Source of the DNA: Aeromicrobium sp. A1-2
GTDB lineage: Bacteria; Actinomycetota; Actinomycetes; Propionibacteriales; Nocardioidaceae
DNA: 64,000 bases
NCBI RefSeq assembly: GCF_003443875.1
Contig: NZ_CP027482.1
Span: forward strand, 1,426,001-1,490,000
Direction: 5' to 3'
The notes under the pieces: model-generated
Databases searched by the model: none
The model's input: the letters and a program-made list of their open reading frames with translations, nothing else
What the model was told of the DNA's origin: nothing
Part shown: piece after piece, positions 1 through 64,000 of the stretch
Layout: every line of letters starts with the position of its first letter
How positions within the stretch are numbered: the stretch's first letter is position 1
Made by a program: the position numbers and the translations under genes

Positions 1-100
1 CCACCTCAAGCTCAACGATCAGGCGCAGCGCACCGTGCTCTGCAAGGATCCTTTCCGCTCGCACGATGAGCGGGTGCAGCGGCTCATTGACGGGATGTGA
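1..100 (+). CDS. pafA: Pup--protein ligase PafA, C-terminal fragment
   Basis: Only the last 32 codons are inside the window, read from base 2 to the TGA at 98-100. The peptide contains LCKDPFRS followed by DERVQRLI, which matches the C-terminus of PafA, the ligase that attaches the ubiquitin-like protein Pup to lysines of proteasome substrates. The genes that follow (pafB, pafC, tatA, tatC, helY) are in the order known downstream of pafA in mycobacteria, which supports the call. The catalytic domain lies outside the window and cannot be assessed. Confidence 0.85.
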
Positions 101-171
101 TGGCCGCGGCCTTGTCCGCTGTCGTTAGGATGATCGACGATCTGTCTCTCCGTCCCTGAAGGTCGTTTCCT

Positions 172-1089
172 GTGCGTCGAATTCTCATCGCAGCTGTTGC
201 TGCTTCCAGCCTCATCCTCGCCGGATGCGGTGGCAGTGACTCCGGAAACGATGGCCTGGACGCCATCAAGGTCAGCTCCGCGAAGAGCCCCAAGGTCACC
301 GTCGCGAAGGGTTACACCGCGACCAAGACCGAGAGCAAGGTCCTCAAGGCCGGCGGCGGCGACAAGCTCGCCAGCGGCGACGCCGTGAAGGTCAACTATG
401 TCGCGGTCAACGGCCGCACGGGCAAGCAGTTCGACAGCTCGTTCAAGACCGAGAAGCCGCTCACGCTGACGCTGGACAAGAACGCCGTGCTGCCGGGATT
501 CGTGGCCGGCCTCGAGGGTCAGACCGTCGGCAGCCGCGTGCTCGTCGCGATCTCGCCCAAGGATGGCTTCGGTCAAGACCAGGACCAGCTGGACATCAAG
601 AAGGACGACACCATGGTGTTCCTCTTCGACATCGTCTCGAAGGTCCCCACGGAGGTCACCGGCACGGCCAAGAAGCTTCCGGCCGACGTGCCGAAGCTCG
701 TGCTCGACGATGACAAGCACCCGTCGAAGTTCACCAAGACCAGCAAGACCGCCAAGAAGATCACCAAGGAGAGCGCGCACATCGTGATCCAGGGCGACGG
801 CGCCGAGATCACCGAGGGCCAGACCCTGACCGCGCAGTACGTCGGCCAGGTCTACCCCGACGGCGAGATCTTCGACGAGTCCTGGTCCAGCTCATCCCGT
901 TCCTTCCAGGTCGGTGCAGGCCAGCTCATCAAGTGCTGGGACGACCAGCTGGTCGGCCAGAAGCTCGGCAGCCGAGTCGTCCTGATCTGCCCGGGCGACA
1001 AGGCGTACGGAGACTCCCCGCCGGCTGGCAGCAAGATCGGCAAGGACGACACGCTGATCTTCGCCATCGACTTGCTCGACGCTTCCTGA
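172..1089 (+). CDS. FKBP-type peptidyl-prolyl isomerase lipoprotein with two FKBP domains
   Basis: A 305-residue secreted lipoprotein. The N-terminus is a lipoprotein signal: basic MRR, a hydrophobic stretch and the lipobox LAGC with the modified Cys near residue 19. Two FKBP-like domains follow, roughly residues 60-160 (VKVNYVAVNGRTGKQFDSS, then a DGFG loop) and 200-303 (AQYVGQVYPDGEIFDESW, then GDKAYG). It should catalyse cis-trans isomerisation of prolyl bonds in proteins outside the membrane. The GTG at 172 is chosen because it gives an intact signal peptide. It sits between pafA and pafB, but nothing in the sequence links it to pupylation. Confidence 0.85.
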   Translation: MRRILIAAVAASSLILAGCGGSDSGNDGLDAIKVSSAKSPKVTVAKGYTATKTESKVLKAGGGDKLASGDAVKVNYVAVNGRTGKQFDSSFKTEKPLTLTLDKNAVLPGFVAGLEGQTVGSRVLVAISPKDGFGQDQDQLDIKKDDTMVFLFDIVSKVPTEVTGTAKKLPADVPKLVLDDDKHPSKFTKTSKTAKKITKESAHIVIQGDGAEITEGQTLTAQYVGQVYPDGEIFDESWSSSSRSFQVGAGQLIKCWDDQLVGQKLGSRVVLICPGDKAYGDSPPAGSKIGKDDTLIFAIDLLDAS

Positions 1090-1101
1090 CATCCTCCTGA
1101 C

Positions 1102-2073
1102 ATGGCCGAGCGCAAGACCGAGAGGTTGATGAACCTCATCTTCGCGTTGCTGGTCAGTCGCCAGTACCTCACGAAGGAGCAGATCCGCGAGTCGATCGCC
1201 GACTACCGCGACTCGACGCCCCAGGCGTTCGACCGCAAGTTCGAGCGCGACAAGGAGGAGCTGCGTGAGCTCGGCATCAACGTCGAGATGGGTTCGATCG
1301 ACAAGTACTTCAGCGACGAGCCGGGATATCGGATTCGGCGCGACGAGGCGGAGCTGCCCGATCTGGAGCTGACTCGCGAAGAGGCCGCCGTGATCGGGCT
1401 CGCGACCCAGGTGTGGGAGCACGCAGGACTCGCGAGCGAGTCGACGACCGCGCTGGTCAAGCTCAAGTCGATCGGTGTCGACGTCGACACCAGTGTGCTC
1501 CGCATGGCCGAGCCCAAGCTCTCGGCCGACGAGCCGTCGTTCGACGCGATGTGGGACGCCGTCACGCGGCGAATCCCGGTCACGTTCGTCTACGCCCGGC
1601 CGAACCGCGAACCCATGACCCGGCACCTCGAGCCATGGGGGATCATCTCGTGGCACGACCGCTGGTATGTCGGTGGATTCGATCTCGACCGCGGCGAGGC
1701 CCGAATCTTCCGACTGTCGCGGGTCATCGGCGACGTCGAGAATCAGGGCGCACCGGGCTCGTACGAAGTCCCCGAGGGCACCGACATGAAGGACGTCGCC
1801 CGCTCGCTGTTCCCGCCGGCGCCCGAGGAGGCCGCAGTCCTGCGCATCCGCACGGGCCGTGGCCAGTCGTTGCGCCGCCTCGCCGAGAAGGTCACGCCAC
1901 TGGGCGATGACCTCGACGAGGTCGAGATCCGTTACTCGTCTGCCTGGGAACTTGCCTCCGAGGTCGCCTCGTACGGTCCTGACGTCATGGTCGTGTCCCC
2001 GCCCGACGTCCGCGCCGCCGTGATCCACCGGCTCCAGACAGCGGTCCGCGGAACCCTCGAGGCGCCCGCATGA
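1102..2073 (+). CDS. pafB: PafB, WYL-domain transcriptional activator subunit
   Basis: A 323-residue protein with an N-terminal winged helix (about residues 5-60) and a WYL domain around residues 150-220, where RWYVGGFDLDRG is the WYL signature. A C-terminal extension domain follows. In mycobacteria PafB and PafC act together as PafBC, a LexA/RecA-independent activator of DNA-damage genes. The stop overlaps the pafC start by 4 bases (ATGA), so the two are translationally coupled, as expected for subunits of one complex. Position behind pafA and the order of neighbours agree with the mycobacterial locus. Confidence 0.92.
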   Translation: MAERKTERLMNLIFALLVSRQYLTKEQIRESIADYRDSTPQAFDRKFERDKEELRELGINVEMGSIDKYFSDEPGYRIRRDEAELPDLELTREEAAVIGLATQVWEHAGLASESTTALVKLKSIGVDVDTSVLRMAEPKLSADEPSFDAMWDAVTRRIPVTFVYARPNREPMTRHLEPWGIISWHDRWYVGGFDLDRGEARIFRLSRVIGDVENQGAPGSYEVPEGTDMKDVARSLFPPAPEEAAVLRIRTGRGQSLRRLAEKVTPLGDDLDEVEIRYSSAWELASEVASYGPDVMVVSPPDVRAAVIHRLQTAVRGTLEAPA

Positions 2074-3044
2074 GCCGGTCCAGGCAGCAGGTCATCCGTA
2101 TGCTCGCGCTCGTGCCCTACCTCCAGGGCAATGACGGTGTCCCGGTCAACGAGGTTGCCGCCGAGTTCGGGGTCACGCCGAAGGTCATCCGAGACGATCT
2201 CCGTCTGCTGATGTACACCGGCACGGGCGAGTACGCCGGCGAGCTCATCGACTTCGACCTCACGGCCCTCGAGGTCGACGGAATCGTGCACATCCGCGAC
2301 GCGGAGTTCATGACGCGGCCGCTGCGGATCAGCACCCGTGAGGGTGTTGCCCTGATCGTGGCGCTGCGCACGCTGCGCGCCTCGGCGAGTGGTTCGGAGC
2401 TCACGGTCGTCGACAGCGCGTTGGCCAAGCTCGAGAGCGCGGTCGGCGACACCGTCTCTGCGCCCGTCGACGTCCTGATGGATGAGGTCGATCCCACGAT
2501 CCACTCCGCGATCGTGCACGCTCTGGCCCAGGGCAAGCGTCTTCAGCTGACGTACGCGACGGTCTCCCGCGACGAGCAGTCCGATCGCGCGGTCGACCCG
2601 CGCAGGCTGTTTACCGAGCAGGGCAGGCTTTACCTCGAGGCGTGGTGCCTCAAGGCCGAGGACCTCAGGTTCTTCCGCCTCGACCGGGTCGTCGACGCCC
2701 AGCTCACCGATGTCGACGCTCAGGACCACGACGTCAACGAGCGGGACATGTCCGACGGCATCTTCACAGTGGGGGAGGCGACCCCGTACGCGCTGGTCGA
2801 CCTGCACCCGCGGGCGCACTGGCTGACCGAGTACTACCAGGTCGAGCTCCTCGAGCAGAGCGCCGCGGGCATCTGGCGGGCCAAGCTGTTCGGCGCGGAC
2901 TGGGCGTGGCTTCGTCGTCTGGTGCTGCGCAATGCCGGATCTGTCACGGTCATCGAGCCCGACACTCTTCGCGCTCACGTGGTTGACGACGCTCGTCTAG
3001 CCTTGCAGGCGTACGATGAACGTGAATCGTCCACCAAGGAGTAG
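2070..3044 (+). CDS. pafC: PafC, WYL-domain transcriptional activator subunit
   Basis: A 324-residue paralogue of PafB with the same layout: winged helix in the first 60 residues (EVAAEFGVTPKVIRDDLRLL), WYL domain with GRLYLEAWCLKAEDLRFFRLDRV, then a C-terminal extension. It starts inside the last codon of pafB (ATGA overlap). With PafB it forms the DNA-damage-responsive activator PafBC. The stop at 3042-3044 is 2 bases before tatA, so pafB-pafC-tatA-tatC look like one transcript. Confidence 0.92.
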   Translation: MSRSRQQVIRMLALVPYLQGNDGVPVNEVAAEFGVTPKVIRDDLRLLMYTGTGEYAGELIDFDLTALEVDGIVHIRDAEFMTRPLRISTREGVALIVALRTLRASASGSELTVVDSALAKLESAVGDTVSAPVDVLMDEVDPTIHSAIVHALAQGKRLQLTYATVSRDEQSDRAVDPRRLFTEQGRLYLEAWCLKAEDLRFFRLDRVVDAQLTDVDAQDHDVNERDMSDGIFTVGEATPYALVDLHPRAHWLTEYYQVELLEQSAAGIWRAKLFGADWAWLRRLVLRNAGSVTVIEPDTLRAHVVDDARLALQAYDERESSTKE

Positions 3045-3046
3045 CC

Positions 3047-3274
3047 ATGTTCCGCCAGATCGGCCCGACCGAGATCTTGATCGTCCTCGGAGTCGTCCTG
3101 CTCCTGTTCGGTGGCAAGAAGCTCCCTGAGCTCGCCCGCGGATCAGGCAAGGCGCTGCGCATCTTCAAGACCGAGGTCAAGGCCCTGCACGACGACGATG
3201 ACGATGACATCAAGCCTGCGTCGCTCGAGAGCGTCCAGGCCTCGGAGCAGGACAAGAAGCCAGAACAGGGCTGA
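3047..3274 (+). CDS. tatA: Sec-independent protein translocase subunit TatA
   Basis: A 75-residue membrane protein: one transmembrane helix (about residues 7-22, starting after the GPTEILI segment), then the hinge and amphipathic helix with FGGKKLPELARG, typical of TatA. The acidic run of Asp residues near position 50 and the soluble Gln/Lys-rich tail are as in actinobacterial TatA. It forms the pore for folded proteins with twin-arginine signals. It is adjacent to tatC. No tatB is seen here; in actinobacteria tatB is usually elsewhere. Confidence 0.95.
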   Translation: MFRQIGPTEILIVLGVVLLLFGGKKLPELARGSGKALRIFKTEVKALHDDDDDDIKPASLESVQASEQDKKPEQG

Positions 3275-3277
3275 CGC

Positions 3278-4102
3278 TTGGCGCTTCGGCGCGGCAAGCC
3301 CCCGGCATCGGGCGGCACGATGCCGCTCATGGAACATCTGCGTGAGCTGAGACGGCGACTCACGATCGCTACCCTTTCGATCCTGCTCGGCACGATCGTC
3401 GGCTGGTATTTCTTCGACCCGATCTTCGATATTCTCAAGGAGCCGTACGAGACCGGCATCGCGAGCCTGCTGACCAGCAAGGACGTCGACGCCAAGATCG
3501 TGATCAGCGGCGGCATCGGCACGGCGTTCAGTTTTCGGCTCAAGCTCGCCCTGGTCATCGGCCTGATCCTGGCCAGCCCCGTGTGGATCAACCAGATCTG
3601 GCGGTTCGTGCTTCCGGCGCTGCACCGCAGCGAGAAGCGCTGGGCGTACCTGCTGACCGCGACCGGCGTGCCGCTGTTCCTCGCCGGCATCTACGTCGGC
3701 TATCTCGTCCTCCCCAAGGGCATCGAGGTCCTGATCGGTTTCGTGCCGAGCTCGATCGATTCGTTGACCTCGCTCAGCGACTACCTCAACTTCGTGCTGC
3801 GCACCCTGCTGGTGTTCGGCATCGCCGCCGAGATCCCCCTTGTCGTGGTCATGCTCAACCGGCTCGGTATCGTCAGCGCCGCCCAGCTCGCGCGGGCGCG
3901 GCCGTGGACCATCATTGGCATCTTCGTCTTCGCTGCCATCGCGACTCCGAGCACCGACCCCCTGACGATGCTGTTCCTCGCGATTCCGATGGTGATCCTG
4001 TACCTGCTGTCCGAGATCATCGCCAAGCTCACGGACCGTCGACGCGGGAAGGCCAAACGCCGCGAGCTCGCCGATGACGAGCTGTCCTCATTGGACGACT
4101 GA
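3278..4102 (+). CDS. tatC: Sec-independent protein translocase subunit TatC
   Basis: A 274-residue polytopic membrane protein with six predicted helices and the conserved cytoplasmic N-terminal motif EHLRELRRRL, which contributes to twin-arginine signal recognition. The start is taken as TTG at 3278, 3 bases after tatA; an ATG at 3320 (MPLMEHLREL) is a plausible alternative that would still keep the motif. The tail is charged and cytoplasmic. It works with TatA, encoded directly upstream. Confidence 0.93.
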   Translation: MALRRGKPPASGGTMPLMEHLRELRRRLTIATLSILLGTIVGWYFFDPIFDILKEPYETGIASLLTSKDVDAKIVISGGIGTAFSFRLKLALVIGLILASPVWINQIWRFVLPALHRSEKRWAYLLTATGVPLFLAGIYVGYLVLPKGIEVLIGFVPSSIDSLTSLSDYLNFVLRTLLVFGIAAEIPLVVVMLNRLGIVSAAQLARARPWTIIGIFVFAAIATPSTDPLTMLFLAIPMVILYLLSEIIAKLTDRRRGKAKRRELADDELSSLDD

Positions 4103-4126
4103 CTCTCTCGAAGCAGCCTCTGGCCC

Positions 4127-4132
4127 TAGAGT
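4127..4132 (+). promoter_or_regulatory. -10 element TAGAGT, leaderless promoter of the lipid kinase
   Basis: TAGAGT fits the actinobacterial TANNNT -10 pattern and ends exactly 6 bases before the ATG at 4139, so transcription would begin at or next to the start codon. One of a dozen sites with this geometry in the window. Confidence 0.5.
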
Positions 4133-4138
4133 TCTCGC

Positions 4139-5017
4139 ATGCACTACGCGCTCGTCGTCAACCCTGCGTCCGGAAATCGGCGTGGAGTGGCGATTGCCGC
4201 GCAGGCCGCTGACCGCCTCGGCAGCGCCGGGCACGTCACGACGAGGATCCAGGGCGAGAACGCTGCGGGGGCTCGCGACCAGCTCAAGCATGCGATCGAC
4301 ACAGGCCTGGACGGGGTCATCGTCGTGGGTGGTGACGGGGCGCTGCACGACGTGCTCGACCACGTCGCCGACACCGACCTCGCCTTCGGGCTGATCCCGG
4401 CCGGATCCGGCAATGACACGGCTCGATCCCTCGGAATCCCGGTCAACGACACCGATGCGGCAGTCGATCTGATCGTCGCCGGCCATGTCCGCAGGGTGGA
4501 CCTCGCACGCACGGGCGAGGCCTATGTAGCCACCGTGATCGCGTCAGGGTTCGACTCCAAGGTCAACGAGCGGGCGAACGCCATGACCTGGCCGCGCGGC
4601 AACATGCGCTACAACATCGCCATCCTCACCGAGCTGCGCTCCTTCCAGCCGCTGGAGTTCACACTGACGCTCGACGGCGAGAGGATCCAGCGCGAGGCGA
4701 TGCTCGTGGCGGTCGGCAACGGTCCGTCGTTCGGCGGTGGACTGCGCATCTGCGAGGGAGCCTCGATCGATGACGGGCTGCTGGACGTCGTGATCATCAA
4801 CCCGGTCAGCAAGGCCAAGCTCCTGCGGGTGTTCCCGATGCTCTACAAGGGCACCCACACAACCCTGCCCGAGTTCGAGCGTCACCTCGTGCGCGAGGTG
4901 ACCCTGGCGTCGGCCGGCATCGTGGCGTACGGCGACGGGGAGCGCCTGGGACCGCTGCCGATCACCGCAACCGTCCAGCCCGGTGCACTGCGGGTCTTCG
5001 CCCCACCCGTGGCGTGA
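4139..5017 (+). CDS. diacylglycerol kinase-family lipid kinase
   Basis: A 292-residue protein of the DagK/YegS/BmrU family. The phosphate-binding NPASGN is near the N-terminus, the nucleotide-binding VGGDGALHDVLDH follows at about residue 62, and PAGSGNDTARSLGIP is the family's second glycine-rich motif. It probably phosphorylates diacylglycerol or a related lipid at the cytoplasmic face of the membrane; the exact lipid cannot be read from sequence. It has its own leaderless promoter, so it may be expressed apart from tatC upstream. Confidence 0.88.
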   Translation: MHYALVVNPASGNRRGVAIAAQAADRLGSAGHVTTRIQGENAAGARDQLKHAIDTGLDGVIVVGGDGALHDVLDHVADTDLAFGLIPAGSGNDTARSLGIPVNDTDAAVDLIVAGHVRRVDLARTGEAYVATVIASGFDSKVNERANAMTWPRGNMRYNIAILTELRSFQPLEFTLTLDGERIQREAMLVAVGNGPSFGGGLRICEGASIDDGLLDVVIINPVSKAKLLRVFPMLYKGTHTTLPEFERHLVREVTLASAGIVAYGDGERLGPLPITATVQPGALRVFAPPVA

Positions 5018-5040
5018 CCGGCGACTCACGGTCTCCCGCG

Positions 5041-5046
5041 TAGTGT
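5041..5046 (+). promoter_or_regulatory. -10 element TAGTGT, leaderless promoter of helY
   Basis: TAGTGT fits TANNNT and ends 6 bases before the ATG at 5053, with no ribosome-binding site between, consistent with a leaderless mRNA. Confidence 0.5.
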
Positions 5047-5052
5047 TGCGGC

Positions 5053-7779
5053 ATGAGCTCCCCGGCTGAGAAGTACGCACAATCGCGCGCCAGCAGGGCC
5101 TATCCGCACCTCGCCGCGTTCCGCGGCCACTACGACTTCGATCTCGACAGCTTCCAGGTCGAGGCCTGCAAGGTCGTCGAGGACGGTCATGGGGTCCTGG
5201 TCGCGGCACCCACAGGGTCGGGCAAGACCCTGGTCGGCGAGTTCGCCGTTCACCTCGCGCTCGAGACCGGTCGCAAGTGCTTCTACACGACGCCGATCAA
5301 GGCTCTCTCCAACCAGAAGTTCGCCGATCTGGTCGCGCGCCACGGGGCCGACAACGTCGGCCTGCTGACGGGTGACAACACGATCAACGGCGAGGCACCG
5401 ATCGTGGTCATGACGACCGAGGTGCTGCGCAACATGCTGTACGCCGGATCGCGCACCCTCAACACGCTTGGGTTCGTCGTGATGGACGAGGTTCACTACC
5501 TTGCCGACCGCATGCGTGGTGCGGTCTGGGAAGAGGTCATCATCCACCTGCCCGAGTCGGTGTCGGTGATCTCGCTGTCGGCGACGGTGTCGAACGCCGA
5601 GGAGTTCGGCGACTGGCTCACCGAGGTCCGCGGCGACACCCAGACGATCGTCGAGGAGCGTCGGCCGGTGCCGCTGCACCAGCACGTGCTGGTCGGCCGC
5701 AAGATGTTCCCGCTGTTCGCCCCGAGCCCCGACGGTGAAGGTGTCGAGGTCAATCCGGCGCTGACCCGCATCGCCCGCGACGACTGGCAGTTCACCCGCA
5801 TGCACAAGGGCCGCCCGGGCAAGGGCAGCAAGCGTCCGCGCAGCCGCCACCACACCGCGAACCGGATCGAGCTCGTCGGGCGACTCGAGGCCGAAGGGCT
5901 GCTGCCCGCCATCTGCTTCGTGTTCAGCCGCGCAGGATGCGCTGCCGCAGTCAAGCAGTGCCTCGACGCGCGGATCACCCTCACGACCCCCGAGGAGCAG
6001 GCCGAGATCGGCGCTGTCGTCGACGCCACGTGCTCGCACCTCCCGGAGGACGACCTGCACGTGCTGGGCTTCTATGACTTCCGTGACGCACTGGTCCGGG
6101 GGATCGCCTCGCACCACGCCGGCATGCTGCCGACCTTCAAGGAGTGCGTCGAGATCCTGTTCAGCGAAGGTCTGTGCAAGATCATCTTCGCGACCGAAAC
6201 CCTGGCGCTCGGCATCAACATGCCCGCCCGCTCCGTCGTGATCGAGAAGCTGTCGAAGTGGAATGGCGAGACACATGCCAACATCACGCCGGGGGAGTAC
6301 ACCCAGCTGACCGGGCGCGCCGGCCGCCGTGGGATCGACGTCGAGGGGCACGGCGTCGTGCTGTGGCAGCCCGGCCTCGACCCCAAGCAGGTCGCGGGGC
6401 TCGCCAGCACCCGCACCTATCCGCTCAACTCCTCGTTCCAGCCGTCCTACAACATGGCGGTCAACCTCGTGGGCCAGGTGGGTCGCACGATCGCCCGCGA
6501 GCTGTTGGAGCAGTCGTTCGCGCAGTTCCAGGCTGATCGTGCCGTGGTCGGGCTGTCCCGTCAGATCCGCAAGGCCGAGGAGGCTCTCGACGGCTATCGC
6601 GAGTCCGCCGAGTGCGACCAGGGCGACTTCATGGAGTACGCCTCGTTGCGCCGCGAGCTCAGCGACATCGAGGCCTCGGGCTCGAAGGCCCGCCGAGCCG
6701 CAGACCGCGAAGGCATCGTCCAGTCGCTGGTCAAGCTGCGGCCCGGTGATGTGATCGACGTGCCGGTCGGCCGTTGGTCCGGGATCGCCGTGGTCCTGGA
6801 TCCGGGCCGGACGAGCGACAACGATGGCCCCCGTCCGATGGTGCTGACGGCCAATCGGCACGCTCGCCGGCTGGCGATGGTCGACTTCAACGTGCCCGTC
6901 TCACCCATCACGACGATGCGGATCCCCAAGTCGTTCAACCCCCGCAATCCGCAGTCGCGTCGCGATCTGGCCGCCCAGCTCCGGAGCCGCTCGGACGGGG
7001 TGGCGTACCAGCATGACAAGGCTCAGCGGAGCCAGGTCTCGAGCGAGGATCCACGGATTGCGGCAATCCGGGAGAAGCTGCGCGACCACCCGTGCCACAG
7101 TTGTCCCGATCGTGAGTCACACGCCCGGTGGGCCGAGCGCTATCTCAAGCTCGAGCGCGACACGACCAACCAGCGCAATCGCATCGAGTCCCGCACCAAC
7201 ACCGTCGCCCGCCAGTTCGACCGGGTCTGCGAGGTGCTCGACGTCCTGGGCTACCTCGACGGCGACGAGGTTACGGTCGACGGCAAGAAGCTGCAGCGGC
7301 TGTACAGCGAGCTCGACCTGTTGGTCAGCGAGTGCCTGCGTGGGGGCGTGTGGGACGGTCTGGACGCGTCCGAGCTGGCGGCCGCGATCAGCGGTCTGAC
7401 CTTCGAGTCGCGCAATGCCGATGATGCTCCGGCCCCGCGGCTGCCGACCAAGGAGGTCCGCGCCGTCGCAGGCACCATGACCGACCTGTGCACCGGGCTG
7501 CAGCAGCTCGAGCGCGAGCACCGGGTCAAGTTCTTGCACCAGCCCGACTTCGGCTTCGCCCAGGCGGTCTGGCAGTGGAGCAATGGCGCATCGCTGGACG
7601 ACGTGCTCGGTGAGATGGAGCTTGCCGCCGGTGACTTCGTGCGGGCGATGAAGCAGCTCATCGATGTCGTCGCGCAGGTCGCCGACGCAGCCGGTCCCGG
7701 CCCCCTGCGCGACACCGCCCGAGAAGCCCTGGACAACCTCCGCCACGGCGTCGTGGCGTACACCAGCATCGCCGGCTAG
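5053..7779 (+). CDS. helY: HelY, Ski2/Mtr4-like DEVH-box helicase
   Basis: A 908-residue superfamily 2 helicase. Walker A is APTGSGKTLVGEF near residue 54, the Walker B/DEVH box is MDEVHYL near residue 143, SLSATVSN is motif III, and TGRAGRRGID is motif VI near residue 420. The C-terminal third matches the extended Ski2-like region, with a Cys-containing segment around HPCHSCPDRESH. Related enzymes unwind RNA; the mycobacterial orthologue Rv2092c is called HelY. The stop TAG shares the tetranucleotide CTAG with the stop of the convergent exonuclease gene. Confidence 0.93.
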   Translation: MSSPAEKYAQSRASRAYPHLAAFRGHYDFDLDSFQVEACKVVEDGHGVLVAAPTGSGKTLVGEFAVHLALETGRKCFYTTPIKALSNQKFADLVARHGADNVGLLTGDNTINGEAPIVVMTTEVLRNMLYAGSRTLNTLGFVVMDEVHYLADRMRGAVWEEVIIHLPESVSVISLSATVSNAEEFGDWLTEVRGDTQTIVEERRPVPLHQHVLVGRKMFPLFAPSPDGEGVEVNPALTRIARDDWQFTRMHKGRPGKGSKRPRSRHHTANRIELVGRLEAEGLLPAICFVFSRAGCAAAVKQCLDARITLTTPEEQAEIGAVVDATCSHLPEDDLHVLGFYDFRDALVRGIASHHAGMLPTFKECVEILFSEGLCKIIFATETLALGINMPARSVVIEKLSKWNGETHANITPGEYTQLTGRAGRRGIDVEGHGVVLWQPGLDPKQVAGLASTRTYPLNSSFQPSYNMAVNLVGQVGRTIARELLEQSFAQFQADRAVVGLSRQIRKAEEALDGYRESAECDQGDFMEYASLRRELSDIEASGSKARRAADREGIVQSLVKLRPGDVIDVPVGRWSGIAVVLDPGRTSDNDGPRPMVLTANRHARRLAMVDFNVPVSPITTMRIPKSFNPRNPQSRRDLAAQLRSRSDGVAYQHDKAQRSQVSSEDPRIAAIREKLRDHPCHSCPDRESHARWAERYLKLERDTTNQRNRIESRTNTVARQFDRVCEVLDVLGYLDGDEVTVDGKKLQRLYSELDLLVSECLRGGVWDGLDASELAAAISGLTFESRNADDAPAPRLPTKEVRAVAGTMTDLCTGLQQLEREHRVKFLHQPDFGFAQAVWQWSNGASLDDVLGEMELAAGDFVRAMKQLIDVVAQVADAAGPGPLRDTAREALDNLRHGVVAYTSIAG

Positions 7780-8684
7780 CGCTGGGACTGAAGCGCAGTC
7801 AGGATGCGGTCGACCGCCCCGCCGAGTCCCCACGTCTCGCCGAACGTACGGAAGGCCTGCTCCTGCACGGGGCCGGTCCGCACTTCGAGGTCGCACGCGT
7901 CGCGCTTGACCGCCACGACGGTGCGGGCGGCCTCGACGTAGTCGAGTGAGTCCAGCAACGACTGTCGCACCCGCGGCTTGATCGAGGAGGTGGGGTCGGC
8001 GGCCGCGCGCAGGATCCCGTCGATGTCACCGAACTCGGCCAGCAGCACGGCCGCGGTCTTGTCGCCGATGCCGGCGACGCCGGGCAGGCCGTCGGATGCA
8101 TCGCCGCGCATCACGGCGAAGTCGACGTAGCTTGCGGCGTCGATCGCGTACTTGGCGCGGATCCACGCGTTGTCGACGACGTCGTGGTTGGACACGCCGC
8201 GGGCGACATAGAGCACCCGCACATCGCGTTCGTCATCGACGAGCTGGAACAGGTCGCGGTCGCCCGTCACGATGTCGACCGGTCCGTCCCACGTCGATGC
8301 GAAGGTGCCGATGATGTCGTCTGCCTCAGCGCCGGCGGCCCCCACGACAGGAACGCCCAGAAGCCCCATGGCCTCCGCGATCAGTGGAACCTGCGGACCG
8401 AGCAGACCACCCGTGGTGTCCGCCTCCGCACCGGCGTCGTCGAGCCGTTGCGTCTTGTAGGTGGGGATCAGGTCGACCCGCCACTGCGGACGCCAGTCGT
8501 TGTCCCAGCACGCCACGATCGCATCGGACTCGTACTGGGTGGACAGCGTGGAGGTGAAGTCCAAGATGCCGCGCAGCGCATTCACGACCGTGCCGTCGGG
8601 TGCCTTGAGCGTGTCGGGGAGACCGAAGAAGGCCCGAAAGTACAGGCTCGCAGAATCCAGCAGGAGCAGTCGACCAGATGCCAT
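7776..8684 (-). CDS. 5'-3' exonuclease (PolI N-terminal domain-like)
   Basis: A 302-residue stand-alone version of the 5'-nuclease domain of DNA polymerase I. The N-terminus LLLLDSASLYFRAFFGLP holds the first metal-binding Asp. IVTGDRDLFQLVDD carries further acidic ligands, and GLPGVAGIGDKTAAVLL is the helix-hairpin-helix region. It probably removes RNA or flap 5' ends during repair and replication. The ATG at 8684 is preferred over upstream ATGs at 8690 and 8714 because a TAGGCT -10 element ends 7 bases before it. The gene converges with helY and the stop codons overlap in CTAG. Confidence 0.88.
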   Translation of the reverse strand: MASGRLLLLDSASLYFRAFFGLPDTLKAPDGTVVNALRGILDFTSTLSTQYESDAIVACWDNDWRPQWRVDLIPTYKTQRLDDAGAEADTTGGLLGPQVPLIAEAMGLLGVPVVGAAGAEADDIIGTFASTWDGPVDIVTGDRDLFQLVDDERDVRVLYVARGVSNHDVVDNAWIRAKYAIDAASYVDFAVMRGDASDGLPGVAGIGDKTAAVLLAEFGDIDGILRAAADPTSSIKPRVRQSLLDSLDYVEAARTVVAVKRDACDLEVRTGPVQEQAFRTFGETWGLGGAVDRILTALQSQR

Positions 8685-8691
8685 GGCCATG

Positions 8692-8697
8692 AGCCTA
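8692..8697 (-). promoter_or_regulatory. -10 element TAGGCT, leaderless promoter of the exonuclease gene
   Basis: On the minus strand TAGGCT ends 7 bases before the ATG at 8684. It overlaps the region of the two upstream in-frame ATGs, which makes those unlikely starts. Confidence 0.42.
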
Positions 8698-8718
8698 GAC
8701 CGTGCGGCCGACATGGTC

Positions 8719-8759
8719 GGATCGGCGCCACCGTGTCCAGGGCATGGTGGCGCCGATCC
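8719..8759 (-). terminator. hairpin terminator after the M28 peptidase gene
   Basis: A perfect 14-bp stem (8719-8732 with 8746-8759) closes a 13-base loop. It lies 11 bases beyond the stop of the minus-strand peptidase gene. In that direction there is no clear U-run, which is common for actinobacterial terminators. Confidence 0.6.
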
Positions 8760-8770
8760 TTTCCAGGGGG

Positions 8771-10315
8771 TCAGCGGATGTGCGCGTGCCCGTTGGACTC
8801 CACCTTGGCCCGGGCGGACTTGCCCATCGCCTTGCGGCTGCCATCGGGGAACAACCCGGTCTTCGACATCGTCAGGACCGCCGTGGCGTGAGCCGCGGCA
8901 TCACCCAGCTCGTACAGAGCCTTGATGCTGAGGTTGGTGATGGTGTCGCAGGCCTGGTGGTAGCAGGCATCGAACGCATCGCCTGCGGTTCCGCCGAACG
9001 TGGCGGCCTGCTCATCGGTCTTGACACCCTCGGCACCACTGAACAGTCCGCCTGCTGGGATGCCTGCCTCGATGAATGGCCCGTAGTCGGAGCGACCGTC
9101 GAACGCCGTCGGCTCCGTGGCCAGGTGCTTGGCGTCGAAGTAGTCCGTGAAGACCTGCTCGATCTCACCGGACCCCGGAGGACCGCTCACACCGTCCTCG
9201 GACCCGTCGCCGTCGTAGACGAAGCGCGCGTAGTTGGGCGAACCCAGCATGTCGAAGTTCAAGTTGGCGTAGATCTTCGAACGCTGGCTCGTCGAGAGGG
9301 CATCGACATAGTGCGTCGAGCCCAGGAGTCCGGCCTCCTCGGCTCCCCAGAACGCGAACCGCACGGGGCGTTCGAGCTTCTTGGTGAGCTTGAGGTGAGA
9401 CATCTGCTCGGCGATCTCGAGTATCGTCGCCGAGCCCGAGCCGTTGTCGTTGATGCCGGGCCCGACAGCAACGCTGTCGAGGTGGGCGCCCACGACGACG
9501 ACCTGATCGGCGTTCTTGACCTTCTTGCCGGTCGCGGGAAGGTCAGCGATGACGTTCTCGGTCTCGCGGTTGAGATCAACCTCGGTCGAGGTCGTGACAC
9601 GTACCGTGAACGTGCCATCGGCCAGTGCCGCGCCGTCGGCGTAGGACACACCGACCACGGGGATCGTGGCGGGCGTACCGAGCGTGCCGGTCAGCAGCTC
9701 GTCGCGCCCGGGCTGTCCCTCGTTGAAGATGATCACAGCGTCGTAGCCCGCGGCGGCAGCACTGCTCGCCTTGGTCTCGAACGTGCAGGTGCCACGCTGG
9801 ATCAGCGCGACTGCCGGTTCAGTCGGTGCGGGCGTGAAGTCCGAGGCCTCGCAGCCTGAGGTGCTGCCGGGCGTGGGACTCGGCGGGATCACCAGGTCGT
9901 TCGTGGCCACGACCTGGCCCGTGACGTCACCGGAGCCGGAGTAGTCGAACGTCGCGGTCTCGATGTCGCGTTCGGTGGGCTCGAGCTGCGTCAGCGTTGC
10001 GGGCTCGAGCTCGCGGGCGAACGGGAAGGTGAACTTCTGGCGCTTCACCCGGTAGCCGGCCTGGCGCAGCTTCTTGGCCACGTAGTCGGCCGAGGCCGTG
10101 TGACCCGGCAGGCCTGAGGCCCTGTTGCCATCGTTGCGATTGGCGATGACCTGCAGCGCGCGCTCGTGCTGCAGGATGCCATTGACCGTGACAGCCTTGG
10201 TCAGCTTGCTGGTGTCGACCGGCTTCGGCTTGTGCGGCTTGGCGGTTGCTGGTGATGCAGTGACGAGGCCGGCCGCCAGGGCGACGGCAGCGATCGTCGG
10301 CAGAATTCTGCGCAT
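8771..10315 (-). CDS. secreted M28-family aminopeptidase with PA domain
   Basis: A 514-residue exported metallopeptidase. MRRILPTIAAVALAAGL then a small-residue ATA site is a Sec signal peptide. A PA (protease-associated) domain occupies roughly residues 130-250 (RGTCTFETKASSAAAAGYDAV). The M28 catalytic domain follows, with zinc ligands in VGAHLDSV and GINDNGSGSA and the catalytic WGAEEAGLLGS. It should remove N-terminal residues from peptides outside the cell. The ATG at 10315 has GGGGGA just upstream; a longer reading frame upstream overlaps the divergent peptidase gene and is not used. Confidence 0.88.
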   Translation of the reverse strand: MRRILPTIAAVALAAGLVTASPATAKPHKPKPVDTSKLTKAVTVNGILQHERALQVIANRNDGNRASGLPGHTASADYVAKKLRQAGYRVKRQKFTFPFARELEPATLTQLEPTERDIETATFDYSGSGDVTGQVVATNDLVIPPSPTPGSTSGCEASDFTPAPTEPAVALIQRGTCTFETKASSAAAAGYDAVIIFNEGQPGRDELLTGTLGTPATIPVVGVSYADGAALADGTFTVRVTTSTEVDLNRETENVIADLPATGKKVKNADQVVVVGAHLDSVAVGPGINDNGSGSATILEIAEQMSHLKLTKKLERPVRFAFWGAEEAGLLGSTHYVDALSTSQRSKIYANLNFDMLGSPNYARFVYDGDGSEDGVSGPPGSGEIEQVFTDYFDAKHLATEPTAFDGRSDYGPFIEAGIPAGGLFSGAEGVKTDEQAATFGGTAGDAFDACYHQACDTITNLSIKALYELGDAAAHATAVLTMSKTGLFPDGSRKAMGKSARAKVESNGHAHIR

Positions 10316-10423
10316 GGGATCCCCCGATCCAGAGTTGGTCCACTCACAGTAGGTCGGGCCGGACGACCTGTCACGCAGTGGTTGCAGCGCGCACACGGTC
10401 GACGACTGCTGGTGGCGCGCAGG

Positions 10424-10429
10424 TATCGT
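10424..10429 (+). promoter_or_regulatory. -10 element TATCGT, leaderless promoter of the pepQ-lnt-ppm operon
   Basis: TATCGT ends 6 bases before the GTG at 10436. This supports GTG 10436 rather than a start further upstream, and suggests one promoter for the peptidase, lnt and ppm genes. Confidence 0.48.
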
Positions 10430-10435
10430 CGTCCC

Positions 10436-11515
10436 GTGAGCAGATGGCGCAAGGCACAGGAACTGGCCGCTTCGCGGGGCATCGATGCCCTGCTCGTCAC
10501 GCCGGGAGCGGATCTCCGCTACCTCACGGGGTATGTCGCGCTCCCGCTGGAGCGATTGACCTGCTTGGTGCTGCCCGCCCAGGGCGACCCGACGCTCGTC
10601 GTGCCTGCGCTGGAAAGATCTGCGGCGGTTGCCTCGGGCGTTGACGTGCAGATCGAGTCGTGGGGCGAGCTGGACGACCCGTTCGCGCTCGTGGCCTCGC
10701 TCGTCGGAGACGCCGCGACCGTCGGTGTCGACGACCACATGTGGGCCTCACGCGTCTTTGCGCTCCGATCTGCCCTCCCGCAGGCGCGGCAGGTGCTGGG
10801 CGGCGAGCTGGTGCAGGAGCTTCGCATCCGCAAGGAGGCCGACGAGGTCGAGGCGCTCCGGGAGGCAGGCCTCGCGATCGACCGGGTGCACTCCCGCATG
10901 GGGGAGTGGCTGCGGCACGGCCGCACCGAGCGCGAGGTGGGCGCGGACATCGCCCGCGCGATCATCGACGAAGGTCACGTGACGGTCGACTTCGTCATTG
11001 TGGGCTCGGGACCCAATGGCGCGTCGCCGCACCACGAGTTGTCCGACCGAGTCATCCAGGAGGGTGACCCCGTCGTCGTCGACATCGGCGGCACGACGTC
11101 GGCCGGCTACTGCTCGGACTCCACCCGCAACTATCTCGCCGGCGGCACGGTGCCCGGTCTGTACGCCGAGGCGTACGCGGTCCTGGAGGCGGCCCAGCAG
11201 GCGCAACGCGAGCACGCGCGGCCCGGGGTGACGGCAGCATCCGTCGACGCCGTGGGGCGTGGCATCATCGGCGACGCGGGCTACGGCGACCTGTTCATCC
11301 ACCGTACGGGGCACGGCATCGGTCAGGAGACCCACGAGGAGCCCTATATCGTCGAGGGCAGCGACCTGGTGCTCGAAGAAGGCATGGCCTTCTCGATCGA
11401 GCCCGGCATCTACTTCGAGGGCCAGTTCGGCGCCCGCATCGAGGACATCGCGGTCTGCACCGCGGACGGGCTCGAGGTGCTCAACAACACCCCCCGCCAG
11501 CTCTCCGTCCTGTGA
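10436..11515 (+). CDS. M24-family Xaa-Pro dipeptidase/aminopeptidase
   Basis: A 359-residue cytoplasmic metallopeptidase with a creatinase-like N-terminal domain (about residues 1-130) and a pita-bread M24 catalytic domain. Metal ligands are visible in VVVDIGGTTSAGYCSDSTRN, the HRTGHGIGQETHE segment, SIEPGIYF and GARIEDIA. It cleaves peptides next to proline. M. tuberculosis has the homologous pepE (Rv2089c) in the same neighbourhood. GTG 10436 is chosen because of the -10 element 6 bases upstream. It overlaps lnt by 4 bases (GTGA). Confidence 0.88.
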   Translation: MSRWRKAQELAASRGIDALLVTPGADLRYLTGYVALPLERLTCLVLPAQGDPTLVVPALERSAAVASGVDVQIESWGELDDPFALVASLVGDAATVGVDDHMWASRVFALRSALPQARQVLGGELVQELRIRKEADEVEALREAGLAIDRVHSRMGEWLRHGRTEREVGADIARAIIDEGHVTVDFVIVGSGPNGASPHHELSDRVIQEGDPVVVDIGGTTSAGYCSDSTRNYLAGGTVPGLYAEAYAVLEAAQQAQREHARPGVTAASVDAVGRGIIGDAGYGDLFIHRTGHGIGQETHEEPYIVEGSDLVLEEGMAFSIEPGIYFEGQFGARIEDIAVCTADGLEVLNNTPRQLSVL

Positions 11516-13005
11516 CACGGGGCATCGGTGGGCGGACTGCCTGGCCGGCAGCCACCGCACTGGGAGTGCTGTCGTCGCTGGCCTTTGACCCGGTCGGACT
11601 GCCGTACGCGATGGTCGTCTCGGTCGCCGGACTGATCTGGCTGGCCCACGGGCTGCGGGACGCCCGCAAGCGGACCGTCGCTGTGACCGGGCTGCTCTAC
11701 GGCCTGTCGTTCATGGGTCCGCTGATCTGGTGGATGAACGCGGTCAGCCACGGCGCCTACATCGGCCTGGTCATCGCCGAGTCGCTGTTCTTCGTGCCGA
11801 TCATGCTGGCCCTTCGGGCTTCATCCCGGTTGCGGTGGTGGCCTGTGTGGGGCGCCGGAGTCTGGGTGCTCGGTGAGTGGGCCCGCGGACGGTTCCCGTT
11901 CACCGGGTTGCCCTGGGGCCGGCTGGCGCACACCTCGATCGATACTCCGTTCTCGGCGTACGTACGTCTCGTGGCGATGCCGGGCACCAGCGCCGTCCTG
12001 TTCCTCGTGGCCAGCCTGCTGGTGGTGCTGATCACCTCATCGACCTGGCGGCCACGAGGAGTGGCACTGGCCGGGATCGTGGCCGTTGCGGGCCTTGGTT
12101 CGGTCCTGCCGACCGGCATAGCCGGAGCGGACGGCACGAGGCAGGTCGCCCTTGTGCAGGGAGATGTGCCTGGCGTGTTCCTGACCTGGCCGCTCGGCGA
12201 GATATTCAAGCTGCATGCCGCCGAGACCGAGCGGCTTGCCGACCGGATCGACGCAGGCGAGGTCCCGCGGCCCGACATGGTCCTGTGGCCGGAGAACTCG
12301 ACCGACACCGATCCGTCCTTCGACCTGCCGGTTCGACAGCGCATCATGCAGCTGTCCGGGCGCATCGGCGCGCCGATCCTGGTCGGTGGAATCCTGGACG
12401 GGCCCACCGTCACGACGGCGTACAACGCCGGACAGGTTTGGACCGCGGCTGGCCCGGGGGAGCGATACGTCAAGCTCAAGCCCGTGCCGTTCGGCGAGTA
12501 CGTCCCGTTCCGCGACGAAGCATCCGTCGTCGTGGACCGGCTGGCCCGCGACATCCCGCGCGACATGCTGGCCGGAGATGAGCCGGGGGCTCTCCAGATC
12601 GGGGACACCCTGATCGGAGACACGATCTGTTACGACATCGCGTACGACTCCGTGATCCGGCGCGCGGTAGACGGCGGTGCACAGATGATCGTCGTGCAGA
12701 CCAGCAACGCGGCCTTCACGGGCACTTCCCAGCCGTCACAGCAGTGGGACATCTCCCGGCTCCGGGCGATCGAGACCGGTCGGTGGGTCGTGGTCCCGTC
12801 GACCAACGGCATCACCGGCGTCGTCGACCCGAGTGGGCGCAGCGTGGAGCAGGCGCCGCTGCACGAACCGGCGACGGTCAACGCGCAGGTCACTCTGGCG
12901 TCGGGCACGACCCCGGCGCTCGAGATCGGGGTTCCGCTGGAGTACGCCCTGGTGATCCTCGGTCTGGGAGCATGGTGGCTCGGCACTCGACGGAAGGACC
13001 GCTGA
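11512..13005 (+). CDS. lnt: apolipoprotein N-acyltransferase Lnt
   Basis: A 497-residue membrane enzyme that adds the third acyl chain to lipoproteins. The first 200 residues hold six to seven hydrophobic helices. The nitrilase-like domain follows, with the catalytic triad visible as Glu in LWPENSTD, Lys in KLKPVPFGEYVPFR and Cys in DTICYDIAYD. A final helix is near residue 480. In M. tuberculosis the same domain is fused to the mannosyltransferase as Ppm1; here the two are separate genes 4 bases apart. The GTG start overlaps the peptidase stop. Several lipoproteins in this window are potential substrates. Confidence 0.93.
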   Translation: MTRGIGGRTAWPAATALGVLSSLAFDPVGLPYAMVVSVAGLIWLAHGLRDARKRTVAVTGLLYGLSFMGPLIWWMNAVSHGAYIGLVIAESLFFVPIMLALRASSRLRWWPVWGAGVWVLGEWARGRFPFTGLPWGRLAHTSIDTPFSAYVRLVAMPGTSAVLFLVASLLVVLITSSTWRPRGVALAGIVAVAGLGSVLPTGIAGADGTRQVALVQGDVPGVFLTWPLGEIFKLHAAETERLADRIDAGEVPRPDMVLWPENSTDTDPSFDLPVRQRIMQLSGRIGAPILVGGILDGPTVTTAYNAGQVWTAAGPGERYVKLKPVPFGEYVPFRDEASVVVDRLARDIPRDMLAGDEPGALQIGDTLIGDTICYDIAYDSVIRRAVDGGAQMIVVQTSNAAFTGTSQPSQQWDISRLRAIETGRWVVVPSTNGITGVVDPSGRSVEQAPLHEPATVNAQVTLASGTTPALEIGVPLEYALVILGLGAWWLGTRRKDR

Positions 13006-13009
13006 ACCC

Positions 13010-13759
13010 ATGCGCACACTGGTCGTCATACCGACCTACAACGAGGCGCAGAACCTGGCGTGGATCGTCGAGCAGGTGCGGTTGCACCAGCCTGAGGTAG
13101 ACATCTTGGTTGCCGACGATGGCTCGCCCGACGGCACCGGCGAGATTGCCGATGCATTGGCCGTGGCCCATTCCGGAGTGCATGTGATGCACCGAGGCAG
13201 CAAGCAAGGGCTGGGCTCGGCCTATCGCGCCGGCTTCGCCTGGGGCATCGAGCGCGACTACGACGTCCTGGTCGAGATGGATGCCGACGGATCGCACCGC
13301 GCTGAGGATCTCGGTCGGCTGCTCGAGGCCAGCGCCGACGGGGCGGACCTGGTGCTGGGCTCCCGGTGGGTCCCGGGCGGCGGCGTCGTCAACTGGCCCT
13401 GGTACCGACGCCTGATCTCGCGTGGCGGCACCTTCTATGCCCGACTCATGCTGGGCATCCCGATCAAGGATGCAACCGGCGGGTTCCGGGCGTTCCGGCG
13501 GGCCACCCTCGAACGTCTGCCCCTTGACGAGGTCGCCTCACAGGGCTATTGCTTCCAGATCGACATGACCCGTCGCGTGCTTGGTGCCGGCATGGCGATC
13601 GTGGAGGTCCCCATCACGTTCGTCGAGCGCGAGCGCGGCGAGTCGAAGATGAGTGCGGGAATCGTTCGCGAGGCGCTGTGGCGCGTCACGATGTGGGGAC
13701 TGGCCCGGATGGTGCCCGAGCGCTTCCGCCGGATGCATGACAAAAGGACCCCGGCGTAA
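13010..13759 (+). CDS. ppm: polyprenol monophosphomannose synthase
   Basis: A 249-residue family 2 glycosyltransferase. IPTYNEAQNL at the N-terminus, DDGSPDGTGEIAD for nucleotide-sugar binding and EMDADGSH with the DXD motif are all present. It transfers mannose from GDP-mannose to polyprenyl phosphate, supplying mannosyl donors for lipoglycans and protein O-mannosylation. No membrane helix is visible, so it probably docks on the membrane or on Lnt, encoded directly upstream. Its TAA stop lies in the loop of the terminator hairpin. Confidence 0.93.
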   Translation: MRTLVVIPTYNEAQNLAWIVEQVRLHQPEVDILVADDGSPDGTGEIADALAVAHSGVHVMHRGSKQGLGSAYRAGFAWGIERDYDVLVEMDADGSHRAEDLGRLLEASADGADLVLGSRWVPGGGVVNWPWYRRLISRGGTFYARLMLGIPIKDATGGFRAFRRATLERLPLDEVASQGYCFQIDMTRRVLGAGMAIVEVPITFVERERGESKMSAGIVREALWRVTMWGLARMVPERFRRMHDKRTPA

Positions 13760-13769
13760 GCCGGGGTCC
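13746..13769. terminator. bidirectional hairpin terminator between ppm and rbpA
   Basis: A perfect 10-bp GC-rich stem (13746-13755 with 13760-13769) closes a 4-base loop GTAA. The loop contains the ppm stop codon (13757-13759). It sits between convergent ppm and rbpA and can serve both. Confidence 0.75.
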
Positions 13770-13797
13770 CGTCATCTAGCCGTTGGCTGCGTGAGCC

Positions 13798-14202
13798 TCA
13801 GGCGGTCTTCTTCGGTGCTGCCTTTTTAGCAGCGCGCTTCTTGGCCGGCCGGTGGAGGTGCGGCGGACCGATCTCTCCACCTCGCAGCAGCTCCAGGCGC
13901 TCGGTGAGGATCTCCTCGAGCTCGGCCTCGGACCTGCGCTCGAGCAGCATGTCCCAGTGCGTGCGGATCGGCTTCTCGGCCTTGCCCTCGGGCCTGACGC
14001 CGTGGGTCAGGTGACCCATCTGCCCTGTCTTGGGGTCTTCCCAGTCGAACGGGATCTCGGCCTCGTCCGCCATCGTCACAAAGAATGTGTGCCCATCCGG
14101 GCAGACATACTCGACCTGCTGACGGGGAGCCATTTCCACGCCGCGCTCGTCCTCAAAACTCTGAGTCCCGAGTCGAGCGCCTCGCAATGCACGTTCAGCC
14201 AT
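13798..14202 (-). CDS. rbpA: RNA polymerase-binding protein RbpA
   Basis: A 134-residue actinobacterial transcription factor that binds RNA polymerase and the housekeeping sigma factor and stabilises the open promoter complex. Recognisable features are the N-terminal RALRGARLGTQSFE, the central zinc-ribbon-like YVCPDGHTF, and the sigma-interacting C-terminal segment HWDMLLERRSEAELEEILTERLE. An unusual Lys/Ala-rich tail of about 18 residues ends the protein. The start has a purine-rich ribosome site (GAGAGGGG). Convergent with ppm, as in mycobacteria (Rv2050/Rv2051c). Confidence 0.95.
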   Translation of the reverse strand: MAERALRGARLGTQSFEDERGVEMAPRQQVEYVCPDGHTFFVTMADEAEIPFDWEDPKTGQMGHLTHGVRPEGKAEKPIRTHWDMLLERRSEAELEEILTERLELLRGGEIGPPHLHRPAKKRAAKKAAPKKTA

Positions 14203-14291
14203 GTGCGTCCCCTCTCGTGTCGCTTATCGGTTACAACGTAATTCACGCGTGTGAGATTCCCCTGAACGCGCATGAGTATTCGCGCGCACGG

Positions 14292-15644
14292 TCACACGAT
14301 CGCCGGCGCCTCGTTGCCGGCCTCGATGATGCCCTGTCGGGCGTCCAACTTCCACAGCAGCCCTCCGCCGACCACGAAGAAGATGATCAGCGCCAGGATC
14401 GCCGGACGGTAGGAATCGGTCATCTGGTGCACGATGCCGAAGACCAGCGTACCGAGCCAGCTCGTCCCGCGTTCGCAGGCCTGGTAGAGGCTGAAGTACT
14501 CCGCCTCCCGACCCCGGGGAATGAGCTGGGAGAAGAATGCGCGTGACAGGGCCTGCGTGCCGCCGAGCACCAGGCCGATCGCCACCGCGAGGACCAGGAA
14601 CGGCAGGATCTGCTTCTCGGGCAGGACGTAGCCGAAGCACACGACCAGGATCCAGACCCCCAGTCCGTACAGGATCGTGCGATGGCTGCCGATCCGCGCG
14701 GCAACTCGGCCGAACACCAGAGCGCCGGCGACACCCACGAACTGCACGATCAGGATCGTGGCGATCAGCGTGCTGGTGCCGAACCCAAGCTGCTTGTCGC
14801 CGTAGACCGATGCGGAGTAGATCACGGTCTGGATGCCATCGTTGTAGAACAGGTAGGCGACCAGGAACAGCAGCGTCTGGGGATAGTTGCGGAGCTCGCG
14901 GAGCGTCCGGAAGAGCTGGCCGAAGCTGCGTTGCATCAGAGTCGCGCCGTCAACCTGCACGACCCCGCGTGGCGCTCGGTCCTTGATGCCGCGATACGGG
15001 ATGAAGGTGAAGTAGGCCCACCAGATCGCGGCCGACAGCAGGCTGAGCCGCACCGCCATCTCGGTCGACAGTCCGAACGGGAGGATCGTCACCAGTGCCA
15101 GGTTGATCGCCAGCAGGAGGCCGCCACCGAGATAGCCCAGTGCCCACCCGTGCGAGGAGATGCGGTCGCGCTCGTCGGGGGCGGCAACATCGATCAGGAT
15201 CGCGTCATAGACCACGATCGAGGAGGCATAGAACAGGTTGGCCACGATCAGCAGACCCGCACCGAGCTGCCAGTTGGTGCCGGTCACGAAGAACATCAGC
15301 GCTGCGACGGCGGCACCACACCACGCGAGCCGTGCCATGAGGGTCTTCTTGGACTGGACCCGGTCTGCGATCGCGCCGACGATCGGCAGCACGAAGGCCG
15401 ACAGGACCGTCGCGAGAGTCACGACGTAGAACACCAATGAGCCCGCTGAGACCGACAGTCCCAACACCGAGAGGTGCTCGGTGCACTTGGTCTCCTCGTC
15501 GCCGACGAAACCGCACGCAGCTCGTTCGGCAACGCTGGTCAGGTAGGGCGCGTAGAGCACCGTGCCGATCGTCGTGATGTATGCCGAGTTGGCCCAGTCG
15601 TAGAAGAACCATGCCTTCTGCTCGGGATTTGCCTTGACCTTCAT
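14292..15644 (-). CDS. MFS transporter, UMF1 family
   Basis: A 450-residue membrane protein with about 12 hydrophobic helices. The N-terminus (WFFYDWANSAY) and the central FYNDGIQTVIYSASVYG segment are characteristic of the UMF1/Atg22-like MFS family. The start is ATG 15644, which overlaps the stop of the upstream phosphodiesterase gene by 4 bases, so both are one operon. This pairing suggests transport of a product or substrate of that enzyme, but the substrate is not known from sequence. Confidence 0.82.
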   Translation of the reverse strand: MKVKANPEQKAWFFYDWANSAYITTIGTVLYAPYLTSVAERAACGFVGDEETKCTEHLSVLGLSVSAGSLVFYVVTLATVLSAFVLPIVGAIADRVQSKKTLMARLAWCGAAVAALMFFVTGTNWQLGAGLLIVANLFYASSIVVYDAILIDVAAPDERDRISSHGWALGYLGGGLLLAINLALVTILPFGLSTEMAVRLSLLSAAIWWAYFTFIPYRGIKDRAPRGVVQVDGATLMQRSFGQLFRTLRELRNYPQTLLFLVAYLFYNDGIQTVIYSASVYGDKQLGFGTSTLIATILIVQFVGVAGALVFGRVAARIGSHRTILYGLGVWILVVCFGYVLPEKQILPFLVLAVAIGLVLGGTQALSRAFFSQLIPRGREAEYFSLYQACERGTSWLGTLVFGIVHQMTDSYRPAILALIIFFVVGGGLLWKLDARQGIIEAGNEAPAIV

Positions 15645-16435
15645 GCTGGTTGCCTCCAGGAGCCACGGGCCACGAGCACGTCCTTGAGCAGGTCCGTGCG
15701 GTCGGTGATGATGCCGTCGACCCCGAGGTCGAGGAGCTCGTGCATCTGATCGGTCTCGTCGATCGTCCAGACGTGGACCTGCAGGCCCAGACCGTGCGCC
15801 TTGCTGATGAAGTGCGGCGTCACAACCCGCAGACGCCCGTGCACGGCAGGAACCTGCAGGCACACCGGGCCCGGCCCGCGTCGTAGGCGGAGCAGCGCGG
15901 ACGGAAGTAGCTTGACCAGCGCGACCTCGAGGCTCGAGGCGGACGTCGCGACGCCTGGTAGTCGTCGTCGTGCCCGACGCAGTCGGCGGTGCGAGAAGGA
16001 CGCCAGCAGAGTCCGGGCCGTGGCGTCGTGGGTCTCGACGACACGGCACGTCGGTTCGAGCGAGTCGTCGGACTTGATGTCGATGTTGAGTCGGGCGTCC
16101 GGGAACCTGTCGTACAGCGTGCCGAGCCGGGCGAACGGCTCACGCTGGTCGAGGCGCTGCTGGTCGAGCGACTCAGCGGTCGACAGGGCAACAACCTCCG
16201 CGGAGCCGGTCAAGCGCTCCAGCGACTCGTCATGGATCGCATAGACCACGCCATCGGACGAGGTCCGTACGTCGGTCTCGAAGTAGCGGAAGCCCATCGC
16301 GTAGGCGTCAGCGAAGGCCGCGACGGAGTTCTCGATACCGAGATTGCCGGCCGTCCCCGAGCCGCCACGGTGCGCAAGCGCGACCGGGGGAGGGGTGTCC
16401 AGGTAGGGGTGCCGTATGCCGTCAAGTCCAGCCAC
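15641..16435 (-). CDS. glycerophosphodiester phosphodiesterase
   Basis: A 264-residue GDPD-family enzyme that cleaves glycerophosphodiesters to glycerol-3-phosphate and an alcohol. The metal and catalytic residues are visible: AHRGG, the ENS of GIENSVAAF, FETDVRTSSDG and HDESLER near the N-terminus, and HVWTID with GVDGIITDRTD towards the C-terminus. There is no signal peptide, so it acts in the cytoplasm. The GTG start at 16435 is preceded by a TAGGGT -10 element 6 bases away. It is translationally coupled to the UMF1 transporter. Confidence 0.88.
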   Translation of the reverse strand: MAGLDGIRHPYLDTPPPVALAHRGGSGTAGNLGIENSVAAFADAYAMGFRYFETDVRTSSDGVVYAIHDESLERLTGSAEVVALSTAESLDQQRLDQREPFARLGTLYDRFPDARLNIDIKSDDSLEPTCRVVETHDATARTLLASFSHRRLRRARRRLPGVATSASSLEVALVKLLPSALLRLRRGPGPVCLQVPAVHGRLRVVTPHFISKAHGLGLQVHVWTIDETDQMHELLDLGVDGIITDRTDLLKDVLVARGSWRQPA

Positions 16436-16441
16436 AACCGC

Positions 16442-16447
16442 ACCCTA
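16442..16447 (-). promoter_or_regulatory. -10 element TAGGGT, leaderless promoter of the GDPD-transporter operon
   Basis: On the minus strand TAGGGT ends 6 bases before the GTG at 16435, with no ribosome-binding site in between. Confidence 0.45.
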
Positions 16448-16482
16448 CCCACGGTCCGGGTCAGACCGTGGGCGAAAGGCCA

Positions 16483-16752
16483 TCACCGGACTGTGGTCAC
16501 CGGCGAGCTGTGACCGTCGCTCTCACCAGCGGTGATGCCGGACAGCTGGATCGCGAGGATCAGCACCCCGAGGGCCAGCAGGCCCCAGCGGGGCAGCGGC
16601 TTTGCGCCGCGCATCTTGGTGAGGGCCAACACGGCGCCGATCACGATGCCGAGACCGGGTAGGACCAGGCTCCCGGCCGTCAGGGCGACCGCCCACACGG
16701 CGTACTCCCGGGGCCGCATCGTGGAGTGCTTCACCATTGCCGAGATGCTCAT
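16483..16752 (-). CDS. small membrane protein of unknown function
   Basis: An 89-residue protein with two hydrophobic segments, about residues 16-44 (VALTAGSLVLPGLGIVIGAVLAL) and 53-68 (GLLALGVLILAIQLSGI). The segments flank a short basic loop. I do not recognise the family with confidence; it resembles the small DUF4190-like membrane proteins common in actinobacteria. The ATG at 16752 is chosen because GGGGGAGGAAATC directly precedes it, an excellent ribosome site. An in-frame upstream extension reads through non-coding-like sequence and overlaps murA. Confidence 0.65.
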   Translation of the reverse strand: MSISAMVKHSTMRPREYAVWAVALTAGSLVLPGLGIVIGAVLALTKMRGAKPLPRWGLLALGVLILAIQLSGITAGESDGHSSPVTTVR

Positions 16753-16852
16753 GATTTCCTCCCCCGAGGGCACCGCCGCCAATCGGCGATGTGAATCACG
16801 ATGCAACCACCGCGCCAGACAGGCTGTCAACTGTCGACGGTCAGCTTGTACG

Positions 16853-18388
16853 TCAGATGTCGCGGAAGGTCTCGATCTGCGCACCGAGAGCGTTGAGGCG
16901 CTCGGCCAGGTCCTCGTAGCCGCGGTTGATGACGTAGACGCTGCGGAGCACCGAGGTGCCCTTGGCGGCGAGCATCGCGAGCAGGATCACGACCGCCGGG
17001 CGCAGTGCCGGGGGACAGATCAGCTCGGCGCCGCTCCAGTGTGTCGGGCCTTCGATCAGGACTCGGTGCGGATCGAGCAGCTTGACCTGGGCGCCGAGCT
17101 TGTTGAGCTCGGTCAGATAGATCGCGCGGTTCTCATAGACCCAGTCATGCAGCATCGTCTGGCCCTCGGCCGTCGCCGCGATGACCGCGAAGAATGGCAG
17201 GTTGTCGATGTTGAGGCCCGGGAACGGCATGGGGTGAATCTTGTCGATCGGGGCGTGCAGCGCCGAGGGGTGCGTCGTGATGTCGACAAGCCGGGTGTGG
17301 CCGTTCTCGGCTGGGTACTCGTCGGTGCGGTCGTACTCGAAGCCCATCTCCTCAAGCAGCGCGAGCTCGATCTCCATGAACTCGATCGGGACGCGGCGGA
17401 CCGTGATGCTGGACTTGGTGACGATCGCTGCGGCGATCAGGCTCATCGCCTCGATGGGGTCCTCGCTGGGCGCGTACTCGACATCACAGTTGATGATCGG
17501 CGCACCCGTGACCCGGAGCGTGGTGGTGCCGATGCCCTCGATGCCGACGCCGAGCTTGACCAGAAAGAAGCACAGGTCCTGGACCATGTAGTTGGGGCTG
17601 GCGTTGCGAATCACGGTCACGCCGTCGACCCGCGCGGCCGCGAGCAGGGCGTTCTCCGTGACCGTGTCGCCGCGCTCGGTCAGCACGATCGGCCGCTCCG
17701 GTCCGACTCCGGCGGCCGTGGTCGCGTGATAGCTGCCCTCGGTCGCGACGACCTTGAGTCCGAACGGGCGGAGCGCGGTCATGTGCGGCTCAACCGTGCG
17801 GGTGCCGAGATCACAGCCACCGGCGTACGGCAGCTCGAAGTCGTCATAGCGGTGCATCAGTGGGCCAAGAAACATAATGATGCTGCGGGTGCGGCGAGCG
17901 GCATCGGCGTCCATCGCGTCCAGGTCGAGCTCGGCCGGGACGACCAGCTCAAGGTCGTTTTCGTCGTTGAGCCACGTGGCCTTGACCCCGATCGAGGTCA
18001 ACACCTCGAGAAGGCGGTTGACCTCCTCAATACGGGCGACCTTGCGCAGGGTTGTGGTGCCAGCGTTGAGCAGCGACGCGCACAGCAGGGCGACGCCGGC
18101 GTTCTTGCTGGACTTGACGTCGATCGCGCCCGAGAGCTTGGTGCCGCCGGCGACCCGCAGGTGGCTGGGGCCGGAGGTGCCGACCGTCACAAGTTCCGAG
18201 TCGAGCGCGCTGCCGATGCGGGCCAACATGTCCAGCGTCAAGTTCTGCTGCCCCTTCTCGATGCGGTTGATGGCACTCTGGCTCGTCTTGAGCTCGACGG
18301 CCAGCTCGGCCTGGGTCAGGCCACTGTGCTGACGAGCGTCACGGATGAGTGCCCCGATGCGGGCCAGGTAGTCGTCACGAACAGTCAT
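16853..18388 (-). CDS. MurA-family enolpyruvyl transferase fused to an N-terminal XRE HTH domain
   Basis: A 511-residue fusion. Residues 10-63 form an XRE/Cro-type helix-turn-helix (GLTQAELAVELKTSQSAINRIEKG). From about residue 75 the protein is a full UDP-N-acetylglucosamine 1-carboxyvinyltransferase: Lys-Asn of SSKNAGV (residues 94-99), the active-site loop with Cys192 in AGGCDLGTRTVEPH, and the late Asp in GLNIDNLP. The enzyme family performs the first committed step of peptidoglycan synthesis. Key residues are retained, although the loop differs from canonical MurA (Glu in place of Asp before Pro-His). I recall the same architecture in other actinobacteria. A 20-bp palindrome lies just upstream, suggesting autoregulation. 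AAGGTG gives the start a good ribosome site. Confidence 0.88.
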   Translation of the reverse strand: MTVRDDYLARIGALIRDARQHSGLTQAELAVELKTSQSAINRIEKGQQNLTLDMLARIGSALDSELVTVGTSGPSHLRVAGGTKLSGAIDVKSSKNAGVALLCASLLNAGTTTLRKVARIEEVNRLLEVLTSIGVKATWLNDENDLELVVPAELDLDAMDADAARRTRSIIMFLGPLMHRYDDFELPYAGGCDLGTRTVEPHMTALRPFGLKVVATEGSYHATTAAGVGPERPIVLTERGDTVTENALLAAARVDGVTVIRNASPNYMVQDLCFFLVKLGVGIEGIGTTTLRVTGAPIINCDVEYAPSEDPIEAMSLIAAAIVTKSSITVRRVPIEFMEIELALLEEMGFEYDRTDEYPAENGHTRLVDITTHPSALHAPIDKIHPMPFPGLNIDNLPFFAVIAATAEGQTMLHDWVYENRAIYLTELNKLGAQVKLLDPHRVLIEGPTHWSGAELICPPALRPAVVILLAMLAAKGTSVLRSVYVINRGYEDLAERLNALGAQIETFRDI

Positions 18389-18397
18389 GATTTCACC

Positions 18398-18417
18398 TTA
18401 TCTCAGATATGAGATAA
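18398..18417 (-). promoter_or_regulatory. perfect 20-bp palindromic operator in front of the HTH-MurA gene
   Basis: On the minus strand the site reads TTATCTCA, a 4-base spacer TATC, then TGAGATAA. It is an exact 8-4-8 inverted repeat, strikingly AT-rich against its surroundings. It ends 9 bases before the ATG, next to the ribosome site, in the untranslated leader or over the promoter. The obvious candidate ligand is the HTH domain of the downstream protein itself; that is an inference. Confidence 0.62.
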
Positions 18418-18464
18418 CTCAATTGTCGCGGTTTGCCGCCGTGACGGGTGACCCGCGAGCGGTT

Positions 18465-19109
18465 TCAGACCGTCATGCGATCGCCCTGGCCGAGCTTTCG
18501 GGCGTCCTCGACATCGCCGAAGTTGCCGACGTGCTGCCAGTAGATGCCGTACGCGGCCTCGGCGATCGTGCAGTCGTGGATCGGGAAGACCGTCGTCGGC
18601 GCGACCCGGCGGACGAAGTCGACCGTCTCGCTGATCTTGCCCCACGGCGCGGCAAGGGGGAGTGCGAGCACCTGCACGCCGTCGGGGACGTACTCATAGG
18701 TGTCGCCGGGGTGGAACAGCACGGGCTCACCCTCCGCGTGCAACGTCACACCGACGTTGGCGACCCGCGGCATCTCGGGCACGATGACGGCATGCTGCGC
18801 ACCGACGCCTCGCACCGTGAGGCCGCTGACGATGGTTTCGAGACCGTCGGAGTTCATGGTCCACGCGCCGAAGTCGACCAGCGAAGCGGTCTCGGGATCG
18901 CACAGCAGCAGTGCGTCGGGGTTGTGCTCCACGAGCCGCGTGGCCCGCACTCGATCGAGGTGGTCGGGGTGCTGATGGGTCACGATGATCGCGTCCAGCT
19001 CGACGAGCTCGAACGTCGCATCGAGGCTGAAGGTGCCGGGATCGATCAGGATCCGGGTGTCGGCCGCTTCGACGAGGATCGCGGCGTGACCGAAACGGGT
19101 GATCTGCAT
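18465..19109 (-). CDS. MBL-fold metal-dependent hydrolase (UlaG-like)
   Basis: A 214-residue metallo-beta-lactamase-fold protein. The metal-binding motif THQHPDHLD (HxHxDH) is near residue 60, FHPGDTYEY gives the next ligands and FPIHDCTIAEAAY the last His. It resembles the small UlaG-type hydrolases whose substrates are usually unknown. ATG 19109 is preferred over ATG 19118 because GGGAG lies at ribosome-site distance from it. No signal peptide, so cytoplasmic. Confidence 0.85.
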   Translation of the reverse strand: MQITRFGHAAILVEAADTRILIDPGTFSLDATFELVELDAIIVTHQHPDHLDRVRATRLVEHNPDALLLCDPETASLVDFGAWTMNSDGLETIVSGLTVRGVGAQHAVIVPEMPRVANVGVTLHAEGEPVLFHPGDTYEYVPDGVQVLALPLAAPWGKISETVDFVRRVAPTTVFPIHDCTIAEAAYGIYWQHVGNFGDVEDARKLGQGDRMTV

Positions 19110-19165
19110 GACTCCCATCTTGCACCTGCACCCAGCAGCGGGTCGATCGGCGTCGAACAACCTGC

Positions 19166-20065
19166 ATGGGACTGACCGCCGACCTCACGGCTCTGATGAT
19201 GCAGGCGACGGCACGGTTCACCGTCCAGCACGGAGCCGCGTTGCAGTACGCCGGGCAGGACCTGCCGAAGCCGGTCTCGCACCGGGTCCGGACGCGTCAC
19301 GGCCGCGTCAAGGTCGACCTCTACCTGCCGCCGGCACCGGCTTCGGGAGCGGTTCCGGCGTACGTCCACCTTCATGGCGGCGGATTCATCATGCGGTATC
19401 CGCGGATGGACGACTTCTTCTGCCGCTTCGTGGTCGCCACGGTGGGAGTTGCCGTGGTGAACGTCGACTACGACGTGGCACCGCAGGCTCGCTACCCGGT
19501 CGCCCAGGAGCAGGCGCACGATGTGTTCGTCTGGCTGACCGAGCACGGATCGGACTGGGGCATCGACGGTGGGAACCTCGCGATCGGCGGATTCAGCGCG
19601 GGGGGAAACCTGGCCGCATCTGCCTGTCTGCAGATCCGGGACCGTGGCGGCATCGCTCCGCGGCTCCAGCTGCTCGGAGTGCCATCGCTCGACGTCGCCG
19701 GCGACGCTGCGGCCAAGACGTCGACCACAGCGCACCCCATGGTCGGGCCGGGACTGCTCAGGCTGGTGCGCGCGACGTACTTCAAGGACGTCGGGCGCCG
19801 CTCCGAGCCGTACGCCTCTCCGTTGCTGGCCAGCGACCTGACCGGTGTCGCGCCTGCGGTCGTCGTCACGGCAGAGCACGACTCGCTGCGGGCCGAGGGC
19901 GACGCGTACGCCGCAGCGCTCGATCGCGCGGGGCTCCTGACCGAGCACATCGTGGTGCCGGGTCGTGACCACTACTTCCTGGATCCCGACGCCCCAGCCC
20001 AGGCGCGCGACCTGATGCGCCGGATGGCCGATCGGCTCCGGGAGGCGCTGCGACCCGTCGGGTGA
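19166..20065 (+). CDS. alpha/beta hydrolase, hormone-sensitive-lipase type esterase
   Basis: A 299-residue esterase of the HSL/bacterial family IV type. The oxyanion motif HGGGF is at about residue 70, the nucleophile Ser sits in GGFSAGGN near residue 144, the acid Asp in TAEHDSLR and the His in GRDHYF near the C-terminus. It should hydrolyse short or medium-chain carboxylic esters. It is divergent from the MBL-fold gene and converges tightly with the DUF2630 gene, with one base between the stops. Confidence 0.88.
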   Translation: MGLTADLTALMMQATARFTVQHGAALQYAGQDLPKPVSHRVRTRHGRVKVDLYLPPAPASGAVPAYVHLHGGGFIMRYPRMDDFFCRFVVATVGVAVVNVDYDVAPQARYPVAQEQAHDVFVWLTEHGSDWGIDGGNLAIGGFSAGGNLAASACLQIRDRGGIAPRLQLLGVPSLDVAGDAAAKTSTTAHPMVGPGLLRLVRATYFKDVGRRSEPYASPLLASDLTGVAPAVVVTAEHDSLRAEGDAYAAALDRAGLLTEHIVVPGRDHYFLDPDAPAQARDLMRRMADRLREALRPVG

Positions 20066-20066
20066 G

Positions 20067-20315
20067 TCAGCCGAGATACTTCTCCACGACGTCCGGAGTG
20101 CGCTCGGCGGCGTCATCGGGGGACTCGCCGTACTGCCGCTTCGCGCTGCGCTGGCGCAGCAGGTCCCAGGCCTGGTCCAGCTCGACCTCGAGCCGGCGGA
20201 GCCGCTCGTGCTCCTCGGACGGTTTCACCTCGTGCCGGGCCAGCCGCTCGCGCAGCGCCTTTTCCTCTGCAACGAGTGCGGAAATGTGCTCGTGGATACC
20301 CTGATCTGTCGTCAT
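20067..20315 (-). CDS. DUF2630-family small helical protein
   Basis: An 82-residue soluble protein, almost entirely charged helix: HEHISALVAEEKALRERL, then a Glu/Arg-rich segment ending in QAWDLLRQRSAKR. This matches DUF2630, a conserved actinobacterial family of unknown function with the layout of a short coiled coil. The start ATG has a TAGACT -10 element 6 bases upstream. No functional clue from neighbours. Confidence 0.8.
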   Translation of the reverse strand: MTTDQGIHEHISALVAEEKALRERLARHEVKPSEEHERLRRLEVELDQAWDLLRQRSAKRQYGESPDDAAERTPDVVEKYLG

Positions 20316-20321
20316 GGCAGG

Positions 20322-20327
20322 AGTCTA
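20322..20327 (-). promoter_or_regulatory. -10 element TAGACT, leaderless promoter of the DUF2630 gene
   Basis: On the minus strand TAGACT ends 6 bases before the ATG at 20315. Confidence 0.45.
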
Positions 20328-20359
20328 CGACCGCCGAACCGGTCGGCACAGAGTCGTCT

Positions 20360-21574
20360 TCAGGCGCCAGGCAGCTTCGCGACATCGGGTTCGTCGGTCC
20401 CGAAGTAGCGGAACATCACAGTGTCCCGCGCGCTTGCCGCGCTGCGGTGCAGGCTCCGCTCACCCCATGCCGTTCGACCCAAAACGTGGTGACGCACGAC
20501 GTTGAGCGGGACGATGCCCAGCGCGGCCCAAGGGAGCCGAACCGGCAGGCCCAGGTCACGCATGCCCTGCTTGCCGAGGAACAGCCGCAGCATGCTGAGC
20601 AGTCGCGCGCGGGTCCACGCACGACCGAGCCGGGGGAGCCGGGCGAAGTGGAGCGTGCTCTGGGCATCCAGGATGCCTCGGGCCAGCTCGGCGCCGGCCG
20701 GCGTGACATCGGCCTGCGCCAGGAGGACGTGATAGCTGAACCGGTGCTGCTCGCGCTCGGTGTCAAACAGCCAGTCCTCGTCGACGCCCATCAGCCATCC
20801 GACGTACTTCCACAGGTGCATGACCGCACGGGAGTCATCACGTGTCACCCGCACACCGAGGGCGCGGACGCCGAGCAGGAGTGCGCCGTTGAACAGGCCC
20901 AGGGTCGCGGCCTGGTCGGAGCGGTTGATCGGCAGGCCCCACGTCTGCGTGTCCCACCTGTCCTTGGCCTCGAAGTGGTGGTTGACCATCGCGTGCATCA
21001 GCCGAACGTGCACCGTGAGCGCGAAGGCCTCGCCGCCACGGCGCATCGAGTCGTGCTCGGAGACTGCGACGCCCCACTTCTGGGTCTCGCCGAGCCGGCG
21101 CATCGTGCTGTTGCCGGCCAGCGCTCCGGTCGCGATCAGCAAGTCGCTGGGGCCCCCGAATCGGTAGCCGCCGAGCAGCGACAGCTGGAGCAGGACGTCG
21201 GCGGCGTTCTTGCCGTAGCGGCGGTACGCCCTGGCTCCCCGGTTCACCAGGTCGAAGTCGACCCAGTCCGGCACGGCGTCGACCACCGCGAAGAAGTCAC
21301 GCAGCGCTGGGGGAGCGCCCCCGACGGAGTCGATGCCACCCGCCAGCGCCTGCTGGAACTGACGCATCGTGGGGCTGTTGCCGTCCTTGGCGCGCATCGC
21401 CTGTACCAGCGCGGCACCCACCTCGTCACGCTGCATGAATCGGCGGCCGATCTGGTCGAGCAGGTCGTCGTCCACGGCTCCCACACGGCCGACGACCCTG
21501 AGGACCCGGCCGATCTTGGCGCCGCGCTCCTCACCGGAGCGGAAACGAGTGGGTGGTTGCAGGTCGATTGTCAC
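20360..21574 (-). CDS. MpaB/DUF2236-family oxygenase-like protein
   Basis: A 404-residue helical protein of the oxygenase MpaB (DUF2236, latex-clearing-protein-like) family, many members of which bind haem b. The segment VRLMHAMVNHHFE in the middle and KYVGWLMGVDEDWLFDT towards the C-terminus match the family's His-containing core. The GTG start at 21574 gives the shortest frame clear of the divergent tetR regulatory region. A CACTCT element lies 6 bases upstream of it. Divergent from a TetR regulator with a palindrome between the genes, so probably its target. Substrate unknown. Confidence 0.75.
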   Translation of the reverse strand: MTIDLQPPTRFRSGEERGAKIGRVLRVVGRVGAVDDDLLDQIGRRFMQRDEVGAALVQAMRAKDGNSPTMRQFQQALAGGIDSVGGAPPALRDFFAVVDAVPDWVDFDLVNRGARAYRRYGKNAADVLLQLSLLGGYRFGGPSDLLIATGALAGNSTMRRLGETQKWGVAVSEHDSMRRGGEAFALTVHVRLMHAMVNHHFEAKDRWDTQTWGLPINRSDQAATLGLFNGALLLGVRALGVRVTRDDSRAVMHLWKYVGWLMGVDEDWLFDTEREQHRFSYHVLLAQADVTPAGAELARGILDAQSTLHFARLPRLGRAWTRARLLSMLRLFLGKQGMRDLGLPVRLPWAALGIVPLNVVRHHVLGRTAWGERSLHRSAASARDTVMFRYFGTDEPDVAKLPGA

Positions 21575-21589
21575 GCCGTGAGAGTGACA

Positions 21590-21603
21590 CGAGCAATTGC
21601 TCG
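21590..21603. promoter_or_regulatory. perfect 14-bp palindrome, candidate TetR operator
   Basis: CGAGCAATTGCTCG is fully self-complementary and sits between the divergent mpaB-like and tetR genes. It lies 2 bases upstream of the tetR -10 element TACAAT (21606-21611), which in turn is 7 bases from the tetR ATG. A repressor bound here would cover both promoters. Confidence 0.6.
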
Positions 21604-21618
21604 CATACAATTCGCGTC

Positions 21619-22248
21619 ATGGCTCGCCCTCGTACGCCCCCCGAACTGCGTCGCACACCGCAGCAGGACCGCTCCCGGATGATGGTCGAGCGGATCATCG
21701 CCGCGGGCCAGACAGTTCTGCTGCGCGACGGCTATGAGAAGGCGTCGACCAACCGGGTGGCACAGGAGGCCGGCATCAGTCCGGGCTCGCTGTACCAGTA
21801 CTTCCCTGACAAGGACTCGATCCTGAACGCTGTGATCGACCGCTATTCCGATGAATTGTCGGCCAGGCTGACCAAGGTCCTGGCCGATCGGCTCGATCTG
21901 CCGGGGCCCGAGCTCGTCCGCGCAACCCTGGAGGGACTGCTGGAGGCGCTGGCCGAGAACGTGGAGTTCCTGCGGCTGGTCGTGGAGCAGCTGCCTCGTG
22001 CTCAGTTCGGCGACAAGGCCGCCGCCACGGAACAACGAGTCAGCGATCTGGTGTCGACGTACTTGGTGCTGCAGCCCTCCGCGCGGGTGCAGGACCCCGC
22101 GGCTGCGGCCTGGCTCCTGGTCCGGCTCGTGGAGCATGTGACGGTGCAGTACGTGCTGGAACGGCCTGCTATCGCAGAGCATCTATTCATCGACGAGCTC
22201 ACCAGGATTGTCACGTCGTACCTCGGGCCCACGACCAGGCCGCGGTAG
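21619..22248 (+). CDS. TetR-family transcriptional regulator
   Basis: A 209-residue regulator. The HTH lies at about residues 20-65 and contains ASTNRVAQEAGISPGSLYQYFPDK, the standard TetR DNA-recognition helix. The C-terminal ligand-binding region is helical (EGLLEALAENVEFLRLVVEQLP). ATG 21619 is chosen because TACAAT is 7 bases upstream, indicating a leaderless transcript; upstream in-frame codons would run through the operator. It probably controls itself and the divergent MpaB-like gene. Confidence 0.88.
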   Translation: MARPRTPPELRRTPQQDRSRMMVERIIAAGQTVLLRDGYEKASTNRVAQEAGISPGSLYQYFPDKDSILNAVIDRYSDELSARLTKVLADRLDLPGPELVRATLEGLLEALAENVEFLRLVVEQLPRAQFGDKAAATEQRVSDLVSTYLVLQPSARVQDPAAAAWLLVRLVEHVTVQYVLERPAIAEHLFIDELTRIVTSYLGPTTRPR

Positions 22249-22258
22249 GCGAACGAAT

Positions 22259-22273
22259 GCGAGCAGTGCTCGC
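22259..22273 (+). repeat. inverted repeat related to the tetR operator, possible terminator
   Basis: GCGAGCA, one central G, TGCTCGC: a 7-1-7 inverted repeat sharing CGAGCA/TGCTCG with the palindrome upstream of tetR, but with a one-base instead of two-base centre. It lies between the tetR stop and the stop of the convergent membrane-protein gene, where a terminator is also expected. Confidence 0.45.
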
Positions 22274-22290
22274 GAACGGCGGTCGGTAAG

Positions 22291-22944
22291 TCAGGCAGGC
22301 GCGGGCGCGGTGACGCGCGGTTCGAGCTGCGGCGCAGCCGAGGCGAACCGGCCCCGTTGCCACATGCCGTGCACCACGAACGCCGCGACGATCGTCCCGA
22401 TCGTGCCGAGTGCGAGGTCGCCCAGGGTGTCGGTGTAGGCACCTCGACGCTCCGAGGACTTGCTGATGAAGGCGAAGTACTCGGCCATCTCCCAGCTGAC
22501 GGCGGCCGTGACACCGAAGGCCAGCGCACGCTCGAGCGTGGCGGAGAGCGTCGCGCTGCGGTGCAGGGTCAGGAGGATCACACCCGCGGTGAGCAGGCCG
22601 GTGTTCATGAAGTGCATCCAGTCGTCGAACCAGGAGATCGTGTCGTACAGGTTCATCCGGTTGCCGAGGGTGTCGGTGAAGCAGGTGACTGTCACGAGGA
22701 GGTCGGCGACCCACGGGAACGACGCGCGATCGCGCCAGAACGTGTACCAGAGCGCCGGAATCGTGAACGCCAGCAGGGGATAGGTGACGGCACGCAGCCC
22801 GGCAGCCTTCTCCTTCATGTTCCCCAGATCAGGGAACAGCAGCGCCGTCACCAGCAGCAGGATCAGCAAGGCTTTGGCGCTCAGGTCGAGGCTACGAACC
22901 ACGGGGGGAGCGACGTGACGTGTCGCCACCTCCGAGTCAGTCAT
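22291..22944 (-). CDS. DUF2238-like integral membrane protein
   Basis: A 217-residue protein with about six hydrophobic helices. The conserved-looking segment DTLGNRMNLYDTISWFDDWMH and a later RRGAYTDTLGDLALG resemble the DUF2238/YjdF-type family, whose function is unknown. The repeated DTLG flanking two membrane segments suggests a two-fold arrangement around polar residues in the membrane. The ATG at 22944 has TACCGT 6 bases upstream. Converges with tetR. Confidence 0.65.
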   Translation of the reverse strand: MTDSEVATRHVAPPVVRSLDLSAKALLILLLVTALLFPDLGNMKEKAAGLRAVTYPLLAFTIPALWYTFWRDRASFPWVADLLVTVTCFTDTLGNRMNLYDTISWFDDWMHFMNTGLLTAGVILLTLHRSATLSATLERALAFGVTAAVSWEMAEYFAFISKSSERRGAYTDTLGDLALGTIGTIVAAFVVHGMWQRGRFASAAPQLEPRVTAPAPA

Positions 22945-22950
22945 GCGCCC

Positions 22951-22956
22951 ACGGTA
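22951..22956 (-). promoter_or_regulatory. -10 element TACCGT, leaderless promoter of the DUF2238-like gene
   Basis: On the minus strand TACCGT ends 6 bases before the ATG at 22944. Confidence 0.45.
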
Positions 22957-23097
22957 CTTGCCGAGGGTGGGTCATTGCACAATCGCGGGGGTGCCCAGCC
23001 GCTTTCGGTACGCCCGGCTCGCCGGGCGACTTGCGTTCCGTGGCAGGTCTGGCAGTGTGGATGTTTGGCCACGTCACTGACGAACAGGAGAACGACC

Positions 23098-23385
23098 ATG
23101 CTCACCCTGACCGACAATGCAGCCGACATCGTGAAGAAGATCAGCGAAGGCGTCGCAGACCCGGAGCAGTCCGGACTTCGCATCAGCGAGGCCGAGGACG
23201 GCACCGAGGCCGGTCTCACGCTCGCCCCGGTCGAGTCGCCCGAGCCGGGAGACCAGGTCGTCGACGCCGACGGCGCACGCGTCTTCCTGGACAAGGCTGC
23301 CGCCGAGCTCCTTGGTGACAAGGTGCTCGACGCGCAGGTCGACCCCGACGGATCCGTCCAGTTCGGACTCGGCCAGCAGGCCTAG
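23098..23385 (+). CDS. HesB/IscA-like fold protein lacking cysteines
   Basis: A 95-residue protein that follows the IscA/HesB pattern: LTDNAADIVKKI at the start, then GLRISEAEDGTEAG and VFLDKAAAELLGDKVLDAQ. A-type iron-sulfur carriers need three conserved cysteines, and this protein contains none, so it cannot bind a cluster in the usual way. Similar Cys-free proteins are annotated in actinobacteria, sometimes misleadingly as adhesins. ATG 23098 follows an AGGAGAAC ribosome site. A strong hairpin terminator follows the gene. Confidence 0.72.
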   Translation: MLTLTDNAADIVKKISEGVADPEQSGLRISEAEDGTEAGLTLAPVESPEPGDQVVDADGARVFLDKAAAELLGDKVLDAQVDPDGSVQFGLGQQA

Positions 23386-23400
23386 TACCACCGCTTCACT

Positions 23401-23443
23401 GACCGCCCCGGATGTACGCCACGTGCGTACGTCCGGGGCGGTC
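23401..23443 (+). terminator. long hairpin terminator after the HesB-like gene
   Basis: A 12-bp perfect GC-rich stem is extended by one G-T pair and six more pairs around a 5-base loop, 19 pairs in all. It starts 15 bases after the stop at 23385. The downstream minus-strand methyltransferase gene ends at 23487, so it may serve both directions. Confidence 0.75.
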
Positions 23444-23486
23444 CAGTGTTTCCGGGCTATGCAGGGAGCAGAACGGCGCCGCCGTT

Positions 23487-24083
23487 CTAGCGAGCGGGGC
23501 TGGTGATGATGTAGCGGTCGTCCTGGATCGATCGTCCCCAGTACACCGGGTCGGCGAGCCGGGTGAGGTCCGCGGTGCGTCCAGTAGCCCCGACCAGCGA
23601 GACGGACTGGTCGGAGGACAGGCCGGCATCGTTGGACCACCGGCCCTCCACGAGCAGCATGATCCCGCCGGGCTTCAGCAGGCCGACCCATCTGGTCAAC
23701 GCGATCGACGGGTCGGGCATGGCCCACAGCACGTGGCGACAGAGCACCACGTCGTACGCCCCGGCAGCGAGCGGTGGCTGGTACGCGTCACCGAGGACGA
23801 ATCGGACATCGGGCCTGTCACCCAGCTTTGCCTCCGCTCGTTCGAGCATCCTGGGGGAGAAGTCGACACCGTCGACCTGATAGCCCTCGTCGGCGAGCAG
23901 CAACGACAACGTGCCGGTCCCACAGCCCAGATCGGCGACCGCGGCCGGGGCTTGGGGGAGCCGGTCCAGCAACAACTGCCGCCAGGCCTGGCGCACGGCC
24001 GGATCGAGCAACCCGTGGTCGGCAGGCTCGTCGAAGGCGTCGGCCTCGGCATCCCAGGTCCTGATCTCGGCATCAGTTGGCAT
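23487..24083 (-). CDS. class I SAM-dependent methyltransferase
   Basis: A 198-residue Rossmann-fold methyltransferase. The SAM-binding motif I is VADLGCGTGTLSLLLA at about residue 48, motif II DGVDFSP at about 72, and LLKPGGIMLLVEGRW is the motif after the catalytic region. The substrate cannot be predicted. ATG 24083 has TACGTT 7 bases upstream, indicating a leaderless message. Confidence 0.85.
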   Translation of the reverse strand: MPTDAEIRTWDAEADAFDEPADHGLLDPAVRQAWRQLLLDRLPQAPAAVADLGCGTGTLSLLLADEGYQVDGVDFSPRMLERAEAKLGDRPDVRFVLGDAYQPPLAAGAYDVVLCRHVLWAMPDPSIALTRWVGLLKPGGIMLLVEGRWSNDAGLSSDQSVSLVGATGRTADLTRLADPVYWGRSIQDDRYIITSPAR

Positions 24084-24090
24084 GCACTCG

Positions 24091-24096
24091 AACGTA
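24091..24096 (-). promoter_or_regulatory. -10 element TACGTT, leaderless promoter of the methyltransferase gene
   Basis: On the minus strand TACGTT ends 7 bases before the ATG at 24083. Confidence 0.38.
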
Positions 24097-24116
24097 CGTG
24101 TCCGGTCTGCGACGGT

Positions 24117-24487
24117 TCAACCCTCGTGATCGGGTCGGACGAGCTCGGCCATCGCTGCCTCCACGGCCTCGGCGGCAGTGCCAGAATCAACTGAGGCGGT
24201 GTCGATCACGAGGCGGCCGCGGCTCCACGGTTCGTATTCGCGAGCACTGATCTCGTCCCAGGTCGGGCGCGACCCGCCAGGTAGCCGGGCGGCGACTCCC
24301 AACCGTTCGTGGTCTCGTGGACGCCTTCTGACGCAGCAATCGCCGCCTCGAGCGTGTCCACCCGGACGTATGCGGCTCGTCGGTGCGACGCCACGAGTCG
24401 GGAAACTGTCGTGTTGTCGGTCGCCGGCAATCCGCCGATGGAGATGAGTACCGGTCGCGGGCAGGTCGATGTGGCAGGTTCGTCCAT
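24117..24487 (-). pseudogene. decayed P-loop kinase (AAA/adenylylsulfate-kinase-like) with internal deletion
   Basis: Two pieces of one family survive in different frames. The N-terminal piece (24487 down to about 24270) reads ISIGGLPATDNTTVSRLVA, where family members have a P-loop of the form GLPGTGKTT, so the catalytic Lys is lost; it continues YVRVDTLEAAIA as in relatives. The C-terminal piece, in the next frame, reads RPTWDEISAREYEPW and LVIDTA, the family's tail. About 70-80 residues expected between them are missing and the junction near 24270 is out of frame. I conclude it is dead. It lies 80 bases from the putative dif site. Confidence 0.7.
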
Positions 24488-24567
24488 GCCGAAACACTAC
24501 GGCGCCGATGAACCCGTACAACTAGGTGTTTCAGCCCCGTTGCCTCCGCTTTCCGGCTCACCGCTGA

Positions 24568-24595
24568 TTGTCCGATAATGCACATTATGTCAACT
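24568..24595. other. putative dif site (XerC/XerD chromosome-dimer resolution site)
   Basis: A 28-bp site with the dif layout: left arm TTGTCCGATAA (24568-24578), 6-base centre at 24579-24584, right arm TTATGTCAACT (24585-24595). The inner parts of the arms form the inverted repeat ATAATG/CATTAT. The right arm matches 9 of 11 bases of the E. coli XerD arm, and the left arm ends in the conserved ATAA. It is intergenic. Flanking gene blocks are those that bracket the terminus side of the M. tuberculosis chromosome, and transcription polarity changes across it. Confidence 0.8.
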
Positions 24596-24704
24596 CGCAT
24601 GGATATTCACGCTCTCGCTTCATCCGAGCGAAGATCGAGCCGCCCCCGCGGAGATCTTCGGCATGGCCTGAATTGCGCCGCTCCGATAGCGTTCGAGACA
24701 TGAC

Positions 24705-25358
24705 ATGTGCGCAGAGACCACCGACACCACGCGGGCCCAGCCGATGACCGGCGACATGACTGGCAGCGCTGACTGGAACGTGTTCTACGCCGAGCGATCG
24801 ACGATCTGGAGCGGTGAGCCCAACGCCCAATTGGTGGCGGAAGCCACGGGTCTCTCCCCTGGGTCCGCGCTCGATGTCGGCTGCGGCGAGGGCGCCGACG
24901 CGGTGTGGTTGGCGCAGCACGGTTGGGACGTCACGGCCGTCGATGTCTCCGACGTCGCACTCAAGCGTGCGCGTGAGCATGCCGCCACACTCGGGTGCGA
25001 GATCGAATTCGTGCACCTCGATGTGGTCGCCACTCCCCCTCAGCCCAAAACGTATGACTTGGTCTCGGCCCAGTTCTTCCAGCTCGAGGATCCGCCGCGC
25101 AGCCAGGCGATGCGCTCGCTCGGCGCCTCGGTCGCTCTCGGAGGCCACCTCCTGGTCGTCGGCCACTATCCGGCTGGCCACGCCGGGGCGAACCACCCGG
25201 AGCGACTGTTCACCCTCGACGAGATCATCGGGCTGTTCTCCCCCGACGACTGGGCGGTCGTGACATCGGAGACTCGTGAACGCACTGCGATGCATCACGG
25301 TGAGATAACCGACCTGGTCGACGGGGTCGTGCTGCTCCGGCGCACTGGCCAGGCTTGA
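24705..25358 (+). CDS. class I SAM-dependent methyltransferase (TehB/thiopurine-like)
   Basis: A 217-residue methyltransferase. WNVFYAERSTIWSGEPNAQLV, then motif I ALDVGCGEGADAVWLAQHGWDVTAVD, resembles the TehB/thiopurine methyltransferase-like group that modifies small molecules. The first gene right of the putative dif site. The start is uncertain: ATG 24705 is used, with TAGCGT at 24687-24692 as a plausible -10 element giving a very short leader; internal ATGs at codons 14 and 18 are alternatives. Confidence 0.82.
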   Translation: MCAETTDTTRAQPMTGDMTGSADWNVFYAERSTIWSGEPNAQLVAEATGLSPGSALDVGCGEGADAVWLAQHGWDVTAVDVSDVALKRAREHAATLGCEIEFVHLDVVATPPQPKTYDLVSAQFFQLEDPPRSQAMRSLGASVALGGHLLVVGHYPAGHAGANHPERLFTLDEIIGLFSPDDWAVVTSETRERTAMHHGEITDLVDGVVLLRRTGQA

Positions 25359-25434
25359 AGCAGTCCTGAAGGAGTGATCCTGATGGGCGTCGCATCGCGT
25401 GACACCTGTCGGCCCCACCGGGCACACTGGCGTC

Positions 25435-26370
25435 ATGGCGGTTGCTCCCGAGGTCTCGCTACGACGCGATCTGAGGATGGACCAATCCGTCAATGTCCAG
25501 TTGACGTTGGCGGGTCTGCAGCGCGGATCTGGAGACCCGACGACCCGCCGCGACGGGTCATGGCTCTGGCGCACGAGCCGCATGGAAACCGGCCCCGTGA
25601 CGTACGTCCTTCGGCAGGTCGAACCGGATCTGGTCGACGCCCAAGCGTGGGGTGATGGTGCGGCGGAGCTGCTCGACGGGCTTCCCGCCCTCGTGGGCGC
25701 CGAGGACGACGTGTCCGGGTTCAGGCCCGAGCACCCCGTCCTGCTCGACGCCCATCGCCGTTTCCCCGGCCTGCGGGTGCCACGGACTGGCCGGGTCCTC
25801 GAGGCATTGCTCGGTGCGGTGATCGAGCAGAAGGTCGTCGGGCTGGACGCCTTCGCCGCCTGGCGGCGACTGCACCAGCGGTTTGGCGAACCGGCACCCG
25901 GACCGGCTCCCGATGGCATGCGGGTCTTCCCCACCGCCGAGACGTGGGCATCGATCCCCTCGTGGGAGTGGCACCGAGCGGGAGTCGATCCGCAACGAGC
26001 ACGGACGGCGCAGGCCTGCGCGCGGGTCGGTCGCCAGATCGATCAGCTCGTGTCGACGCACGACCACGACCACGCGCAGGTCTATCGAGGGCTTCGCAGC
26101 ATTCCCGGAGTCGGGGTCTGGACCGCGGCCGAGGTCGGATCTCGTGCGCTGGGCGATGCCGACGCGGTCCCGTTCGGCGACTATCACGTCGCGAAGGACG
26201 TCGGCACTGCGTTGGTCGGCCACCGGCTCGATGACGACGGGCTCGCTGACCTGCTCGAGCCGTGGCGCCCGCACCGGTTGCGCGTCGTGACCCTGGTGCG
26301 GCTCAGCCCGCACGCGCAGCCCGAACGACGCGGTCCCCGCATGCCTCGAGTCGACCACCGGCTGATCTGA
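25435..26370 (+). CDS. DNA-3-methyladenine glycosylase (AlkA-like, HhH-GPD)
   Basis: A 311-residue base-excision-repair glycosylase. The helix-hairpin-helix is IPGVGVWTAAEVGSRALGDADA, followed by the catalytic Asp in PFGDYHVAKD, at about residues 240-270. An AlkA-like N-terminal domain precedes it. It should excise alkylated purines. ATG 25435 is chosen over an upstream in-frame start at 25399 because it has CACACT six bases upstream, close to the leaderless pattern here, and because the extra residues look unlike coding sequence. Confidence 0.85.
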   Translation: MAVAPEVSLRRDLRMDQSVNVQLTLAGLQRGSGDPTTRRDGSWLWRTSRMETGPVTYVLRQVEPDLVDAQAWGDGAAELLDGLPALVGAEDDVSGFRPEHPVLLDAHRRFPGLRVPRTGRVLEALLGAVIEQKVVGLDAFAAWRRLHQRFGEPAPGPAPDGMRVFPTAETWASIPSWEWHRAGVDPQRARTAQACARVGRQIDQLVSTHDHDHAQVYRGLRSIPGVGVWTAAEVGSRALGDADAVPFGDYHVAKDVGTALVGHRLDDDGLADLLEPWRPHRLRVVTLVRLSPHAQPERRGPRMPRVDHRLI

Positions 26371-26413
26371 GCAGGTGGGGATGGATCCATCTCCAGAAAG
26401 GGTTGAATCTGAC

Positions 26414-26959
26414 ATGACGACGACTGTGACTGCATTGAATCGCAAGCAGGTCGACACCACGGTGCGCGACTCGCTCGCCTCGGTCTACCTCGCCGCCTAC
26501 GGCGATGCCTCGTTGCCGGAGAGCCGGCTCGACGCCCAGAACTTCGCGACGTCGACGGTCCCCCGCCATGCCCGCCGCGACGGCTTTCGCCTTGTCGTCG
26601 CGACGACCGACGGCGCGGTGTCCGGCTACGGCTACGGCTTCACCGGCAAGCGCGGGCAGTTCTGGAGCGACTGGCTGGCCGGCGCCGCTCCGTCGGACAT
26701 CGTCGAGACCTGGGTTGGCGACCACTTCGAGCTCGTCGACATCGTCGTCGACCCGGCCCACCGAGGTCAGGGCATCGCTGGTCAGGTGCACGACCTCCTG
26801 GTCGAAGGCCTGCCGCAGGAGCGGGCCCTGCTCGCCACGGCCCCCGACGACGGCGCCGCCGCGCGCCTCTACGGCGGTCGGGGCTGGCAGGTGCTGGTCC
26901 CCGAGATCGACGGGGCAAAGGCGCTCTACGGCCTACACCTCGACGGCCGCAGCATCTGA
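26414..26959 (+). CDS. GNAT-family N-acetyltransferase
   Basis: A 181-residue acetyltransferase. The acetyl-CoA-binding motif A appears as LVDIVVDPAHRGQGIAGQVHDLLVEGL (R/Q-G-x-G segment near residue 120), followed by DDGAAARLYGGRGWQ, motif B. ATG 26414 follows a GAAAGGG stretch; an upstream in-frame ATG at 26375 is less likely. Substrate unknown. Confidence 0.83.
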   Translation: MTTTVTALNRKQVDTTVRDSLASVYLAAYGDASLPESRLDAQNFATSTVPRHARRDGFRLVVATTDGAVSGYGYGFTGKRGQFWSDWLAGAAPSDIVETWVGDHFELVDIVVDPAHRGQGIAGQVHDLLVEGLPQERALLATAPDDGAAARLYGGRGWQVLVPEIDGAKALYGLHLDGRSI

Positions 26960-26968
26960 CCCGGCGCC

Positions 26969-26974
26969 TACAGT
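26969..26974 (+). promoter_or_regulatory. -10 element TACAGT, leaderless promoter of the MFS transporter gene
   Basis: TACAGT ends 6 bases before the GTG at 26981, which supports that start over the ATG at 26990. Confidence 0.48.
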
Positions 26975-26980
26975 GGCGCA

Positions 26981-28159
26981 GTGACACCGATGACGCGGAT
27001 ACCCGCCTGGCTGCGGGTGGCCGCGGCGCTGTTCGCGGTCGGATGGGGCGCCAACCAGTTCGCCGCGATGCTCCTGGTCTACCGGCAGGAGGACGGAGCC
27101 TCGAGCGAGGCCGTCACAGCACTCTTCGGGGCGTATGCCCTCGGACTGATCCCCGCGTTGCTGATCGTCGCCCCTATCTCGGACCGGATCGGCCGTCGCC
27201 GTGTCATGCGCCCCGTGCTCGTGCTGTCGGTCATCGCCACGGTCATCCTGCTCATCGGTGGAGACAACATCGCTGTGCTGTTGCTCGGCCGCTTGGCGGC
27301 AGGCATCGCCTCGGGTGCGGCGTTCGCCCCGGGCACGGCGTGGGTCAAGGAACTCTCCGGTGACGGTCCGGCCGGCACCGGGGCACGCCGCGCGACCTGG
27401 GCGCTGTCGGCGGGGTTCGGCTCCGGACCCCTGGTTGCCGGCGTGATCGCGCAATGGCTCCCCGGTCCGACGGTCCTGCCGTACGTCCCGCACCTCGTGC
27501 TGATGATCGGCGTCATCGCGATCGCGTGGAACGCGCCCGAGCCGTCGGTCCCCCGGAGCAAGGACGAGCCACGTCGACGCTCGGACGCCTGGCAGGCGCT
27601 GCGGTCGCGCCGGTTCCTGCTCGGCATCGCCCTGACTGCTCCGTGGGTGTTCGGCACCGCCTCGATCAGTTTCGCCACGCTGCCGAACTTCGTGGACATC
27701 GGTTTCGCCCCGATCGCCGTGACCGGGGCGCTGACGGGGCTGACGCTGTGGACCGGCGTCGCGGTGCAGCCACTCGGTCGGCGCTTGCACGACCCGCGCC
27801 TGATCATCCTGACCGGCCTGGCCGCAGCGACCGGCGGACTGGCGATGGGTGCGCTGCTCGCGACGTCCGGCATCGCGTGGCTCGTCGTGCTCGCCGCGAT
27901 CCTGCTCGGTGCGGCGTACGGCCTGATCCTGGTCGGTGGCCTGACCACCGTCGAGGGACTGGCCCGGCCGGACGACCTCGGCACTCTCAACGCAGTTTTC
28001 TACAGCCTGACCTACGTCGGGTTCGCCGCTCCCCTGCTCAGCACACTGGCGCTCAAGGCACTGTCACCGGCGGGGTTGATGCTGGTCGGTATCGGTGCCA
28101 TCGCGCTCACCGTGCCGCTGGTCCTGCTGTCGCAGCGTCGGGAGCCGATCAAGGTCTGA
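26981..28159 (+). CDS. MFS transporter
   Basis: A 392-residue major facilitator with about 12 helices. The loop 2-3 signature is ISDRIGRRRVMRPVL, the usual G-x-x-x-D-R-x-G-R-R motif of drug/sugar-type MFS proteins. Motif C-like glycines are in the fifth helix. No substrate can be assigned. It converges with the esterase gene with only 8 bases between the stops. Confidence 0.86.
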   Translation: MTPMTRIPAWLRVAAALFAVGWGANQFAAMLLVYRQEDGASSEAVTALFGAYALGLIPALLIVAPISDRIGRRRVMRPVLVLSVIATVILLIGGDNIAVLLLGRLAAGIASGAAFAPGTAWVKELSGDGPAGTGARRATWALSAGFGSGPLVAGVIAQWLPGPTVLPYVPHLVLMIGVIAIAWNAPEPSVPRSKDEPRRRSDAWQALRSRRFLLGIALTAPWVFGTASISFATLPNFVDIGFAPIAVTGALTGLTLWTGVAVQPLGRRLHDPRLIILTGLAAATGGLAMGALLATSGIAWLVVLAAILLGAAYGLILVGGLTTVEGLARPDDLGTLNAVFYSLTYVGFAAPLLSTLALKALSPAGLMLVGIGAIALTVPLVLLSQRREPIKV

Positions 28160-28167
28160 GCCTCGGC

Positions 28168-28848
28168 TCAAGCCGCTGAGACGACCGCGTCGGCGATCTC
28201 GACGGGGTGGCTCAGCGCGGTCAGGTGGCCGCCAGGCACCTGCACCACATCCAGGCCGAGTCGCTCGCGGGCTACTCGTTGCTGGAACGCGAACGGGAAG
28301 AACCGGTCGTTTCGTGCGGCCAGCACCGTGGTCGGCACCTCCGGCCAGGCCGGAAGTCCCCATGGCGCGGCGAACACCGTGTCGCTCTGGTCGCGCGATT
28401 GCTCGTCGGTCCGCAGCGCGTGAGCGGGTATGTCGTGCAGGAAGTACACGTCGAGGTCGAGGTCTGCGTCGGGATCACGCCCTTCGCGCAGATCGTTCTC
28501 GCGCCGGGCCTGCGAGGACCCGGTGTCCTCCCACCACTGGCCGGCCGTCTCGTGCGGCAGGGGAATCATGGCGTTGAGCAGCACGATCCGCGACGTCGGC
28601 AGCCGGGCCGCGGCCCATGATGCGCTGAAGCCGCCAAGTGACTGTCCGACCAGGACGACGTCGTCAAGCCCCGCGGCAGCCTCGGTGATGAGGTCGACGT
28701 ACTCGGGCAGCCCTGCCTGCGGGTCATCACCCGGCAGGTCGACCGCGAGGTTGGCGACGCCGCGGTCGTCGAGCTCTCTACGCACGAGGTCCCAGTACGA
28801 CGCCATGCCGCCCGCACCGGGCACAAGGACGTAGGTCGGATGGCTCAT
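28168..28848 (-). CDS. alpha/beta fold hydrolase (EstC/RutD-like)
   Basis: A 226-residue hydrolase. The N-terminal YVLVPGAGGMASYWDLVRREL, the nucleophile GQSLGGF near residue 80, acid Asp in AARNDRFFP and His in PGGHLTALSHP complete the triad. The pattern resembles the salicylate-esterase/EstC-like group. ATG 28848 overlaps the stop of the upstream YciO gene by 4 bases, so the two are co-translated. Confidence 0.85.
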   Translation of the reverse strand: MSHPTYVLVPGAGGMASYWDLVRRELDDRGVANLAVDLPGDDPQAGLPEYVDLITEAAAGLDDVVLVGQSLGGFSASWAAARLPTSRIVLLNAMIPLPHETAGQWWEDTGSSQARRENDLREGRDPDADLDLDVYFLHDIPAHALRTDEQSRDQSDTVFAAPWGLPAWPEVPTTVLAARNDRFFPFAFQQRVARERLGLDVVQVPGGHLTALSHPVEIADAVVSAA

Positions 28849-29468
28849 TCGAAAGGCGTGGGGTCGCCTGCCCCGACGCGGAGGACCTCGGCCGACCCGT
28901 CGGTGAAGTCGATCACCGTCGTCGGCTCTGCGAGGACCTCGGCGCCGGACTCGATCACCACGTCGATCTGGCCGTCGAGCGCCTCGGCGATCTCCCATGC
29001 CGTCGACATCGGCTCGACGGTGCCGGGAAGGATCAGCGTGGTCGAGAGAATCGGCTCCCCCAGGGCGGCCAGCAGGGCTCCGACAATCTTGCTGTCGGGG
29101 ATCCGTACGCCAACGGTCTTCTTCTTGGGATGGAGCAGTCGGCGCGGGACCTCACGCGTGGCGGGAAGGATGAACGTGTAGGGACCAGGAGTCGCGGACT
29201 TCACCGCCCGAAAGATCGAGTTGTCGACATGCACGAACTGACCCAGCTGGGCGAAGTCGCGGCACACCAGCGTGAAGTGGTGCTTGTCGTCGAGCTGCCG
29301 GATCGTGCGGATGCGATCGAGCGCTTCCTTGTTGCCGAGCTGGGCACCGAGCGCATAGCCGGAGTCGGTCGGATAGGCGATGAGCCCCCCGTCCTGAATC
29401 ACCGCGGCAGCTTGGTCGACGGATCGCTGTTGAGGGTTGTCGGGGTGAATCTCGATGTATCGGACCAT
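28845..29468 (-). CDS. L-threonylcarbamoyladenylate synthase-like protein (YciO/YrdC family)
   Basis: A 207-residue Sua5/YciO/YrdC-domain protein. IAYPTDSGYALG near residue 30 and KKKTVGVRIPDSKI are family signatures for ATP and RNA-side binding; HFTLVCRDFAQL follows the typical YciO order. YrdC members make threonylcarbamoyl-AMP for the t6A37 tRNA modification, but the YciO branch is less well defined. ATG 29468 is supported by TATCCT 6 bases upstream; codons further upstream are not used. Confidence 0.82.
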   Translation of the reverse strand: MVRYIEIHPDNPQQRSVDQAAAVIQDGGLIAYPTDSGYALGAQLGNKEALDRIRTIRQLDDKHHFTLVCRDFAQLGQFVHVDNSIFRAVKSATPGPYTFILPATREVPRRLLHPKKKTVGVRIPDSKIVGALLAALGEPILSTTLILPGTVEPMSTAWEIAEALDGQIDVVIESGAEVLAEPTTVIDFTDGSAEVLRVGAGDPTPFE

Positions 29469-29474
29469 GCACCG

Positions 29475-29480
29475 AGGATA
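29475..29480 (-). promoter_or_regulatory. -10 element TATCCT, leaderless promoter of the YciO-hydrolase operon
   Basis: On the minus strand TATCCT ends 6 bases before the ATG at 29468. Confidence 0.45.
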
Positions 29481-29506
29481 GTCCGAGCAAGGCCGTCTGG
29501 ACATGA

Positions 29507-29539
29507 CGAAGGGCCGCGCATCTGCTGCGCGGCCCTTCG
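29507..29539 (-). terminator. hairpin terminator after the GPGG small membrane protein gene
   Basis: A perfect 14-bp stem (29507-29520 with 29526-29539) and a 5-base loop, beginning 7 bases after the stop of the minus-strand gene at 29547. It isolates that gene from the YciO promoter. Confidence 0.78.
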
Positions 29540-29546
29540 CCCGATC

Positions 29547-29690
29547 TCATTTGAAGATGCTGTACCCACCGGGTCCGACGAGCGCCGCAACGATCAGCAG
29601 CACGATGCCCATCAGGATGTCGCCGCGCACGAGGCGCAGGATGCCGTAGATCGCAATCGCGACCGCAATGATCCACAAGATGAAAGCCAT
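29547..29690 (-). CDS. GPGG-motif small membrane protein
   Basis: A 47-residue protein, too short for most gene finders. Translation begins MAFILWIIAVAIAIYG, continues with a short basic turn (LRLVRGD), a second hydrophobic segment (MGIVLLIVAALV) and ends GPGGYSIFK. Two-helix proteins with this GPGG end are conserved in actinobacteria and of unknown function. AGGGAGAAAC in front of the ATG is a strong ribosome site, and the gene has its own hairpin terminator, so I regard it as real. Confidence 0.82.
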   Translation of the reverse strand: MAFILWIIAVAIAIYGILRLVRGDILMGIVLLIVAALVGPGGYSIFK

Positions 29691-29886
29691 GTTTCTCCCT
29701 CTCTTCATGGGTGACTGTGGCCACCGGATGATGCCTTACCCCGTCCGTGGAAGGACAAACCTCGGCACATGAGCCGCCGGTACATGTCGTTGTCCCGCCA
29801 TACGGACATCGCTCCACATGCTGAAATACGCGACCTACCGTGGGGCCACCCAGGTCCTTCAGCAGCAGTAGAACGAGGTGAGACGC

Positions 29887-30678
29887 ATGACCGAACGGGC
29901 ACTGTCACTTGCCGAACGCCGGGCGCAGCAGATCGCGCACGGTGATGAACGCGCCGCTCACCTCGCGGCCCGCAAACAACCAGCCCGACGCTCAGCAGAC
30001 GATCTTCAGCGCATCGCGGAAGCAGCCGAGGAGCGGTTCGTCGGCTCCGACACGACCGAGGTGCTCGCCTGGGTCGCTGAGGAGTTCGGCCACCGCACAG
30101 CCGTGGCCTGCTCGATGGCCGATGCCGTCCTCCCCCATGTCGTCGCCACCCACCTGCCGTGGGTCGACACACTGTTCCTCGAGACGGGCTACCACTTCGC
30201 CGAGACGATCGGCACCCGCGACGCCGTCGAGTCGACCATGCGACTCACGATCGTCGACGTCAAGCCAGCGCGCAGTGTCGGTGAGCAGGATGCCGAGTTC
30301 GGCCGCCGGCTCTACGAGCGGGACCCGGGCCTGTGCTGCGAGATGCGTAAGGTCCAGCCGCTGCACGACTCGCTGCAGGGCTATGAGGCCTGGATCACCG
30401 GCGTACGTCGTGACGAGGGGCCGACCCGCACAGGCTCGCCATTCGTCACGTGGGACGCCAAGAACCGACTCGTCAAGATCAACCCGCTCGCTGCCTGGAC
30501 CTTCGACCAGCTGCTTGCCTACGCCGACGAGCACGACGTGATCGTCAACCCCCTGGTCAACGATGGCTATCCGTCGATCGGGTGCTCCACCTGCACCCGT
30601 CGCGTCGCGCCCGGTGAAGATCCGCGCGCCGGTCGGTGGGCCGGGCTCGACAAGACCGAGTGCGGGCTGCACTCATGA
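29887..30678 (+). CDS. cysH: APS/PAPS reductase CysH
   Basis: A 263-residue assimilatory adenylylsulfate reductase producing sulfite. Four cluster-binding cysteines are present: CC in DPGLCCEMRKVQPL, and CxxC in SIGCSTCTR. A further Cys in the C-terminal KTECGLH is the catalytic one. The cluster cysteines indicate the 4Fe-4S type that uses APS. ATG 29887 is preferred over GTG 29878 because GAGGTGAG lies at ribosome-site distance. A TACCGT at 29836-29841 may be the operon's -10 element. First gene of cysH-cysD-cysN-cysG. Confidence 0.92.
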   Translation: MTERALSLAERRAQQIAHGDERAAHLAARKQPARRSADDLQRIAEAAEERFVGSDTTEVLAWVAEEFGHRTAVACSMADAVLPHVVATHLPWVDTLFLETGYHFAETIGTRDAVESTMRLTIVDVKPARSVGEQDAEFGRRLYERDPGLCCEMRKVQPLHDSLQGYEAWITGVRRDEGPTRTGSPFVTWDAKNRLVKINPLAAWTFDQLLAYADEHDVIVNPLVNDGYPSIGCSTCTRRVAPGEDPRAGRWAGLDKTECGLHS

Positions 30679-30727
30679 TCTGGCCGTCCAGCATCCCCCA
30701 ACCTCCCAGCACTCTGACAGGGCTCCG

Positions 30728-31639
30728 ATGACCCAGACTGCCGAACGCCGTCTCACCCAGCTGCAGTGGCTGGAGTCCGAAGCTATCCACATCATTCGGG
30801 AGGTCGCCGCCGAGTTCGACAAGCCCGTGCTCTTGTTCTCAGGCGGCAAGGACTCAGTCGTCATGCTGCACCTGGCGACCAAGGCTTTCTGGCCCTCCCC
30901 CGTGCCGTTCCCCGTCATGCACGTCGACACGGGCCACAACTTCCCCGAGGTGCTGGCCTTCCGGGACGCCACGGTCGAGCGTCTCGGGCTGCGGCTCGAA
31001 GTCGCCAGCGTGCAGGACTACATCGACGACGCGCGCTTGCGTGAGCGCAGCGACGGGACCCGCAACCAGCTGCAGACCCAACCGCTGCTCGACGGCATCG
31101 CGAAGGGCCGGTTCGATGCAGTATTTGGCGGCGGACGCCGCGACGAGGAGAAGGCGCGGGCCAAGGAGCGGGTGTTCTCGCTACGTGACGAATTCGGACA
31201 GTGGGACCCACGCAACCAGCGGCCCGAGCTGTGGAACCTTTACAACGGTCTGCACCGGCCCGGCGAGCACGTCCGGGTCTTCCCGCTGAGCAACTGGACC
31301 GAGCTCGACGTCTGGCAGTACATCGGTGCCGAGGGCATCGCCCTGCCCGAGCTGTACTACGCCCACCAGCGTGAGGTGTTCGAGCGCGACGGAATGCTCG
31401 TGGCGGTCAGCGACGTGTCGCCGCCACGCGAGGGCGAGGCCGTCCGGACGCGCCAGGTCCGCTATCGGACCGTCGGTGACATGTCGTGCACCGGCGCCGT
31501 GGAGAGCGACGCTGTCACGGTCGAGGACGTCATCGTCGAGGTCGCCGCCACACGGATCACCGAGCGTGGGGCGACTCGTGCCGATGATCGGGCCTCCGAG
31601 GCCGCCATGGAGGATCGCAAGAAGGAAGGCTACTTCTGA
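30728..31639 (+). CDS. cysD: sulfate adenylyltransferase small subunit CysD
   Basis: A 303-residue ATP sulfurylase catalytic subunit. The PP-loop LLFSGGKDSVVMLHL at about residue 42 binds ATP; GGGRRDEEKARAKERVFS and FPLSNWTELDVWQYI are hallmark CysD segments. With CysN it makes APS from sulfate and ATP. ATG 30728 is used; the frame upstream runs into cysH. Its TGA shares a base with the cysN ATG (TGATG). Confidence 0.94.
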   Translation: MTQTAERRLTQLQWLESEAIHIIREVAAEFDKPVLLFSGGKDSVVMLHLATKAFWPSPVPFPVMHVDTGHNFPEVLAFRDATVERLGLRLEVASVQDYIDDARLRERSDGTRNQLQTQPLLDGIAKGRFDAVFGGGRRDEEKARAKERVFSLRDEFGQWDPRNQRPELWNLYNGLHRPGEHVRVFPLSNWTELDVWQYIGAEGIALPELYYAHQREVFERDGMLVAVSDVSPPREGEAVRTRQVRYRTVGDMSCTGAVESDAVTVEDVIVEVAATRITERGATRADDRASEAAMEDRKKEGYF

Positions 31640-32940
31640 TGAGGACACTGCTGCGGCTGGCGACCGCCGGCTCGGTCGACGACGGCAAGTCGACGCTGGT
31701 AGGTCGCCTGTTGTACGACTCCAAGTCGGTGCTCGCCGACCAGTTCGACGCGGTCGAGCGGGTCAGCCGTGATCGCGGGTTGGCGTCGGCCGACCTCGCG
31801 CTGCTGACCGACGGCTTGCGATCGGAGCGGGAGCAGGGCATCACGATCGACGTGGCGTACCGCTACTTCGCGACGCCTGAGCGGTCGTTCATCCTGGCCG
31901 ACTGCCCCGGGCACGTGCAATACACCCGCAACACCGTGACGGGCGCCAGCACGGCCGATGTTGTCGTGCTGCTGGTCGACGTGCGGCACGGCATCCAGGA
32001 GCAGACTCGGCGACACCTGGCCGTAGCGTCGCTGCTGCGGGTCCCCCACGTCATCGTCGTGGTCAACAAGATCGACCTCGTCGAGTTCGATCAACAGACC
32101 TACGAGCGGGTCTCCGACGAAGTGCTGGCATCGGCCCGGAGCCTGGGCCTCCACGACGTCGCGACGGTCCCGGTCTCGGCGTTGGACGGCGACAACGTGG
32201 TCGAGCCGTCGTCGCGCACGCCCTGGTATGAGGGGCCGACCCTGCTGTCGCACCTCGAGCAGCTCGCCCCCATCGGCGATCCGCACTCCGAGCCGCTGCG
32301 GTTCCCGGTCCAGCTCGTGGTCCGGCCCCAGTCGGCCGCGGCCGATGAGTTCCGCGACTATCGAGGCTATGCCGGTCAGATTGCCTCCGGACTCGTCCGG
32401 GTCGGTGACGCGGTGACGGTCCAACCGAGCGGGCGCACCAGCACCATTGCGGGCATCGACTTTGCCGGCCGCGAGCTGACCGAGGCGTTTGCACCGCAGT
32501 CGGTCACGCTCCGCCTCACCGACGACATCGACATCTCCCGCGGTGACCTGATCGTCACGTCACGCAGCGTCCCGACTGTCACGCAGGACATCGATGGCAC
32601 GGTCGCGTGGCTCGCCGACCGGACGTTGCAGCCCGGGGCGAAGGTGCTGCTCAAGCACGGGACCCGCACTGTGCAGGCGGTTGTCCGGGCGATCGGCGGC
32701 AAGCTCGACCTCGACGACGCCCGGCTGTTGCCGGCGGAGTTGTTGGGGCTCAACGACATCGGCCACGTGACGCTGCGGTTGGCCTCGCCCATCCCCGCCG
32801 AGGAGTACCTGCACTCCCGCGCGACCGGCGCCTTCCTGCTGATCGACGCTCAGGACGGTGGCACCCTCGCGGCAGGCATGGTCGGCGACGCCCTGCTCGA
32901 CACCAGGGGCGCGGCGGACGCTCCGGTCGGGACGGCATGA
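31639..32940 (+). CDS. cysN: sulfate adenylyltransferase GTPase subunit CysN
   Basis: A 433-residue EF-Tu-like GTPase that drives APS synthesis by CysD. GTP-binding motifs are GSVDDGKSTLVGRLLYDSK (G1), the DCPGH of G3 and VVNKIDLVEF (G4), followed by two beta-barrel domains. There is no C-terminal APS kinase (CysC) domain, unlike the CysNC fusion of mycobacteria, which fits with a CysH that uses APS directly. It overlaps cysD and cysG by 1 and 4 bases. Confidence 0.94.
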   Translation: MRTLLRLATAGSVDDGKSTLVGRLLYDSKSVLADQFDAVERVSRDRGLASADLALLTDGLRSEREQGITIDVAYRYFATPERSFILADCPGHVQYTRNTVTGASTADVVVLLVDVRHGIQEQTRRHLAVASLLRVPHVIVVVNKIDLVEFDQQTYERVSDEVLASARSLGLHDVATVPVSALDGDNVVEPSSRTPWYEGPTLLSHLEQLAPIGDPHSEPLRFPVQLVVRPQSAAADEFRDYRGYAGQIASGLVRVGDAVTVQPSGRTSTIAGIDFAGRELTEAFAPQSVTLRLTDDIDISRGDLIVTSRSVPTVTQDIDGTVAWLADRTLQPGAKVLLKHGTRTVQAVVRAIGGKLDLDDARLLPAELLGLNDIGHVTLRLASPIPAEEYLHSRATGAFLLIDAQDGGTLAAGMVGDALLDTRGAADAPVGTA

Positions 32941-34139
32941 GCAGCGAGCAGAGCTTCCCGCTCACCCTGCGTGTGGCCGGCCGTCGGGTCGTCGTGGTCG
33001 GCGGTGGGCACGTCGCAACCCGGCGCACGCTGTCGCTGCTGGATGCCGGTGCGCTCGTCGTCGTCATCTCCCCCACGGTCGCTAGCTCCTTGGCGTCGTC
33101 GATCGGCCGCGGAGACGTCACGTGGATCGCGAGGACGTACCGCTCCGGTGACCTCGACGGTGCGTGGCTCGTGCAGACCGCGACGGCCGACGCGCTCGTC
33201 GACGAACGGGTTGCGGCGGACGCGGAGGCGAGCCAGATCTGGTGCCTCAAGGGCGGCGATCCGGCTGGTGCCACGGCATGGGCTCCGGCCGTGGCCCGTG
33301 TCGATGACGTGACGGTTGCAGTCAGCGGGGGCGGCGACGCAGGGCGAGCAGCGGCCCTCCGCGATGCAGTCGCGACGGCGCTGCAGTCCGGCGACCTGCC
33401 ACTTCGGCATCGCACCCACCGCCCGGACGGATTCGTGGCGCTGGTCGGTGGCGGGCCCGGCGACCCGGGACTCATCACGACCCGCGGCAGACGGCTGCTC
33501 GCGGAGGCCGACGTCGTCGTCATTGACAGGCTCGCTCCACATGGCGTGCTGGCCGAGCTGGCACCCGACGTCGAGGTCATCGACGTCGGCAAGATGCCCG
33601 ATCACCACCCGATCCCCCAGCACGAGATCAACGCGATCCTGATCGACCGGGCCAGGCAGGGCAAGATCGTGGTCCGGCTCAAGGGCGGCGACCCGTACGT
33701 CTTCGGACGCGGCGGCGAGGAGCTCATCGCCTGCCGCGACGCCGGTATCCCCGTCGAGGTCGTGCCGGGTGTGACCAGCGCCATCGGTGTCGCTGCGGCG
33801 GCCGGCATCCCGGTGACGCACCGCGGTGTTGCGCGCGGATTCAGCGTCGTCACGGGTCACGAGTCGCTGGCGGCGCTGCCGCACGACCGGGCGCACACCA
33901 TCGTGATGCTGATGGGGGTCAAACGGCTTGCCGAGACCGCGGGCGAGCTCATCGCGGCCGGCCATGACCCTGAGACCCCATCTGCTCTGGTCGAGAATGG
34001 ATGCAGCGTTGACCAGCGCGTCACGGTCGGCACGCTGTCGACGATCGCTGACCGCGCGGCGGCTGTTGGCGCGAAGTCACCTGCCATCACCGTGATCGGC
34101 GATGTCGTGACCCTTGCGCCGAGCTGGCCCCCGACGTAG
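32937..34139 (+). CDS. cysG: sirohaem synthase CysG-like: precorrin-2 dehydrogenase plus uroporphyrinogen-III methyltransferase
   Basis: A 400-residue bifunctional protein. Residues 1-155 form a CysG N-terminal domain with the NAD-binding VVVVGGGHVATRRTLSLLDAG. From about 160 the SUMT domain has LVGGGPGDPGLIT, RLKGGDPYVFGRGGEE and VPGVTSA, all classic. It makes the sirohaem needed by sulfite reductase, whose gene is not in this window. The central helical part of the N-terminal domain is divergent, so ferrochelatase activity is uncertain. Overlaps cysN by ATGA. Confidence 0.9.
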   Translation: MSSEQSFPLTLRVAGRRVVVVGGGHVATRRTLSLLDAGALVVVISPTVASSLASSIGRGDVTWIARTYRSGDLDGAWLVQTATADALVDERVAADAEASQIWCLKGGDPAGATAWAPAVARVDDVTVAVSGGGDAGRAAALRDAVATALQSGDLPLRHRTHRPDGFVALVGGGPGDPGLITTRGRRLLAEADVVVIDRLAPHGVLAELAPDVEVIDVGKMPDHHPIPQHEINAILIDRARQGKIVVRLKGGDPYVFGRGGEELIACRDAGIPVEVVPGVTSAIGVAAAAGIPVTHRGVARGFSVVTGHESLAALPHDRAHTIVMLMGVKRLAETAGELIAAGHDPETPSALVENGCSVDQRVTVGTLSTIADRAAAVGAKSPAITVIGDVVTLAPSWPPT

Positions 34140-34368
34140 TCGACCCGGGTCGGCCGCAGTCGGTACGTCAGGGGAGGACGTCGACGACCAGAGGGAGTCA
34201 GGCCGTCGACGCATCCGCTGCGCCCCGAGTAACAGACACGTTGTCCATTCTCTAGTTCGGACAGGCCGTCCGCTATCCCCCATCCGGCCCATGGCGATGG
34301 CTCGTTCGGGCCATGTCGAGCGCTCCGCGGGGTGGTGCGCCTGGGCGTCGGAGCACCACAATGGGCAC

Positions 34369-35217
34369 ATGTTCCGTGGCGCGGGCCTTGCCGTGCTGGC
34401 GGTCGTGCTGGGCAGCACGATCGCCTGCGGGGGCCGCGTCGATCAGGTTGCGCTGCCCGACGGGGTTGTGGTCCACATCGACCAGTCGCGGGTCGAACGC
34501 AAGGGTCGCATCGTGTTCCTCCGCGTCGAGAACAACACCAGTCGGGATTTCACGATCCACCAGTACGTCTTGTCGTCGCCGCGGTTCGAGACAGTGCGCT
34601 GGTCGGGCGAGGAGGAGGTCGGCGCAAGCTACGACGCCGATCTGGAGTTCACGATGCCCACGGGACGTTGCGGGACCAGCATCGACGCGACGGTGCGTTT
34701 CACCTACCGCGTCGCCGGCGGGGGGGCTACGGGAGTCGACGGTGCCGACCGACGACCGATATGGCAATGCCGCGGACCTTGCGGACCGCGACTGCGCGCG
34801 CTCGACCCTGGAGGAGGCCGCCCGGATCGTCGTCGGCGACCCGGAGGTCTCCGGCAAGGGCAGCACGTCGGTGCTGCGGCTGCCCGTCACGATGACACCG
34901 ACGGGACGAAGGGACGAAGGGACGATGTCAGGTTCACTGGCTTCGGTTCGACGGTGCTGTTCCGTCAGGCACCGGGATCGGCCGCCGACGTCGACGTCCG
35001 GCTGGGGCCGGGCGATCCACCAGCCGGACTGGTGATGACGGTCGTGCCGGCTCGTTGCGATCCGCACGCCCTCGCTGAGGACAAGGTCGGGCGACTTTTC
35101 CCAGTCACGGTCAAGGCCGACGACGTCGGCGCGGGCGCGTCGTTCTTCCTCCCGCTGAACCGCTCGCAGCAGACCGCGTTCTTCGACTACTTCCGGTCGC
35201 GCTGCGGCCTGGACTGA
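34369..35217 (+). pseudogene. putative lipoprotein gene with two mutually compensating frameshifts
   Basis: The N-terminus (MFRGAGLAVLAVVLG, lipobox ending in STIAC) is a lipoprotein signal. The frame is continuous to 35217, but its middle (about codons 120-185) is Arg/Gly-rich nonsense-like protein. In the next frame the same stretch gives normal-looking sequence with DDRYGNAADLADRDCARSTL. Removing one G from the 7-G run at 34720-34726 and one 8-base unit from the tandem repeat GGGACGAA (34903-34918) restores a coherent product joining ARIVVGDPEV to FTGFGSTVLF. The current gene either makes a protein with a scrambled centre or is a pseudogene. Family not recognised. Confidence 0.68.
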
Positions 35218-35678
35218 ACCGCCGAGGGCTCCTGCGTCCGAAGCCAGGCGTTGAGTCGCCTCTCGCCCTGCCGCATCACGGTGTGGTGACCCACCACGAA
35301 CACAGGCCGCAGCAACCAGCCGGTCCAACGCATCCACCGACGATCGGTCGCCACCCGCCAGTCGATCTCCATGACCGAGCGGTCCGGTCCGAGCTCGGTG
35401 AACGTGACCTCTCCCCTGCCGCGCAGGTCCCCCTCCGACCCGAACGCGAGGCGGCAAGGCCGCTCGATCTCCAGCTCGACCAGCCGGAACCGGACGGAGT
35501 ACCCCAGGCCGCTGGACGCCCGCAGGTCGAGGCTGTCGCCGTCATAGCCGGTGACCTGCACCGCTGGCCACCACGGCAGCGGGTCCGATGCCGCCAGCAG
35601 CCGCTCCAGCACGTCCCACAGCGCGTCACGGCTGTGCTCGACGGTCCAGCGCGAGACCAGCACGTATTGCGAATTCAT
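35187..35678 (-). CDS. SRPBCC-family protein
   Basis: A 163-residue START/Bet v1-like protein. The N-terminus YVLVSRWTVEHSRDALWDVLERL and the mid-segment SVMEIDWRVATDRRWMRWTG with long beta strands fit the polyketide-cyclase/SRPBCC fold, which holds hydrophobic ligands. No catalytic residues can be singled out. The last 31 bases overlap the convergent lipoprotein gene. Confidence 0.75.
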   Translation of the reverse strand: MNSQYVLVSRWTVEHSRDALWDVLERLLAASDPLPWWPAVQVTGYDGDSLDLRASSGLGYSVRFRLVELEIERPCRLAFGSEGDLRGRGEVTFTELGPDRSVMEIDWRVATDRRWMRWTGWLLRPVFVVGHHTVMRQGERRLNAWLRTQEPSAVQSRPQRDRK

Positions 35679-35735
35679 CCAGGCTTCTCCGTGTCGCTAC
35701 CGATCCCGAGGAGGGCTCCGGGTTTGAATGGAACC

Positions 35736-35764
35736 GGCCCTACGCCGTATGAGTGCGTAGGGCC
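35736..35764 (-). terminator. hairpin terminator of the 37168-35765 operon
   Basis: A perfect 10-bp stem GGCCCTACGC with GCGTAGGGCC around a 9-base loop, starting directly after the TAA stop (35765-35767) of the minus-strand gene. Confidence 0.72.
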
Positions 35765-36154
35765 TTAGTCATGCCCCGACGAGGCCGTGCGGCGCAGCCA
35801 CCACATCCCGACGAGCGGCAGCGCGAGCGGCACATAGACGTATCCCGCGCCGAAGCTCGACCACACGGTCTGGTCGGGGAACAGTGCGTCATCGGCCAGT
35901 GAGAGCACGCCGGTCACGAGCACGCCGACCAGCTCGATGCTGATCGTCACCAGGGCCAGGGTGCGCATGCTCCGCGCCAGGGCCACCGTGGCCACGACAT
36001 AGACGATGCCGGCGAACGCTGACAGCGAGTACGCGAAGGGTGCGTCTCCGGCCTTGCTCGTGAGCTGGAAGATCGACCGTGCTGAGGCCGCCACGGCAAA
36101 CACCGCGTAGATCGCGACGAGGGCACGACCAAAGCCGTGCGAGGTGTCAGACAT
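35765..36154 (-). CDS. conserved four-helix membrane protein
   Basis: A 129-residue protein with four hydrophobic helices. GRALVAIYAVFAVAASARSIFQL starts it, FAGIVYVVATVALARS follows, and SSFGAGYVYVPLALPLVGMWWLRR ends it. It resembles uncharacterised actinobacterial membrane proteins; I cannot assign a function. It overlaps the neighbouring small membrane-protein gene by 8 bases, so the two are probably one functional pair in a three-gene operon. Confidence 0.72.
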   Translation of the reverse strand: MSDTSHGFGRALVAIYAVFAVAASARSIFQLTSKAGDAPFAYSLSAFAGIVYVVATVALARSMRTLALVTISIELVGVLVTGVLSLADDALFPDQTVWSSFGAGYVYVPLALPLVGMWWLRRTASSGHD

Positions 36155-36512
36155 AGGTGCCCTTCCAGATGCCCAGCAGCCGAATGATCAGCACGGCGGT
36201 CGTCACCATCGCCACGACGACGACGCCCGTGCCCCAGCGGGACTTCTCCGCAATGCCCCACAGCACGGCCGCTGGTGGAATGACCACGATCGTCACGAGG
36301 TACGACACGAACAGGACGCCGTCGACGTCCCGCGACGTCGTCCCGAGCGCGATTGATCCACCGACCAGCAGCGCGACGAGCAGGATCTCGAGCCCACCGA
36401 CCGCGTAGAACAGCGGATCACTGAATGGCCGGTCGCGGGCCGTGTGCCAGGCGGCGTATGCGGCAACCAGCATCGCGACACCTCCGAGGAGATACGCCAC
36501 GAGATCGGTCAC
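36147..36512 (-). CDS. small integral membrane protein
   Basis: A 121-residue protein with four hydrophobic segments: VAYLLGGVAMLVAAYAAW, ILLVALLVGGSIALG, FVSYLVTIVVIPPAAVLWG and VVVAMVTTAVLIIRLLGI. The GTG at 36512 overlaps the stop of the upstream hydrolase gene (GTGA); a longer frame upstream is antisense-like and is not used. Function unknown; paired with the overlapping membrane-protein gene downstream. Confidence 0.72.
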   Translation of the reverse strand: MTDLVAYLLGGVAMLVAAYAAWHTARDRPFSDPLFYAVGGLEILLVALLVGGSIALGTTSRDVDGVLFVSYLVTIVVIPPAAVLWGIAEKSRWGTGVVVVAMVTTAVLIIRLLGIWKGTYV

Positions 36513-37168
36513 GCAAGGCCTTTGTTCGGCGCCCCCTCGTGCGAGGTGGCGGTGTCGAGGATGTCTGTGAGCGAGTCTTCCACGAAGCGCCGCCACGCCG
36601 ACGAGCGGCGGAACATGAAGTGACCCGCGCCGGGCAGCGACGTCCACGTGGCGCTGGTCGCGATGCTCCGACTGCGCTCGACATAGTCCCTGCTGGCTGC
36701 CGCTGAGGTCCACCGGTCCGCAGTGCCGTGCAGGATCCGCAGGTGGCGGCGCGCCGTCGAGCGGTTGGGTTCGCCGGGCGGGAGCCACGGCGCGAGACCA
36801 ACAACTCCGACGACTGCGGGATGGTCGGCGACCCGACAGGCCGTGCGACCACCCATCGAGTGACCCACGAGAAGGACCGGCACGTCGTGGCTGCCACTGA
36901 GCTGGTCGAGGGCCCACATGGCATCCACCACAGGTGCGGGCTGTGTCTCGGAGTTCCAGCCGCGTTGGCCGTACTGCAGGAGGCTCAGCGCGATGTCGTG
37001 GCGCTTGGCGAAGCCGCGCAAGGAGCGCGCCATCAGCGCCATGCGCCACCAACTGGCGTGTTTGTTCTCGACCGGGTCGGTGCTTTGCTGCTGACCGCCG
37101 TGCAGCAACAGCACGATCGCTCGAGGGTTCTCGAGCGCTGTGTGATGGTCGAGTCGTGGGCCGGACAT
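36509..37168 (-). CDS. alpha/beta fold hydrolase
   Basis: A 219-residue hydrolase. AIVLLLHGGQQQS is the oxyanion strand, the nucleophile is in LLVGHSMGGRTACRVA near residue 110, an acid in LHGTADRWT and the His in LPGAGHFMF. ATG 37168 is chosen so that it starts at the core fold; it has AAACAT six bases upstream. Lead gene of an operon with two small membrane proteins. Confidence 0.82.
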   Translation of the reverse strand: MSGPRLDHHTALENPRAIVLLLHGGQQQSTDPVENKHASWWRMALMARSLRGFAKRHDIALSLLQYGQRGWNSETQPAPVVDAMWALDQLSGSHDVPVLLVGHSMGGRTACRVADHPAVVGVVGLAPWLPPGEPNRSTARRHLRILHGTADRWTSAAASRDYVERSRSIATSATWTSLPGAGHFMFRRSSAWRRFVEDSLTDILDTATSHEGAPNKGLA

Positions 37169-37309
37169 CTTTCGATGTTTACACGCGTCCTGACCGATTG
37201 CGCGCTGAACTCGTGCGGCATTCATCACGTACCGCGGGGAGCCGGGAAAGGCCGTGATGCCCGACTACGATGACAGCGAGGACTCCCCAAAACTTCTCGC
37301 GATCTCCAC

Positions 37310-37336
37310 CCATCCACAGGCAAGGCGGCATCGAAT
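37310..37336 (+). promoter_or_regulatory. candidate SigK-type promoter (CCATCC ... CGAAT) of sigK-rskA
   Basis: CCATCC at 37310-37315 and CGAAT at 37332-37336 are separated by 16 bases. I recall mycobacterial SigK promoters as having a CCATCC-like -35 and a CGAAT-like -10, so this is the expected autoregulatory promoter. It ends 34 bases before the sigK GTG. Confidence 0.5.
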
Positions 37337-37370
37337 GGTTCGTAGGAAGCTACTAGGACGGGAGAACGAC

Positions 37371-37967
37371 GTGTCATCGAGCGCAGCGCACCTCAGTCTC
37401 GCCACGACCGGGGCGCCGGAGACCCCCGCGGACCTCAGTGACCTCCTCGTCCGCGTCGCTCGAGGCGACGAGAGCGCTTTCGCGAGCCTGTACGACGCCC
37501 TTGGCGCCTCGGTCTACGGTCTGGCCCGACGGGTGGTCCGCGATCCGTCCCGGGCCGAGGAGATCTCGCAGGAGGTCTTTATCCAGGTGTGGCAGTCTGC
37601 GGTCAAGTTCGACCCCGCGCGAGGAAGCGCGAAGAGCTGGATCCTGACCCTGGCGCACCGCCGTGCCGTCGACGCCGTACGTCACGACCAGGCGGCGACG
37701 AATCGCGAGAACAAGTACGACTGGTCCAACGGACCCGACTACGACGAAGTCGAGGAAACCGTGACGATCAGCCTCGAGCACGAACAGGTCCGTCGTTGCA
37801 TGGACGGCCTGACCGAGCTCCAGCGAGAGGCCGTGACTTTGGCGTTCTACCAGGGCTACACCTACGCGGAGGTGGCCGACACGCTCAAGGCCAACCCCGC
37901 CACGATCAAGACCCGAATGCGCGACGGAATCGTCCGCCTGCGCGACTGCATGGGAGTGGAAGCATGA
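37371..37967 (+). CDS. sigK: ECF RNA polymerase sigma factor SigK
   Basis: A 198-residue ECF sigma factor. Region 2 holds YGLARRVVRDPSRAEEISQEVFIQVWQ, and region 4 holds LTELQREAVTLAFYQGYTYAEVADTL with the recognition helix NPATIKTRMRDGIVRLRDC. The ending RLRDCMGV and the adjacent rskA gene identify SigK. GTG 37371 is used because GGGAG precedes it at ribosome-site distance; in-frame codons upstream would cover the promoter. Overlaps rskA by 4 bases. Confidence 0.9.
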   Translation: MSSSAAHLSLATTGAPETPADLSDLLVRVARGDESAFASLYDALGASVYGLARRVVRDPSRAEEISQEVFIQVWQSAVKFDPARGSAKSWILTLAHRRAVDAVRHDQAATNRENKYDWSNGPDYDEVEETVTISLEHEQVRRCMDGLTELQREAVTLAFYQGYTYAEVADTLKANPATIKTRMRDGIVRLRDCMGVEA

Positions 37968-38668
37968 CCACGACGGACCTGCACTCACTTATCGCACCGT
38001 ACGCACTCGACGCGCTCGATGCTGACGAGCGCGCACGTTTCGAGTCTCACCTCGAGCAGTGCGCGACATGTCGCTCCGAGCTCGCCGGGTTCCAGGAGAC
38101 GACGGCACTGCTCGGCGAGAGCGTCAGCCACGCGCCGCCTGCCGCCCTGCGTGAACGGCTGCTCGCCGAGATCTCGGGCACGCGGCAGGAGCGTCCCGTT
38201 GTCACGTCGCTCGCTGAGCGACGCGGAGTCCGCCGCACGCTCCCCCGCCTCGCGATGGCGGCTGCGTTCCTGGTCGGCACGGTCGGTGTCGGCGGCTACG
38301 CCGTCGAGCGCAACCAGGCCAACGATGCCCGCGACGAGTACGCAGCGGTCTCCTCTGTGCTTGCGGCCGCCGATGCCAACACCTCAGCGAAGGATTTCCC
38401 GGGCGGCGGCAACGTCCGGATGATCTCCTCGGCCGAGCAGGACACCGCGGTGATCTTCGCCCACGACCTGCCCAGCCCCGGCGCGGACAAGGTCTACCAG
38501 GTGTGGATGGTCGATGCATCCGGCGCCACGTCACAGGGCACGTTCGTCACCGACGGGCAGATGATCATGGAAGGCGTGTCCGGCGCCAAGACTGTCGCCG
38601 TGACGGTCGAGCCCAAGGGCGGCTCGAAGCAGCCCACGACTGAGCCGGTAGCGACGATCCCGGTCTGA
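37964..38668 (+). CDS. rskA: anti-sigma-K factor RskA
   Basis: A 234-residue membrane anti-sigma factor. The cytoplasmic N-terminal zinc-type anti-sigma domain has HLEQCATCRSELAGF (H-x3-C-x2-C). One transmembrane helix follows at about residues 90-110 (MAAAFLVGTVGVGGYAV). The extracellular RskA domain contains LPSPGADKVYQVWMVDASGA. It holds SigK inactive until cleaved by membrane proteolysis. Coupled to sigK by an ATGA overlap. Confidence 0.93.
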   Translation: MTTTDLHSLIAPYALDALDADERARFESHLEQCATCRSELAGFQETTALLGESVSHAPPAALRERLLAEISGTRQERPVVTSLAERRGVRRTLPRLAMAAAFLVGTVGVGGYAVERNQANDARDEYAAVSSVLAAADANTSAKDFPGGGNVRMISSAEQDTAVIFAHDLPSPGADKVYQVWMVDASGATSQGTFVTDGQMIMEGVSGAKTVAVTVEPKGGSKQPTTEPVATIPV

Positions 38669-38710
38669 TCCGGCGGTCTTCGCCCGCAGGCGTACTGGCA
38701 TTCTGTCGGT

Positions 38711-39463
38711 ATGCCTGCGCCCCTGGTCCTGATCTCCGCCGCGATGGCAGTCCCGTCCGGCTTCTACCGCACGCTGGTCGCGGATTTCCACGACCGCGGA
38801 TGGGACGCCAAGGCACTGCCGAACCGCGGGTTCGAACGAGGTGAGCCGATCGCCTCCCGGTCGTACGACTGGAGCTATGCCGACGAGATGGCCGCGATCG
38901 CGGCTGAGGTCGCGCTCGCTCGGGCCGAGCAGCCGGACCGCCCGGTGATCCTGCTCGGTCACAGCCTCGGCTCCCAGATCGGGGCGGGTCACGAGCTGCA
39001 CCACCCGCCGAGCGACGGATTCGTGACCGTCGGCGCCTCCGCGCCGTACTTTCGCGCCTACCCGCGTGGCGGACTTCCGGTCCTGTTCATGGGCACCTGC
39101 GTGCCATTGGTGACTCGCCTGCTGGGCTATTTGCCGAAGCCGTTCTTCGGTGCCCCCGGTGCACGCACGCTGATGCGTGAATGGGCCCGATTCATCCGTA
39201 CCGGCAAGCCGCCGTTCGAGGTCGCACATCCCATCACGACGCCATCCCTCGTCGTGCAGCTGCAGGGTGACGCGTACTCGGTCTCAGCGGCCAACAAGCT
39301 GTTCGTCGAGACGTTCCTCGACCCCGCGAGCACGACCCGCTGGGTCTACACCAAGGCCGCCGCACCCGATGGCGGGACGACCGACCACGTCCTGTGGGCG
39401 CGTACCCCCGGTCCCGTCGTCGACCAGATCATCGCCTGGTGGCCCCCACCCACCCCCCGCTAG
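38711..39463 (+). CDS. alpha/beta hydrolase
   Basis: A 250-residue hydrolase. [22 protein letters not shown] starts the fold, the nucleophile is in [14 protein letters not shown] near residue 82 and a late His in TDHVLWA. The region [21 protein letters not shown] (lid-like, approximate) is typical of the YheT/hydrolase-4 relatives. CATTCT lies 6 bases before the ATG. Its TAG stop shares CTAG with the convergent gcvP stop. Confidence 0.78.
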
Positions 39464-42279
39464 TTGGCGAAGGCTTCGATCGGGGGGCAGGAGCAGGCCA
39501 GGTTGCGGTCGCCGTATGCCTGGTCGATGCGGCCCACCGGCGGCCAGTACTTGTCGTCGACCGATCCGGCCGGGAAGGCGCCGGTCTCGATCGAGTACGC
39601 GTGCGGCCAGTCCAGCAGGTCACGCATCGTGTGCGGAGCGTGTGCCAACGGGTTGTCGCCATCGGGGTACTCCCCCGCAGTCACGGCGTCGATCTCGGCG
39701 CGAATCGCCAGCATCGCGTCGCAGAACCGGTCGAGCTCGGCCAGGTCCTCGGACTCCGTCGGCTCGACCATCAACGTGCCGGGCACCGGGAAGCTCATCG
39801 TCGGCGCGTGGAAGCCGTAGTCGATGAGCCGCTTCGCGACATCGTCGATGCTCAGCCCCGACGCCTTCGTGAGCGGCCGCAGGTCCAGGATGCACTCGTG
39901 TGCCACGAGTCCGTCGTCGCCGCTGTAGAGCACCGGGAACGCGCTCTCGAGCCGCTTGGCGATGTAGTTGGCCGACAGCACCGCGACCGAGGTGGCATCG
40001 GTGAGACCCTTCGCGCCCATCATCGCAATGTACGCGTACGGGATCGGCAGGATGCCGGCCGAGCCGTACGGTGCCGCGCTGATCGCTCCGACGCCCTCCC
40101 GCTTGCTCTCGATGGGGTGCAACGGGTGGGTCGGCAGGAACGGCACCAGGTGCTCCGCGACCGCGACAGGGCCGACACCTGGTCCGCCGCCGCCGTGCGG
40201 GATGCAGAAAGTCTTGTGCAGGTTGAGGTGCGAGACGTCGCCACCGAACTGGCCCGGGGCGGCATGTCCGAGCAGTGCGTTGAGGTTGGCGCCGTCGACG
40301 TAGACCTGCCCGCCGTGGCCGTGCACGATCTCGCACAGCTCGGTGATGCCGTGCTCGTAGACGCCGTGCGTCGACGGGTACGTCACCATGATCGCGGCAA
40401 GGTCGTCGGCGTGCGCGTCACACTGCGCGCGCAGGTCGGCCAGATCGACCTCCCCCTGGTCGGTCGACTTGACGATCACGACCCGCATGCCGGCCATGAC
40501 GGCCGAGGCGGCGTTCGTGCCGTGCGCCGAGCTCGGGATCAGGCACACGTCGCGGTGCTCGTCACCACGGCTCAGGTGGTAGGCCCGGATTGCCAACAGC
40601 CCGGCGAACTCGCCCTGCGAGCCGGCATTGGGCTGGATCGAGACCGCGGCATAGCCGGTGACCTCCGCGAGCCACGACTCCAGCGTCTCGACCAGCTCGA
40701 TCATGCCGCCGGCGTCCTCGGCCGGGACGAACGGGTGCAGCTCGGCGAAGCCGGGCCAGCTGATCGGTTCCATCTCGGCGGTCGCGTTGAGCTTCATGGT
40801 GCACGAACCGAGCGGGATCATTCCCCGATCGAGGGCGTAGTCGCGGTCACTGAGCTTGCGGAGGTAGCGCAGCATCTGGGTCTCGCTGTGGTGCTCGTGG
40901 AACACCGGATGCGTCAGGATCTCGTCGGTGCGGAGCAGATCGGCGGGGAGCGACTCGGGTGCCTCGTCGACCGCGGGGACGCCAAAGGCGTTCCACACCG
41001 TGTCCAGGTGTGCGCGGGTCGTGGCCTCGTTGGTCGCGACGCCCACATGGTCGGCATCGACGAGCCGCAGGTGAACGCCTGCCTCTCGCGCCTTGGCGAC
41101 GATGCCGGCCGCCTGACCGGGGACCTCGGCGACGACAGTGTCGAAGAAGCCGCTCCCGGCCACTGCTACTCCCCCGGCCCGCAGTCCGGCAGCGAGCAGC
41201 CGTGCTGACCGGTTGACCTCAGACGCGATCTGCCGCAGCCCGTCGGGACCGTGGTAGACCGCGTACATCGACGCGGCCACGGCCAGCAGGACCTGTGCGG
41301 TGCAGATGTTGGAGGTCGCTTTCTCGCGACGGATGTGCTGCTCGCGGGTCTGCAGGGCCAGCCGGTACGCGGGACGTCCGGCCTTGTCGACCGAGACGCC
41401 GACCAGGCGCCCGGGCAGGTGTCGCTCGAGTCCTGCGCGCACCGCCATGAACCCGGCGTGGGGTCCGCCGTAGAACATCGGCACCCCGAACCGCTGGCTC
41501 GAGCCCACGACGACGTCGGCGCCCAGCGAGCCGGGCGAGGCGAGGAGCACCAGCGCCAATGGGTCGGCTACGACGACGGCCAGCCCCCCGGAGGCGTGAG
41601 CCGCCTCGATCGCGGGCCGCGGGTCGATGATCTGCCCGTCGGCGCGGGGGTACGCGATGATCGTTCCTGCTGCGTCGATGTCGGGGACGCCGGCGGCGAG
41701 GTCGACCTCGACCAGCTCGATGCCGAGCGCATCAGCGCGGGTGTGGGTCACGGCCAGGGTCTGCGGCAGCAGCGCTGAGTCGATGATGATCGGCAGCGCG
41801 TCCTTGCCCTTGGTCGCACGACGGATCAGCGTCATCGCCTCGGCGACCGCCGTGCCCTCGTCCAGAAGCGAGGAATTGGCGGTCGGGAGACCGGTCAGGT
41901 CGGCGATGACAGTCTGGAAGTTGATCAGCGCCTCGAGCCGGCCCTGCGAGATCTCCGGCTGGTACGGCGTGTACGCGGTGTACCAGGACGGGTCCTCCAG
42001 CACGTTGCGCCGGATCACGGCGGGCGTGACCGTGGGGTGGTAGCCAAGCCCGATCATCGCGATGCCGGGGTTGTTGCGCTCCGCGAGCGCGCGCAGGCTC
42101 GCGAGGGCCTCGGTCTCGGTCTGGGCGGCGGGGAGTCGGAGCGCCTCGGCACTACGGATGCCAGACGGCACTGCGGCCTGCATCAGGGCGTCGAGGGAGT
42201 CGTAGCCGACCCGTCGCACCATGGCGTCCTGGTCGGTCGCGGTGGGGCCGATGTGGCGGCTGGAGAAGGCTGATGGCAC
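39460..42279 (-). CDS. gcvP: glycine dehydrogenase (P-protein) of the glycine cleavage system
   Basis: A 939-residue single-chain P-protein, the usual length for the fused form. The N-terminal half begins [17 protein letters not shown]; the C-terminal half carries the PLP-binding Lys in [17 protein letters not shown]. It decarboxylates glycine and passes aminomethyl to the lipoyl group of GcvH, encoded 3 kb upstream. GTG 42279 follows GGGAG; sequence upstream is the riboswitch leader. The stop shares CTAG with the convergent hydrolase gene. Confidence 0.95.
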
Positions 42280-42370
42280 GAAGTGCTCCCGGAGGTAGAG
42301 GCGTCGTCGAACTACGCCCCCCCTTCTGTCACACCGACCGATACGGACGAGGCTCCAGAATTGCCTCGGT

Positions 42371-42447
42371 CGCGTGGTCCTTGGTGCCTGAGAGGTTCCG
42401 GGGAGGAATTGCCCCTTCGGCGCCGCCTGGGCGAACTCTCCCACGCG
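42371..42447 (-). promoter_or_regulatory. glycine riboswitch, single aptamer, upstream of gcvP
   Basis: In minus-strand sense the leader has the conserved glycine-aptamer core: GGGAGAGTT, then GCGCCGAAGGGGCAA, then CTCTCAGGCACC and AGGACCA. A perfect 7-bp P1 closes it (CGCGTGG/CCACGCG, 42371-42377 with 42441-42447). Only one full aptamer is seen; the gene-proximal sequence has a GAGGC/GCCTC hairpin (about 42339-42366) where a second aptamer or expression platform would be. Binding of glycine should turn on gcvP. Confidence 0.9.
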
Positions 42448-42464
42448 CGGTCGACAGCAGCCTC

Positions 42465-42470
42465 AGCCTA
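42465..42470 (-). promoter_or_regulatory. candidate -10 element TAGGCT of gcvP
   Basis: On the minus strand TAGGCT lies about 18 bases upstream of the riboswitch P1 stem, so a transcript from here would contain the whole aptamer. No strong -35 is visible. Confidence 0.38.
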
Positions 42471-42521
42471 CCAAGGCTCACACGTTCTGAGGGCGGTACT
42501 CAGGTGATGTCGCGCACTCCG

Positions 42522-43106
42522 TCAGCTGGACAGGCGCGCACGGCGACGTGCTGCGAGCTCGTCGTCGGCCACCGAGATCTGGACCGCGCGCTCGCTCGGG
42601 AGCGTGTGCAGCGAGCCCTCGATCTCCTTCCACACACCGCCGATCGCAATGCCGAAGACACCCTGGCCACCCTGCAGCAGGTCAATGACCTCATCGGCAG
42701 ACCGGCACTCGTAGACGCTGGCGCCATCGCTCATCAGTGTGACCTGGGTCAGGTCGGCGGTGCCACGGGCACGCAGGTGGTCGATGGCGATACGGATCTG
42801 CTGCAACGAGACTCCGGCGTCCAGAAGGCGCTTGATGATCTTGAGCAGCAGGATGTCCTTGAACGAGTACAGCCGCTGCGTGCCCGAGCCGGTTGCCGAG
42901 CGCACGGTCGGATCGACGAGTCCGGTGCGGGCCCAGTAGTCGAGCTGGCGGTACGTGATGCCGGCCGCGCTGCAGGCGGTAGGGCCGCGGAATCCGGCGT
43001 CCTCCGGGAGCGGGGAGACATCATCGTTGAACAGCAGGCCCTGGTCGCTGGCTGCTGCCTGCGCTGCCGTGGCGGCTGTGACGTCGTCGTCGCGTGACTC
43101 GATCAT
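42522..43106 (-). CDS. MerR-family transcriptional regulator (Rv1830-like)
   Basis: A 194-residue regulator. The MerR winged helix is at about residues 45-110: SAAGITYRQLDYWARTGLVDPTV, then RLYSFKDILLLKIIKRLLDAGVSLQQIR. The N-terminal 40 residues are disordered-looking and Ala/Asp-rich. No metal-binding cysteines of the classical MerR sensors are seen. Position between gcvP and the bifunctional-nuclease gene matches Rv1830. Two interleaved inverted repeats lie 45-83 bases upstream. Confidence 0.88.
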   Translation of the reverse strand: MIESRDDDVTAATAAQAAASDQGLLFNDDVSPLPEDAGFRGPTACSAAGITYRQLDYWARTGLVDPTVRSATGSGTQRLYSFKDILLLKIIKRLLDAGVSLQQIRIAIDHLRARGTADLTQVTLMSDGASVYECRSADEVIDLLQGGQGVFGIAIGGVWKEIEGSLHTLPSERAVQISVADDELAARRRARLSS

Positions 43107-43150
43107 CCGAAATGCCTTCCGAAGCTGTATGGGGGAAGACTACCTCCACG

Positions 43151-43189
43151 GAACTACATCCGTGTACCTTCGGTAGTTCTCTCAAGGTA
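43151..43189 (-). promoter_or_regulatory. two interleaved inverted repeats upstream of the MerR gene
   Basis: GAACTAC (43151-43157) pairs with GTAGTTC (43173-43179) across 15 bases, and TACCTT (43165-43170) pairs with AAGGTA (43184-43189) across 13 bases. All arms are perfect. The sites interlock, so two dimers would compete or cooperate. Likely autoregulatory operators of the MerR protein. Confidence 0.5.
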
Positions 43190-43297
43190 AGGGTGAGAGT
43201 TTGCCGGGTCAACGACCCAGCGTGAGCCTCGGCGTGTCGCAACCCTCAAGTCTGACGTGAGAGTTGAGATTTTCACGCTCACATCGCCTCCTGGGGC

Positions 43298-43759
43298 TCA
43301 GCCGAAGTCCTCCGGGCTGACGTCGTCAAGAAACTCGCGAAACTTCTCGATCTCTTGGTCCTCGTCCGTGGTCGACTGGATTCCCGCCTCGTCGAGGACG
43401 TCCTCGGTGCACACGATTCGCGCTCCGGCCCGCAACGCCAACGCGATCGAGTCCGACGGACGTGCCTCGACCTCGACACCCGAGGAGAACACCAGCAGGG
43501 CGAAGAAGATGCCGTCACGCACGTCGACGATGCGCACCTCGTCGAGCTCATCGCCCAACGCCTCCACCAGGTGCTGCATGAGCTCGTGAGTCAGAGGCCG
43601 GACCGTCGCGGTGCCCTGCTGGGCGTAGGCGATCGCGGACGCCTCGACCGCGCCGATCCAGATCGGCAGATACCGTCCCCCGTCCGTCTCGCGCAGAAGC
43701 ACCAGCGGCTGGTTGGTCGGCATCTCGACCCGCACGCCCACGACCTCGACCTCACGCAT
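43298..43759 (-). CDS. bifunctional nuclease family protein (DUF151, Rv1829-like)
   Basis: A 153-residue DUF151 protein. REVEVVGVRVEMPTNQPLVLL at the start, YLPIWIGAVEASAIAYAQQG, and the late RPSDSIALALRAGARI are diagnostic. Plant homologues have dual DNase/RNase activity, which gave the family its name; the bacterial role is not settled. ATG 43759 is 4 bases after the ftsR stop on the minus strand. Ends with an acidic tail. Confidence 0.9.
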   Translation of the reverse strand: MREVEVVGVRVEMPTNQPLVLLRETDGGRYLPIWIGAVEASAIAYAQQGTATVRPLTHELMQHLVEALGDELDEVRIVDVRDGIFFALLVFSSGVEVEARPSDSIALALRAGARIVCTEDVLDEAGIQSTTDEDQEIEKFREFLDDVSPEDFG

Positions 43760-43763
43760 GGGT

Positions 43764-44483
43764 CTAGCCCCGCAGCCGGCTTCTGACGAGGACGGCCTGG
43801 AGCCGGACCGAGAGTGCGGCCAGCGCGGACACAGTGTGCTCGGCGGCATCCTTGTCGAGCCGGCGCGCCCGAGGCGTCACGACCTGCTCGAACAGCGCGA
43901 TCTCACGATCGGCCGCGGCACGGAACATCCGCAGGTGTCGCGGCTCGAGACCCAGCTCGGCGAACTGCCCGACCAGCGCGGCCACCTGGAGCGCCTCGCC
44001 GTCGTAGTACGTCTGGGACGGGCGGCGCACGATCAGCCCGTGCTCCTCGATCGCGTCGAGCGTCGCCGAGTCGATGCCGGCCGACTCCAACAGGTCCCCG
44101 CGGGAGAGCCTGGCGTTGCTGCTGGGCTCGGCGAAGGTCTCGGCGGTCGGCAGACCGTCCGCAGCCAGACTCAGGTGTGGCACCCGCGTCGTGCTCCCCT
44201 GCTGGGTGTCGGGGACCACGCCACGGTCCATGTCGTCCAGGACCTGGCGGATGTGATTGAGCGGCCAGAACTTGTCACGCTGCTGACGCAGGATGAATCG
44301 CAGTCGCTCGACGTCGCCGAAGGAGAACTTCCGATATCCCGAGGAGGTGCGTTCCGGCTCGAGGAGCCCCTCGGACTCCAGGTAGCGGATCTTGGTGATC
44401 GTCAAGTCCGGGAACTCCGGCAGGAGCTCGTCGAGCACCTTGCCGATGCCGAGCCGGGAAAGCTCCGGCAGAGGTTCGGTCAC
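43764..44483 (-). CDS. ftsR: MerR-like regulator FtsR
   Basis: A 239-residue MerR-type protein: LGIGKVLDELLPEFPDLTITKIRYLESEGLLEPERTSSGYRKF is the winged helix, followed by a second HTH-like C-terminal domain. Corynebacterial FtsR, orthologue of Rv1828, activates ftsZ; the sequence and its place between garA and the DUF151 gene identify it. The GTG start has GGAGG upstream. A 25-base gap separates it from garA. Confidence 0.88.
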   Translation of the reverse strand: MTEPLPELSRLGIGKVLDELLPEFPDLTITKIRYLESEGLLEPERTSSGYRKFSFGDVERLRFILRQQRDKFWPLNHIRQVLDDMDRGVVPDTQQGSTTRVPHLSLAADGLPTAETFAEPSSNARLSRGDLLESAGIDSATLDAIEEHGLIVRRPSQTYYDGEALQVAALVGQFAELGLEPRHLRMFRAAADREIALFEQVVTPRARRLDKDAAEHTVSALAALSVRLQAVLVRSRLRG

Positions 44484-44508
44484 GCGATGGCCTCCGGGTG
44501 CGAGGCCA

Positions 44509-44985
44509 TCAGACCTGCCCCTTCAGCGCTCCGGCGAAGTAGATCAGGCGGTATTTGCCGATCTGCACCTCATCGCCGCCGGTCAGCGTCACCTCGCTGT
44601 CGATGCGGTCCCGATTGACGTAGCTGCCGTTGAGGCTGCCCAGATCGGCGATGGCGTAGCCGACCTCGCTGCGGGTGAACGTCGCGTGCCGGCGAGACAC
44701 GCTGATGTCGTCCAGGAAGATGTCGCTGTCGGGGTGACGGCCGACCGTCACGACGTCGCTGTCGAGCAGGAATCGGGCACCCGAGTCAGGTCCGCGCTGG
44801 ACCAGCAACATCGCGCTGCCGGCAGGCAGGTTCTCGACCGCTGAGACGTCCGACGCGGACATCTCTTCGGTGTCGGCGTCGATGATCGGAATGTGTGTCG
44901 TGTCGTCGCTCGGAGGCTGCGGCGCCGATGCGGGGGGCCCGACCGTGCGTCCGGTCTCATCGGGCTCGTGGTCCGGCGTTGACAT
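44509..44985 (-). CDS. garA: FHA-domain regulator GarA
   Basis: A 158-residue protein with a C-terminal FHA domain (about residues 75-145): VGRHPDSDIFLDDISVSRRHATF and DLGSLNGSYVNR. In mycobacteria GarA inhibits 2-oxoglutarate dehydrogenase and controls glutamate dehydrogenase until its N-terminal ETT motif is phosphorylated. Here the matching motif is DDTTHIP near residue 40, so the switch is probably conserved. ATG 44985 follows AGGAGTG. Confidence 0.93.
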   Translation of the reverse strand: MSTPDHEPDETGRTVGPPASAPQPPSDDTTHIPIIDADTEEMSASDVSAVENLPAGSAMLLVQRGPDSGARFLLDSDVVTVGRHPDSDIFLDDISVSRRHATFTRSEVGYAIADLGSLNGSYVNRDRIDSEVTLTGGDEVQIGKYRLIYFAGALKGQV

Positions 44986-45085
44986 CGGTTCACTCCTGAA
45001 ATTCGGGGGGTTGAGTGCGGGTTGAGACTTCACGCCCAAACTTAGCACCCGGAAGTTCACGGGACGCCAGGATGCGGACGCCCGT

Positions 45086-45463
45086 TCAGTCGGGGATGAG
45101 AGCCTTGTAGGCCTCGGCCTCGAGCAGCGATGCCTTCGGGTCCTCGTCGCTCGGGCGCACCCGGATGAGCCAGCCCTCTCCGTACGGATCGGAGTTGATG
45201 ACCTCCGGTCCGCCGTCGAGTGCTTCGTTGCGCGCGACGACCTCGCCCGACAGCGGCGAGAAGATGTCGGAGACCGACTTGGTCGACTCCAGCTCGCCGA
45301 TGACCGATCCGGCCTGCACGACGTCGCCAACCGCGGGAAGCTCGACGTAGACGATGTCTCCGAGCTGGTCCTGGGCGAAGTCTGTGATGCCGATCGTGGC
45401 GATGTCCTCGTCGAGGCGCACCCACTCGTGCTCTTCGCTGTAGTACAGGTCCTCAGGGATCAC
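45086..45463 (-). CDS. gcvH: glycine cleavage system H protein
   Basis: A 125-residue lipoyl carrier. YYSEEHEWVRL at the start and the lipoylation site Lys62 in ELESTKSVSDIFSPLSG are typical. It shuttles the aminomethyl group between GcvP and GcvT. The gene is separated from gcvP by four regulatory or unknown genes, as in mycobacteria. The start is GTG 45463; gcvT is not in the window. Confidence 0.95.
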   Translation of the reverse strand: MIPEDLYYSEEHEWVRLDEDIATIGITDFAQDQLGDIVYVELPAVGDVVQAGSVIGELESTKSVSDIFSPLSGEVVARNEALDGGPEVINSDPYGEGWLIRVRPSDEDPKASLLEAEAYKALIPD

Positions 45464-45481
45464 CGCGTGCTCCTAGCCAGG

Positions 45482-46186
45482 TCAGGATGTTGGACGAGCG
45501 TACTCCGGGGTCTTGACGTCGGCCAGAGCCGTGATCGTGACCACGTCCTTCTCGGTCACGGTCGCCGTTCCGCCGCGCGTCGCGACCCGATCGATGAGTC
45601 CGCCGCGAAAGCGTACCGCCCCGGCCAACGTCGACGAGTCACCGATCGCCTCGATCCGGTACGGCTGCTTGATCTCGCGACCGCCGACCCGGATCTTTTC
45701 GGCGTCGTCGAGGAAGTATGTCTGCGCCACGACGCGGGCAACATCGTTGATCACGATGGCTTCGGCGCCGGAGTCGCGGAGCTCTTCGACGGCGTCCAGG
45801 AGCGCCGACGCGTCGATGGTCTTGTTCGGGTCGTTGATCACCAGCTCGATGCCTGGCCCGGTGGCACCGGTCGTACCGGCGAGGATGCCGAGCTGCTCGG
45901 CCCGCAGCTTGGCCTGCTTCTCGGCCTTCTCGGACAGCTGCGTACTGCTGAGGAGGCCGTTGCGGGTCGCGGTCAGGTCATCAATCTGTGTGTCGAGCCG
46001 CCGGTTGGCCGAGTCGAGCGACTTGAGCAGCTCGACCAGGTCGTCGCCGCGGACGCTGGAGTAGTCCTCGGTCCCGTCGTCTCGTACCTGCACCGTGATC
46101 GCGAAGGCCAGCGCGCCGATCAGGAGCCCGACCAGGACCTGGGAGGCGGTGGGCCTCAGGAGCGCGCGCCAACCTCGCTCACGCAT
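45482..46186 (-). CDS. DUF881-family membrane-anchored protein (Rv1825-like)
   Basis: A 234-residue protein with one N-terminal membrane helix (VLVGLLIGALAFAITVQV), a coiled-coil region (VELLKSLDSANRRLDTQIDDLTATRNGLL) and the DUF881 domain (GPGIELVINDPNK; GGREIKQPYRIEAIGDSSTLAGAV). One of two DUF881 paralogues flanking sbp. ATG 46186 overlaps the sbp stop by 8 bases. Cell-envelope function is likely but not established. Confidence 0.87.
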   Translation of the reverse strand: MRERGWRALLRPTASQVLVGLLIGALAFAITVQVRDDGTEDYSSVRGDDLVELLKSLDSANRRLDTQIDDLTATRNGLLSSTQLSEKAEKQAKLRAEQLGILAGTTGATGPGIELVINDPNKTIDASALLDAVEELRDSGAEAIVINDVARVVAQTYFLDDAEKIRVGGREIKQPYRIEAIGDSSTLAGAVRFRGGLIDRVATRGGTATVTEKDVVTITALADVKTPEYARPTS

Positions 46187-46511
46187 GGAAGATCCTTCGC
46201 CGGATGGCCGCCGCGTTGGCGAAGATGCGGATGCCGAGAACGACAACCACACCGGTCGACAACTGTGATCCGACGCCGAGCTGGTCACCGAGATAGACCA
46301 TGAACGAGGCGATCAGGACGTTGGAGATGAACGACACGACGAACACCCGGTCGTTGAACCGCCGCTCCCCCAGCGCTCGCAGTGCGCCGACCACGGCGTC
46401 GAGCGCCGCGACGATCGCAATCGGCAGGTAGGGCTGCAGTCCGGTGGGCACGGTCGGTTGCAGGAAAACACCCACCACGATGCCGACCGCGAGCCCGATG
46501 ACCGGAATCAT
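46179..46511 (-). CDS. sbp: small basic membrane protein Sbp (DUF1290)
   Basis: A 110-residue integral membrane protein with three helices: VIGLAVGIVVGVFLQP, YLPIAIVAALDAVVGALRA and VVVVLGIRIFANAAAI. This is DUF1290, known as small basic protein and usually encoded beside cell-division or DUF881 genes. Overlaps both DUF881 neighbours (4 and 8 bases), so the three proteins are made together and may form one envelope complex. Confidence 0.9.
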   Translation of the reverse strand: MIPVIGLAVGIVVGVFLQPTVPTGLQPYLPIAIVAALDAVVGALRALGERRFNDRVFVVSFISNVLIASFMVYLGDQLGVGSQLSTGVVVVLGIRIFANAAAIRRRIFHA

Positions 46512-47323
46512 TGTTCCCCCTCGATGGCTTTTGCGTTGCGGATCGCCGAGCGGCCTCGCTGTGTGGCGCTGACGGACAGGTCCGACGATGGTGTCATGGT
46601 GAGCTGGACTCCTGCGTTCTTTTTCCGTTCGGCCCAGTAGCGGCCGGCCGGATTGTCGTCGAAACGTTGCATGATCGACTTCCCGTCACCGATCGCGAGC
46701 ACCGTGAAGGGCGCACCGATGTCGTTGTAGTTGACGTTGATGATCCCGTCGACCGAATGGATCGCGGTCAGGCTGCCGATGCGCTGACCATTGATCGAGA
46801 TGGCCTCCGCGCCGGCGTACCAGAGCCCATTGACCAGTCGCTGCATGTCCGTGTCGGTAATCCGGCCCGCCTCGGTGAACCGATCGTTGTCGACGCCGAC
46901 CTCGCTGTGCGTCGCCACGACACGCACGCCGGGTCCCTGCGCGGCCTGGTCTGCGGCGAGAAGACGAAGGCTGACATACGCCGGATCGGACCGGTCGACA
47001 GAAGCCGACAGCGTCTCGACCTGGCCGCGCAGCTTGGCGGCGGCGGCCTCACGGCTGGACAACAGCGACTTGCGGGCCGCCACATCGTTGATCAGGCCGT
47101 TGCGCTCGCGCTCGGTCGCAGGACGGTCGCTGCGGGTCTGCAGCGCCGCCATCGAGACCATCACGGCAAACACCCCGAGCACGATCGCGGTCAGCACGGT
47201 GTTGAACTCCCGCGACTGCGCATAAGTGCCGGTGCGGACGACGTAGTAGTCGTCATCGAGCGCGGTGTCGGCGATCTGCTCCAGCAGGCCTTCGGCCTGG
47301 GTCGGTGCGTCCTGCTCGACCAT
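46508..47323 (-). CDS. DUF881-family membrane-anchored protein (Rv1823-like)
   Basis: A 271-residue paralogue of the downstream DUF881 protein. A cytoplasmic N-terminus of about 45 residues precedes the single helix (TVLTAIVLGVFAVMVSMAAL). A coiled coil (REAAAAKLRGQVETLSASVD) and the DUF881 domain (GPGVRVVATHSEV; NDIGAPFTVLAIGDGKSI) follow. The gene starts one base from the pgsA-like stop and overlaps sbp. Confidence 0.88.
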   Translation of the reverse strand: MVEQDAPTQAEGLLEQIADTALDDDYYVVRTGTYAQSREFNTVLTAIVLGVFAVMVSMAALQTRSDRPATERERNGLINDVAARKSLLSSREAAAAKLRGQVETLSASVDRSDPAYVSLRLLAADQAAQGPGVRVVATHSEVGVDNDRFTEAGRITDTDMQRLVNGLWYAGAEAISINGQRIGSLTAIHSVDGIINVNYNDIGAPFTVLAIGDGKSIMQRFDDNPAGRYWAERKKNAGVQLTMTPSSDLSVSATQRGRSAIRNAKAIEGEQ

Positions 47324-47324
47324 G

Positions 47325-47927
47325 TCAGCTCCGGACGACTCGAGGTGTCGAGGCCATCAGCCGCCGCACCTGGAAGGCGTAGAGGACCCCACCCCACCAG
47401 TAGAGCGCCACGCCCCACACCGTGAACGCCCAGCCAAAGACGTTGGCGAGATCGGCGACAGTGCTCGGCTCGCCGTTGGGGTCTCCCAGCAACAGGAGCG
47501 GGAAGGCGTACAACAGGCTTGCGGTGGCGGCCTTGCCAAGGAAGTGAACTGGCAGTGAGCTGTAGCCGCGGGTGCGCAGGAAAGGCACCAGGCTGAACAG
47601 GAACACGTCACGCAGCGGCAGGATGATCGCGAGCCACCACGGGATGATGTCGCGGTAGCCCAGACCAATGACCACGGCGAGGATGAAGAACCGATCCGCA
47701 ACGGGGTCCAGGATCGCGCCGATCTTGGACGTCTGGTTGAGCCGGCGGGCGAGCTTGCCGTCGAGGTAGTCGGTGATGCCCGACAACATCAAGACGGCGA
47801 GTGCGAGCTCATCGTGCTTGGGACCCAGGACGAGCCACAGGAACACCGGGACGAGCAGCAGGCGCACGAAACTCAGCGCATTGGGGATCGTCAGGACACG
47901 TTCCTCGATCTTGATCGCCTCCTGCAC
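47325..47927 (-). CDS. CDP-alcohol phosphatidyltransferase (PgsA2-like)
   Basis: A 200-residue membrane enzyme with about five helices. The catalytic CDP-alcohol motif reads DYLDGKLARRL then GAILDPVADR (D-x2-D-G-x2-A-R-x8-G-x3-D-x3-D complete). It transfers a phosphatidyl group from CDP-diacylglycerol to an alcohol such as glycerol-3-phosphate; the exact acceptor is uncertain. M. tuberculosis has pgsA2 (Rv1822) at this position. GTG 47927 has GGGGA upstream. Confidence 0.88.
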   Translation of the reverse strand: MQEAIKIEERVLTIPNALSFVRLLLVPVFLWLVLGPKHDELALAVLMLSGITDYLDGKLARRLNQTSKIGAILDPVADRFFILAVVIGLGYRDIIPWWLAIILPLRDVFLFSLVPFLRTRGYSSLPVHFLGKAATASLLYAFPLLLLGDPNGEPSTVADLANVFGWAFTVWGVALYWWGGVLYAFQVRRLMASTPRVVRS

Positions 47928-48107
47928 TGGTCGTCCCCGGATTGTCCACAGACAGACTAGGACATGGGACCCCACGACGTGGCCGCGGACACGAGCATCA
48001 GCCCCGTCGGTCGGGCGCTGCCGTTGCGTCACCGAACAGGCCTGACAGACTGGGGTCGAAAGTCCACAACACACGGGCACACGCGTGCCCACGTCCCGAG
48101 GAGGATC

Positions 48108-48725
48108 GTGGCTGACTACACACTTCCGGATCTGCCGTACGACTACGGCGCACTGGATCCGCACATTTCGGGCAAGATCATGGAGCTTCACCACTCGAAG
48201 CATCATCAGAACTACGTCAACGGCCTGAACACCGCGCTCGAGAAGCTCGAAGAGGCTCGTTCGAACGAGGCCCACGACACGATCAACCTGCTGGAGAAGA
48301 ACCTCGCGTTCAACCTCGGCGGTCACATCAACCACTCGATCTTCTGGAAGAACCTCTCCCCCGAGGGCGGCGACAAGCCCACCGGTGAGCTCGGGGCCGC
48401 GATCGACGACAACTTCGGCTCGTTCGATGCGTTCCGCGCACAGTTCGAGGCGTCGGCGCTGGGCCTGCAGGGCTCGGGCTGGGCGATCCTCGCCTGGGAC
48501 ACGCTGGGCCAGCGGCTCATCAACGTGCAGCTGTTCGACCAGCAGAACAACGTCCCAGCCACGCTGATCCCGATCATCCAGCTGGACATGTGGGAGCACG
48601 CGTTCTACCTCGACTACCTCAACGTCAAGGGCGACTACGTCAAGGCGTGGTGGAACATCGCGAACTGGGCCGATGCCCAGCTGCGCTTCGCTGCGGCAAC
48701 GTCCGGCGGCCAGATCATCTTCTGA
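48108..48725 (+). CDS. sodA: superoxide dismutase, Fe/Mn type
   Basis: A 205-residue superoxide dismutase. The metal ligands are visible: His in [13 protein letters not shown], His in [10 protein letters not shown], and Asp/His in [12 protein letters not shown]. Fe versus Mn cannot be decided by eye. There is no signal peptide. GTG 48108 follows GAGGAGG, a very strong ribosome site, as expected for a highly expressed protein. A hairpin terminator follows. Confidence 0.95.
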
Positions 48726-48740
48726 TCACGGCACCGGACG

Positions 48741-48771
48741 AACGGCGGGATCCCTCAGGGGTCCCGCCGTT
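48741..48771. terminator. bidirectional terminator between sodA and copD-ctaG
   Basis: A 14-bp stem (48741-48754 with 48758-48771, one G-T pair) closes a 3-base loop followed by TTTT-like sequence. The loop is exactly the stop codon (48755-48757) of the minus-strand gene. Confidence 0.78.
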
Positions 48772-50713
48772 TTCCGTGCGCGGCCAGATCGCGAAGACGT
48801 GCGTTGTACGCCTCGAGCTGCTCGTCGCCGGTCCGGCTCTCCGACCGGTCGAACCGGGCAGCGTCGCGGGCGTCCGAGCGGTACCAGGCCACCGCGATCG
48901 CGAGCATGACCAGGACCAGGGGAATCTCGCCCATCGCCCAGGTGATGCCACCGCCGAGATACTGGTCGGCCAGCAGGTCGGTGCGGAACGGCCGCTCGAT
49001 CGCCTGGTAGTAGCCGCTGGCGATGATCGAGTTGTCGGACATGATCCCGATCGCGAAGAACGCGTGGAACGGCACCGTGACGAGCAGGAGACCGAACCGT
49101 ACGATCGGCGCGAGTCGACGCGGTGCGGGGTCGATGCCGATCAGGACGTAGTAATACAGGGTGCCGACGCCGATGAAGTGCAGCTGCATCGCGGCGTGAC
49201 CCCAGTGGCTGCCCATCAGGCCCTCGAACGCCCCGGTGAAGTACAGGCCGTAGAGGCTTCCGGTGAACAGGACCGGACCGACCAGCGGGTTGGTCACGAA
49301 GCGCGAGAACCGTGAATGCAGGAAGGTCAGGAGCATCGCGCGGGGCGACACCTCCCCCGGTCGACGGGGCCCCGGCAGCGTGCGCAGCGCCAGCGTCATG
49401 GGCGCTCCGAGCACGAGGAAGATCGGCGCGACCATCGAGAGCATCATGTGCGCCACCATGTGGGCGCTGAACAGGACGTGCGAGTACTCCGCCAGTCCCC
49501 CGATTGCAGCCCAGTAGATGACGACCATGCCGATGGCCCACGAGATCGAGCGGCCGACCGGCCAGCCGACGCCGCGCGAGCGGAGGACAAGTACGCCCTT
49601 GATGTAGAGCGCCGTGCCAAGCCCCACGACAGCCAGACCGACACCGGTCGGCGCCCAGCCCCAGATCAGGTTCATGACGTCCGGAGGAGGTGGCATCGGA
49701 CCGCCGATCAGGTCCTCGGCCCGCGAGACGACCTTGTCGCTGGCCGGCGTGGCCGTGCGTGAGAGCGCCACGGCGAGACCGATCGTGGCGGCCATGACCA
49801 TCAGCTCGCTGATCGCGAGTGGCAGGAACCTACCGCCGGCGGAAACGATGCGGCGGCGCTGGAACCAGCCGAAGACGCCGAGGAGCACGATCGCTGCGGT
49901 CTTCGCGACGACCAGCCGGCCGTATGACGAGCCGAAGACGTCCGACCAGCCGAGGAGCCGCACTGACGCGTTGGCCAGGCCCGAGGCGGCCACGACGACG
50001 TACGCCCACAGCGCGAGCGTCGAGTAACGGCCGACGGCCTCGTCGAGCCGCTTGCTGCCGCGGGCAGCGACCCAGGCCAGCGCCGCGAGCCCCCCGACCC
50101 ACACCGTGACGCCCGTGACGTGGAGGAACAGGCTCGTGGTGGCCAGGTCGTGCGAGCCAGCCGATGATGCGTGCCCCGTGAGTGCGACTGGGATCAGTGA
50201 GCCGATCGACGCTCCGAGGATCAGTGCCAGGGGACGCACCGACAGGGTCCACCCCAGCGCCAGGGCGAGGAGCGCAGCCGCGAGAGCCTGGATCAGCAGC
50301 GCTCGTCCCAGCGAGGTCTCGAGCGCGAGCGAGGAGATGAACGTCCAGTTGAGCGAGCCGAGCGGGCGCCCGAAGACGTCCGAAACGGTCAGCATGAACA
50401 GCGCCACACTGGCCAATGACCAGACGACCGCCCAGCGACGAGCCACTCGCACGGCGTCGACGGCGAGCCCTTGCACGTCGTCCTTGCCGCCCGGCAGCAG
50501 GAACACGGCGACGATCAGGAAGCCCACCAGAGCGACAACCGAGATCTCGGTCAGGACTGTGACCGATGGCACCGCCCAACCGACGAACCGGCCGGGGTCG
50601 GGAATGTTGGGTGGCGCCTTGGTCGGTGCGCTGCCGCCGAGCTGCAGCGCCGCAAACATGGTCAGGCCGGCGATCAGGAAGCCGACCAGGACGTCACGTG
50701 TGGTCCGGGTCAT
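48755..50713 (-). CDS. fused CopD copper-resistance / CtaG cytochrome c oxidase assembly membrane protein
   Basis: A 652-residue protein with about 14-15 helices. The first half (to residue about 330) is a CopD domain with TGHASSAGSHDLATTSLFLHVTGVTVW His/Ser-rich segments; the second half is a caa3-CtaG domain with EYSHVLFSAHMVAHMMLSMVAP and SHWGHAAMQLHFIG. Both families handle copper at the membrane. It overlaps copC by 20 bases. The fusion is known in actinobacteria. Confidence 0.92.
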   Translation of the reverse strand: MTRTTRDVLVGFLIAGLTMFAALQLGGSAPTKAPPNIPDPGRFVGWAVPSVTVLTEISVVALVGFLIVAVFLLPGGKDDVQGLAVDAVRVARRWAVVWSLASVALFMLTVSDVFGRPLGSLNWTFISSLALETSLGRALLIQALAAALLALALGWTLSVRPLALILGASIGSLIPVALTGHASSAGSHDLATTSLFLHVTGVTVWVGGLAALAWVAARGSKRLDEAVGRYSTLALWAYVVVAASGLANASVRLLGWSDVFGSSYGRLVVAKTAAIVLLGVFGWFQRRRIVSAGGRFLPLAISELMVMAATIGLAVALSRTATPASDKVVSRAEDLIGGPMPPPPDVMNLIWGWAPTGVGLAVVGLGTALYIKGVLVLRSRGVGWPVGRSISWAIGMVVIYWAAIGGLAEYSHVLFSAHMVAHMMLSMVAPIFLVLGAPMTLALRTLPGPRRPGEVSPRAMLLTFLHSRFSRFVTNPLVGPVLFTGSLYGLYFTGAFEGLMGSHWGHAAMQLHFIGVGTLYYYVLIGIDPAPRRLAPIVRFGLLLVTVPFHAFFAIGIMSDNSIIASGYYQAIERPFRTDLLADQYLGGGITWAMGEIPLVLVMLAIAVAWYRSDARDAARFDRSESRTGDEQLEAYNARLRDLAAHGKRRDP

Positions 50714-51212
50714 CGCGTCTCCTCAGAGGCATCAGGAGGAGCGCGATGGCGACAGCCGCCGCGAGGACTCCCCACAGGACGTGGGCGCTGTGCCGGTGCA
50801 GGAAAGTGTCCTGCTCGGGCTGGGCGACCTGGGCAACGGATCGCCCCGTCGTCACGGTGAACGCCACGGTGCCGGCGATGGGGTGCCCGTCGGAGGACAC
50901 CACACGGTAGGACGCGGTGTATCGGCCCTTCATGTCCACCGCCGCCACCTGCGCCGTGACGGCGTTGTCAACGGCGCTGAGCTCCGAGAGCTTGACCGAC
51001 GAGCCGTCCGGCGCGGTCACCGCGACGGCGGCGTTGCCGACGTTCTCGTTGAAGGTGAAAGTCACGCTGCTGGGAGCGGTGGCGCGGGTGGAACCGTCGT
51101 CGGGGTCGGTGCCGACCAACGACGCATGCGCGCTGGCCGGCGCTGACCCCAGGGCCAGGAGCCCCAGGGTCAGCAGGCTCGGAAGAGCCAGACGGAGGAC
51201 GACGTTACGCAC
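50694..51212 (-). CDS. copC: CopC-domain copper-binding protein
   Basis: A 172-residue exported protein. A signal peptide ends in APASA, so the mature protein begins HASLVGTDPDDG with the N-terminal His that binds Cu(II) in CopC. SSVTFTFNENV and SYRVVSSDGHPIAGTVAFTV (second His) complete the domain, and a C-terminal helix (VLWGVLAAAVAIALLLM) anchors it. GTG 51212 overlaps the ycnI stop by 8 bases. Confidence 0.9.
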   Translation of the reverse strand: MRNVVLRLALPSLLTLGLLALGSAPASAHASLVGTDPDDGSTRATAPSSVTFTFNENVGNAAVAVTAPDGSSVKLSELSAVDNAVTAQVAAVDMKGRYTASYRVVSSDGHPIAGTVAFTVTTGRSVAQVAQPEQDTFLHRHSAHVLWGVLAAAVAIALLLMPLRRRDDPDHT

Positions 51213-51900
51213 GACGTCGATTCTGTCGGAGGGTGCCAACCAACGCACTGGTCGCTACGACCAGGGCTGCTGCTCCGAGAGCGACGGCCACGAATGCCGT
51301 GGTGTTCGACGACTCATCGGCGGCGCCCTTGGCATCGTCCGTGTCGGCGCTGCCCGCACCGTGGTGGTCTCCCGTGGACTCAACCAGCGTCAGCGTCGGA
51401 GCGGGGTGCTCAGGCTCAGTGTCACCCTTTTGCAGCTCGTCCCAGCTGACGATCTCGCCGTCGTCGTAGGTCTGCTCGGCCGAGAATGCGATCGACGCGA
51501 CCTCAGGGAACGGGCCTCCGGAGATCGCGAACTCGTCGAACTGCGAGGGCTGGATGCCATCGCCCGTCGTGGTCCAGGTCACCGTGCGCACGACCTCGGT
51601 GACGTCGAAGTCGCCGGCCTTGGCTGGCTCGTCAAGCTTTTCCTTCTTGATCGAAACCTTCCAGCCTGGCTTGGCGCCGGCCGTGACGAAGGCGAACGGG
51701 GTGTCGTCCGGGAAGGTGATGACAAGTTTGGTCGTGGATGCGGTGTCCGACTCGTTCGGGACCCGGAACACGGCCTTGCCGAACCCGCCCTGGGAGGCAT
51801 CGGTCGACGACACCCCGACGTGGGCGTAGGCAGGACCGGCCAGCCCGATGAGGGCGGTCGTGAAGAGCACAGCGGACAGCCGCGTGATGGTGCGATTCAT
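51205..51900 (-). CDS. ycnI: YcnI-family copper-associated protein (DUF1775)
   Basis: A 231-residue exported protein with a signal peptide ending in PAYA, leaving mature AHVGVSS with an exposed His as in YcnI. The DUF1775 domain has the TKLVITFPDDTPFAFVTAGAKPGW segment, conserved Trp, and FAISGGPFPE. A membrane helix near residue 210 and basic tail follow. YcnI-type proteins bind copper with the N-terminal His and Trp. Part of the copper operon. Confidence 0.9.
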   Translation of the reverse strand: MNRTITRLSAVLFTTALIGLAGPAYAHVGVSSTDASQGGFGKAVFRVPNESDTASTTKLVITFPDDTPFAFVTAGAKPGWKVSIKKEKLDEPAKAGDFDVTEVVRTVTWTTTGDGIQPSQFDEFAISGGPFPEVASIAFSAEQTYDDGEIVSWDELQKGDTEPEHPAPTLTLVESTGDHHGAGSADTDDAKGAADESSNTTAFVAVALGAAALVVATSALVGTLRQNRRRA

Positions 51901-51938
51901 GATGGTGCTTTCTGTGAAAGGAGCTGCGGAGCGGGGAT

Positions 51939-52466
51939 TCAGGACCCGTTCGGCGGTCCTCTCTCGGCTCGTGAGTACGCCAGGCGTAGGTCGGCGAGTG
52001 TGCGGGCCGAGGCGATCGGGGTTGCCGGGCGCCACGACGGGACCGCGAGTGCCTTGAGGTCGTGAGGAGCAACGCGCAGACCCAGTCGCTCGGCGAGCTG
52101 CCACACGAAGGCCTCACTGCGTGCCAGCGCGGCCGCGCTGACCGCGGTGGCAACGAGGTGGGCCACCAGCATCGACAGCGGCATCGTCATCTCCCCGGAC
52201 GAGGACCCGAAGTGGACCCCGACCTGGCACAGGATCAGGAGTCCGACGAGCTGTCCCGGTGTCACCCGATGCGACGAGAGCAGCCAGGCGACGAGGGTCG
52301 CGCCGACGAAGACCACTGCGACAGCGCCGCTGGGAATCGTGCCCCCGACGCTCGCGTGCCCCACGCCGGCGGTCACGGTGCACAGCAGCGCGACGGCGAG
52401 CGAGCGGATCATGCGGACCGCACCGGAGGCCGGGCTCAGCACGGCTGCAGGGGCGGATCGTGGCAC
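51939..52466 (-). CDS. membrane protein at the head of the copper operon
   Basis: A 175-residue protein with about five hydrophobic segments (AVALLCTVTAGVGHASVGG; AVAVVFVGATLVAWLL; LVGLLILCQVGVHFG). A His after the first helix (GVGHAS) and GVHFG, SMLVAHLV give three membrane-adjacent histidines, compatible with metal handling. Family not recognised. GTG 52466 has TACGAT 6 bases upstream, so this is the probable start of the ycnI-copC-copD transcript. Confidence 0.65.
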   Translation of the reverse strand: MPRSAPAAVLSPASGAVRMIRSLAVALLCTVTAGVGHASVGGTIPSGAVAVVFVGATLVAWLLSSHRVTPGQLVGLLILCQVGVHFGSSSGEMTMPLSMLVAHLVATAVSAAALARSEAFVWQLAERLGLRVAPHDLKALAVPSWRPATPIASARTLADLRLAYSRAERGPPNGS

Positions 52467-52472
52467 CCGCTC

Positions 52473-52478
52473 ATCGTA
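52473..52478 (-). promoter_or_regulatory. -10 element TACGAT, leaderless promoter of the copper operon
   Basis: On the minus strand TACGAT ends 6 bases before the GTG at 52466. No obvious copper-repressor palindrome was seen beside it. Confidence 0.45.
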
Positions 52479-52569
52479 CCGAGGCGTCTAAGGAGTCTGC
52501 CCGGCGCGTTCGCGGTCGAGCGCCTCCCCCGTGGCGGCGTCCGACCCGGGGTTGGGCACGGTGGGCTTG

Positions 52570-52575
52570 TACCGT
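52570..52575 (+). promoter_or_regulatory. -10 element TACCGT, leaderless promoter of rocD
   Basis: TACCGT ends 6 bases before the ATG at 52582. Confidence 0.48.
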
Positions 52576-52581
52576 GGACAC

Positions 52582-53796
52582 ATGGCAGCAACCGGACTCG
52601 ACACCGCATCGTTCATCACACTCGACGAGCGGTGGGGCGCACACAACTACCACCCGCTTCCGGTCGTGATCTCCGAGGCCGAGGGCGCCTGGGTCACCGA
52701 CGTCGACGGCCATCGCTACCTGGACTTCCTCTCGGGCTACTCGGCCCTCAACTTCGGCCACCGCCACCCGGTCCTGCTCGAGGCGGCGCACACCCAGCTC
52801 GATCGTCTGACGCTGACCTCACGGGCCTTCCACAACGACCAGTTCGGCGCATTCTGCCGCGAGCTGGCAGCGCTGACCGGCACCGAGATGGTGCTGACGA
52901 TGAACACCGGCGCCGAGGCGGTCGAGTCCGCCATCAAGGTCGCTCGCAAGTGGGCGTACGAGGTCAAGGGCGTCGAGTTCGACCGGGCCGAGATCATCGT
53001 GGCAGGCGGCAACTTCCACGGGCGCACCACGACGATCGTCTCGTTCTCGGACGATCCCGCCGCCCACGACAACTACGGGCCGTTCACTCCCGGTTTCGTC
53101 ACGGTGCCGTTCGGCGACCTCGACGCCGTGCGTGCCGCAATCACCCCCAACACCGCCGCGATCCTGATCGAGCCGATCCAGGGTGAGGCCGGCGTCATCG
53201 TGCCGCCGGAGGGATTTTTCGCTGGCGTCCGATCCCTGTGCGACGACAACGACGTGCTGCTGATCGCCGACGAGATCCAATCCGGGCTCGCCCGGACCGG
53301 CAAGTTGTTCGCGCTTGACCACGACGACGTACGCGCCGACCTCTACACGCTCGGCAAGGCGCTCGGCGGCGGGATCATCCCGGTGTCCGCGGTCGTCGGT
53401 CGCGCGGACGTGCTGGGCGTGCTCAAGCCCGGCCAGCACGGCTCGACGTTCGGCGGCTACCCCGTCGCCTGCGCAGTCGGCCGCGCGGTGGTCGGGCTGC
53501 TGGAGACCGGCGAGTTCCAGGAACGGTCGCGCGATCTCGGTGAGCACCTGCACAACCGGCTCAACGCGCTGGTCGGCAAGGGTCTCGTCGCGGTGCGCGG
53601 ACGGGGCCTGTGGGCCGGCATCGACATCGATCCGGCGGCCAAGACCGGCCGCGAGGTCTCGATGGCGCTGCGCGACCGTGGTGTGCTCTGCAAGGAGACG
53701 CATGAGCGCACGCTGCGCATGGCTCCTCCGCTGGTCATCACCCGAGAGGAGATCGACGTCGCGATCGACGCACTGACCGAGGCTCTGCACGCCTGA
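52582..53796 (+). CDS. rocD: ornithine--oxo-acid transaminase RocD
   Basis: A 404-residue class III PLP aminotransferase. NYHPLPVVISEAEGAWVTDVDG starts the fold, NTGAEAVESAIKVARKWAY binds PLP phosphate, LLIADEIQSGLARTGK holds the Asp, and LYTLGKALGGGIIPVSAVVG the Schiff-base Lys. It converts ornithine and 2-oxoglutarate to glutamate semialdehyde and glutamate. ATG 52582 is supported by the -10 element 6 bases upstream. Confidence 0.93.
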   Translation: MAATGLDTASFITLDERWGAHNYHPLPVVISEAEGAWVTDVDGHRYLDFLSGYSALNFGHRHPVLLEAAHTQLDRLTLTSRAFHNDQFGAFCRELAALTGTEMVLTMNTGAEAVESAIKVARKWAYEVKGVEFDRAEIIVAGGNFHGRTTTIVSFSDDPAAHDNYGPFTPGFVTVPFGDLDAVRAAITPNTAAILIEPIQGEAGVIVPPEGFFAGVRSLCDDNDVLLIADEIQSGLARTGKLFALDHDDVRADLYTLGKALGGGIIPVSAVVGRADVLGVLKPGQHGSTFGGYPVACAVGRAVVGLLETGEFQERSRDLGEHLHNRLNALVGKGLVAVRGRGLWAGIDIDPAAKTGREVSMALRDRGVLCKETHERTLRMAPPLVITREEIDVAIDALTEALHA

Positions 53797-53811
53797 TCCA
53801 CGCCTGCGACG

Positions 53812-54627
53812 TCAGCGGAAGAACGCCACTCCGCCGGGAGGCGCCGGCGAACGCTCGGCGTCGGCGTCCGTGAAGGGCGACCTTGCCGCGAAGCCCTCGA
53901 CGACGTCGCGATAGGGAAGCACGCGATACGGGAACGGCGAGCTCGCCGCTCGTCTGGCCAGTCCCTCCCACGGCAGGGGACGTTGCGACGCCGTGACCAG
54001 TACGTTGCCGAATCTGCGGCCCTTGAGGGTCGCGGGCTCCGCGCTCAGCATGACCTGCGCGAAGCTGTCCCGCACTCCTCGCACGACCCTGCGGACGTAG
54101 GGGAACGGTGCCTTGTCGGCGAGGTTGAGCAGGACCACCCCGCCGTCGACAGTGACCCGGGCCATCTCGGCGAAGAACTCCGTCGTGGTCAGACCCGCCG
54201 GGATGCGGGCGCCGTCAAAGGCATCTAGGATCACGACGTCGGCGAAGTCGGGTCGCAGTGCCGCAACGCCCGTCCTGCCGTCGACTGGTCGCACCTTGAT
54301 TCCACTCTGGCGCGGCAGGGGTAGCTGTTCGCGGACCAGCGTGGTCACCCGTTCGTCCGGCTCCAGCACAACCTGCGCCGAGGTCGGGCGGGTTGCCGCG
54401 ACGTAGCGGGGAATCGTCATAGCTGCCCCGCCGATGTGGAGGAACCGCAACGGCTCGCCAGGCGATCCCAACGCGTCGATCACATCCGCGATGCGCTGCA
54501 TGTAGTCGAACTCGAGCCGGGTCGGGTCGTCGACGTCGACGTGGGACTGGTCGGTTCCATCGATCCGCAGCGTGTAGCCAGATGGGCGGTCCCGGTCCTG
54601 GACTATCTCGATCACGGGCTCGGTCAC
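53812..54627 (-). CDS. spermidine synthase-like methyltransferase-fold protein
   Basis: A 271-residue spermidine-synthase-family protein. RFLHIGGAAMTIPRYVAATRP is the nucleotide-binding glycine-rich motif, VVLEPDERV the acidic strand end, and ADVVILDAFDGARIPAGLTT the active-site loop with Asp. The membrane half found in some actinobacterial versions is missing. Polyamine synthesis is not assured; many of these proteins have no known substrate. GTG start supported by TACAGT 6 bases upstream. Confidence 0.8.
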   Translation of the reverse strand: MTEPVIEIVQDRDRPSGYTLRIDGTDQSHVDVDDPTRLEFDYMQRIADVIDALGSPGEPLRFLHIGGAAMTIPRYVAATRPTSAQVVLEPDERVTTLVREQLPLPRQSGIKVRPVDGRTGVAALRPDFADVVILDAFDGARIPAGLTTTEFFAEMARVTVDGGVVLLNLADKAPFPYVRRVVRGVRDSFAQVMLSAEPATLKGRRFGNVLVTASQRPLPWEGLARRAASSPFPYRVLPYRDVVEGFAARSPFTDADAERSPAPPGGVAFFR

Positions 54628-54633
54628 CGGGCC

Positions 54634-54639
54634 ACTGTA
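54634..54639 (-). promoter_or_regulatory. -10 element TACAGT, leaderless promoter of the spermidine synthase-like gene
   Basis: On the minus strand TACAGT ends 6 bases before the GTG at 54627. Confidence 0.46.
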
Positions 54640-54710
54640 GGTGAGATCCGGCTCGCGCTGGACCCCGCGCCGCGCTAGCGTCGTGGCTTCGACTTGGGGA
54701 GGATGAAGCG

Positions 54711-55112
54711 GTGCCCAGACGTCTGTTGTCGCTGGCCGTGCTGCTGGTCGCCCTCGCCGGCGCCGTATGGGCTGGCACGCTCGTACGCGACCGACTGGAC
54801 GGCCCCGGACCGATTCCCACGGTGCGCGCCGCGACCATGGCGTACGCGACCGGCAACTGCCAGGCCCTGCGAGATGTCTCGGAGAGCCCCCAGTCGGTGG
54901 ACTGTGCCGAGGTCGCGCAGGTGCAGCGCGCCTATCACGACGAGGGGCTGGAGCCCGACCGCTTCACGTATGCCGTGGTCTCGCAGAGCGGCAGCACCGC
55001 CACGGTCCGGGTGTCGTACGTCAAAGGCAGCACGCCGTTCGACGAGATGATCCCGGTCGAGAAGGATGGCAGCGAGTGGAAGATCGCGTCCGTGGCCGCT
55101 CACCTGGACTGA
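54711..55112 (+). CDS. exported protein of unknown function (NTF2-like)
   Basis: A 133-residue protein with an N-terminal signal or anchor helix (LLSLAVLLVALAGAVWAG). The mature part has two Cys (ATGNCQALRDVS and SVDCAEVAQ) that could form a disulfide, then strands ending KDGSEWKIASVAAHL, as in NTF2-like lipoprotein-associated domains. No lipobox Cys. GTG 54711 follows GGGGAGGATG. Function unknown. Confidence 0.7.
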   Translation: MPRRLLSLAVLLVALAGAVWAGTLVRDRLDGPGPIPTVRAATMAYATGNCQALRDVSESPQSVDCAEVAQVQRAYHDEGLEPDRFTYAVVSQSGSTATVRVSYVKGSTPFDEMIPVEKDGSEWKIASVAAHLD

Positions 55113-55131
55113 CTGCCCGGGTCAGGTCAGG

Positions 55132-55365
55132 TCAGCCGACCTTGGCCGCCAGGGTTGTGCCGGGGAGCTGCACCTCGATCAGCATGCCCTTGGCGAGCTG
55201 GCGTCCGCGCCGGGTCTCGACCTCCCCGTCGACCTTGACGTCGCCGCCCTGGATCAGATCACCGGCAGCGGCCCCCGAGTCGGCGATGTTGGCGAACTTG
55301 AGGAACTGACCCAAGCGGATCATGTCGCCAGTGATCGGAACGATGTCGATGTCGTCGGAAGCCAT
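55132..55365 (-). CDS. small S4-domain RNA-binding protein (YbcJ-like)
   Basis: A 77-residue protein that is essentially one S4 RNA-binding domain: IRLGQFLKFANIADSGAAAGDLIQGGDVKVDGEVETRRGRQL. The family (YbcJ/YaaA type) binds structured RNA, probably ribosomal. Divergent from a second S4-domain gene 50 bases away. Confidence 0.85.
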   Translation of the reverse strand: MASDDIDIVPITGDMIRLGQFLKFANIADSGAAAGDLIQGGDVKVDGEVETRRGRQLAKGMLIEVQLPGTTLAAKVG

Positions 55366-55415
55366 GTGGCCAGCCTGCCACGACGGGCTCCCCGATGCGT
55401 GCGAGGATCGGTGAC

Positions 55416-55784
55416 ATGGTGGTCACGCAGGCCCGCGCCGACGTATGGGTTTCTTCCGTACGGCTCTACAGGACGCGCTCGATCGCATCGGCGGAGTGCA
55501 AGGCGGGCCATGTACGCATCAACGGCGCGAAGGCCAAGCCGGCGCAGCCGATCAAGATCGGCGACCGGGTCGAGGCGCTGACCGAGGGCGGCATGCGTAC
55601 GGTCGTCGTCAAACGGGTCATCGTCAAACGGGTCGGCGCATCCGTGGCCGTTGAGTGCTACGAGGACCACACTCCCCCGCCTCCGCCCAAGGAAGAGGTC
55701 CCGATCGCGCCCCGCCGCGACCGCGGAGCGGGTCGCCCGACCAAGCGGGACCGCCGCGCCCTGGACCGGCTGCGTGGTCGCTAG
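55416..55784 (+). CDS. Hsp15-like S4-domain RNA-binding protein
   Basis: A 122-residue protein with an N-terminal S4 domain (RADVWVSSVRLYRTRSIASAECKAGHVRINGAKAK, where positions 7-41 follow the Hsp15 pattern) and a basic, Pro/Arg-rich tail ending KRDRRALDRLRGR. Hsp15 rescues stalled 50S subunits carrying nascent chains. A 15-base in-frame tandem repeat gives VVKRV-IVKRV. The TAG stop shares CTAG with the convergent Nudix gene. Confidence 0.83.
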   Translation: MVVTQARADVWVSSVRLYRTRSIASAECKAGHVRINGAKAKPAQPIKIGDRVEALTEGGMRTVVVKRVIVKRVGASVAVECYEDHTPPPPPKEEVPIAPRRDRGAGRPTKRDRRALDRLRGR

Positions 55785-56182
55785 CGCGCGAGCAGCGGCA
55801 GCAGCGCGCGTGTGCTCAACGGTGCCAGATCGATGTCGCCGGGTTCGGCCGGGTCAACCCAGATGCTCTCGGCAATCTCCGCCGCTGCGACTGGCGCAGT
55901 GGCGTCGACCGTCACGCTGAAAACCTCCGCGAGGACGCGGTGGCCGGGCTCGTTGGCGGCGTCCTCCTCGAAGGTCCCGACCCACGTGAACGCCTCGGCG
56001 GGCAGGTCGATTCCCACCTCCTCGAGCAGCTCACGGCGCAGGCAGGTCAGCGGGCTCTCCCCCGGCTCGATCTTGCCACCGGGTTGCATGAAGACGGTCG
56101 TGCCGTGCTTGCGCACCATCAGCGCCCGGCCGTCGACGTCGGTGGTCAGCGCGGCTGCCACATGGATGACGGGTTCGGTCAC
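55781..56182 (-). CDS. Nudix hydrolase
   Basis: A 133-residue Nudix protein with a complete box: GKIEPGESPLTCLRRELLEEVGI (G-x5-E-x7-R-E-U-x-E-E-x-G-U). It hydrolyses a nucleoside diphosphate linked to another group; the substrate is not defined. GTG 56182 overlaps the LOG-family stop by 4 bases, so the two are co-translated. Confidence 0.88.
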   Translation of the reverse strand: MTEPVIHVAAALTTDVDGRALMVRKHGTTVFMQPGGKIEPGESPLTCLRRELLEEVGIDLPAEAFTWVGTFEEDAANEPGHRVLAEVFSVTVDATAPVAAAEIAESIWVDPAEPGDIDLAPLSTRALLPLLAR

Positions 56183-56775
56183 GGGCTGAGGACCTCGCCG
56201 GGGTCGTGCCCCCACTTGTCGGTCCAGCTCGGCGGCAGCTGGAGCATCCGGAGCAGCTCGTCCAGATCATCGGAGAATGACACGATGCGGGACTGCTCGG
56301 GCTGAACGAACCCGGTCTCGACCATTTGGGTCACGAGCTGCCGCATCGGCGCCCAGAATCCCAGCACGTCGAGGAAGCCTGAAGGCTTGGCGTGGATGCT
56401 GAGCTGCGCCCAGGTCCACTGCTCGGCGATCTCTTCGAGGGTGCCTGCGCCACCGGGGAGGGCGATGAACGCGTCGGACAGCTCGGCCATCATGAGCTTG
56501 CGGGCGTGCATCGAGTCGACGACGTGGAGCTCGGTGAGACCGTGGTGCGCGAGCTCGCGATCGTCCAGCGCGCTCGGGATGACCCCGATGACCCGGCCGC
56601 CTGCCTGGATCGCGGCGTCGGCCACGACACCCATCAGGCCGACGTGGCCCCCGCCGTACACGACGTCGATCCCCCGCTCGGCCAGCGTGCGTCCGGTCAG
56701 CCGGGCCGCATCGGCGTAGGCCGGATCGTGGCCGAAGCTGGATCCACAGAAGACTGCCACTGAACGCAGTGCCAT
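56179..56775 (-). CDS. LOG-family cytokinin riboside 5'-monophosphate phosphoribohydrolase-like protein
   Basis: A 198-residue TIGR00730/LOG protein. SVAVFCGSSFGHDPAYADAA starts the fold, YGGGHVGLMGVVADAA binds phosphate, and ALPGGAGTLEEIAEQWTWAQL is the catalytic signature. These enzymes cleave base from nucleoside monophosphates. ATG 56775 is preceded by AAGGACC; an upstream extension is not coding-like. Operon with the Nudix gene, suggesting nucleotide clean-up. Confidence 0.88.
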   Translation of the reverse strand: MALRSVAVFCGSSFGHDPAYADAARLTGRTLAERGIDVVYGGGHVGLMGVVADAAIQAGGRVIGVIPSALDDRELAHHGLTELHVVDSMHARKLMMAELSDAFIALPGGAGTLEEIAEQWTWAQLSIHAKPSGFLDVLGFWAPMRQLVTQMVETGFVQPEQSRIVSFSDDLDELLRMLQLPPSWTDKWGHDPGEVLSP

Positions 56776-56875
56776 CAAGGTCCTTCCATCGGGGACCTCC
56801 ATCGTGGCGTACGGGACCGTCGTGCCGGCACCACGGTCGCCTGACAACCACCGGACACGCCAAGACGCCCCGAGC

Positions 56876-58030
56876 TCAGCGAGCGGACGAGCCGATGAGG
56901 GACGTCTCAGGGTGGAACACGACCCACGCGAACCAGAACGTGTCGAGGTGTCGAACGGCGTCAAGAACAGATCCCTTCAACTTGCCGGCCGTCGCCCGGC
57001 CCAGGATGTTCCACTCGCTGCCGGTCTCGCGATCCACGAATCCGTCCGAGCCAGCCTTGAAATGCAGCTCTTGCCCGTCGAGGACGGGGCTGAAGACACC
57101 GACCGTTCCGATCTCATCTCCGCCGGCGATGGTGTCGGCGTCGAGTGCCGAGGTCTGACCCGGCAGGTGCCACAGAACGACCTCACGCTCACCGACCGTC
57201 ACCTCGAGGGGTGCCTCGCCGACCAGCGAGCTGCGAAGGACGGCGACATGCGCGGCGTCGTCACTGATGCCGATGACCCGCTCCTTCACCGGGAGCCGGG
57301 TGTCGACCTCCCCGGGAAGTCCGAACAGCAACTCGCCTGACGGGTCGTCATACCCGGCATACGGATTGGTGCCATACGGGCGGTCGAATCCGGTGTCTCG
57401 TGACAGCACCTTGGCAGCGGGCGCGGCTGCCACGAAGTCGCCCCAGGCGACCGTGCCCATGGGGATGGCCTCGAGCTGCGTTCCAGTGAGTACGCCCACC
57501 GACGCCTGCCCGGTCAGCTGCGGCCACAGTGACTCCGTCTGCCGGTCGTACATCACCAAGTTGTCGGCGAACAGCATGCCGGAGGTGCCGAAGCTCAGAA
57601 CCCCACGATCGGGCACCGTGCGAAGAAATGCGACGCCGGAGTTGCACAAAGGGCAGTACGTCACCGCAACAGGCTCACCGCCGACCTCGTCGTTGACGAT
57701 CTCGTGCCACGTCATCACCCGCAACGGATACGCCCGTGTCTCGCCTCCCACAGTCAGCGAGAGCACGGGCTCCTCGTCCTCGAGCCAGTCCACATCCGCC
57801 GCGGACTCGAACTTCGGCTCGTCAATCGGCGGGATTCCGTCAGGCGCCGGGCCACCGGACTTCAGTTCGGCAACGTCGATCAACGCGGTCGGAAAGGCAG
57901 CATTGGTCGGATCCTTCAGAGCCGAGGGGACATCCTCACGATCGGCAGCGTCTGTGTCAGCGCTCGAGCAGGCCGTGACAAGCGTCAAGAACACCGTGGT
58001 CAGCAGTAGGGGCAGTCGATGACGGGCCAT
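56876..58030 (-). CDS. DUF3179-domain lipoprotein
   Basis: A 384-residue lipoprotein. The signal (LPLLLTTVFLTLV) ends in the lipobox TAC at Cys21. The DUF3179 domain spans the rest: YPLRVMTWHEIVND, VAVTYCPLCNSG with a CxxC, TGFDRPYGTNPYAGYDDP, and the ending DTFWFAWVVFHPET. Its function is unknown. It is divergent from genes for a TlpA-like thioredoxin and CcdA-like protein, which would be able to keep the CPLC cysteines reduced. AAAGGAG precedes the ATG. Confidence 0.88.
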   Translation of the reverse strand: MARHRLPLLLTTVFLTLVTACSSADTDAADREDVPSALKDPTNAAFPTALIDVAELKSGGPAPDGIPPIDEPKFESAADVDWLEDEEPVLSLTVGGETRAYPLRVMTWHEIVNDEVGGEPVAVTYCPLCNSGVAFLRTVPDRGVLSFGTSGMLFADNLVMYDRQTESLWPQLTGQASVGVLTGTQLEAIPMGTVAWGDFVAAAPAAKVLSRDTGFDRPYGTNPYAGYDDPSGELLFGLPGEVDTRLPVKERVIGISDDAAHVAVLRSSLVGEAPLEVTVGEREVVLWHLPGQTSALDADTIAGGDEIGTVGVFSPVLDGQELHFKAGSDGFVDRETGSEWNILGRATAGKLKGSVLDAVRHLDTFWFAWVVFHPETSLIGSSAR

Positions 58031-58084
58031 GAGCACGGTCTCCTTTGACGGGCTGCCTCGAGTTTTCTTCATCAGATCGGCTCG

Positions 58085-58106
58085 TTCCGTAAGCGCGGTC
58101 ACGGAA
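58085..58106. promoter_or_regulatory. inverted repeat TTCCGT-N10-ACGGAA between divergent genes
   Basis: Perfect 6-base arms with a 10-base spacer (22 bp) in the 127-bp space between the DUF3179 and TlpA-like genes. The length is that expected of a dimeric regulator such as the Crp/Fnr protein encoded 1.4 kb downstream. A shorter palindrome GTGATCAC is at 58129-58136. Confidence 0.38.
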
Positions 58107-58157
58107 GCATCGCTCACGTTTCTGCAGAGTGATCACGTTCCACGACAAGGAGACGGT

Positions 58158-58661
58158 GTGAAACTCAAGACGATCGTCGGTCTGCTGACCGCACTTCTGG
58201 CACTCAGCGGGTGCGCGGGAAGCGCCGGCCAGACACTGCCAGGGGCATCCGATTCCGGGGCGGCAGCTGTCAGCTTCTCCTTCACAGGCGAGTCGTTGGA
58301 CGGTGCGACGTACGACGGTCGTCAGCTCGCGGCGAAACCCACCGTCCTGTGGTTCTGGGCACCGTGGTGTCCCACCTGCCGCGCCCAGGCCGGGAGCGTT
58401 GCTTCCCTCGCCAAGCAGTACGCCGGACAGGTGAACATCGTCGGCGTCGGTGGCCTGGCCGATCAGGACGACATTCGGGCCTTCGCGCGTCAGGTCGTCG
58501 GTCCGATCCATCTCATCGATGAGGACGGCGAGATCTGGCGACACTTCGGTGTCACGGCGCAGAGCACCTACCTGATCGTGGATGCGCAGGGCAGGACGGT
58601 CAGCTCAGGCTTCCTCGACAACGTCCAGCTGGCCGACCTGGTGGCGGAGCTCGTGGGCTGA
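58158..58661 (+). CDS. TlpA/ResA-like thioredoxin-fold lipoprotein
   Basis: A 167-residue lipoprotein: signal LKTIVGLLTALLAL, lipobox SGC at residue 18. The thioredoxin domain has the active site FWAPWCPTCRAQAGS at about residue 75, with strands typical of AhpC/TSA-like reductants and STYLIVDAQG containing the usual loop. It should reduce disulfides outside the membrane. GTG 58158 follows AAGGAGACG. Its TGA is followed within 1 base by the CcdA-like GTG. Confidence 0.9.
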   Translation: MKLKTIVGLLTALLALSGCAGSAGQTLPGASDSGAAAVSFSFTGESLDGATYDGRQLAAKPTVLWFWAPWCPTCRAQAGSVASLAKQYAGQVNIVGVGGLADQDDIRAFARQVVGPIHLIDEDGEIWRHFGVTAQSTYLIVDAQGRTVSSGFLDNVQLADLVAELVG

Positions 58662-58662
58662 C

Positions 58663-59544
58663 GTGCTTTCGGCCACTGGAGCCCTGGCACTCGGTGCGGG
58701 CATGCTCGCCGCGCTGAACCCGTGCGGCTTCGCACTGCTGCCCGCCTATCTGACGATGCTGGTCACCGACAACCAACCGAGCCGTCTGGTCGCCGTGGCA
58801 CGGGCACTCAAGATGACCGCAGCCATGACGACCGGCTTCACCGTGGTGTTCGCCGTCTTTGGTCTGATCGTCGCACCCGTGGCCAGCTCGGCACAGCGAT
58901 TTCTCCCGTGGTTCAGCCTGCTGGTCGGCCTCGCCATCTTCGGCGCGGGCCTGTGGCTCCTGGCGGGCCGCAGCATCACATTCCCGAAGGGGCGGCCGCG
59001 GTCGGGCGCACCCATCACGCGTTCGGTCGGATCGATGTTTGGGTTTGGTGTCTCGTACGCACTTGCCAGCCTGACCTGCACAATCGCTCCGTTCCTGGCT
59101 GTTGTCGTGTCCGCGTTCCGCGCCGACTCCGTGCTAGCGGGGTCGGGTCTGTTCCTCCTCTACGCCGCCGGAATGGGTCTGGTGGTGGGCACTGCGGCGT
59201 TGGCGGTGGCGCTGGCCCAGCAGTCGCTGATCCGCGGCGCCAGACAGCTGGGACGGGCTGTACCGCTGTCCGGCGGCGGTGTCGTGCTTCTGCTGGTTGG
59301 CGCCTACGTCGCCTACTACGGTTGGTGGGAGATTCGGGTCCTGCGTGGAGCGGCTCCGGGCGACCCGATCATCGAGTCCGCCGCGTCCGTCCAACATTTG
59401 TTGGCGAACACGACGGCCTCGATCGGACCTGGCGGGTTCGGCCTCGCGATGATCGGGTCTCTGCTTGTCGTCGGCGGTGCGCACTGGGTTCGACACCTGC
59501 TGAGTCGTTCAGACGCGTCCGCTGACCACGCGAAGGGCAGGTGA
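58663..59544 (+). CDS. CcdA-like thiol-redox membrane protein
   Basis: A 293-residue protein with about seven helices. The two redox cysteines are in LNPCGFALLPAYLTML near residue 23 and LTCTIAPFLAVV near residue 147, the CcdA/DsbD pattern. It moves electrons from cytoplasmic thioredoxin to extracytoplasmic partners, here most likely the TlpA-like lipoprotein encoded just upstream. GTG 58663 starts two bases after the TlpA stop begins. Confidence 0.9.
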   Translation: MLSATGALALGAGMLAALNPCGFALLPAYLTMLVTDNQPSRLVAVARALKMTAAMTTGFTVVFAVFGLIVAPVASSAQRFLPWFSLLVGLAIFGAGLWLLAGRSITFPKGRPRSGAPITRSVGSMFGFGVSYALASLTCTIAPFLAVVVSAFRADSVLAGSGLFLLYAAGMGLVVGTAALAVALAQQSLIRGARQLGRAVPLSGGGVVLLLVGAYVAYYGWWEIRVLRGAAPGDPIIESAASVQHLLANTTASIGPGGFGLAMIGSLLVVGGAHWVRHLLSRSDASADHAKGR

Positions 59545-59551
59545 GTGTCCG

Positions 59552-60385
59552 ATGACTCGACCGTTTGACACAAATATCCATGAGGCAGTTCCCGAGACGT
59601 ACTGTTTGGTGCAACGACTTGAGGACCTCGAAGTCTGCGGCGCGAGGCCGTGGGCGTCCGGTCGTCGTGAGGAGCTTGCCGACGTGGAACGTCGCGGACA
59701 GCGCTCCGAGGACCTTTGGTGCATGGCCGAGGTCGATATCTTCAGCGATCTCAACGAGCGGGAGATTGGGGCCATCGCCGCAGCGGCACCCATGCGTCAG
59801 TTTGCCCCCGGAGAGATCTTGTTCTCGCCGCCCCAACCGATGGAGTCGCTCTTCATCCTCAAGCAGGGTCGGGTGAGGATCTTCCGGGTGGCGCTCGATG
59901 GCCGTGTCCTGACCACAGCCATCCTGACCCCCGGCACGATCTTCGGGGAGATGCTCCTGCTCGGACAGCAGATGCACGAGAATTTCGCCGAGGCGCTCGA
60001 CGAGATCACCGTGTGCGTGATGAGCAGAACGGACGTGCAGCGGTTCCTCCTTTCCGACGCGCGTATTGCGGCGCGCATTTCGGAGTTCCTCGGCAAGCGC
60101 GTCTCCCTGCTCGAACGTCGACTTGCCGACACCGTGTTCAAGAGCGTCCCCCAACGTATTGCCGGGACGTTGTGCCTGCTGGCCGATCAAGCACCCCGTC
60201 GGACCCTGGGCCGTGGAATCCAGATTCAGCTCACGCACGAGCAGGTTGCGGCCTTGTCTGGTACGTCACGCGAAACCGCGACGAAGATCCTCAACGAGTA
60301 CGCGGTCCAAGGAATGGTGCATCTCGGCCGCGGCCGCATCACCATCACCGACCTGGCCCGATTGGCCGCCGAAGCCGGCGAGTAG
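59552..60385 (+). CDS. Crp/Fnr-family transcriptional regulator
   Basis: A 277-residue regulator with cyclic-nucleotide-binding-like domain (about residues 60-180: FAPGEILFSPPQPMESLFILKQGRVRIFR) and a C-terminal HTH (LTHEQVAALSGTSRETATKILNEY). It is about 55 residues longer at the N-terminus than usual. ATG 59552 has AGGTGAG upstream and follows ccdA by 7 bases; ATG 59723 (MAEVDIFSDL) gives normal length and would leave an AT-rich TTGACA stretch as leader. The extension has three cysteines (residues 18, 29 and 57). It probably controls this redox cluster. Confidence 0.86.
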   Translation: MTRPFDTNIHEAVPETYCLVQRLEDLEVCGARPWASGRREELADVERRGQRSEDLWCMAEVDIFSDLNEREIGAIAAAAPMRQFAPGEILFSPPQPMESLFILKQGRVRIFRVALDGRVLTTAILTPGTIFGEMLLLGQQMHENFAEALDEITVCVMSRTDVQRFLLSDARIAARISEFLGKRVSLLERRLADTVFKSVPQRIAGTLCLLADQAPRRTLGRGIQIQLTHEQVAALSGTSRETATKILNEYAVQGMVHLGRGRITITDLARLAAEAGE

Positions 60386-60422
60386 AACACTTCACGCCGA
60401 CGACGAACCTCGTGGCGGCCCG

Positions 60423-60554
60423 CTACGGTCTTGAGCGAAGGCCCCACACGACCCAGCCCCCGTGGACCTCTTCGAGGACGCCGCACACCGTCGGCGTCCC
60501 AGATGAGGTCAGGCTCAAGACCTGTGTCGGGCTGGGCGATGAGATCGAGATCAT
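60423..60554 (-). CDS. possible 43-residue protein of unknown function
   Basis: A short minus-strand frame in the 260-base space between the Crp/Fnr gene and the repeat lipoprotein. It reads MISISSPSPTQVLSLTSSG and continues with CGVLEEVHGGWVVWGLRSRP. The hydrophobic/Trp content and GC-rich third positions look coding-like, but there is no homology I can name and only a weak ribosome site (GCAGAG). It could also be a remnant. The rest of this gap shows nothing recognisable. Confidence 0.22.
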   Translation of the reverse strand: MISISSPSPTQVLSLTSSGTPTVCGVLEEVHGGWVVWGLRSRP

Positions 60555-60645
60555 GTGCTGCTCTGCCACGTCTGCGCATTGGTGGCGAGGTGACCAGCCA
60601 GGCGACCGACGTTGCGCGGGGAAGCTCGCGCTCGGGCGGCGACTG

Positions 60646-61236
60646 CTAGGGACAGGCTTCGCTCAGCTTCACGGCTGTGAGGACGACCAGCCGGTCGGTC
60701 GGCACGCTGGTTCCTGCGGAGGGCTCTTGTTGGCACACCTTCCAGTTCGAGTCCAGCACCTGGAAACGACCTGCGCCGGTCGCGTCGTCCTGGCGGAGCA
60801 CGTAGCTCCCGAGTGACTGCAGCTCGTCCTGTGCATCCTGCAGAACATCTCCGACGAGCTTCGGCATCGTGAAGACCTCAGCAGGCGCTTCCTCGGCGGG
60901 TTCTTCGTTCGTCGCTGTGGCTGCTGGGCTCGGCGTGGCAGGCGCCTCTGGCTCGTCGCAAGTGCGCTCGACGGTCAGGGATATCCCGCCGGTCAGCGGC
61001 TCGCCGGCGGACGGCTTCTGGGCGCAGACGACCCAGTTGGACTCGTCGATGACCCCCAAGACCCCACCACCTATCACGTCGATGTCACCCTCCGGGACTT
61101 CAGCGTCCTGCAGCAACGTCATGGCCACGTCGAGCTTCTTGCTCTCCATTGCCGGAGTCAGGACTACCGCTTCGCTGCCACCAGAGCATCCGGACAACGC
61201 AAAGACACACATCCCTGCAGCCAACAGATATTTCAC
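60646..61236 (-). CDS. lipoprotein with two PASTA-like repeats
   Basis: A 196-residue lipoprotein: signal VKYLLAAGMCVFALSGC with the lipidated Cys in the SGC. Two related repeats follow, one around residues 30-98 (SNWVVCAQKPSAG) and one around 125-195 (MPKLVGDVLQDAQDELQSLG, then SNWKVCQQEPSAG), each resembling a PASTA-type domain with a single Cys before the Pro-Ser-Ala-Gly turn. A Pro/Ala/Glu linker separates them. It may bind cell-wall material. GTG 61236 follows AGAGG. Confidence 0.78.
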   Translation of the reverse strand: MKYLLAAGMCVFALSGCSGGSEAVVLTPAMESKKLDVAMTLLQDAEVPEGDIDVIGGGVLGVIDESNWVVCAQKPSAGEPLTGGISLTVERTCDEPEAPATPSPAATATNEEPAEEAPAEVFTMPKLVGDVLQDAQDELQSLGSYVLRQDDATGAGRFQVLDSNWKVCQQEPSAGTSVPTDRLVVLTAVKLSEACP

Positions 61237-61414
61237 AAGTTGCCTCTGTTCCGAGGTGAAACGCGAGGCTCGGGCGCTCACGTGAGCAAAAGGTAACAGG
61301 CTTTCACGCACACCACGCGGATGCTCTGACATTCGTGGACGGACGGGACTACGACAGACGATCCAGCGGCTCGGCGCCGACGTGTCACGCACCCACGCCC
61401 ACATCCCAAACGCC

Positions 61415-61420
61415 TACGCT
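61415..61420 (+). promoter_or_regulatory. -10 element TACGCT, leaderless promoter of glsA
   Basis: TACGCT ends 6 bases before the ATG at 61427, and decides that start over the in-frame GTG at 61382. Confidence 0.48.
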
Positions 61421-61426
61421 GACGGG

Positions 61427-62695
61427 ATGCGTTCCCCGATCCCGGACTACTTGCTCGAGGTGCTTGATTCCTGCGGTGAGGATGGCGGGGCCGTAGCCGA
61501 CTACATCCCCGAACTGGCCGCAGCAGACCCCGACCGGTTCGGCATCTGCGTGGCCACTGTGGACGGCACGATCTACACTGCCGGCGACGCCGACGTCGAG
61601 TTCACCATCCAGTCGATGTCGAAGCCCTTCACCTACGCGATCGCGCTCGCCGATCGAGGCATCGACGCCCTCAACGAACGTGTCGGCGTGGAGCCATCGG
61701 GCGAAGCATTCAACGAGATCTCCGTCGAGCGGGGAACAGGTCGCCCGAAGAATGCGATGATCAATGCTGGCGCCCTCCTCACCCACTCCTTGGTCGACGG
61801 TGACGACAGCGCGGCACAGTCCGAGCGGGTTCGCGCAGGATTCAGTCGTTTCGCTGGGCGTGATCTGGTCGTCGACGAGCAGGCCTTCGTCTCCGAGCTG
61901 GCGTCGGCCCACCGCAACCTCGGCATGGCTCACCTGCTGAAAGCCGCCAAGACACTCGACTGCGACCCGGTCGAGATCGTTAGGGGCTACACCCGTCAGT
62001 GCTCGGTCAAGGTGTCGTGCCAGGATCTCGCGATCATGGCCGCGACCCTGGCCAATGCCGGCGTCCACCCCCTGACACATGAGACTTTGCTGAGCCGACC
62101 TGTGGTGCGCCAGGTCCTGAGCGTGATGATGACCTGCGGCATGTACGACGCGGCGGGCGACTGGATGACCGACGTCGGGATTCCCGCCAAGAGCGGAGTC
62201 TCCGGCGGCGTGATCGGCGCGCTGCCCGGGCAGGTCGGGATCGCGGTCTTCTCACCCCGGCTCGATTCGCACGGCAGCAGCGTGCGCGGCGTCGAAGCAT
62301 TCGAGCGGCTCTCGCGCGACATGGGCATGCACCTGATGGACGTCGCCCAGGAGGGACGCTCGGCGCTCCGCGGGGCCTATGTCACCGAGGGTGACGACCC
62401 CATGACGGTCTACGAAGTGCAAGGAGACCTTCGCTTCGCCGGCGCCGAGACCATCGTCCGGGCGATCGCAGAGGGTGAGCACGAGACCCGGCGGGTCGCG
62501 CTGGACCTGACCCGCGTCTATCGTCTGCACGACGTCGGCCGACGCATGCTGCTGGAAAGCGTGCGGCGCCTCGGGGAGGACGGTCTGGAAGTCGTGCTGG
62601 TCGACCCCGAATGCGCCCTGCCCGAAGCCGCAGATGTCGGCTCGGAACGTCTCACGGTCGTCGACTCGCTCGCCGACGGGACGGCGTCTACGTAG
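61427..62695 (+). CDS. glsA: glutaminase with C-terminal STAS domain
   Basis: A 422-residue protein. Residues 1-305 are a serine-dependent glutaminase: nucleophile in IQSMSKPFTYAIAL (SxxK), GRPKNAMINAGALLT and GIPAKSGVSGGVIGALPGQVGI. From about 320 a STAS-type domain follows (VYEVQGDLRFAGAETIV; ALDLTRVYRLHDVGRRML). It hydrolyses glutamine to glutamate and ammonia; the STAS part may be regulatory. Start chosen from the -10 spacing. Confidence 0.92.
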   Translation: MRSPIPDYLLEVLDSCGEDGGAVADYIPELAAADPDRFGICVATVDGTIYTAGDADVEFTIQSMSKPFTYAIALADRGIDALNERVGVEPSGEAFNEISVERGTGRPKNAMINAGALLTHSLVDGDDSAAQSERVRAGFSRFAGRDLVVDEQAFVSELASAHRNLGMAHLLKAAKTLDCDPVEIVRGYTRQCSVKVSCQDLAIMAATLANAGVHPLTHETLLSRPVVRQVLSVMMTCGMYDAAGDWMTDVGIPAKSGVSGGVIGALPGQVGIAVFSPRLDSHGSSVRGVEAFERLSRDMGMHLMDVAQEGRSALRGAYVTEGDDPMTVYEVQGDLRFAGAETIVRAIAEGEHETRRVALDLTRVYRLHDVGRRMLLESVRRLGEDGLEVVLVDPECALPEAADVGSERLTVVDSLADGTAST

Positions 62696-62740
62696 CCACG
62701 ATGAGGCTGCCCGCGGAGGTCGAACGCTGGTGTCGCCCCG

Positions 62741-63094
62741 TCAGCCAGTCACCCGGTCGGCCGGAGCGCATCCAGGACCTGCTGGATCGCCCCCGCTGAC
62801 GTCAGCAGCGCCGCACGCCAAGAACGCACCGAGGAAGATCGCGCCCAGGCTCTGGCAGGAGGCCCGGATCGAGTCGACAAGCGTCGTGGAGACCGCGAAG
62901 ACCGCTCCCGGTGGCACGTAGTGCGCGTACGTCTCGGCTGCGCGGCCCAGCGGCAGCACGACGAGCCACGCCAGGCTTGCGGCGGCCTTCGCGCCGTGGG
63001 CAGCCTCGGCCAACGGGCCCCCATCCCCGTACATCCAGACTCCTGGCAACCGGCATGCGCCACGTGTGCCCGTCAGGCGCAGTCCATCCTGCAC
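62741..63094 (-). pseudogene. truncated FUSC-family (aromatic acid exporter-like) remnant
   Basis: A minus-strand frame of 117 codons within the 497-base stretch between glsA and the SulP gene. AAASLAWLVVLPLGRAAETYAHYVPPGAVFAVSTTLVDSIRASCQSL resembles residues about 10-70 of FUSC/aromatic-acid-exporter proteins (membrane helix, tyrosine-rich PYYAPLGAV-like turn, second helix ending LGAFLA). Those proteins have 350 or more residues, and here the frame ends soon after with unrelated sequence, so the rest has been deleted. The remaining bases of this stretch hold only the SulP promoter region. Confidence 0.5.
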
Positions 63095-63130
63095 AGAGTT
63101 CCTTGCGCCATGTCTCGCCGCTCACAGTTG

Positions 63131-63160
63131 CTTGAAGACTTCTTCAAGTCGTGAAATGAT
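63131..63160 (+). promoter_or_regulatory. promoter overlapped by an 8-2-8 inverted repeat, upstream of the SulP gene
   Basis: CTTGAAGA (63131-63138) and TCTTCAAG (63141-63148) form a perfect palindrome with a 2-base centre. A -35-like TTGAAG (63132-63137) lies inside it and AATGAT (63155-63160) is 17 bases further as -10. A repressor here would block the promoter. The regulator is not encoded next to it. Confidence 0.5.
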
Positions 63161-63192
63161 CACACTGTGAACCAAATCGTGCGCACGTGAGT

Positions 63193-64000
63193 ATGTCCAC
63201 CACACACGCCGCCTCAAGTCTTCGCCTCGCAGGCTCGCGCGTCATTGCCCTGCTGCCGCAGCGATCCGACTGGGACGCCGTCCGCAGGTCGCCCCGTCGC
63301 GATCTCGTGGCGGGTGTCACGGTCGCGATCATCGCACTGCCCTTGGCTCTGGCCTTCGGCGTCACCTCAGGTCTTGGCGCCCAGGCCGGCCTGGTCACGG
63401 CCATCGTGGCCGGCATGATCGCTGCGGTGTTCGGCGGCTCCAATCTCCAGGTTTCGGGCCCCACCGGCGCCATGACGGTCGTTCTTGTGCCGGTCGTCCA
63501 CGACTTCGGCGCGTCGGGCGTCCTGATGGTCGGGCTCATGGCCGGAGTCGTCCTGATCGTCCTGGCGTTCGCTCGTCTCGGCCGATACGTCCGCTTCCTC
63601 CCGATGCCGGTCGTCGAGGGATTCACCGCCGGCATCGCGGTCGTGATCGCGATGCAACAGCTTCCTGCAGCGCTCGGCGTCACGGCCGGTGATCAGGAGA
63701 AGGTTTGGGCCGTCGCGGCAGATGCGGTCACCCGCTACGTGTCACAGCCCGATCCCGCTCCCCTGCTGATGGCCATCGGTGTGGCCGCCATCATGCTGGT
63801 CGGTGCTCGGTGGCGCCCCACGATCCCGTTCTCCCTCGTGGGTGTCGTCGGCGCGACGATCGTCGCCCAGGTCACCACGCTCGGGCTCACGCCCCTCGGC
63901 GCGATTCCCTCCGGACTTCCTGTCCCTTCGCTCGGATTCTTCGATGCAGGCTCGCTGATGCTCCTGCTCCCGTCGGCCCTGGCCGTGGCGACCCTCGCCG
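63193..64000 (+). CDS. SulP-family inorganic anion transporter, partial
   Basis: The first 269 codons of a SulP (SLC26-like) transporter, running off the window. The start ATG at 63193 opens MSTTHAASSLRL. RRDLVAGVTVAIIALPLALAFGVTSGLGAQAGL is the first-helix signature and GGSNLQVSGPTGAMTVVLVPVV the second; FLPMPVVEGFTAGIAVVIAMQQLP is helix 5-6. Such proteins carry sulfate, bicarbonate or related anions with proton or sodium. Which anion cannot be told; it is 29 kb from the cys operon. Confidence 0.9.
   Translation, partial: MSTTHAASSLRLAGSRVIALLPQRSDWDAVRRSPRRDLVAGVTVAIIALPLALAFGVTSGLGAQAGLVTAIVAGMIAAVFGGSNLQVSGPTGAMTVVLVPVVHDFGASGVLMVGLMAGVVLIVLAFARLGRYVRFLPMPVVEGFTAGIAVVIAMQQLPAALGVTAGDQEKVWAVAADAVTRYVSQPDPAPLLMAIGVAAIMLVGARWRPTIPFSLVGVVGATIVAQVTTLGLTPLGAIPSGLPVPSLGFFDAGSLMLLLPSALAVATLA

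Follow-up and report, generated by a model that had tools for sequence, protein, structure and literature searches.

The DNA analysed here (hereafter the window) is a stretch of 64,000 bases, 1426001–1490000 of the one-contig, 3,446,585-bp genome of Aeromicrobium sp. A1-2. Two methyltransferase-domain genes, at 23487–24083 and 24705–25358, diverge from an inter-gene stretch that holds the 28 bases TTGTCCGATAATGCACATTATGTCAACT (24568–24595), with the letters given in a preliminary description of this DNA. The features of the locus are:

24084..24704, unstranded: inter-gene stretch holding dif, between divergent methyltransferase-domain genes (rough gene calls and Pfam)
24568..24578, + strand: dif XerC-side arm, TTGTCCGATAA; 7 of 11 bases as in Frankia alni dif, the three outer bases variable in the genus
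24579..24584, + strand: dif central region, TGCACA; all six bases (6 of 6) shared with F. alni dif
24585..24595, + strand: dif XerD-side arm, TTATGTCAACT; 10 of 11 bases shared with F. alni dif and 9 of 11 with E. coli dif

On the minus strand, two overlapping frames occupy 24117–24600, one of them running across dif; neither had a Pfam match, and they are perhaps gene remains.

The 28 bases are a chromosomal dif site, as had been proposed. They have the features of the dif class (28 bp in all, with arms of 11 bp separated by 6 bp and ATAA/TTAT at the inner ends), so that the 11-6-11 layout claimed for 24568–24595 is borne out by the sequence, and a recount of the XerD-side arm gave the same 9 of 11 agreements with E. 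coli. E. coli dif shares the layout and 18 of 28 bases overall, but its XerC arm agrees in only 5 of 11. Alignment with an actinobacterial dif, which the preliminary description had suggested, supported the assignment: 23 of 28 bases are shared with the proposed dif of F. alni, the seed for actinobacterial dif prediction (Kono 2011, PMC3025954). Both sites are 28 bp long with an identical six-base centre, occur once per chromosome and lie near the skew turn; the Aeromicrobium site differs in arm bases only. The runner-up place in the window agreed with F. alni dif in 18 of 28 bases. A search of the 3.45-Mb one-contig genome for other copies, also suggested earlier, found a single 28-mer (up to three mismatches) and a single match to the dif core common to F. 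alni (up to two mismatches), with no second example of either. The site is thus an ordinary one, a further actinobacterial dif with nothing new in itself; Table 1 of Kono 2011 (PMC3025954) gives predictions for 66 of 66 single-chromosome actinobacteria.

The site is conserved in the genus, where 41 of 49 genomes, including this one, carry exactly one copy with up to three mismatches and ten other genomes carry the identical 28-mer. Five of the eight genomes without such a copy were in the core-search set, and all five have the core. Of 293 genomes in the order, 265 had the core at up to two mismatches, as did 98 of 396 genomes spread over the phylum, a low figure that is no surprise because the pattern is that of the site's own class. 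Eleven genomes of one Streptomyces-like genus (6–10 Mb) in the 396-genome set had no core match; the lack of a match is as expected of linear chromosomes. Across 37 distinct 88-bp rows, information content averaged 1.78 bits over the 28 dif columns and 0.25 in each 30-column flank, a test that is partly circular because rows were chosen by a pattern over positions 5–23, and 29 loci also by total mismatches. Positions 1–3, 26 and 27 varied among these rows and position 28 was invariant, a genome of the genus set outside the rows (G040) differing there.

Three observations on related sequences are recorded here. The first base of the centre, T in Aeromicrobium, was mostly C or G among the matches listed for genus g2 and for family f7, and the ACA before the XerD arm was kept in most order-level matches listed. 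Second, weaker dif-like sequences, with two mismatches to the core, lie on a 51-kb contig of G048 (L380) and a 77-kb contig of G012 (L381), plasmid-sized contigs on which they are possibly plasmid Xer resolution sites. A 6.6-kb contig listed as Stenotrophomonas maltophilia P13 (L249) bears an exact actinobacterial dif core and seven of seven converging GGGGGAG words, perhaps through contamination of that assembly.

Chromosomal position agreed with a terminus location. With dnaA (3,148,981–3,150,333, minus strand) as a proxy for oriC, dif lies 23.5 kb, or 0.68% of the circle, from the point opposite. Among 16 congeneric genomes (all 15 one-contig genomes and the chromosome contig of the two-contig G048, genomes of more contigs being left out), dif fell at 0.46–0.54 of the circle from dnaA in all 16, with a mean deviation of 1.8% and a largest of 4.2%. 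The orientation of dif relative to dnaA was the same in nine of these genomes and opposite in seven, as expected from repeated inversions across the terminus.

GC skew was sampled in 42 stretches (704 kb of 3.45 Mb, resolution about 40 kb; the 704-kb sample). Skew was positive in 20 of 21 stretches on one arm and 5 of 21 on the other, with arm means of +0.017 and −0.013. The cumulative extremum that the preliminary description had proposed to seek at dif was found there at this resolution: the maximum was the boundary at dif (score 3481), one of 41 boundaries offered since the window was split at dif, with boundaries about 25–50 kb to either side scoring nearly equally (3353 and 3401). Skew within the window failed to place the turn, cumulative values wandering between −0.20 and +0.38. 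The claim that the window spans the terminus stands as regards dif and the skew turn; replication termination itself has been argued to occur near dif rather than at it (Kono 2011, PMC3025954).

Two supporting arguments of the preliminary description fared less well. Gene strands were said to run along the converging forks. Rough calls in the window gave 13 plus- and 12 minus-strand genes (12.3 and 9.8 kb) left of dif and 18 and 25 (13.2 and 17.4 kb) to its right, and co-fork genes held 57% of called coding bases over 400 kb, a slight bias in the stated direction that leaves the argument overstated. The core gene blocks named on either side, which the preliminary description also places beside the terminus region of M. 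tuberculosis, were recovered in part: TatA/E, TatC and Lnt on the left and GcvP, FtsR, GcvH and ClsA on the right scored above the NCBIfam curated cut-offs, whereas the presumed PafB, PafC and RbpA on the left and 4 of 10 right-hand proteins had no or weak NCBIfam matches. A Hel308-like helicase, a 5'-3' exonuclease and OdhI matched below cut-off.

The terminus region is also marked by a polar word. Unsupervised ranking of 7-mers on the 704-kb sample placed GGGGGAG first, followed by the overlapping CGGGGGA. GGGGGAG pointed toward and away from dif 61 and 7 times on the left arm and 72 and 3 times on the right (133/10 in total). Within 200 kb of dif the split was 106/4 of 110 (400 kb, of which 168 kb had been in the discovery sample), and the single best split of orientations fell between −627 and +452 bp of dif. 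This convergence, with its flip within 1.1 kb, is the strongest support for reading 24568–24595 as dif. Density fell from 44 copies per 100 kb at less than 50 kb from dif to 22 at 50–200 kb; beyond 1.1 Mb it was 13, with a polarity of 32/7. Of the 34 RGGGGAG words in the window, 32 are directed toward dif:

2771..2777, + strand: GGGGGAG, toward dif
6291..6297, + strand: GGGGGAG, toward dif
10900..10906, + strand: GGGGGAG, toward dif
12456..12462, + strand: GGGGGAG, toward dif
16386..16392, + strand: GGGGGAG, toward dif
16759..16765, − strand: GGGGGAG, away from dif (exception)
18656..18662, + strand: GGGGGAG, toward dif
20632..20638, + strand: GGGGGAG, toward dif
21309..21315, + strand: GGGGGAG, toward dif
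22904..22910, + strand: GGGGGAG, toward dif
23853..23859, + strand: GGGGGAG, toward dif
23954..23960, + strand: GGGGGAG, toward dif; last left-hand site before dif
24854..24860, − strand: AGGGGAG, toward dif
25033..25039, − strand: GGGGGAG, toward dif; first right-hand GGGGGAG
25238..25244, − strand: GGGGGAG, toward dif
28029..28035, − strand: AGGGGAG, toward dif
29055..29061, − strand: GGGGGAG, toward dif
30130..30136, − strand: GGGGGAG, toward dif
30895..30901, − strand: GGGGGAG, toward dif
33068..33074, − strand: GGGGGAG, toward dif
34170..34176, + strand: AGGGGAG, away from dif (exception)
35411..35417, − strand: AGGGGAG, toward dif
38240..38246, − strand: GGGGGAG, toward dif
39670..39676, − strand: GGGGGAG, toward dif
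40450..40456, − strand: GGGGGAG, toward dif
41169..41175, − strand: GGGGGAG, toward dif
44194..44200, − strand: AGGGGAG, toward dif
46365..46371, − strand: GGGGGAG, toward dif
48356..48362, − strand: GGGGGAG, toward dif
49352..49358, − strand: GGGGGAG, toward dif
52524..52530, − strand: GGGGGAG, toward dif
55672..55678, − strand: GGGGGAG, toward dif
56057..56063, − strand: GGGGGAG, toward dif
63758..63764, − strand: AGGGGAG, toward dif

Gene direction does not explain the polarity of GGGGGAG, because the toward/away split was 42/1 in dif-ward genes, 36/2 in opposite genes and 28/1 elsewhere (400 kb, of which the rough caller covered 273 kb). Most of the 21 one-base variants were far less polar (CGGGGAG, for example, at 51/42), the exceptions being AGGGGAG (29/2), GGGGGAT (40/8) and GGGGGAC (32/7); the exact word is provisional because these three are skewed too. 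For the numbers of copies on the two strands, composition models expected 54.5 and 43.8 (order 1) or 23.3 and 12.1 (order 3) where 106 and 4 were observed, and an order-5 model, fitted to overlapping words, expected 85.1 and 7.5.

Known guide words were weakly or not polar in the 704-kb sample. The E. coli KOPS, GGGNAGGG, pointed toward dif 46 times and away 21 times, GAGAAGGG gave 14/7 and GAAGAAG 72/71. As a marker of dif, GGGNAGGG was rejected, its best switch (32 of 46) lying about 58 kb off, and so were the guide words of Bacillus subtilis and Lactococcus lactis. Weaker polar words also occurred in this sample, among them GGTGCTG (120/59 on the left arm, 119/64 on the right), GTTCAA (68/32 and 65/28) and CAAGGG (126/69 and 142/67).

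The polarity extends well beyond this chromosome, to loci that had no part in the discovery of the word. Twenty other genomes of the genus were examined over 10 kb to the left and right of dif, and all 251 of their GGGGGAG words pointed toward it; the dif-like sequences on the 51- and 77-kb contigs had three and two RGGGGAG copies in 10 kb, numbers that are too small for a verdict. A further 20 genomes of the order, hand-picked among the matches listed and none of them from family f2, gave 238/1. The phylum follow-up covered 40 of the 98 core-matched genomes: all 25 from the same class outside the order (163/3) and 15 of 71 from outside the class, belonging to nine families and with dif taken as matches within two mismatches, where polarity was lower (147/13). 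By batch, the follow-up counts were 196/14 and 114/2. One genus of family f7, which contributed 9 of the 25 class genomes, had fewer sites (28/0), and polarity was weakest in G603 of the same class (3/1) and in G358 (12/4), G594 (11/3) and G365 (13/3).

An exact search of a public genome collection for the 22-base core returned at least 120 stretches, at least four of which are from genomes of the earlier set; here 635 of 646 GGGGGAG words pointed toward dif and 11 away. Among the matches listed, 117 of 120 loci had more words toward dif, three were tied and none was reversed, and GGGGGAG was again the top 7-mer. The same-core stretches include Nocardia, Rhodococcus, Corynebacterium, Frankia, Geodermatophilus, Blastococcus, Microbacterium, Cryobacterium, Nocardiopsis, Jiangella, Amycolatopsis and an Acidimicrobiaceae MAG. 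The tiny P values of such counts assume an independence not given among related genomes; what carries weight is how many separate families are represented. A linear-chromosome control gave an ambiguous picture: over 80 kb of a Streptomyces-like genome that has no dif match, GGGGGAG ran 11 outward and 2 inward and AGGGGAG 1 and 5, so that part of the polarity may need no dif. FtsK works in Streptomyces too.

The genome encodes the proteins that such a system would employ. Five proteins matched the phage-integrase family, four of them above cut-off. One passes the NCBI XerD cut-off, and its gene adjoins a parA-like gene; another is closest to XerC, below the NCBI cut-off (300.3 versus 335.15 bits), and its gene adjoins a dprA-like gene (both neighbours identified by eye). 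An FtsK with a gamma domain is encoded as well (E 8e-23), and among solved structures the nearest to this domain are the FtsK gamma chains 2j5o and 2ve8/2ve9, at E 2e-6.

In E. coli and Vibrio cholerae, KOPS is GGGNAGGG, of which the three gamma modules read GGG, NA and GGG; the counterparts are SRS in B. subtilis and an A-rich heptamer in L. lactis, the latter consensus differing from that of E. coli (PMC5357621). More than 90% of KOPS near dif lie on the leading strand, and opposed KOPS converge on it from zones that extend about 10 kb to each side (PMC5357621). The pattern of RGGGGAG round dif fits that of KOPS: both words are polar, grow denser toward dif and flip at dif, in genomes that encode FtsK gamma. 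Read with N as G, GGGNAGGG opens with the six bases GGGGAG that RGGGGAG also contains, whereas RGGGGAG has R in front and needs no last GG, and GGGNAGGG itself is weakly polar in the Aeromicrobium genome. From the protein family and the shared GGGNAG core we infer that RGGGGAG is the actinobacterial counterpart of KOPS, with FtsK gamma as its reader.

The joint explanation, which we hold with high confidence, is that the site is the dif used by XerCD and FtsK and that RGGGGAG is the FtsK signpost. Under this proposal, XerC would bind the left arm and XerD the right. An odd number of crossovers between sister chromosomes would yield a dimer, whose two dif copies would be brought together at the septum. 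FtsK would find dif because its gamma domain would read RGGGGAG, mostly as GGGGGAG; with these words pointing dif-ward on both arms and denser near dif, the motor would pump toward dif from either side. FtsK-activated XerCD would then recombine the two copies within the six-base centre, separating the sisters.

Other readings of the site and of the word were weighed against this explanation. The arms of dif are symmetrical at only 5 of 11 positions, as might be seen in a chance near-palindrome; the conservation of the 28-mer in the genus disfavours that reading, as do 100 shuffled windows with zero matches at up to three mismatches, and its probability is negligible. Xer-using mobile elements employ dif-like sites, and the 51- and 77-kb contigs of two congeneric genomes carry weaker ones, so an attachment site or relic of such an element in place of the host dif has some precedent. 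The site is, however, single-copy in this genome and in each of the 41 matched genomes of the genus, is kept opposite dnaA and is the point on which word polarity converges, and we regard this origin as very improbable.

A real dif might also be accompanied by a word that is no FtsK signpost, RGGGGAG being then a strand-biased G-rich word arising from replication or repair; variants of this reading make it a Chi-like site, an AIMS that serves another function or the product of mutation bias. Leading strands are indeed G-richer in the 704-kb sample, other G-rich words are skewed as well, and the outward run of 11 of 13 GGGGGAG words in the Streptomyces-like genome occurs without a dif match. 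Yet a mean skew of only +0.017 and −0.013 stands against a polarity of 96–100% near dif in the genus, composition models of orders 1, 3 and 5 under-predict the strand split, and the polarity holds irrespective of gene direction, with a density rising toward dif and a flip within 1.1 kb of it. We therefore consider a G-rich word of this kind unlikely and prefer the reading of RGGGGAG as an FtsK signpost.

AIMS, which are strand-biased octamers rising toward the terminus (Hendrickson 2018, PMC5993296), have been worked out in hundreds of bacteria (Hendrickson and Lawrence 2006, as cited in PMC3269016), and in actinobacteria octamer strand bias correlates strongly with symmetric inversion bias (PMC5850607). 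In a comparison that rests on a sample of one genome and a procedure other than that of the AIMS authors, GGGGGAG shares with AIMS a strand bias, and its abundance and bias both rise toward the terminus (32/7 to 106/4). AIMS are lists of octamers per genome (S1 Dataset of PMC5993296), mostly of unknown function, as opposed to one shared seven-base word; GGGGGAG-type words may already stand in these lists. No actinobacterial KOPS or FtsK guide sequence was named in the literature searched, a search that mostly excluded subscription papers. Matches for GGGGGAG with FtsK were unrelated by title and abstract start, none of those listed for GGGGAG with KOPS concerned bacterial segregation by title, and Aeromicrobium with dif site had no match.

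The dif site is thus a routine annotation that fixes the terminus of the Aeromicrobium chromosome, and the polar word is the more important part, a concrete, testable candidate for the guide of actinobacterial FtsK. In high-GC genomes whose GC skew is weak, RGGGGAG also offers a simple means of locating dif and of orienting contigs from the terminus. It is probable, with some reserve, that RGGGGAG orients FtsK toward dif in most of Actinomycetota, both in this class and in several families beyond it. If so, this would be a guide code kept across the phylum yet unlike that of proteobacteria and Firmicutes.
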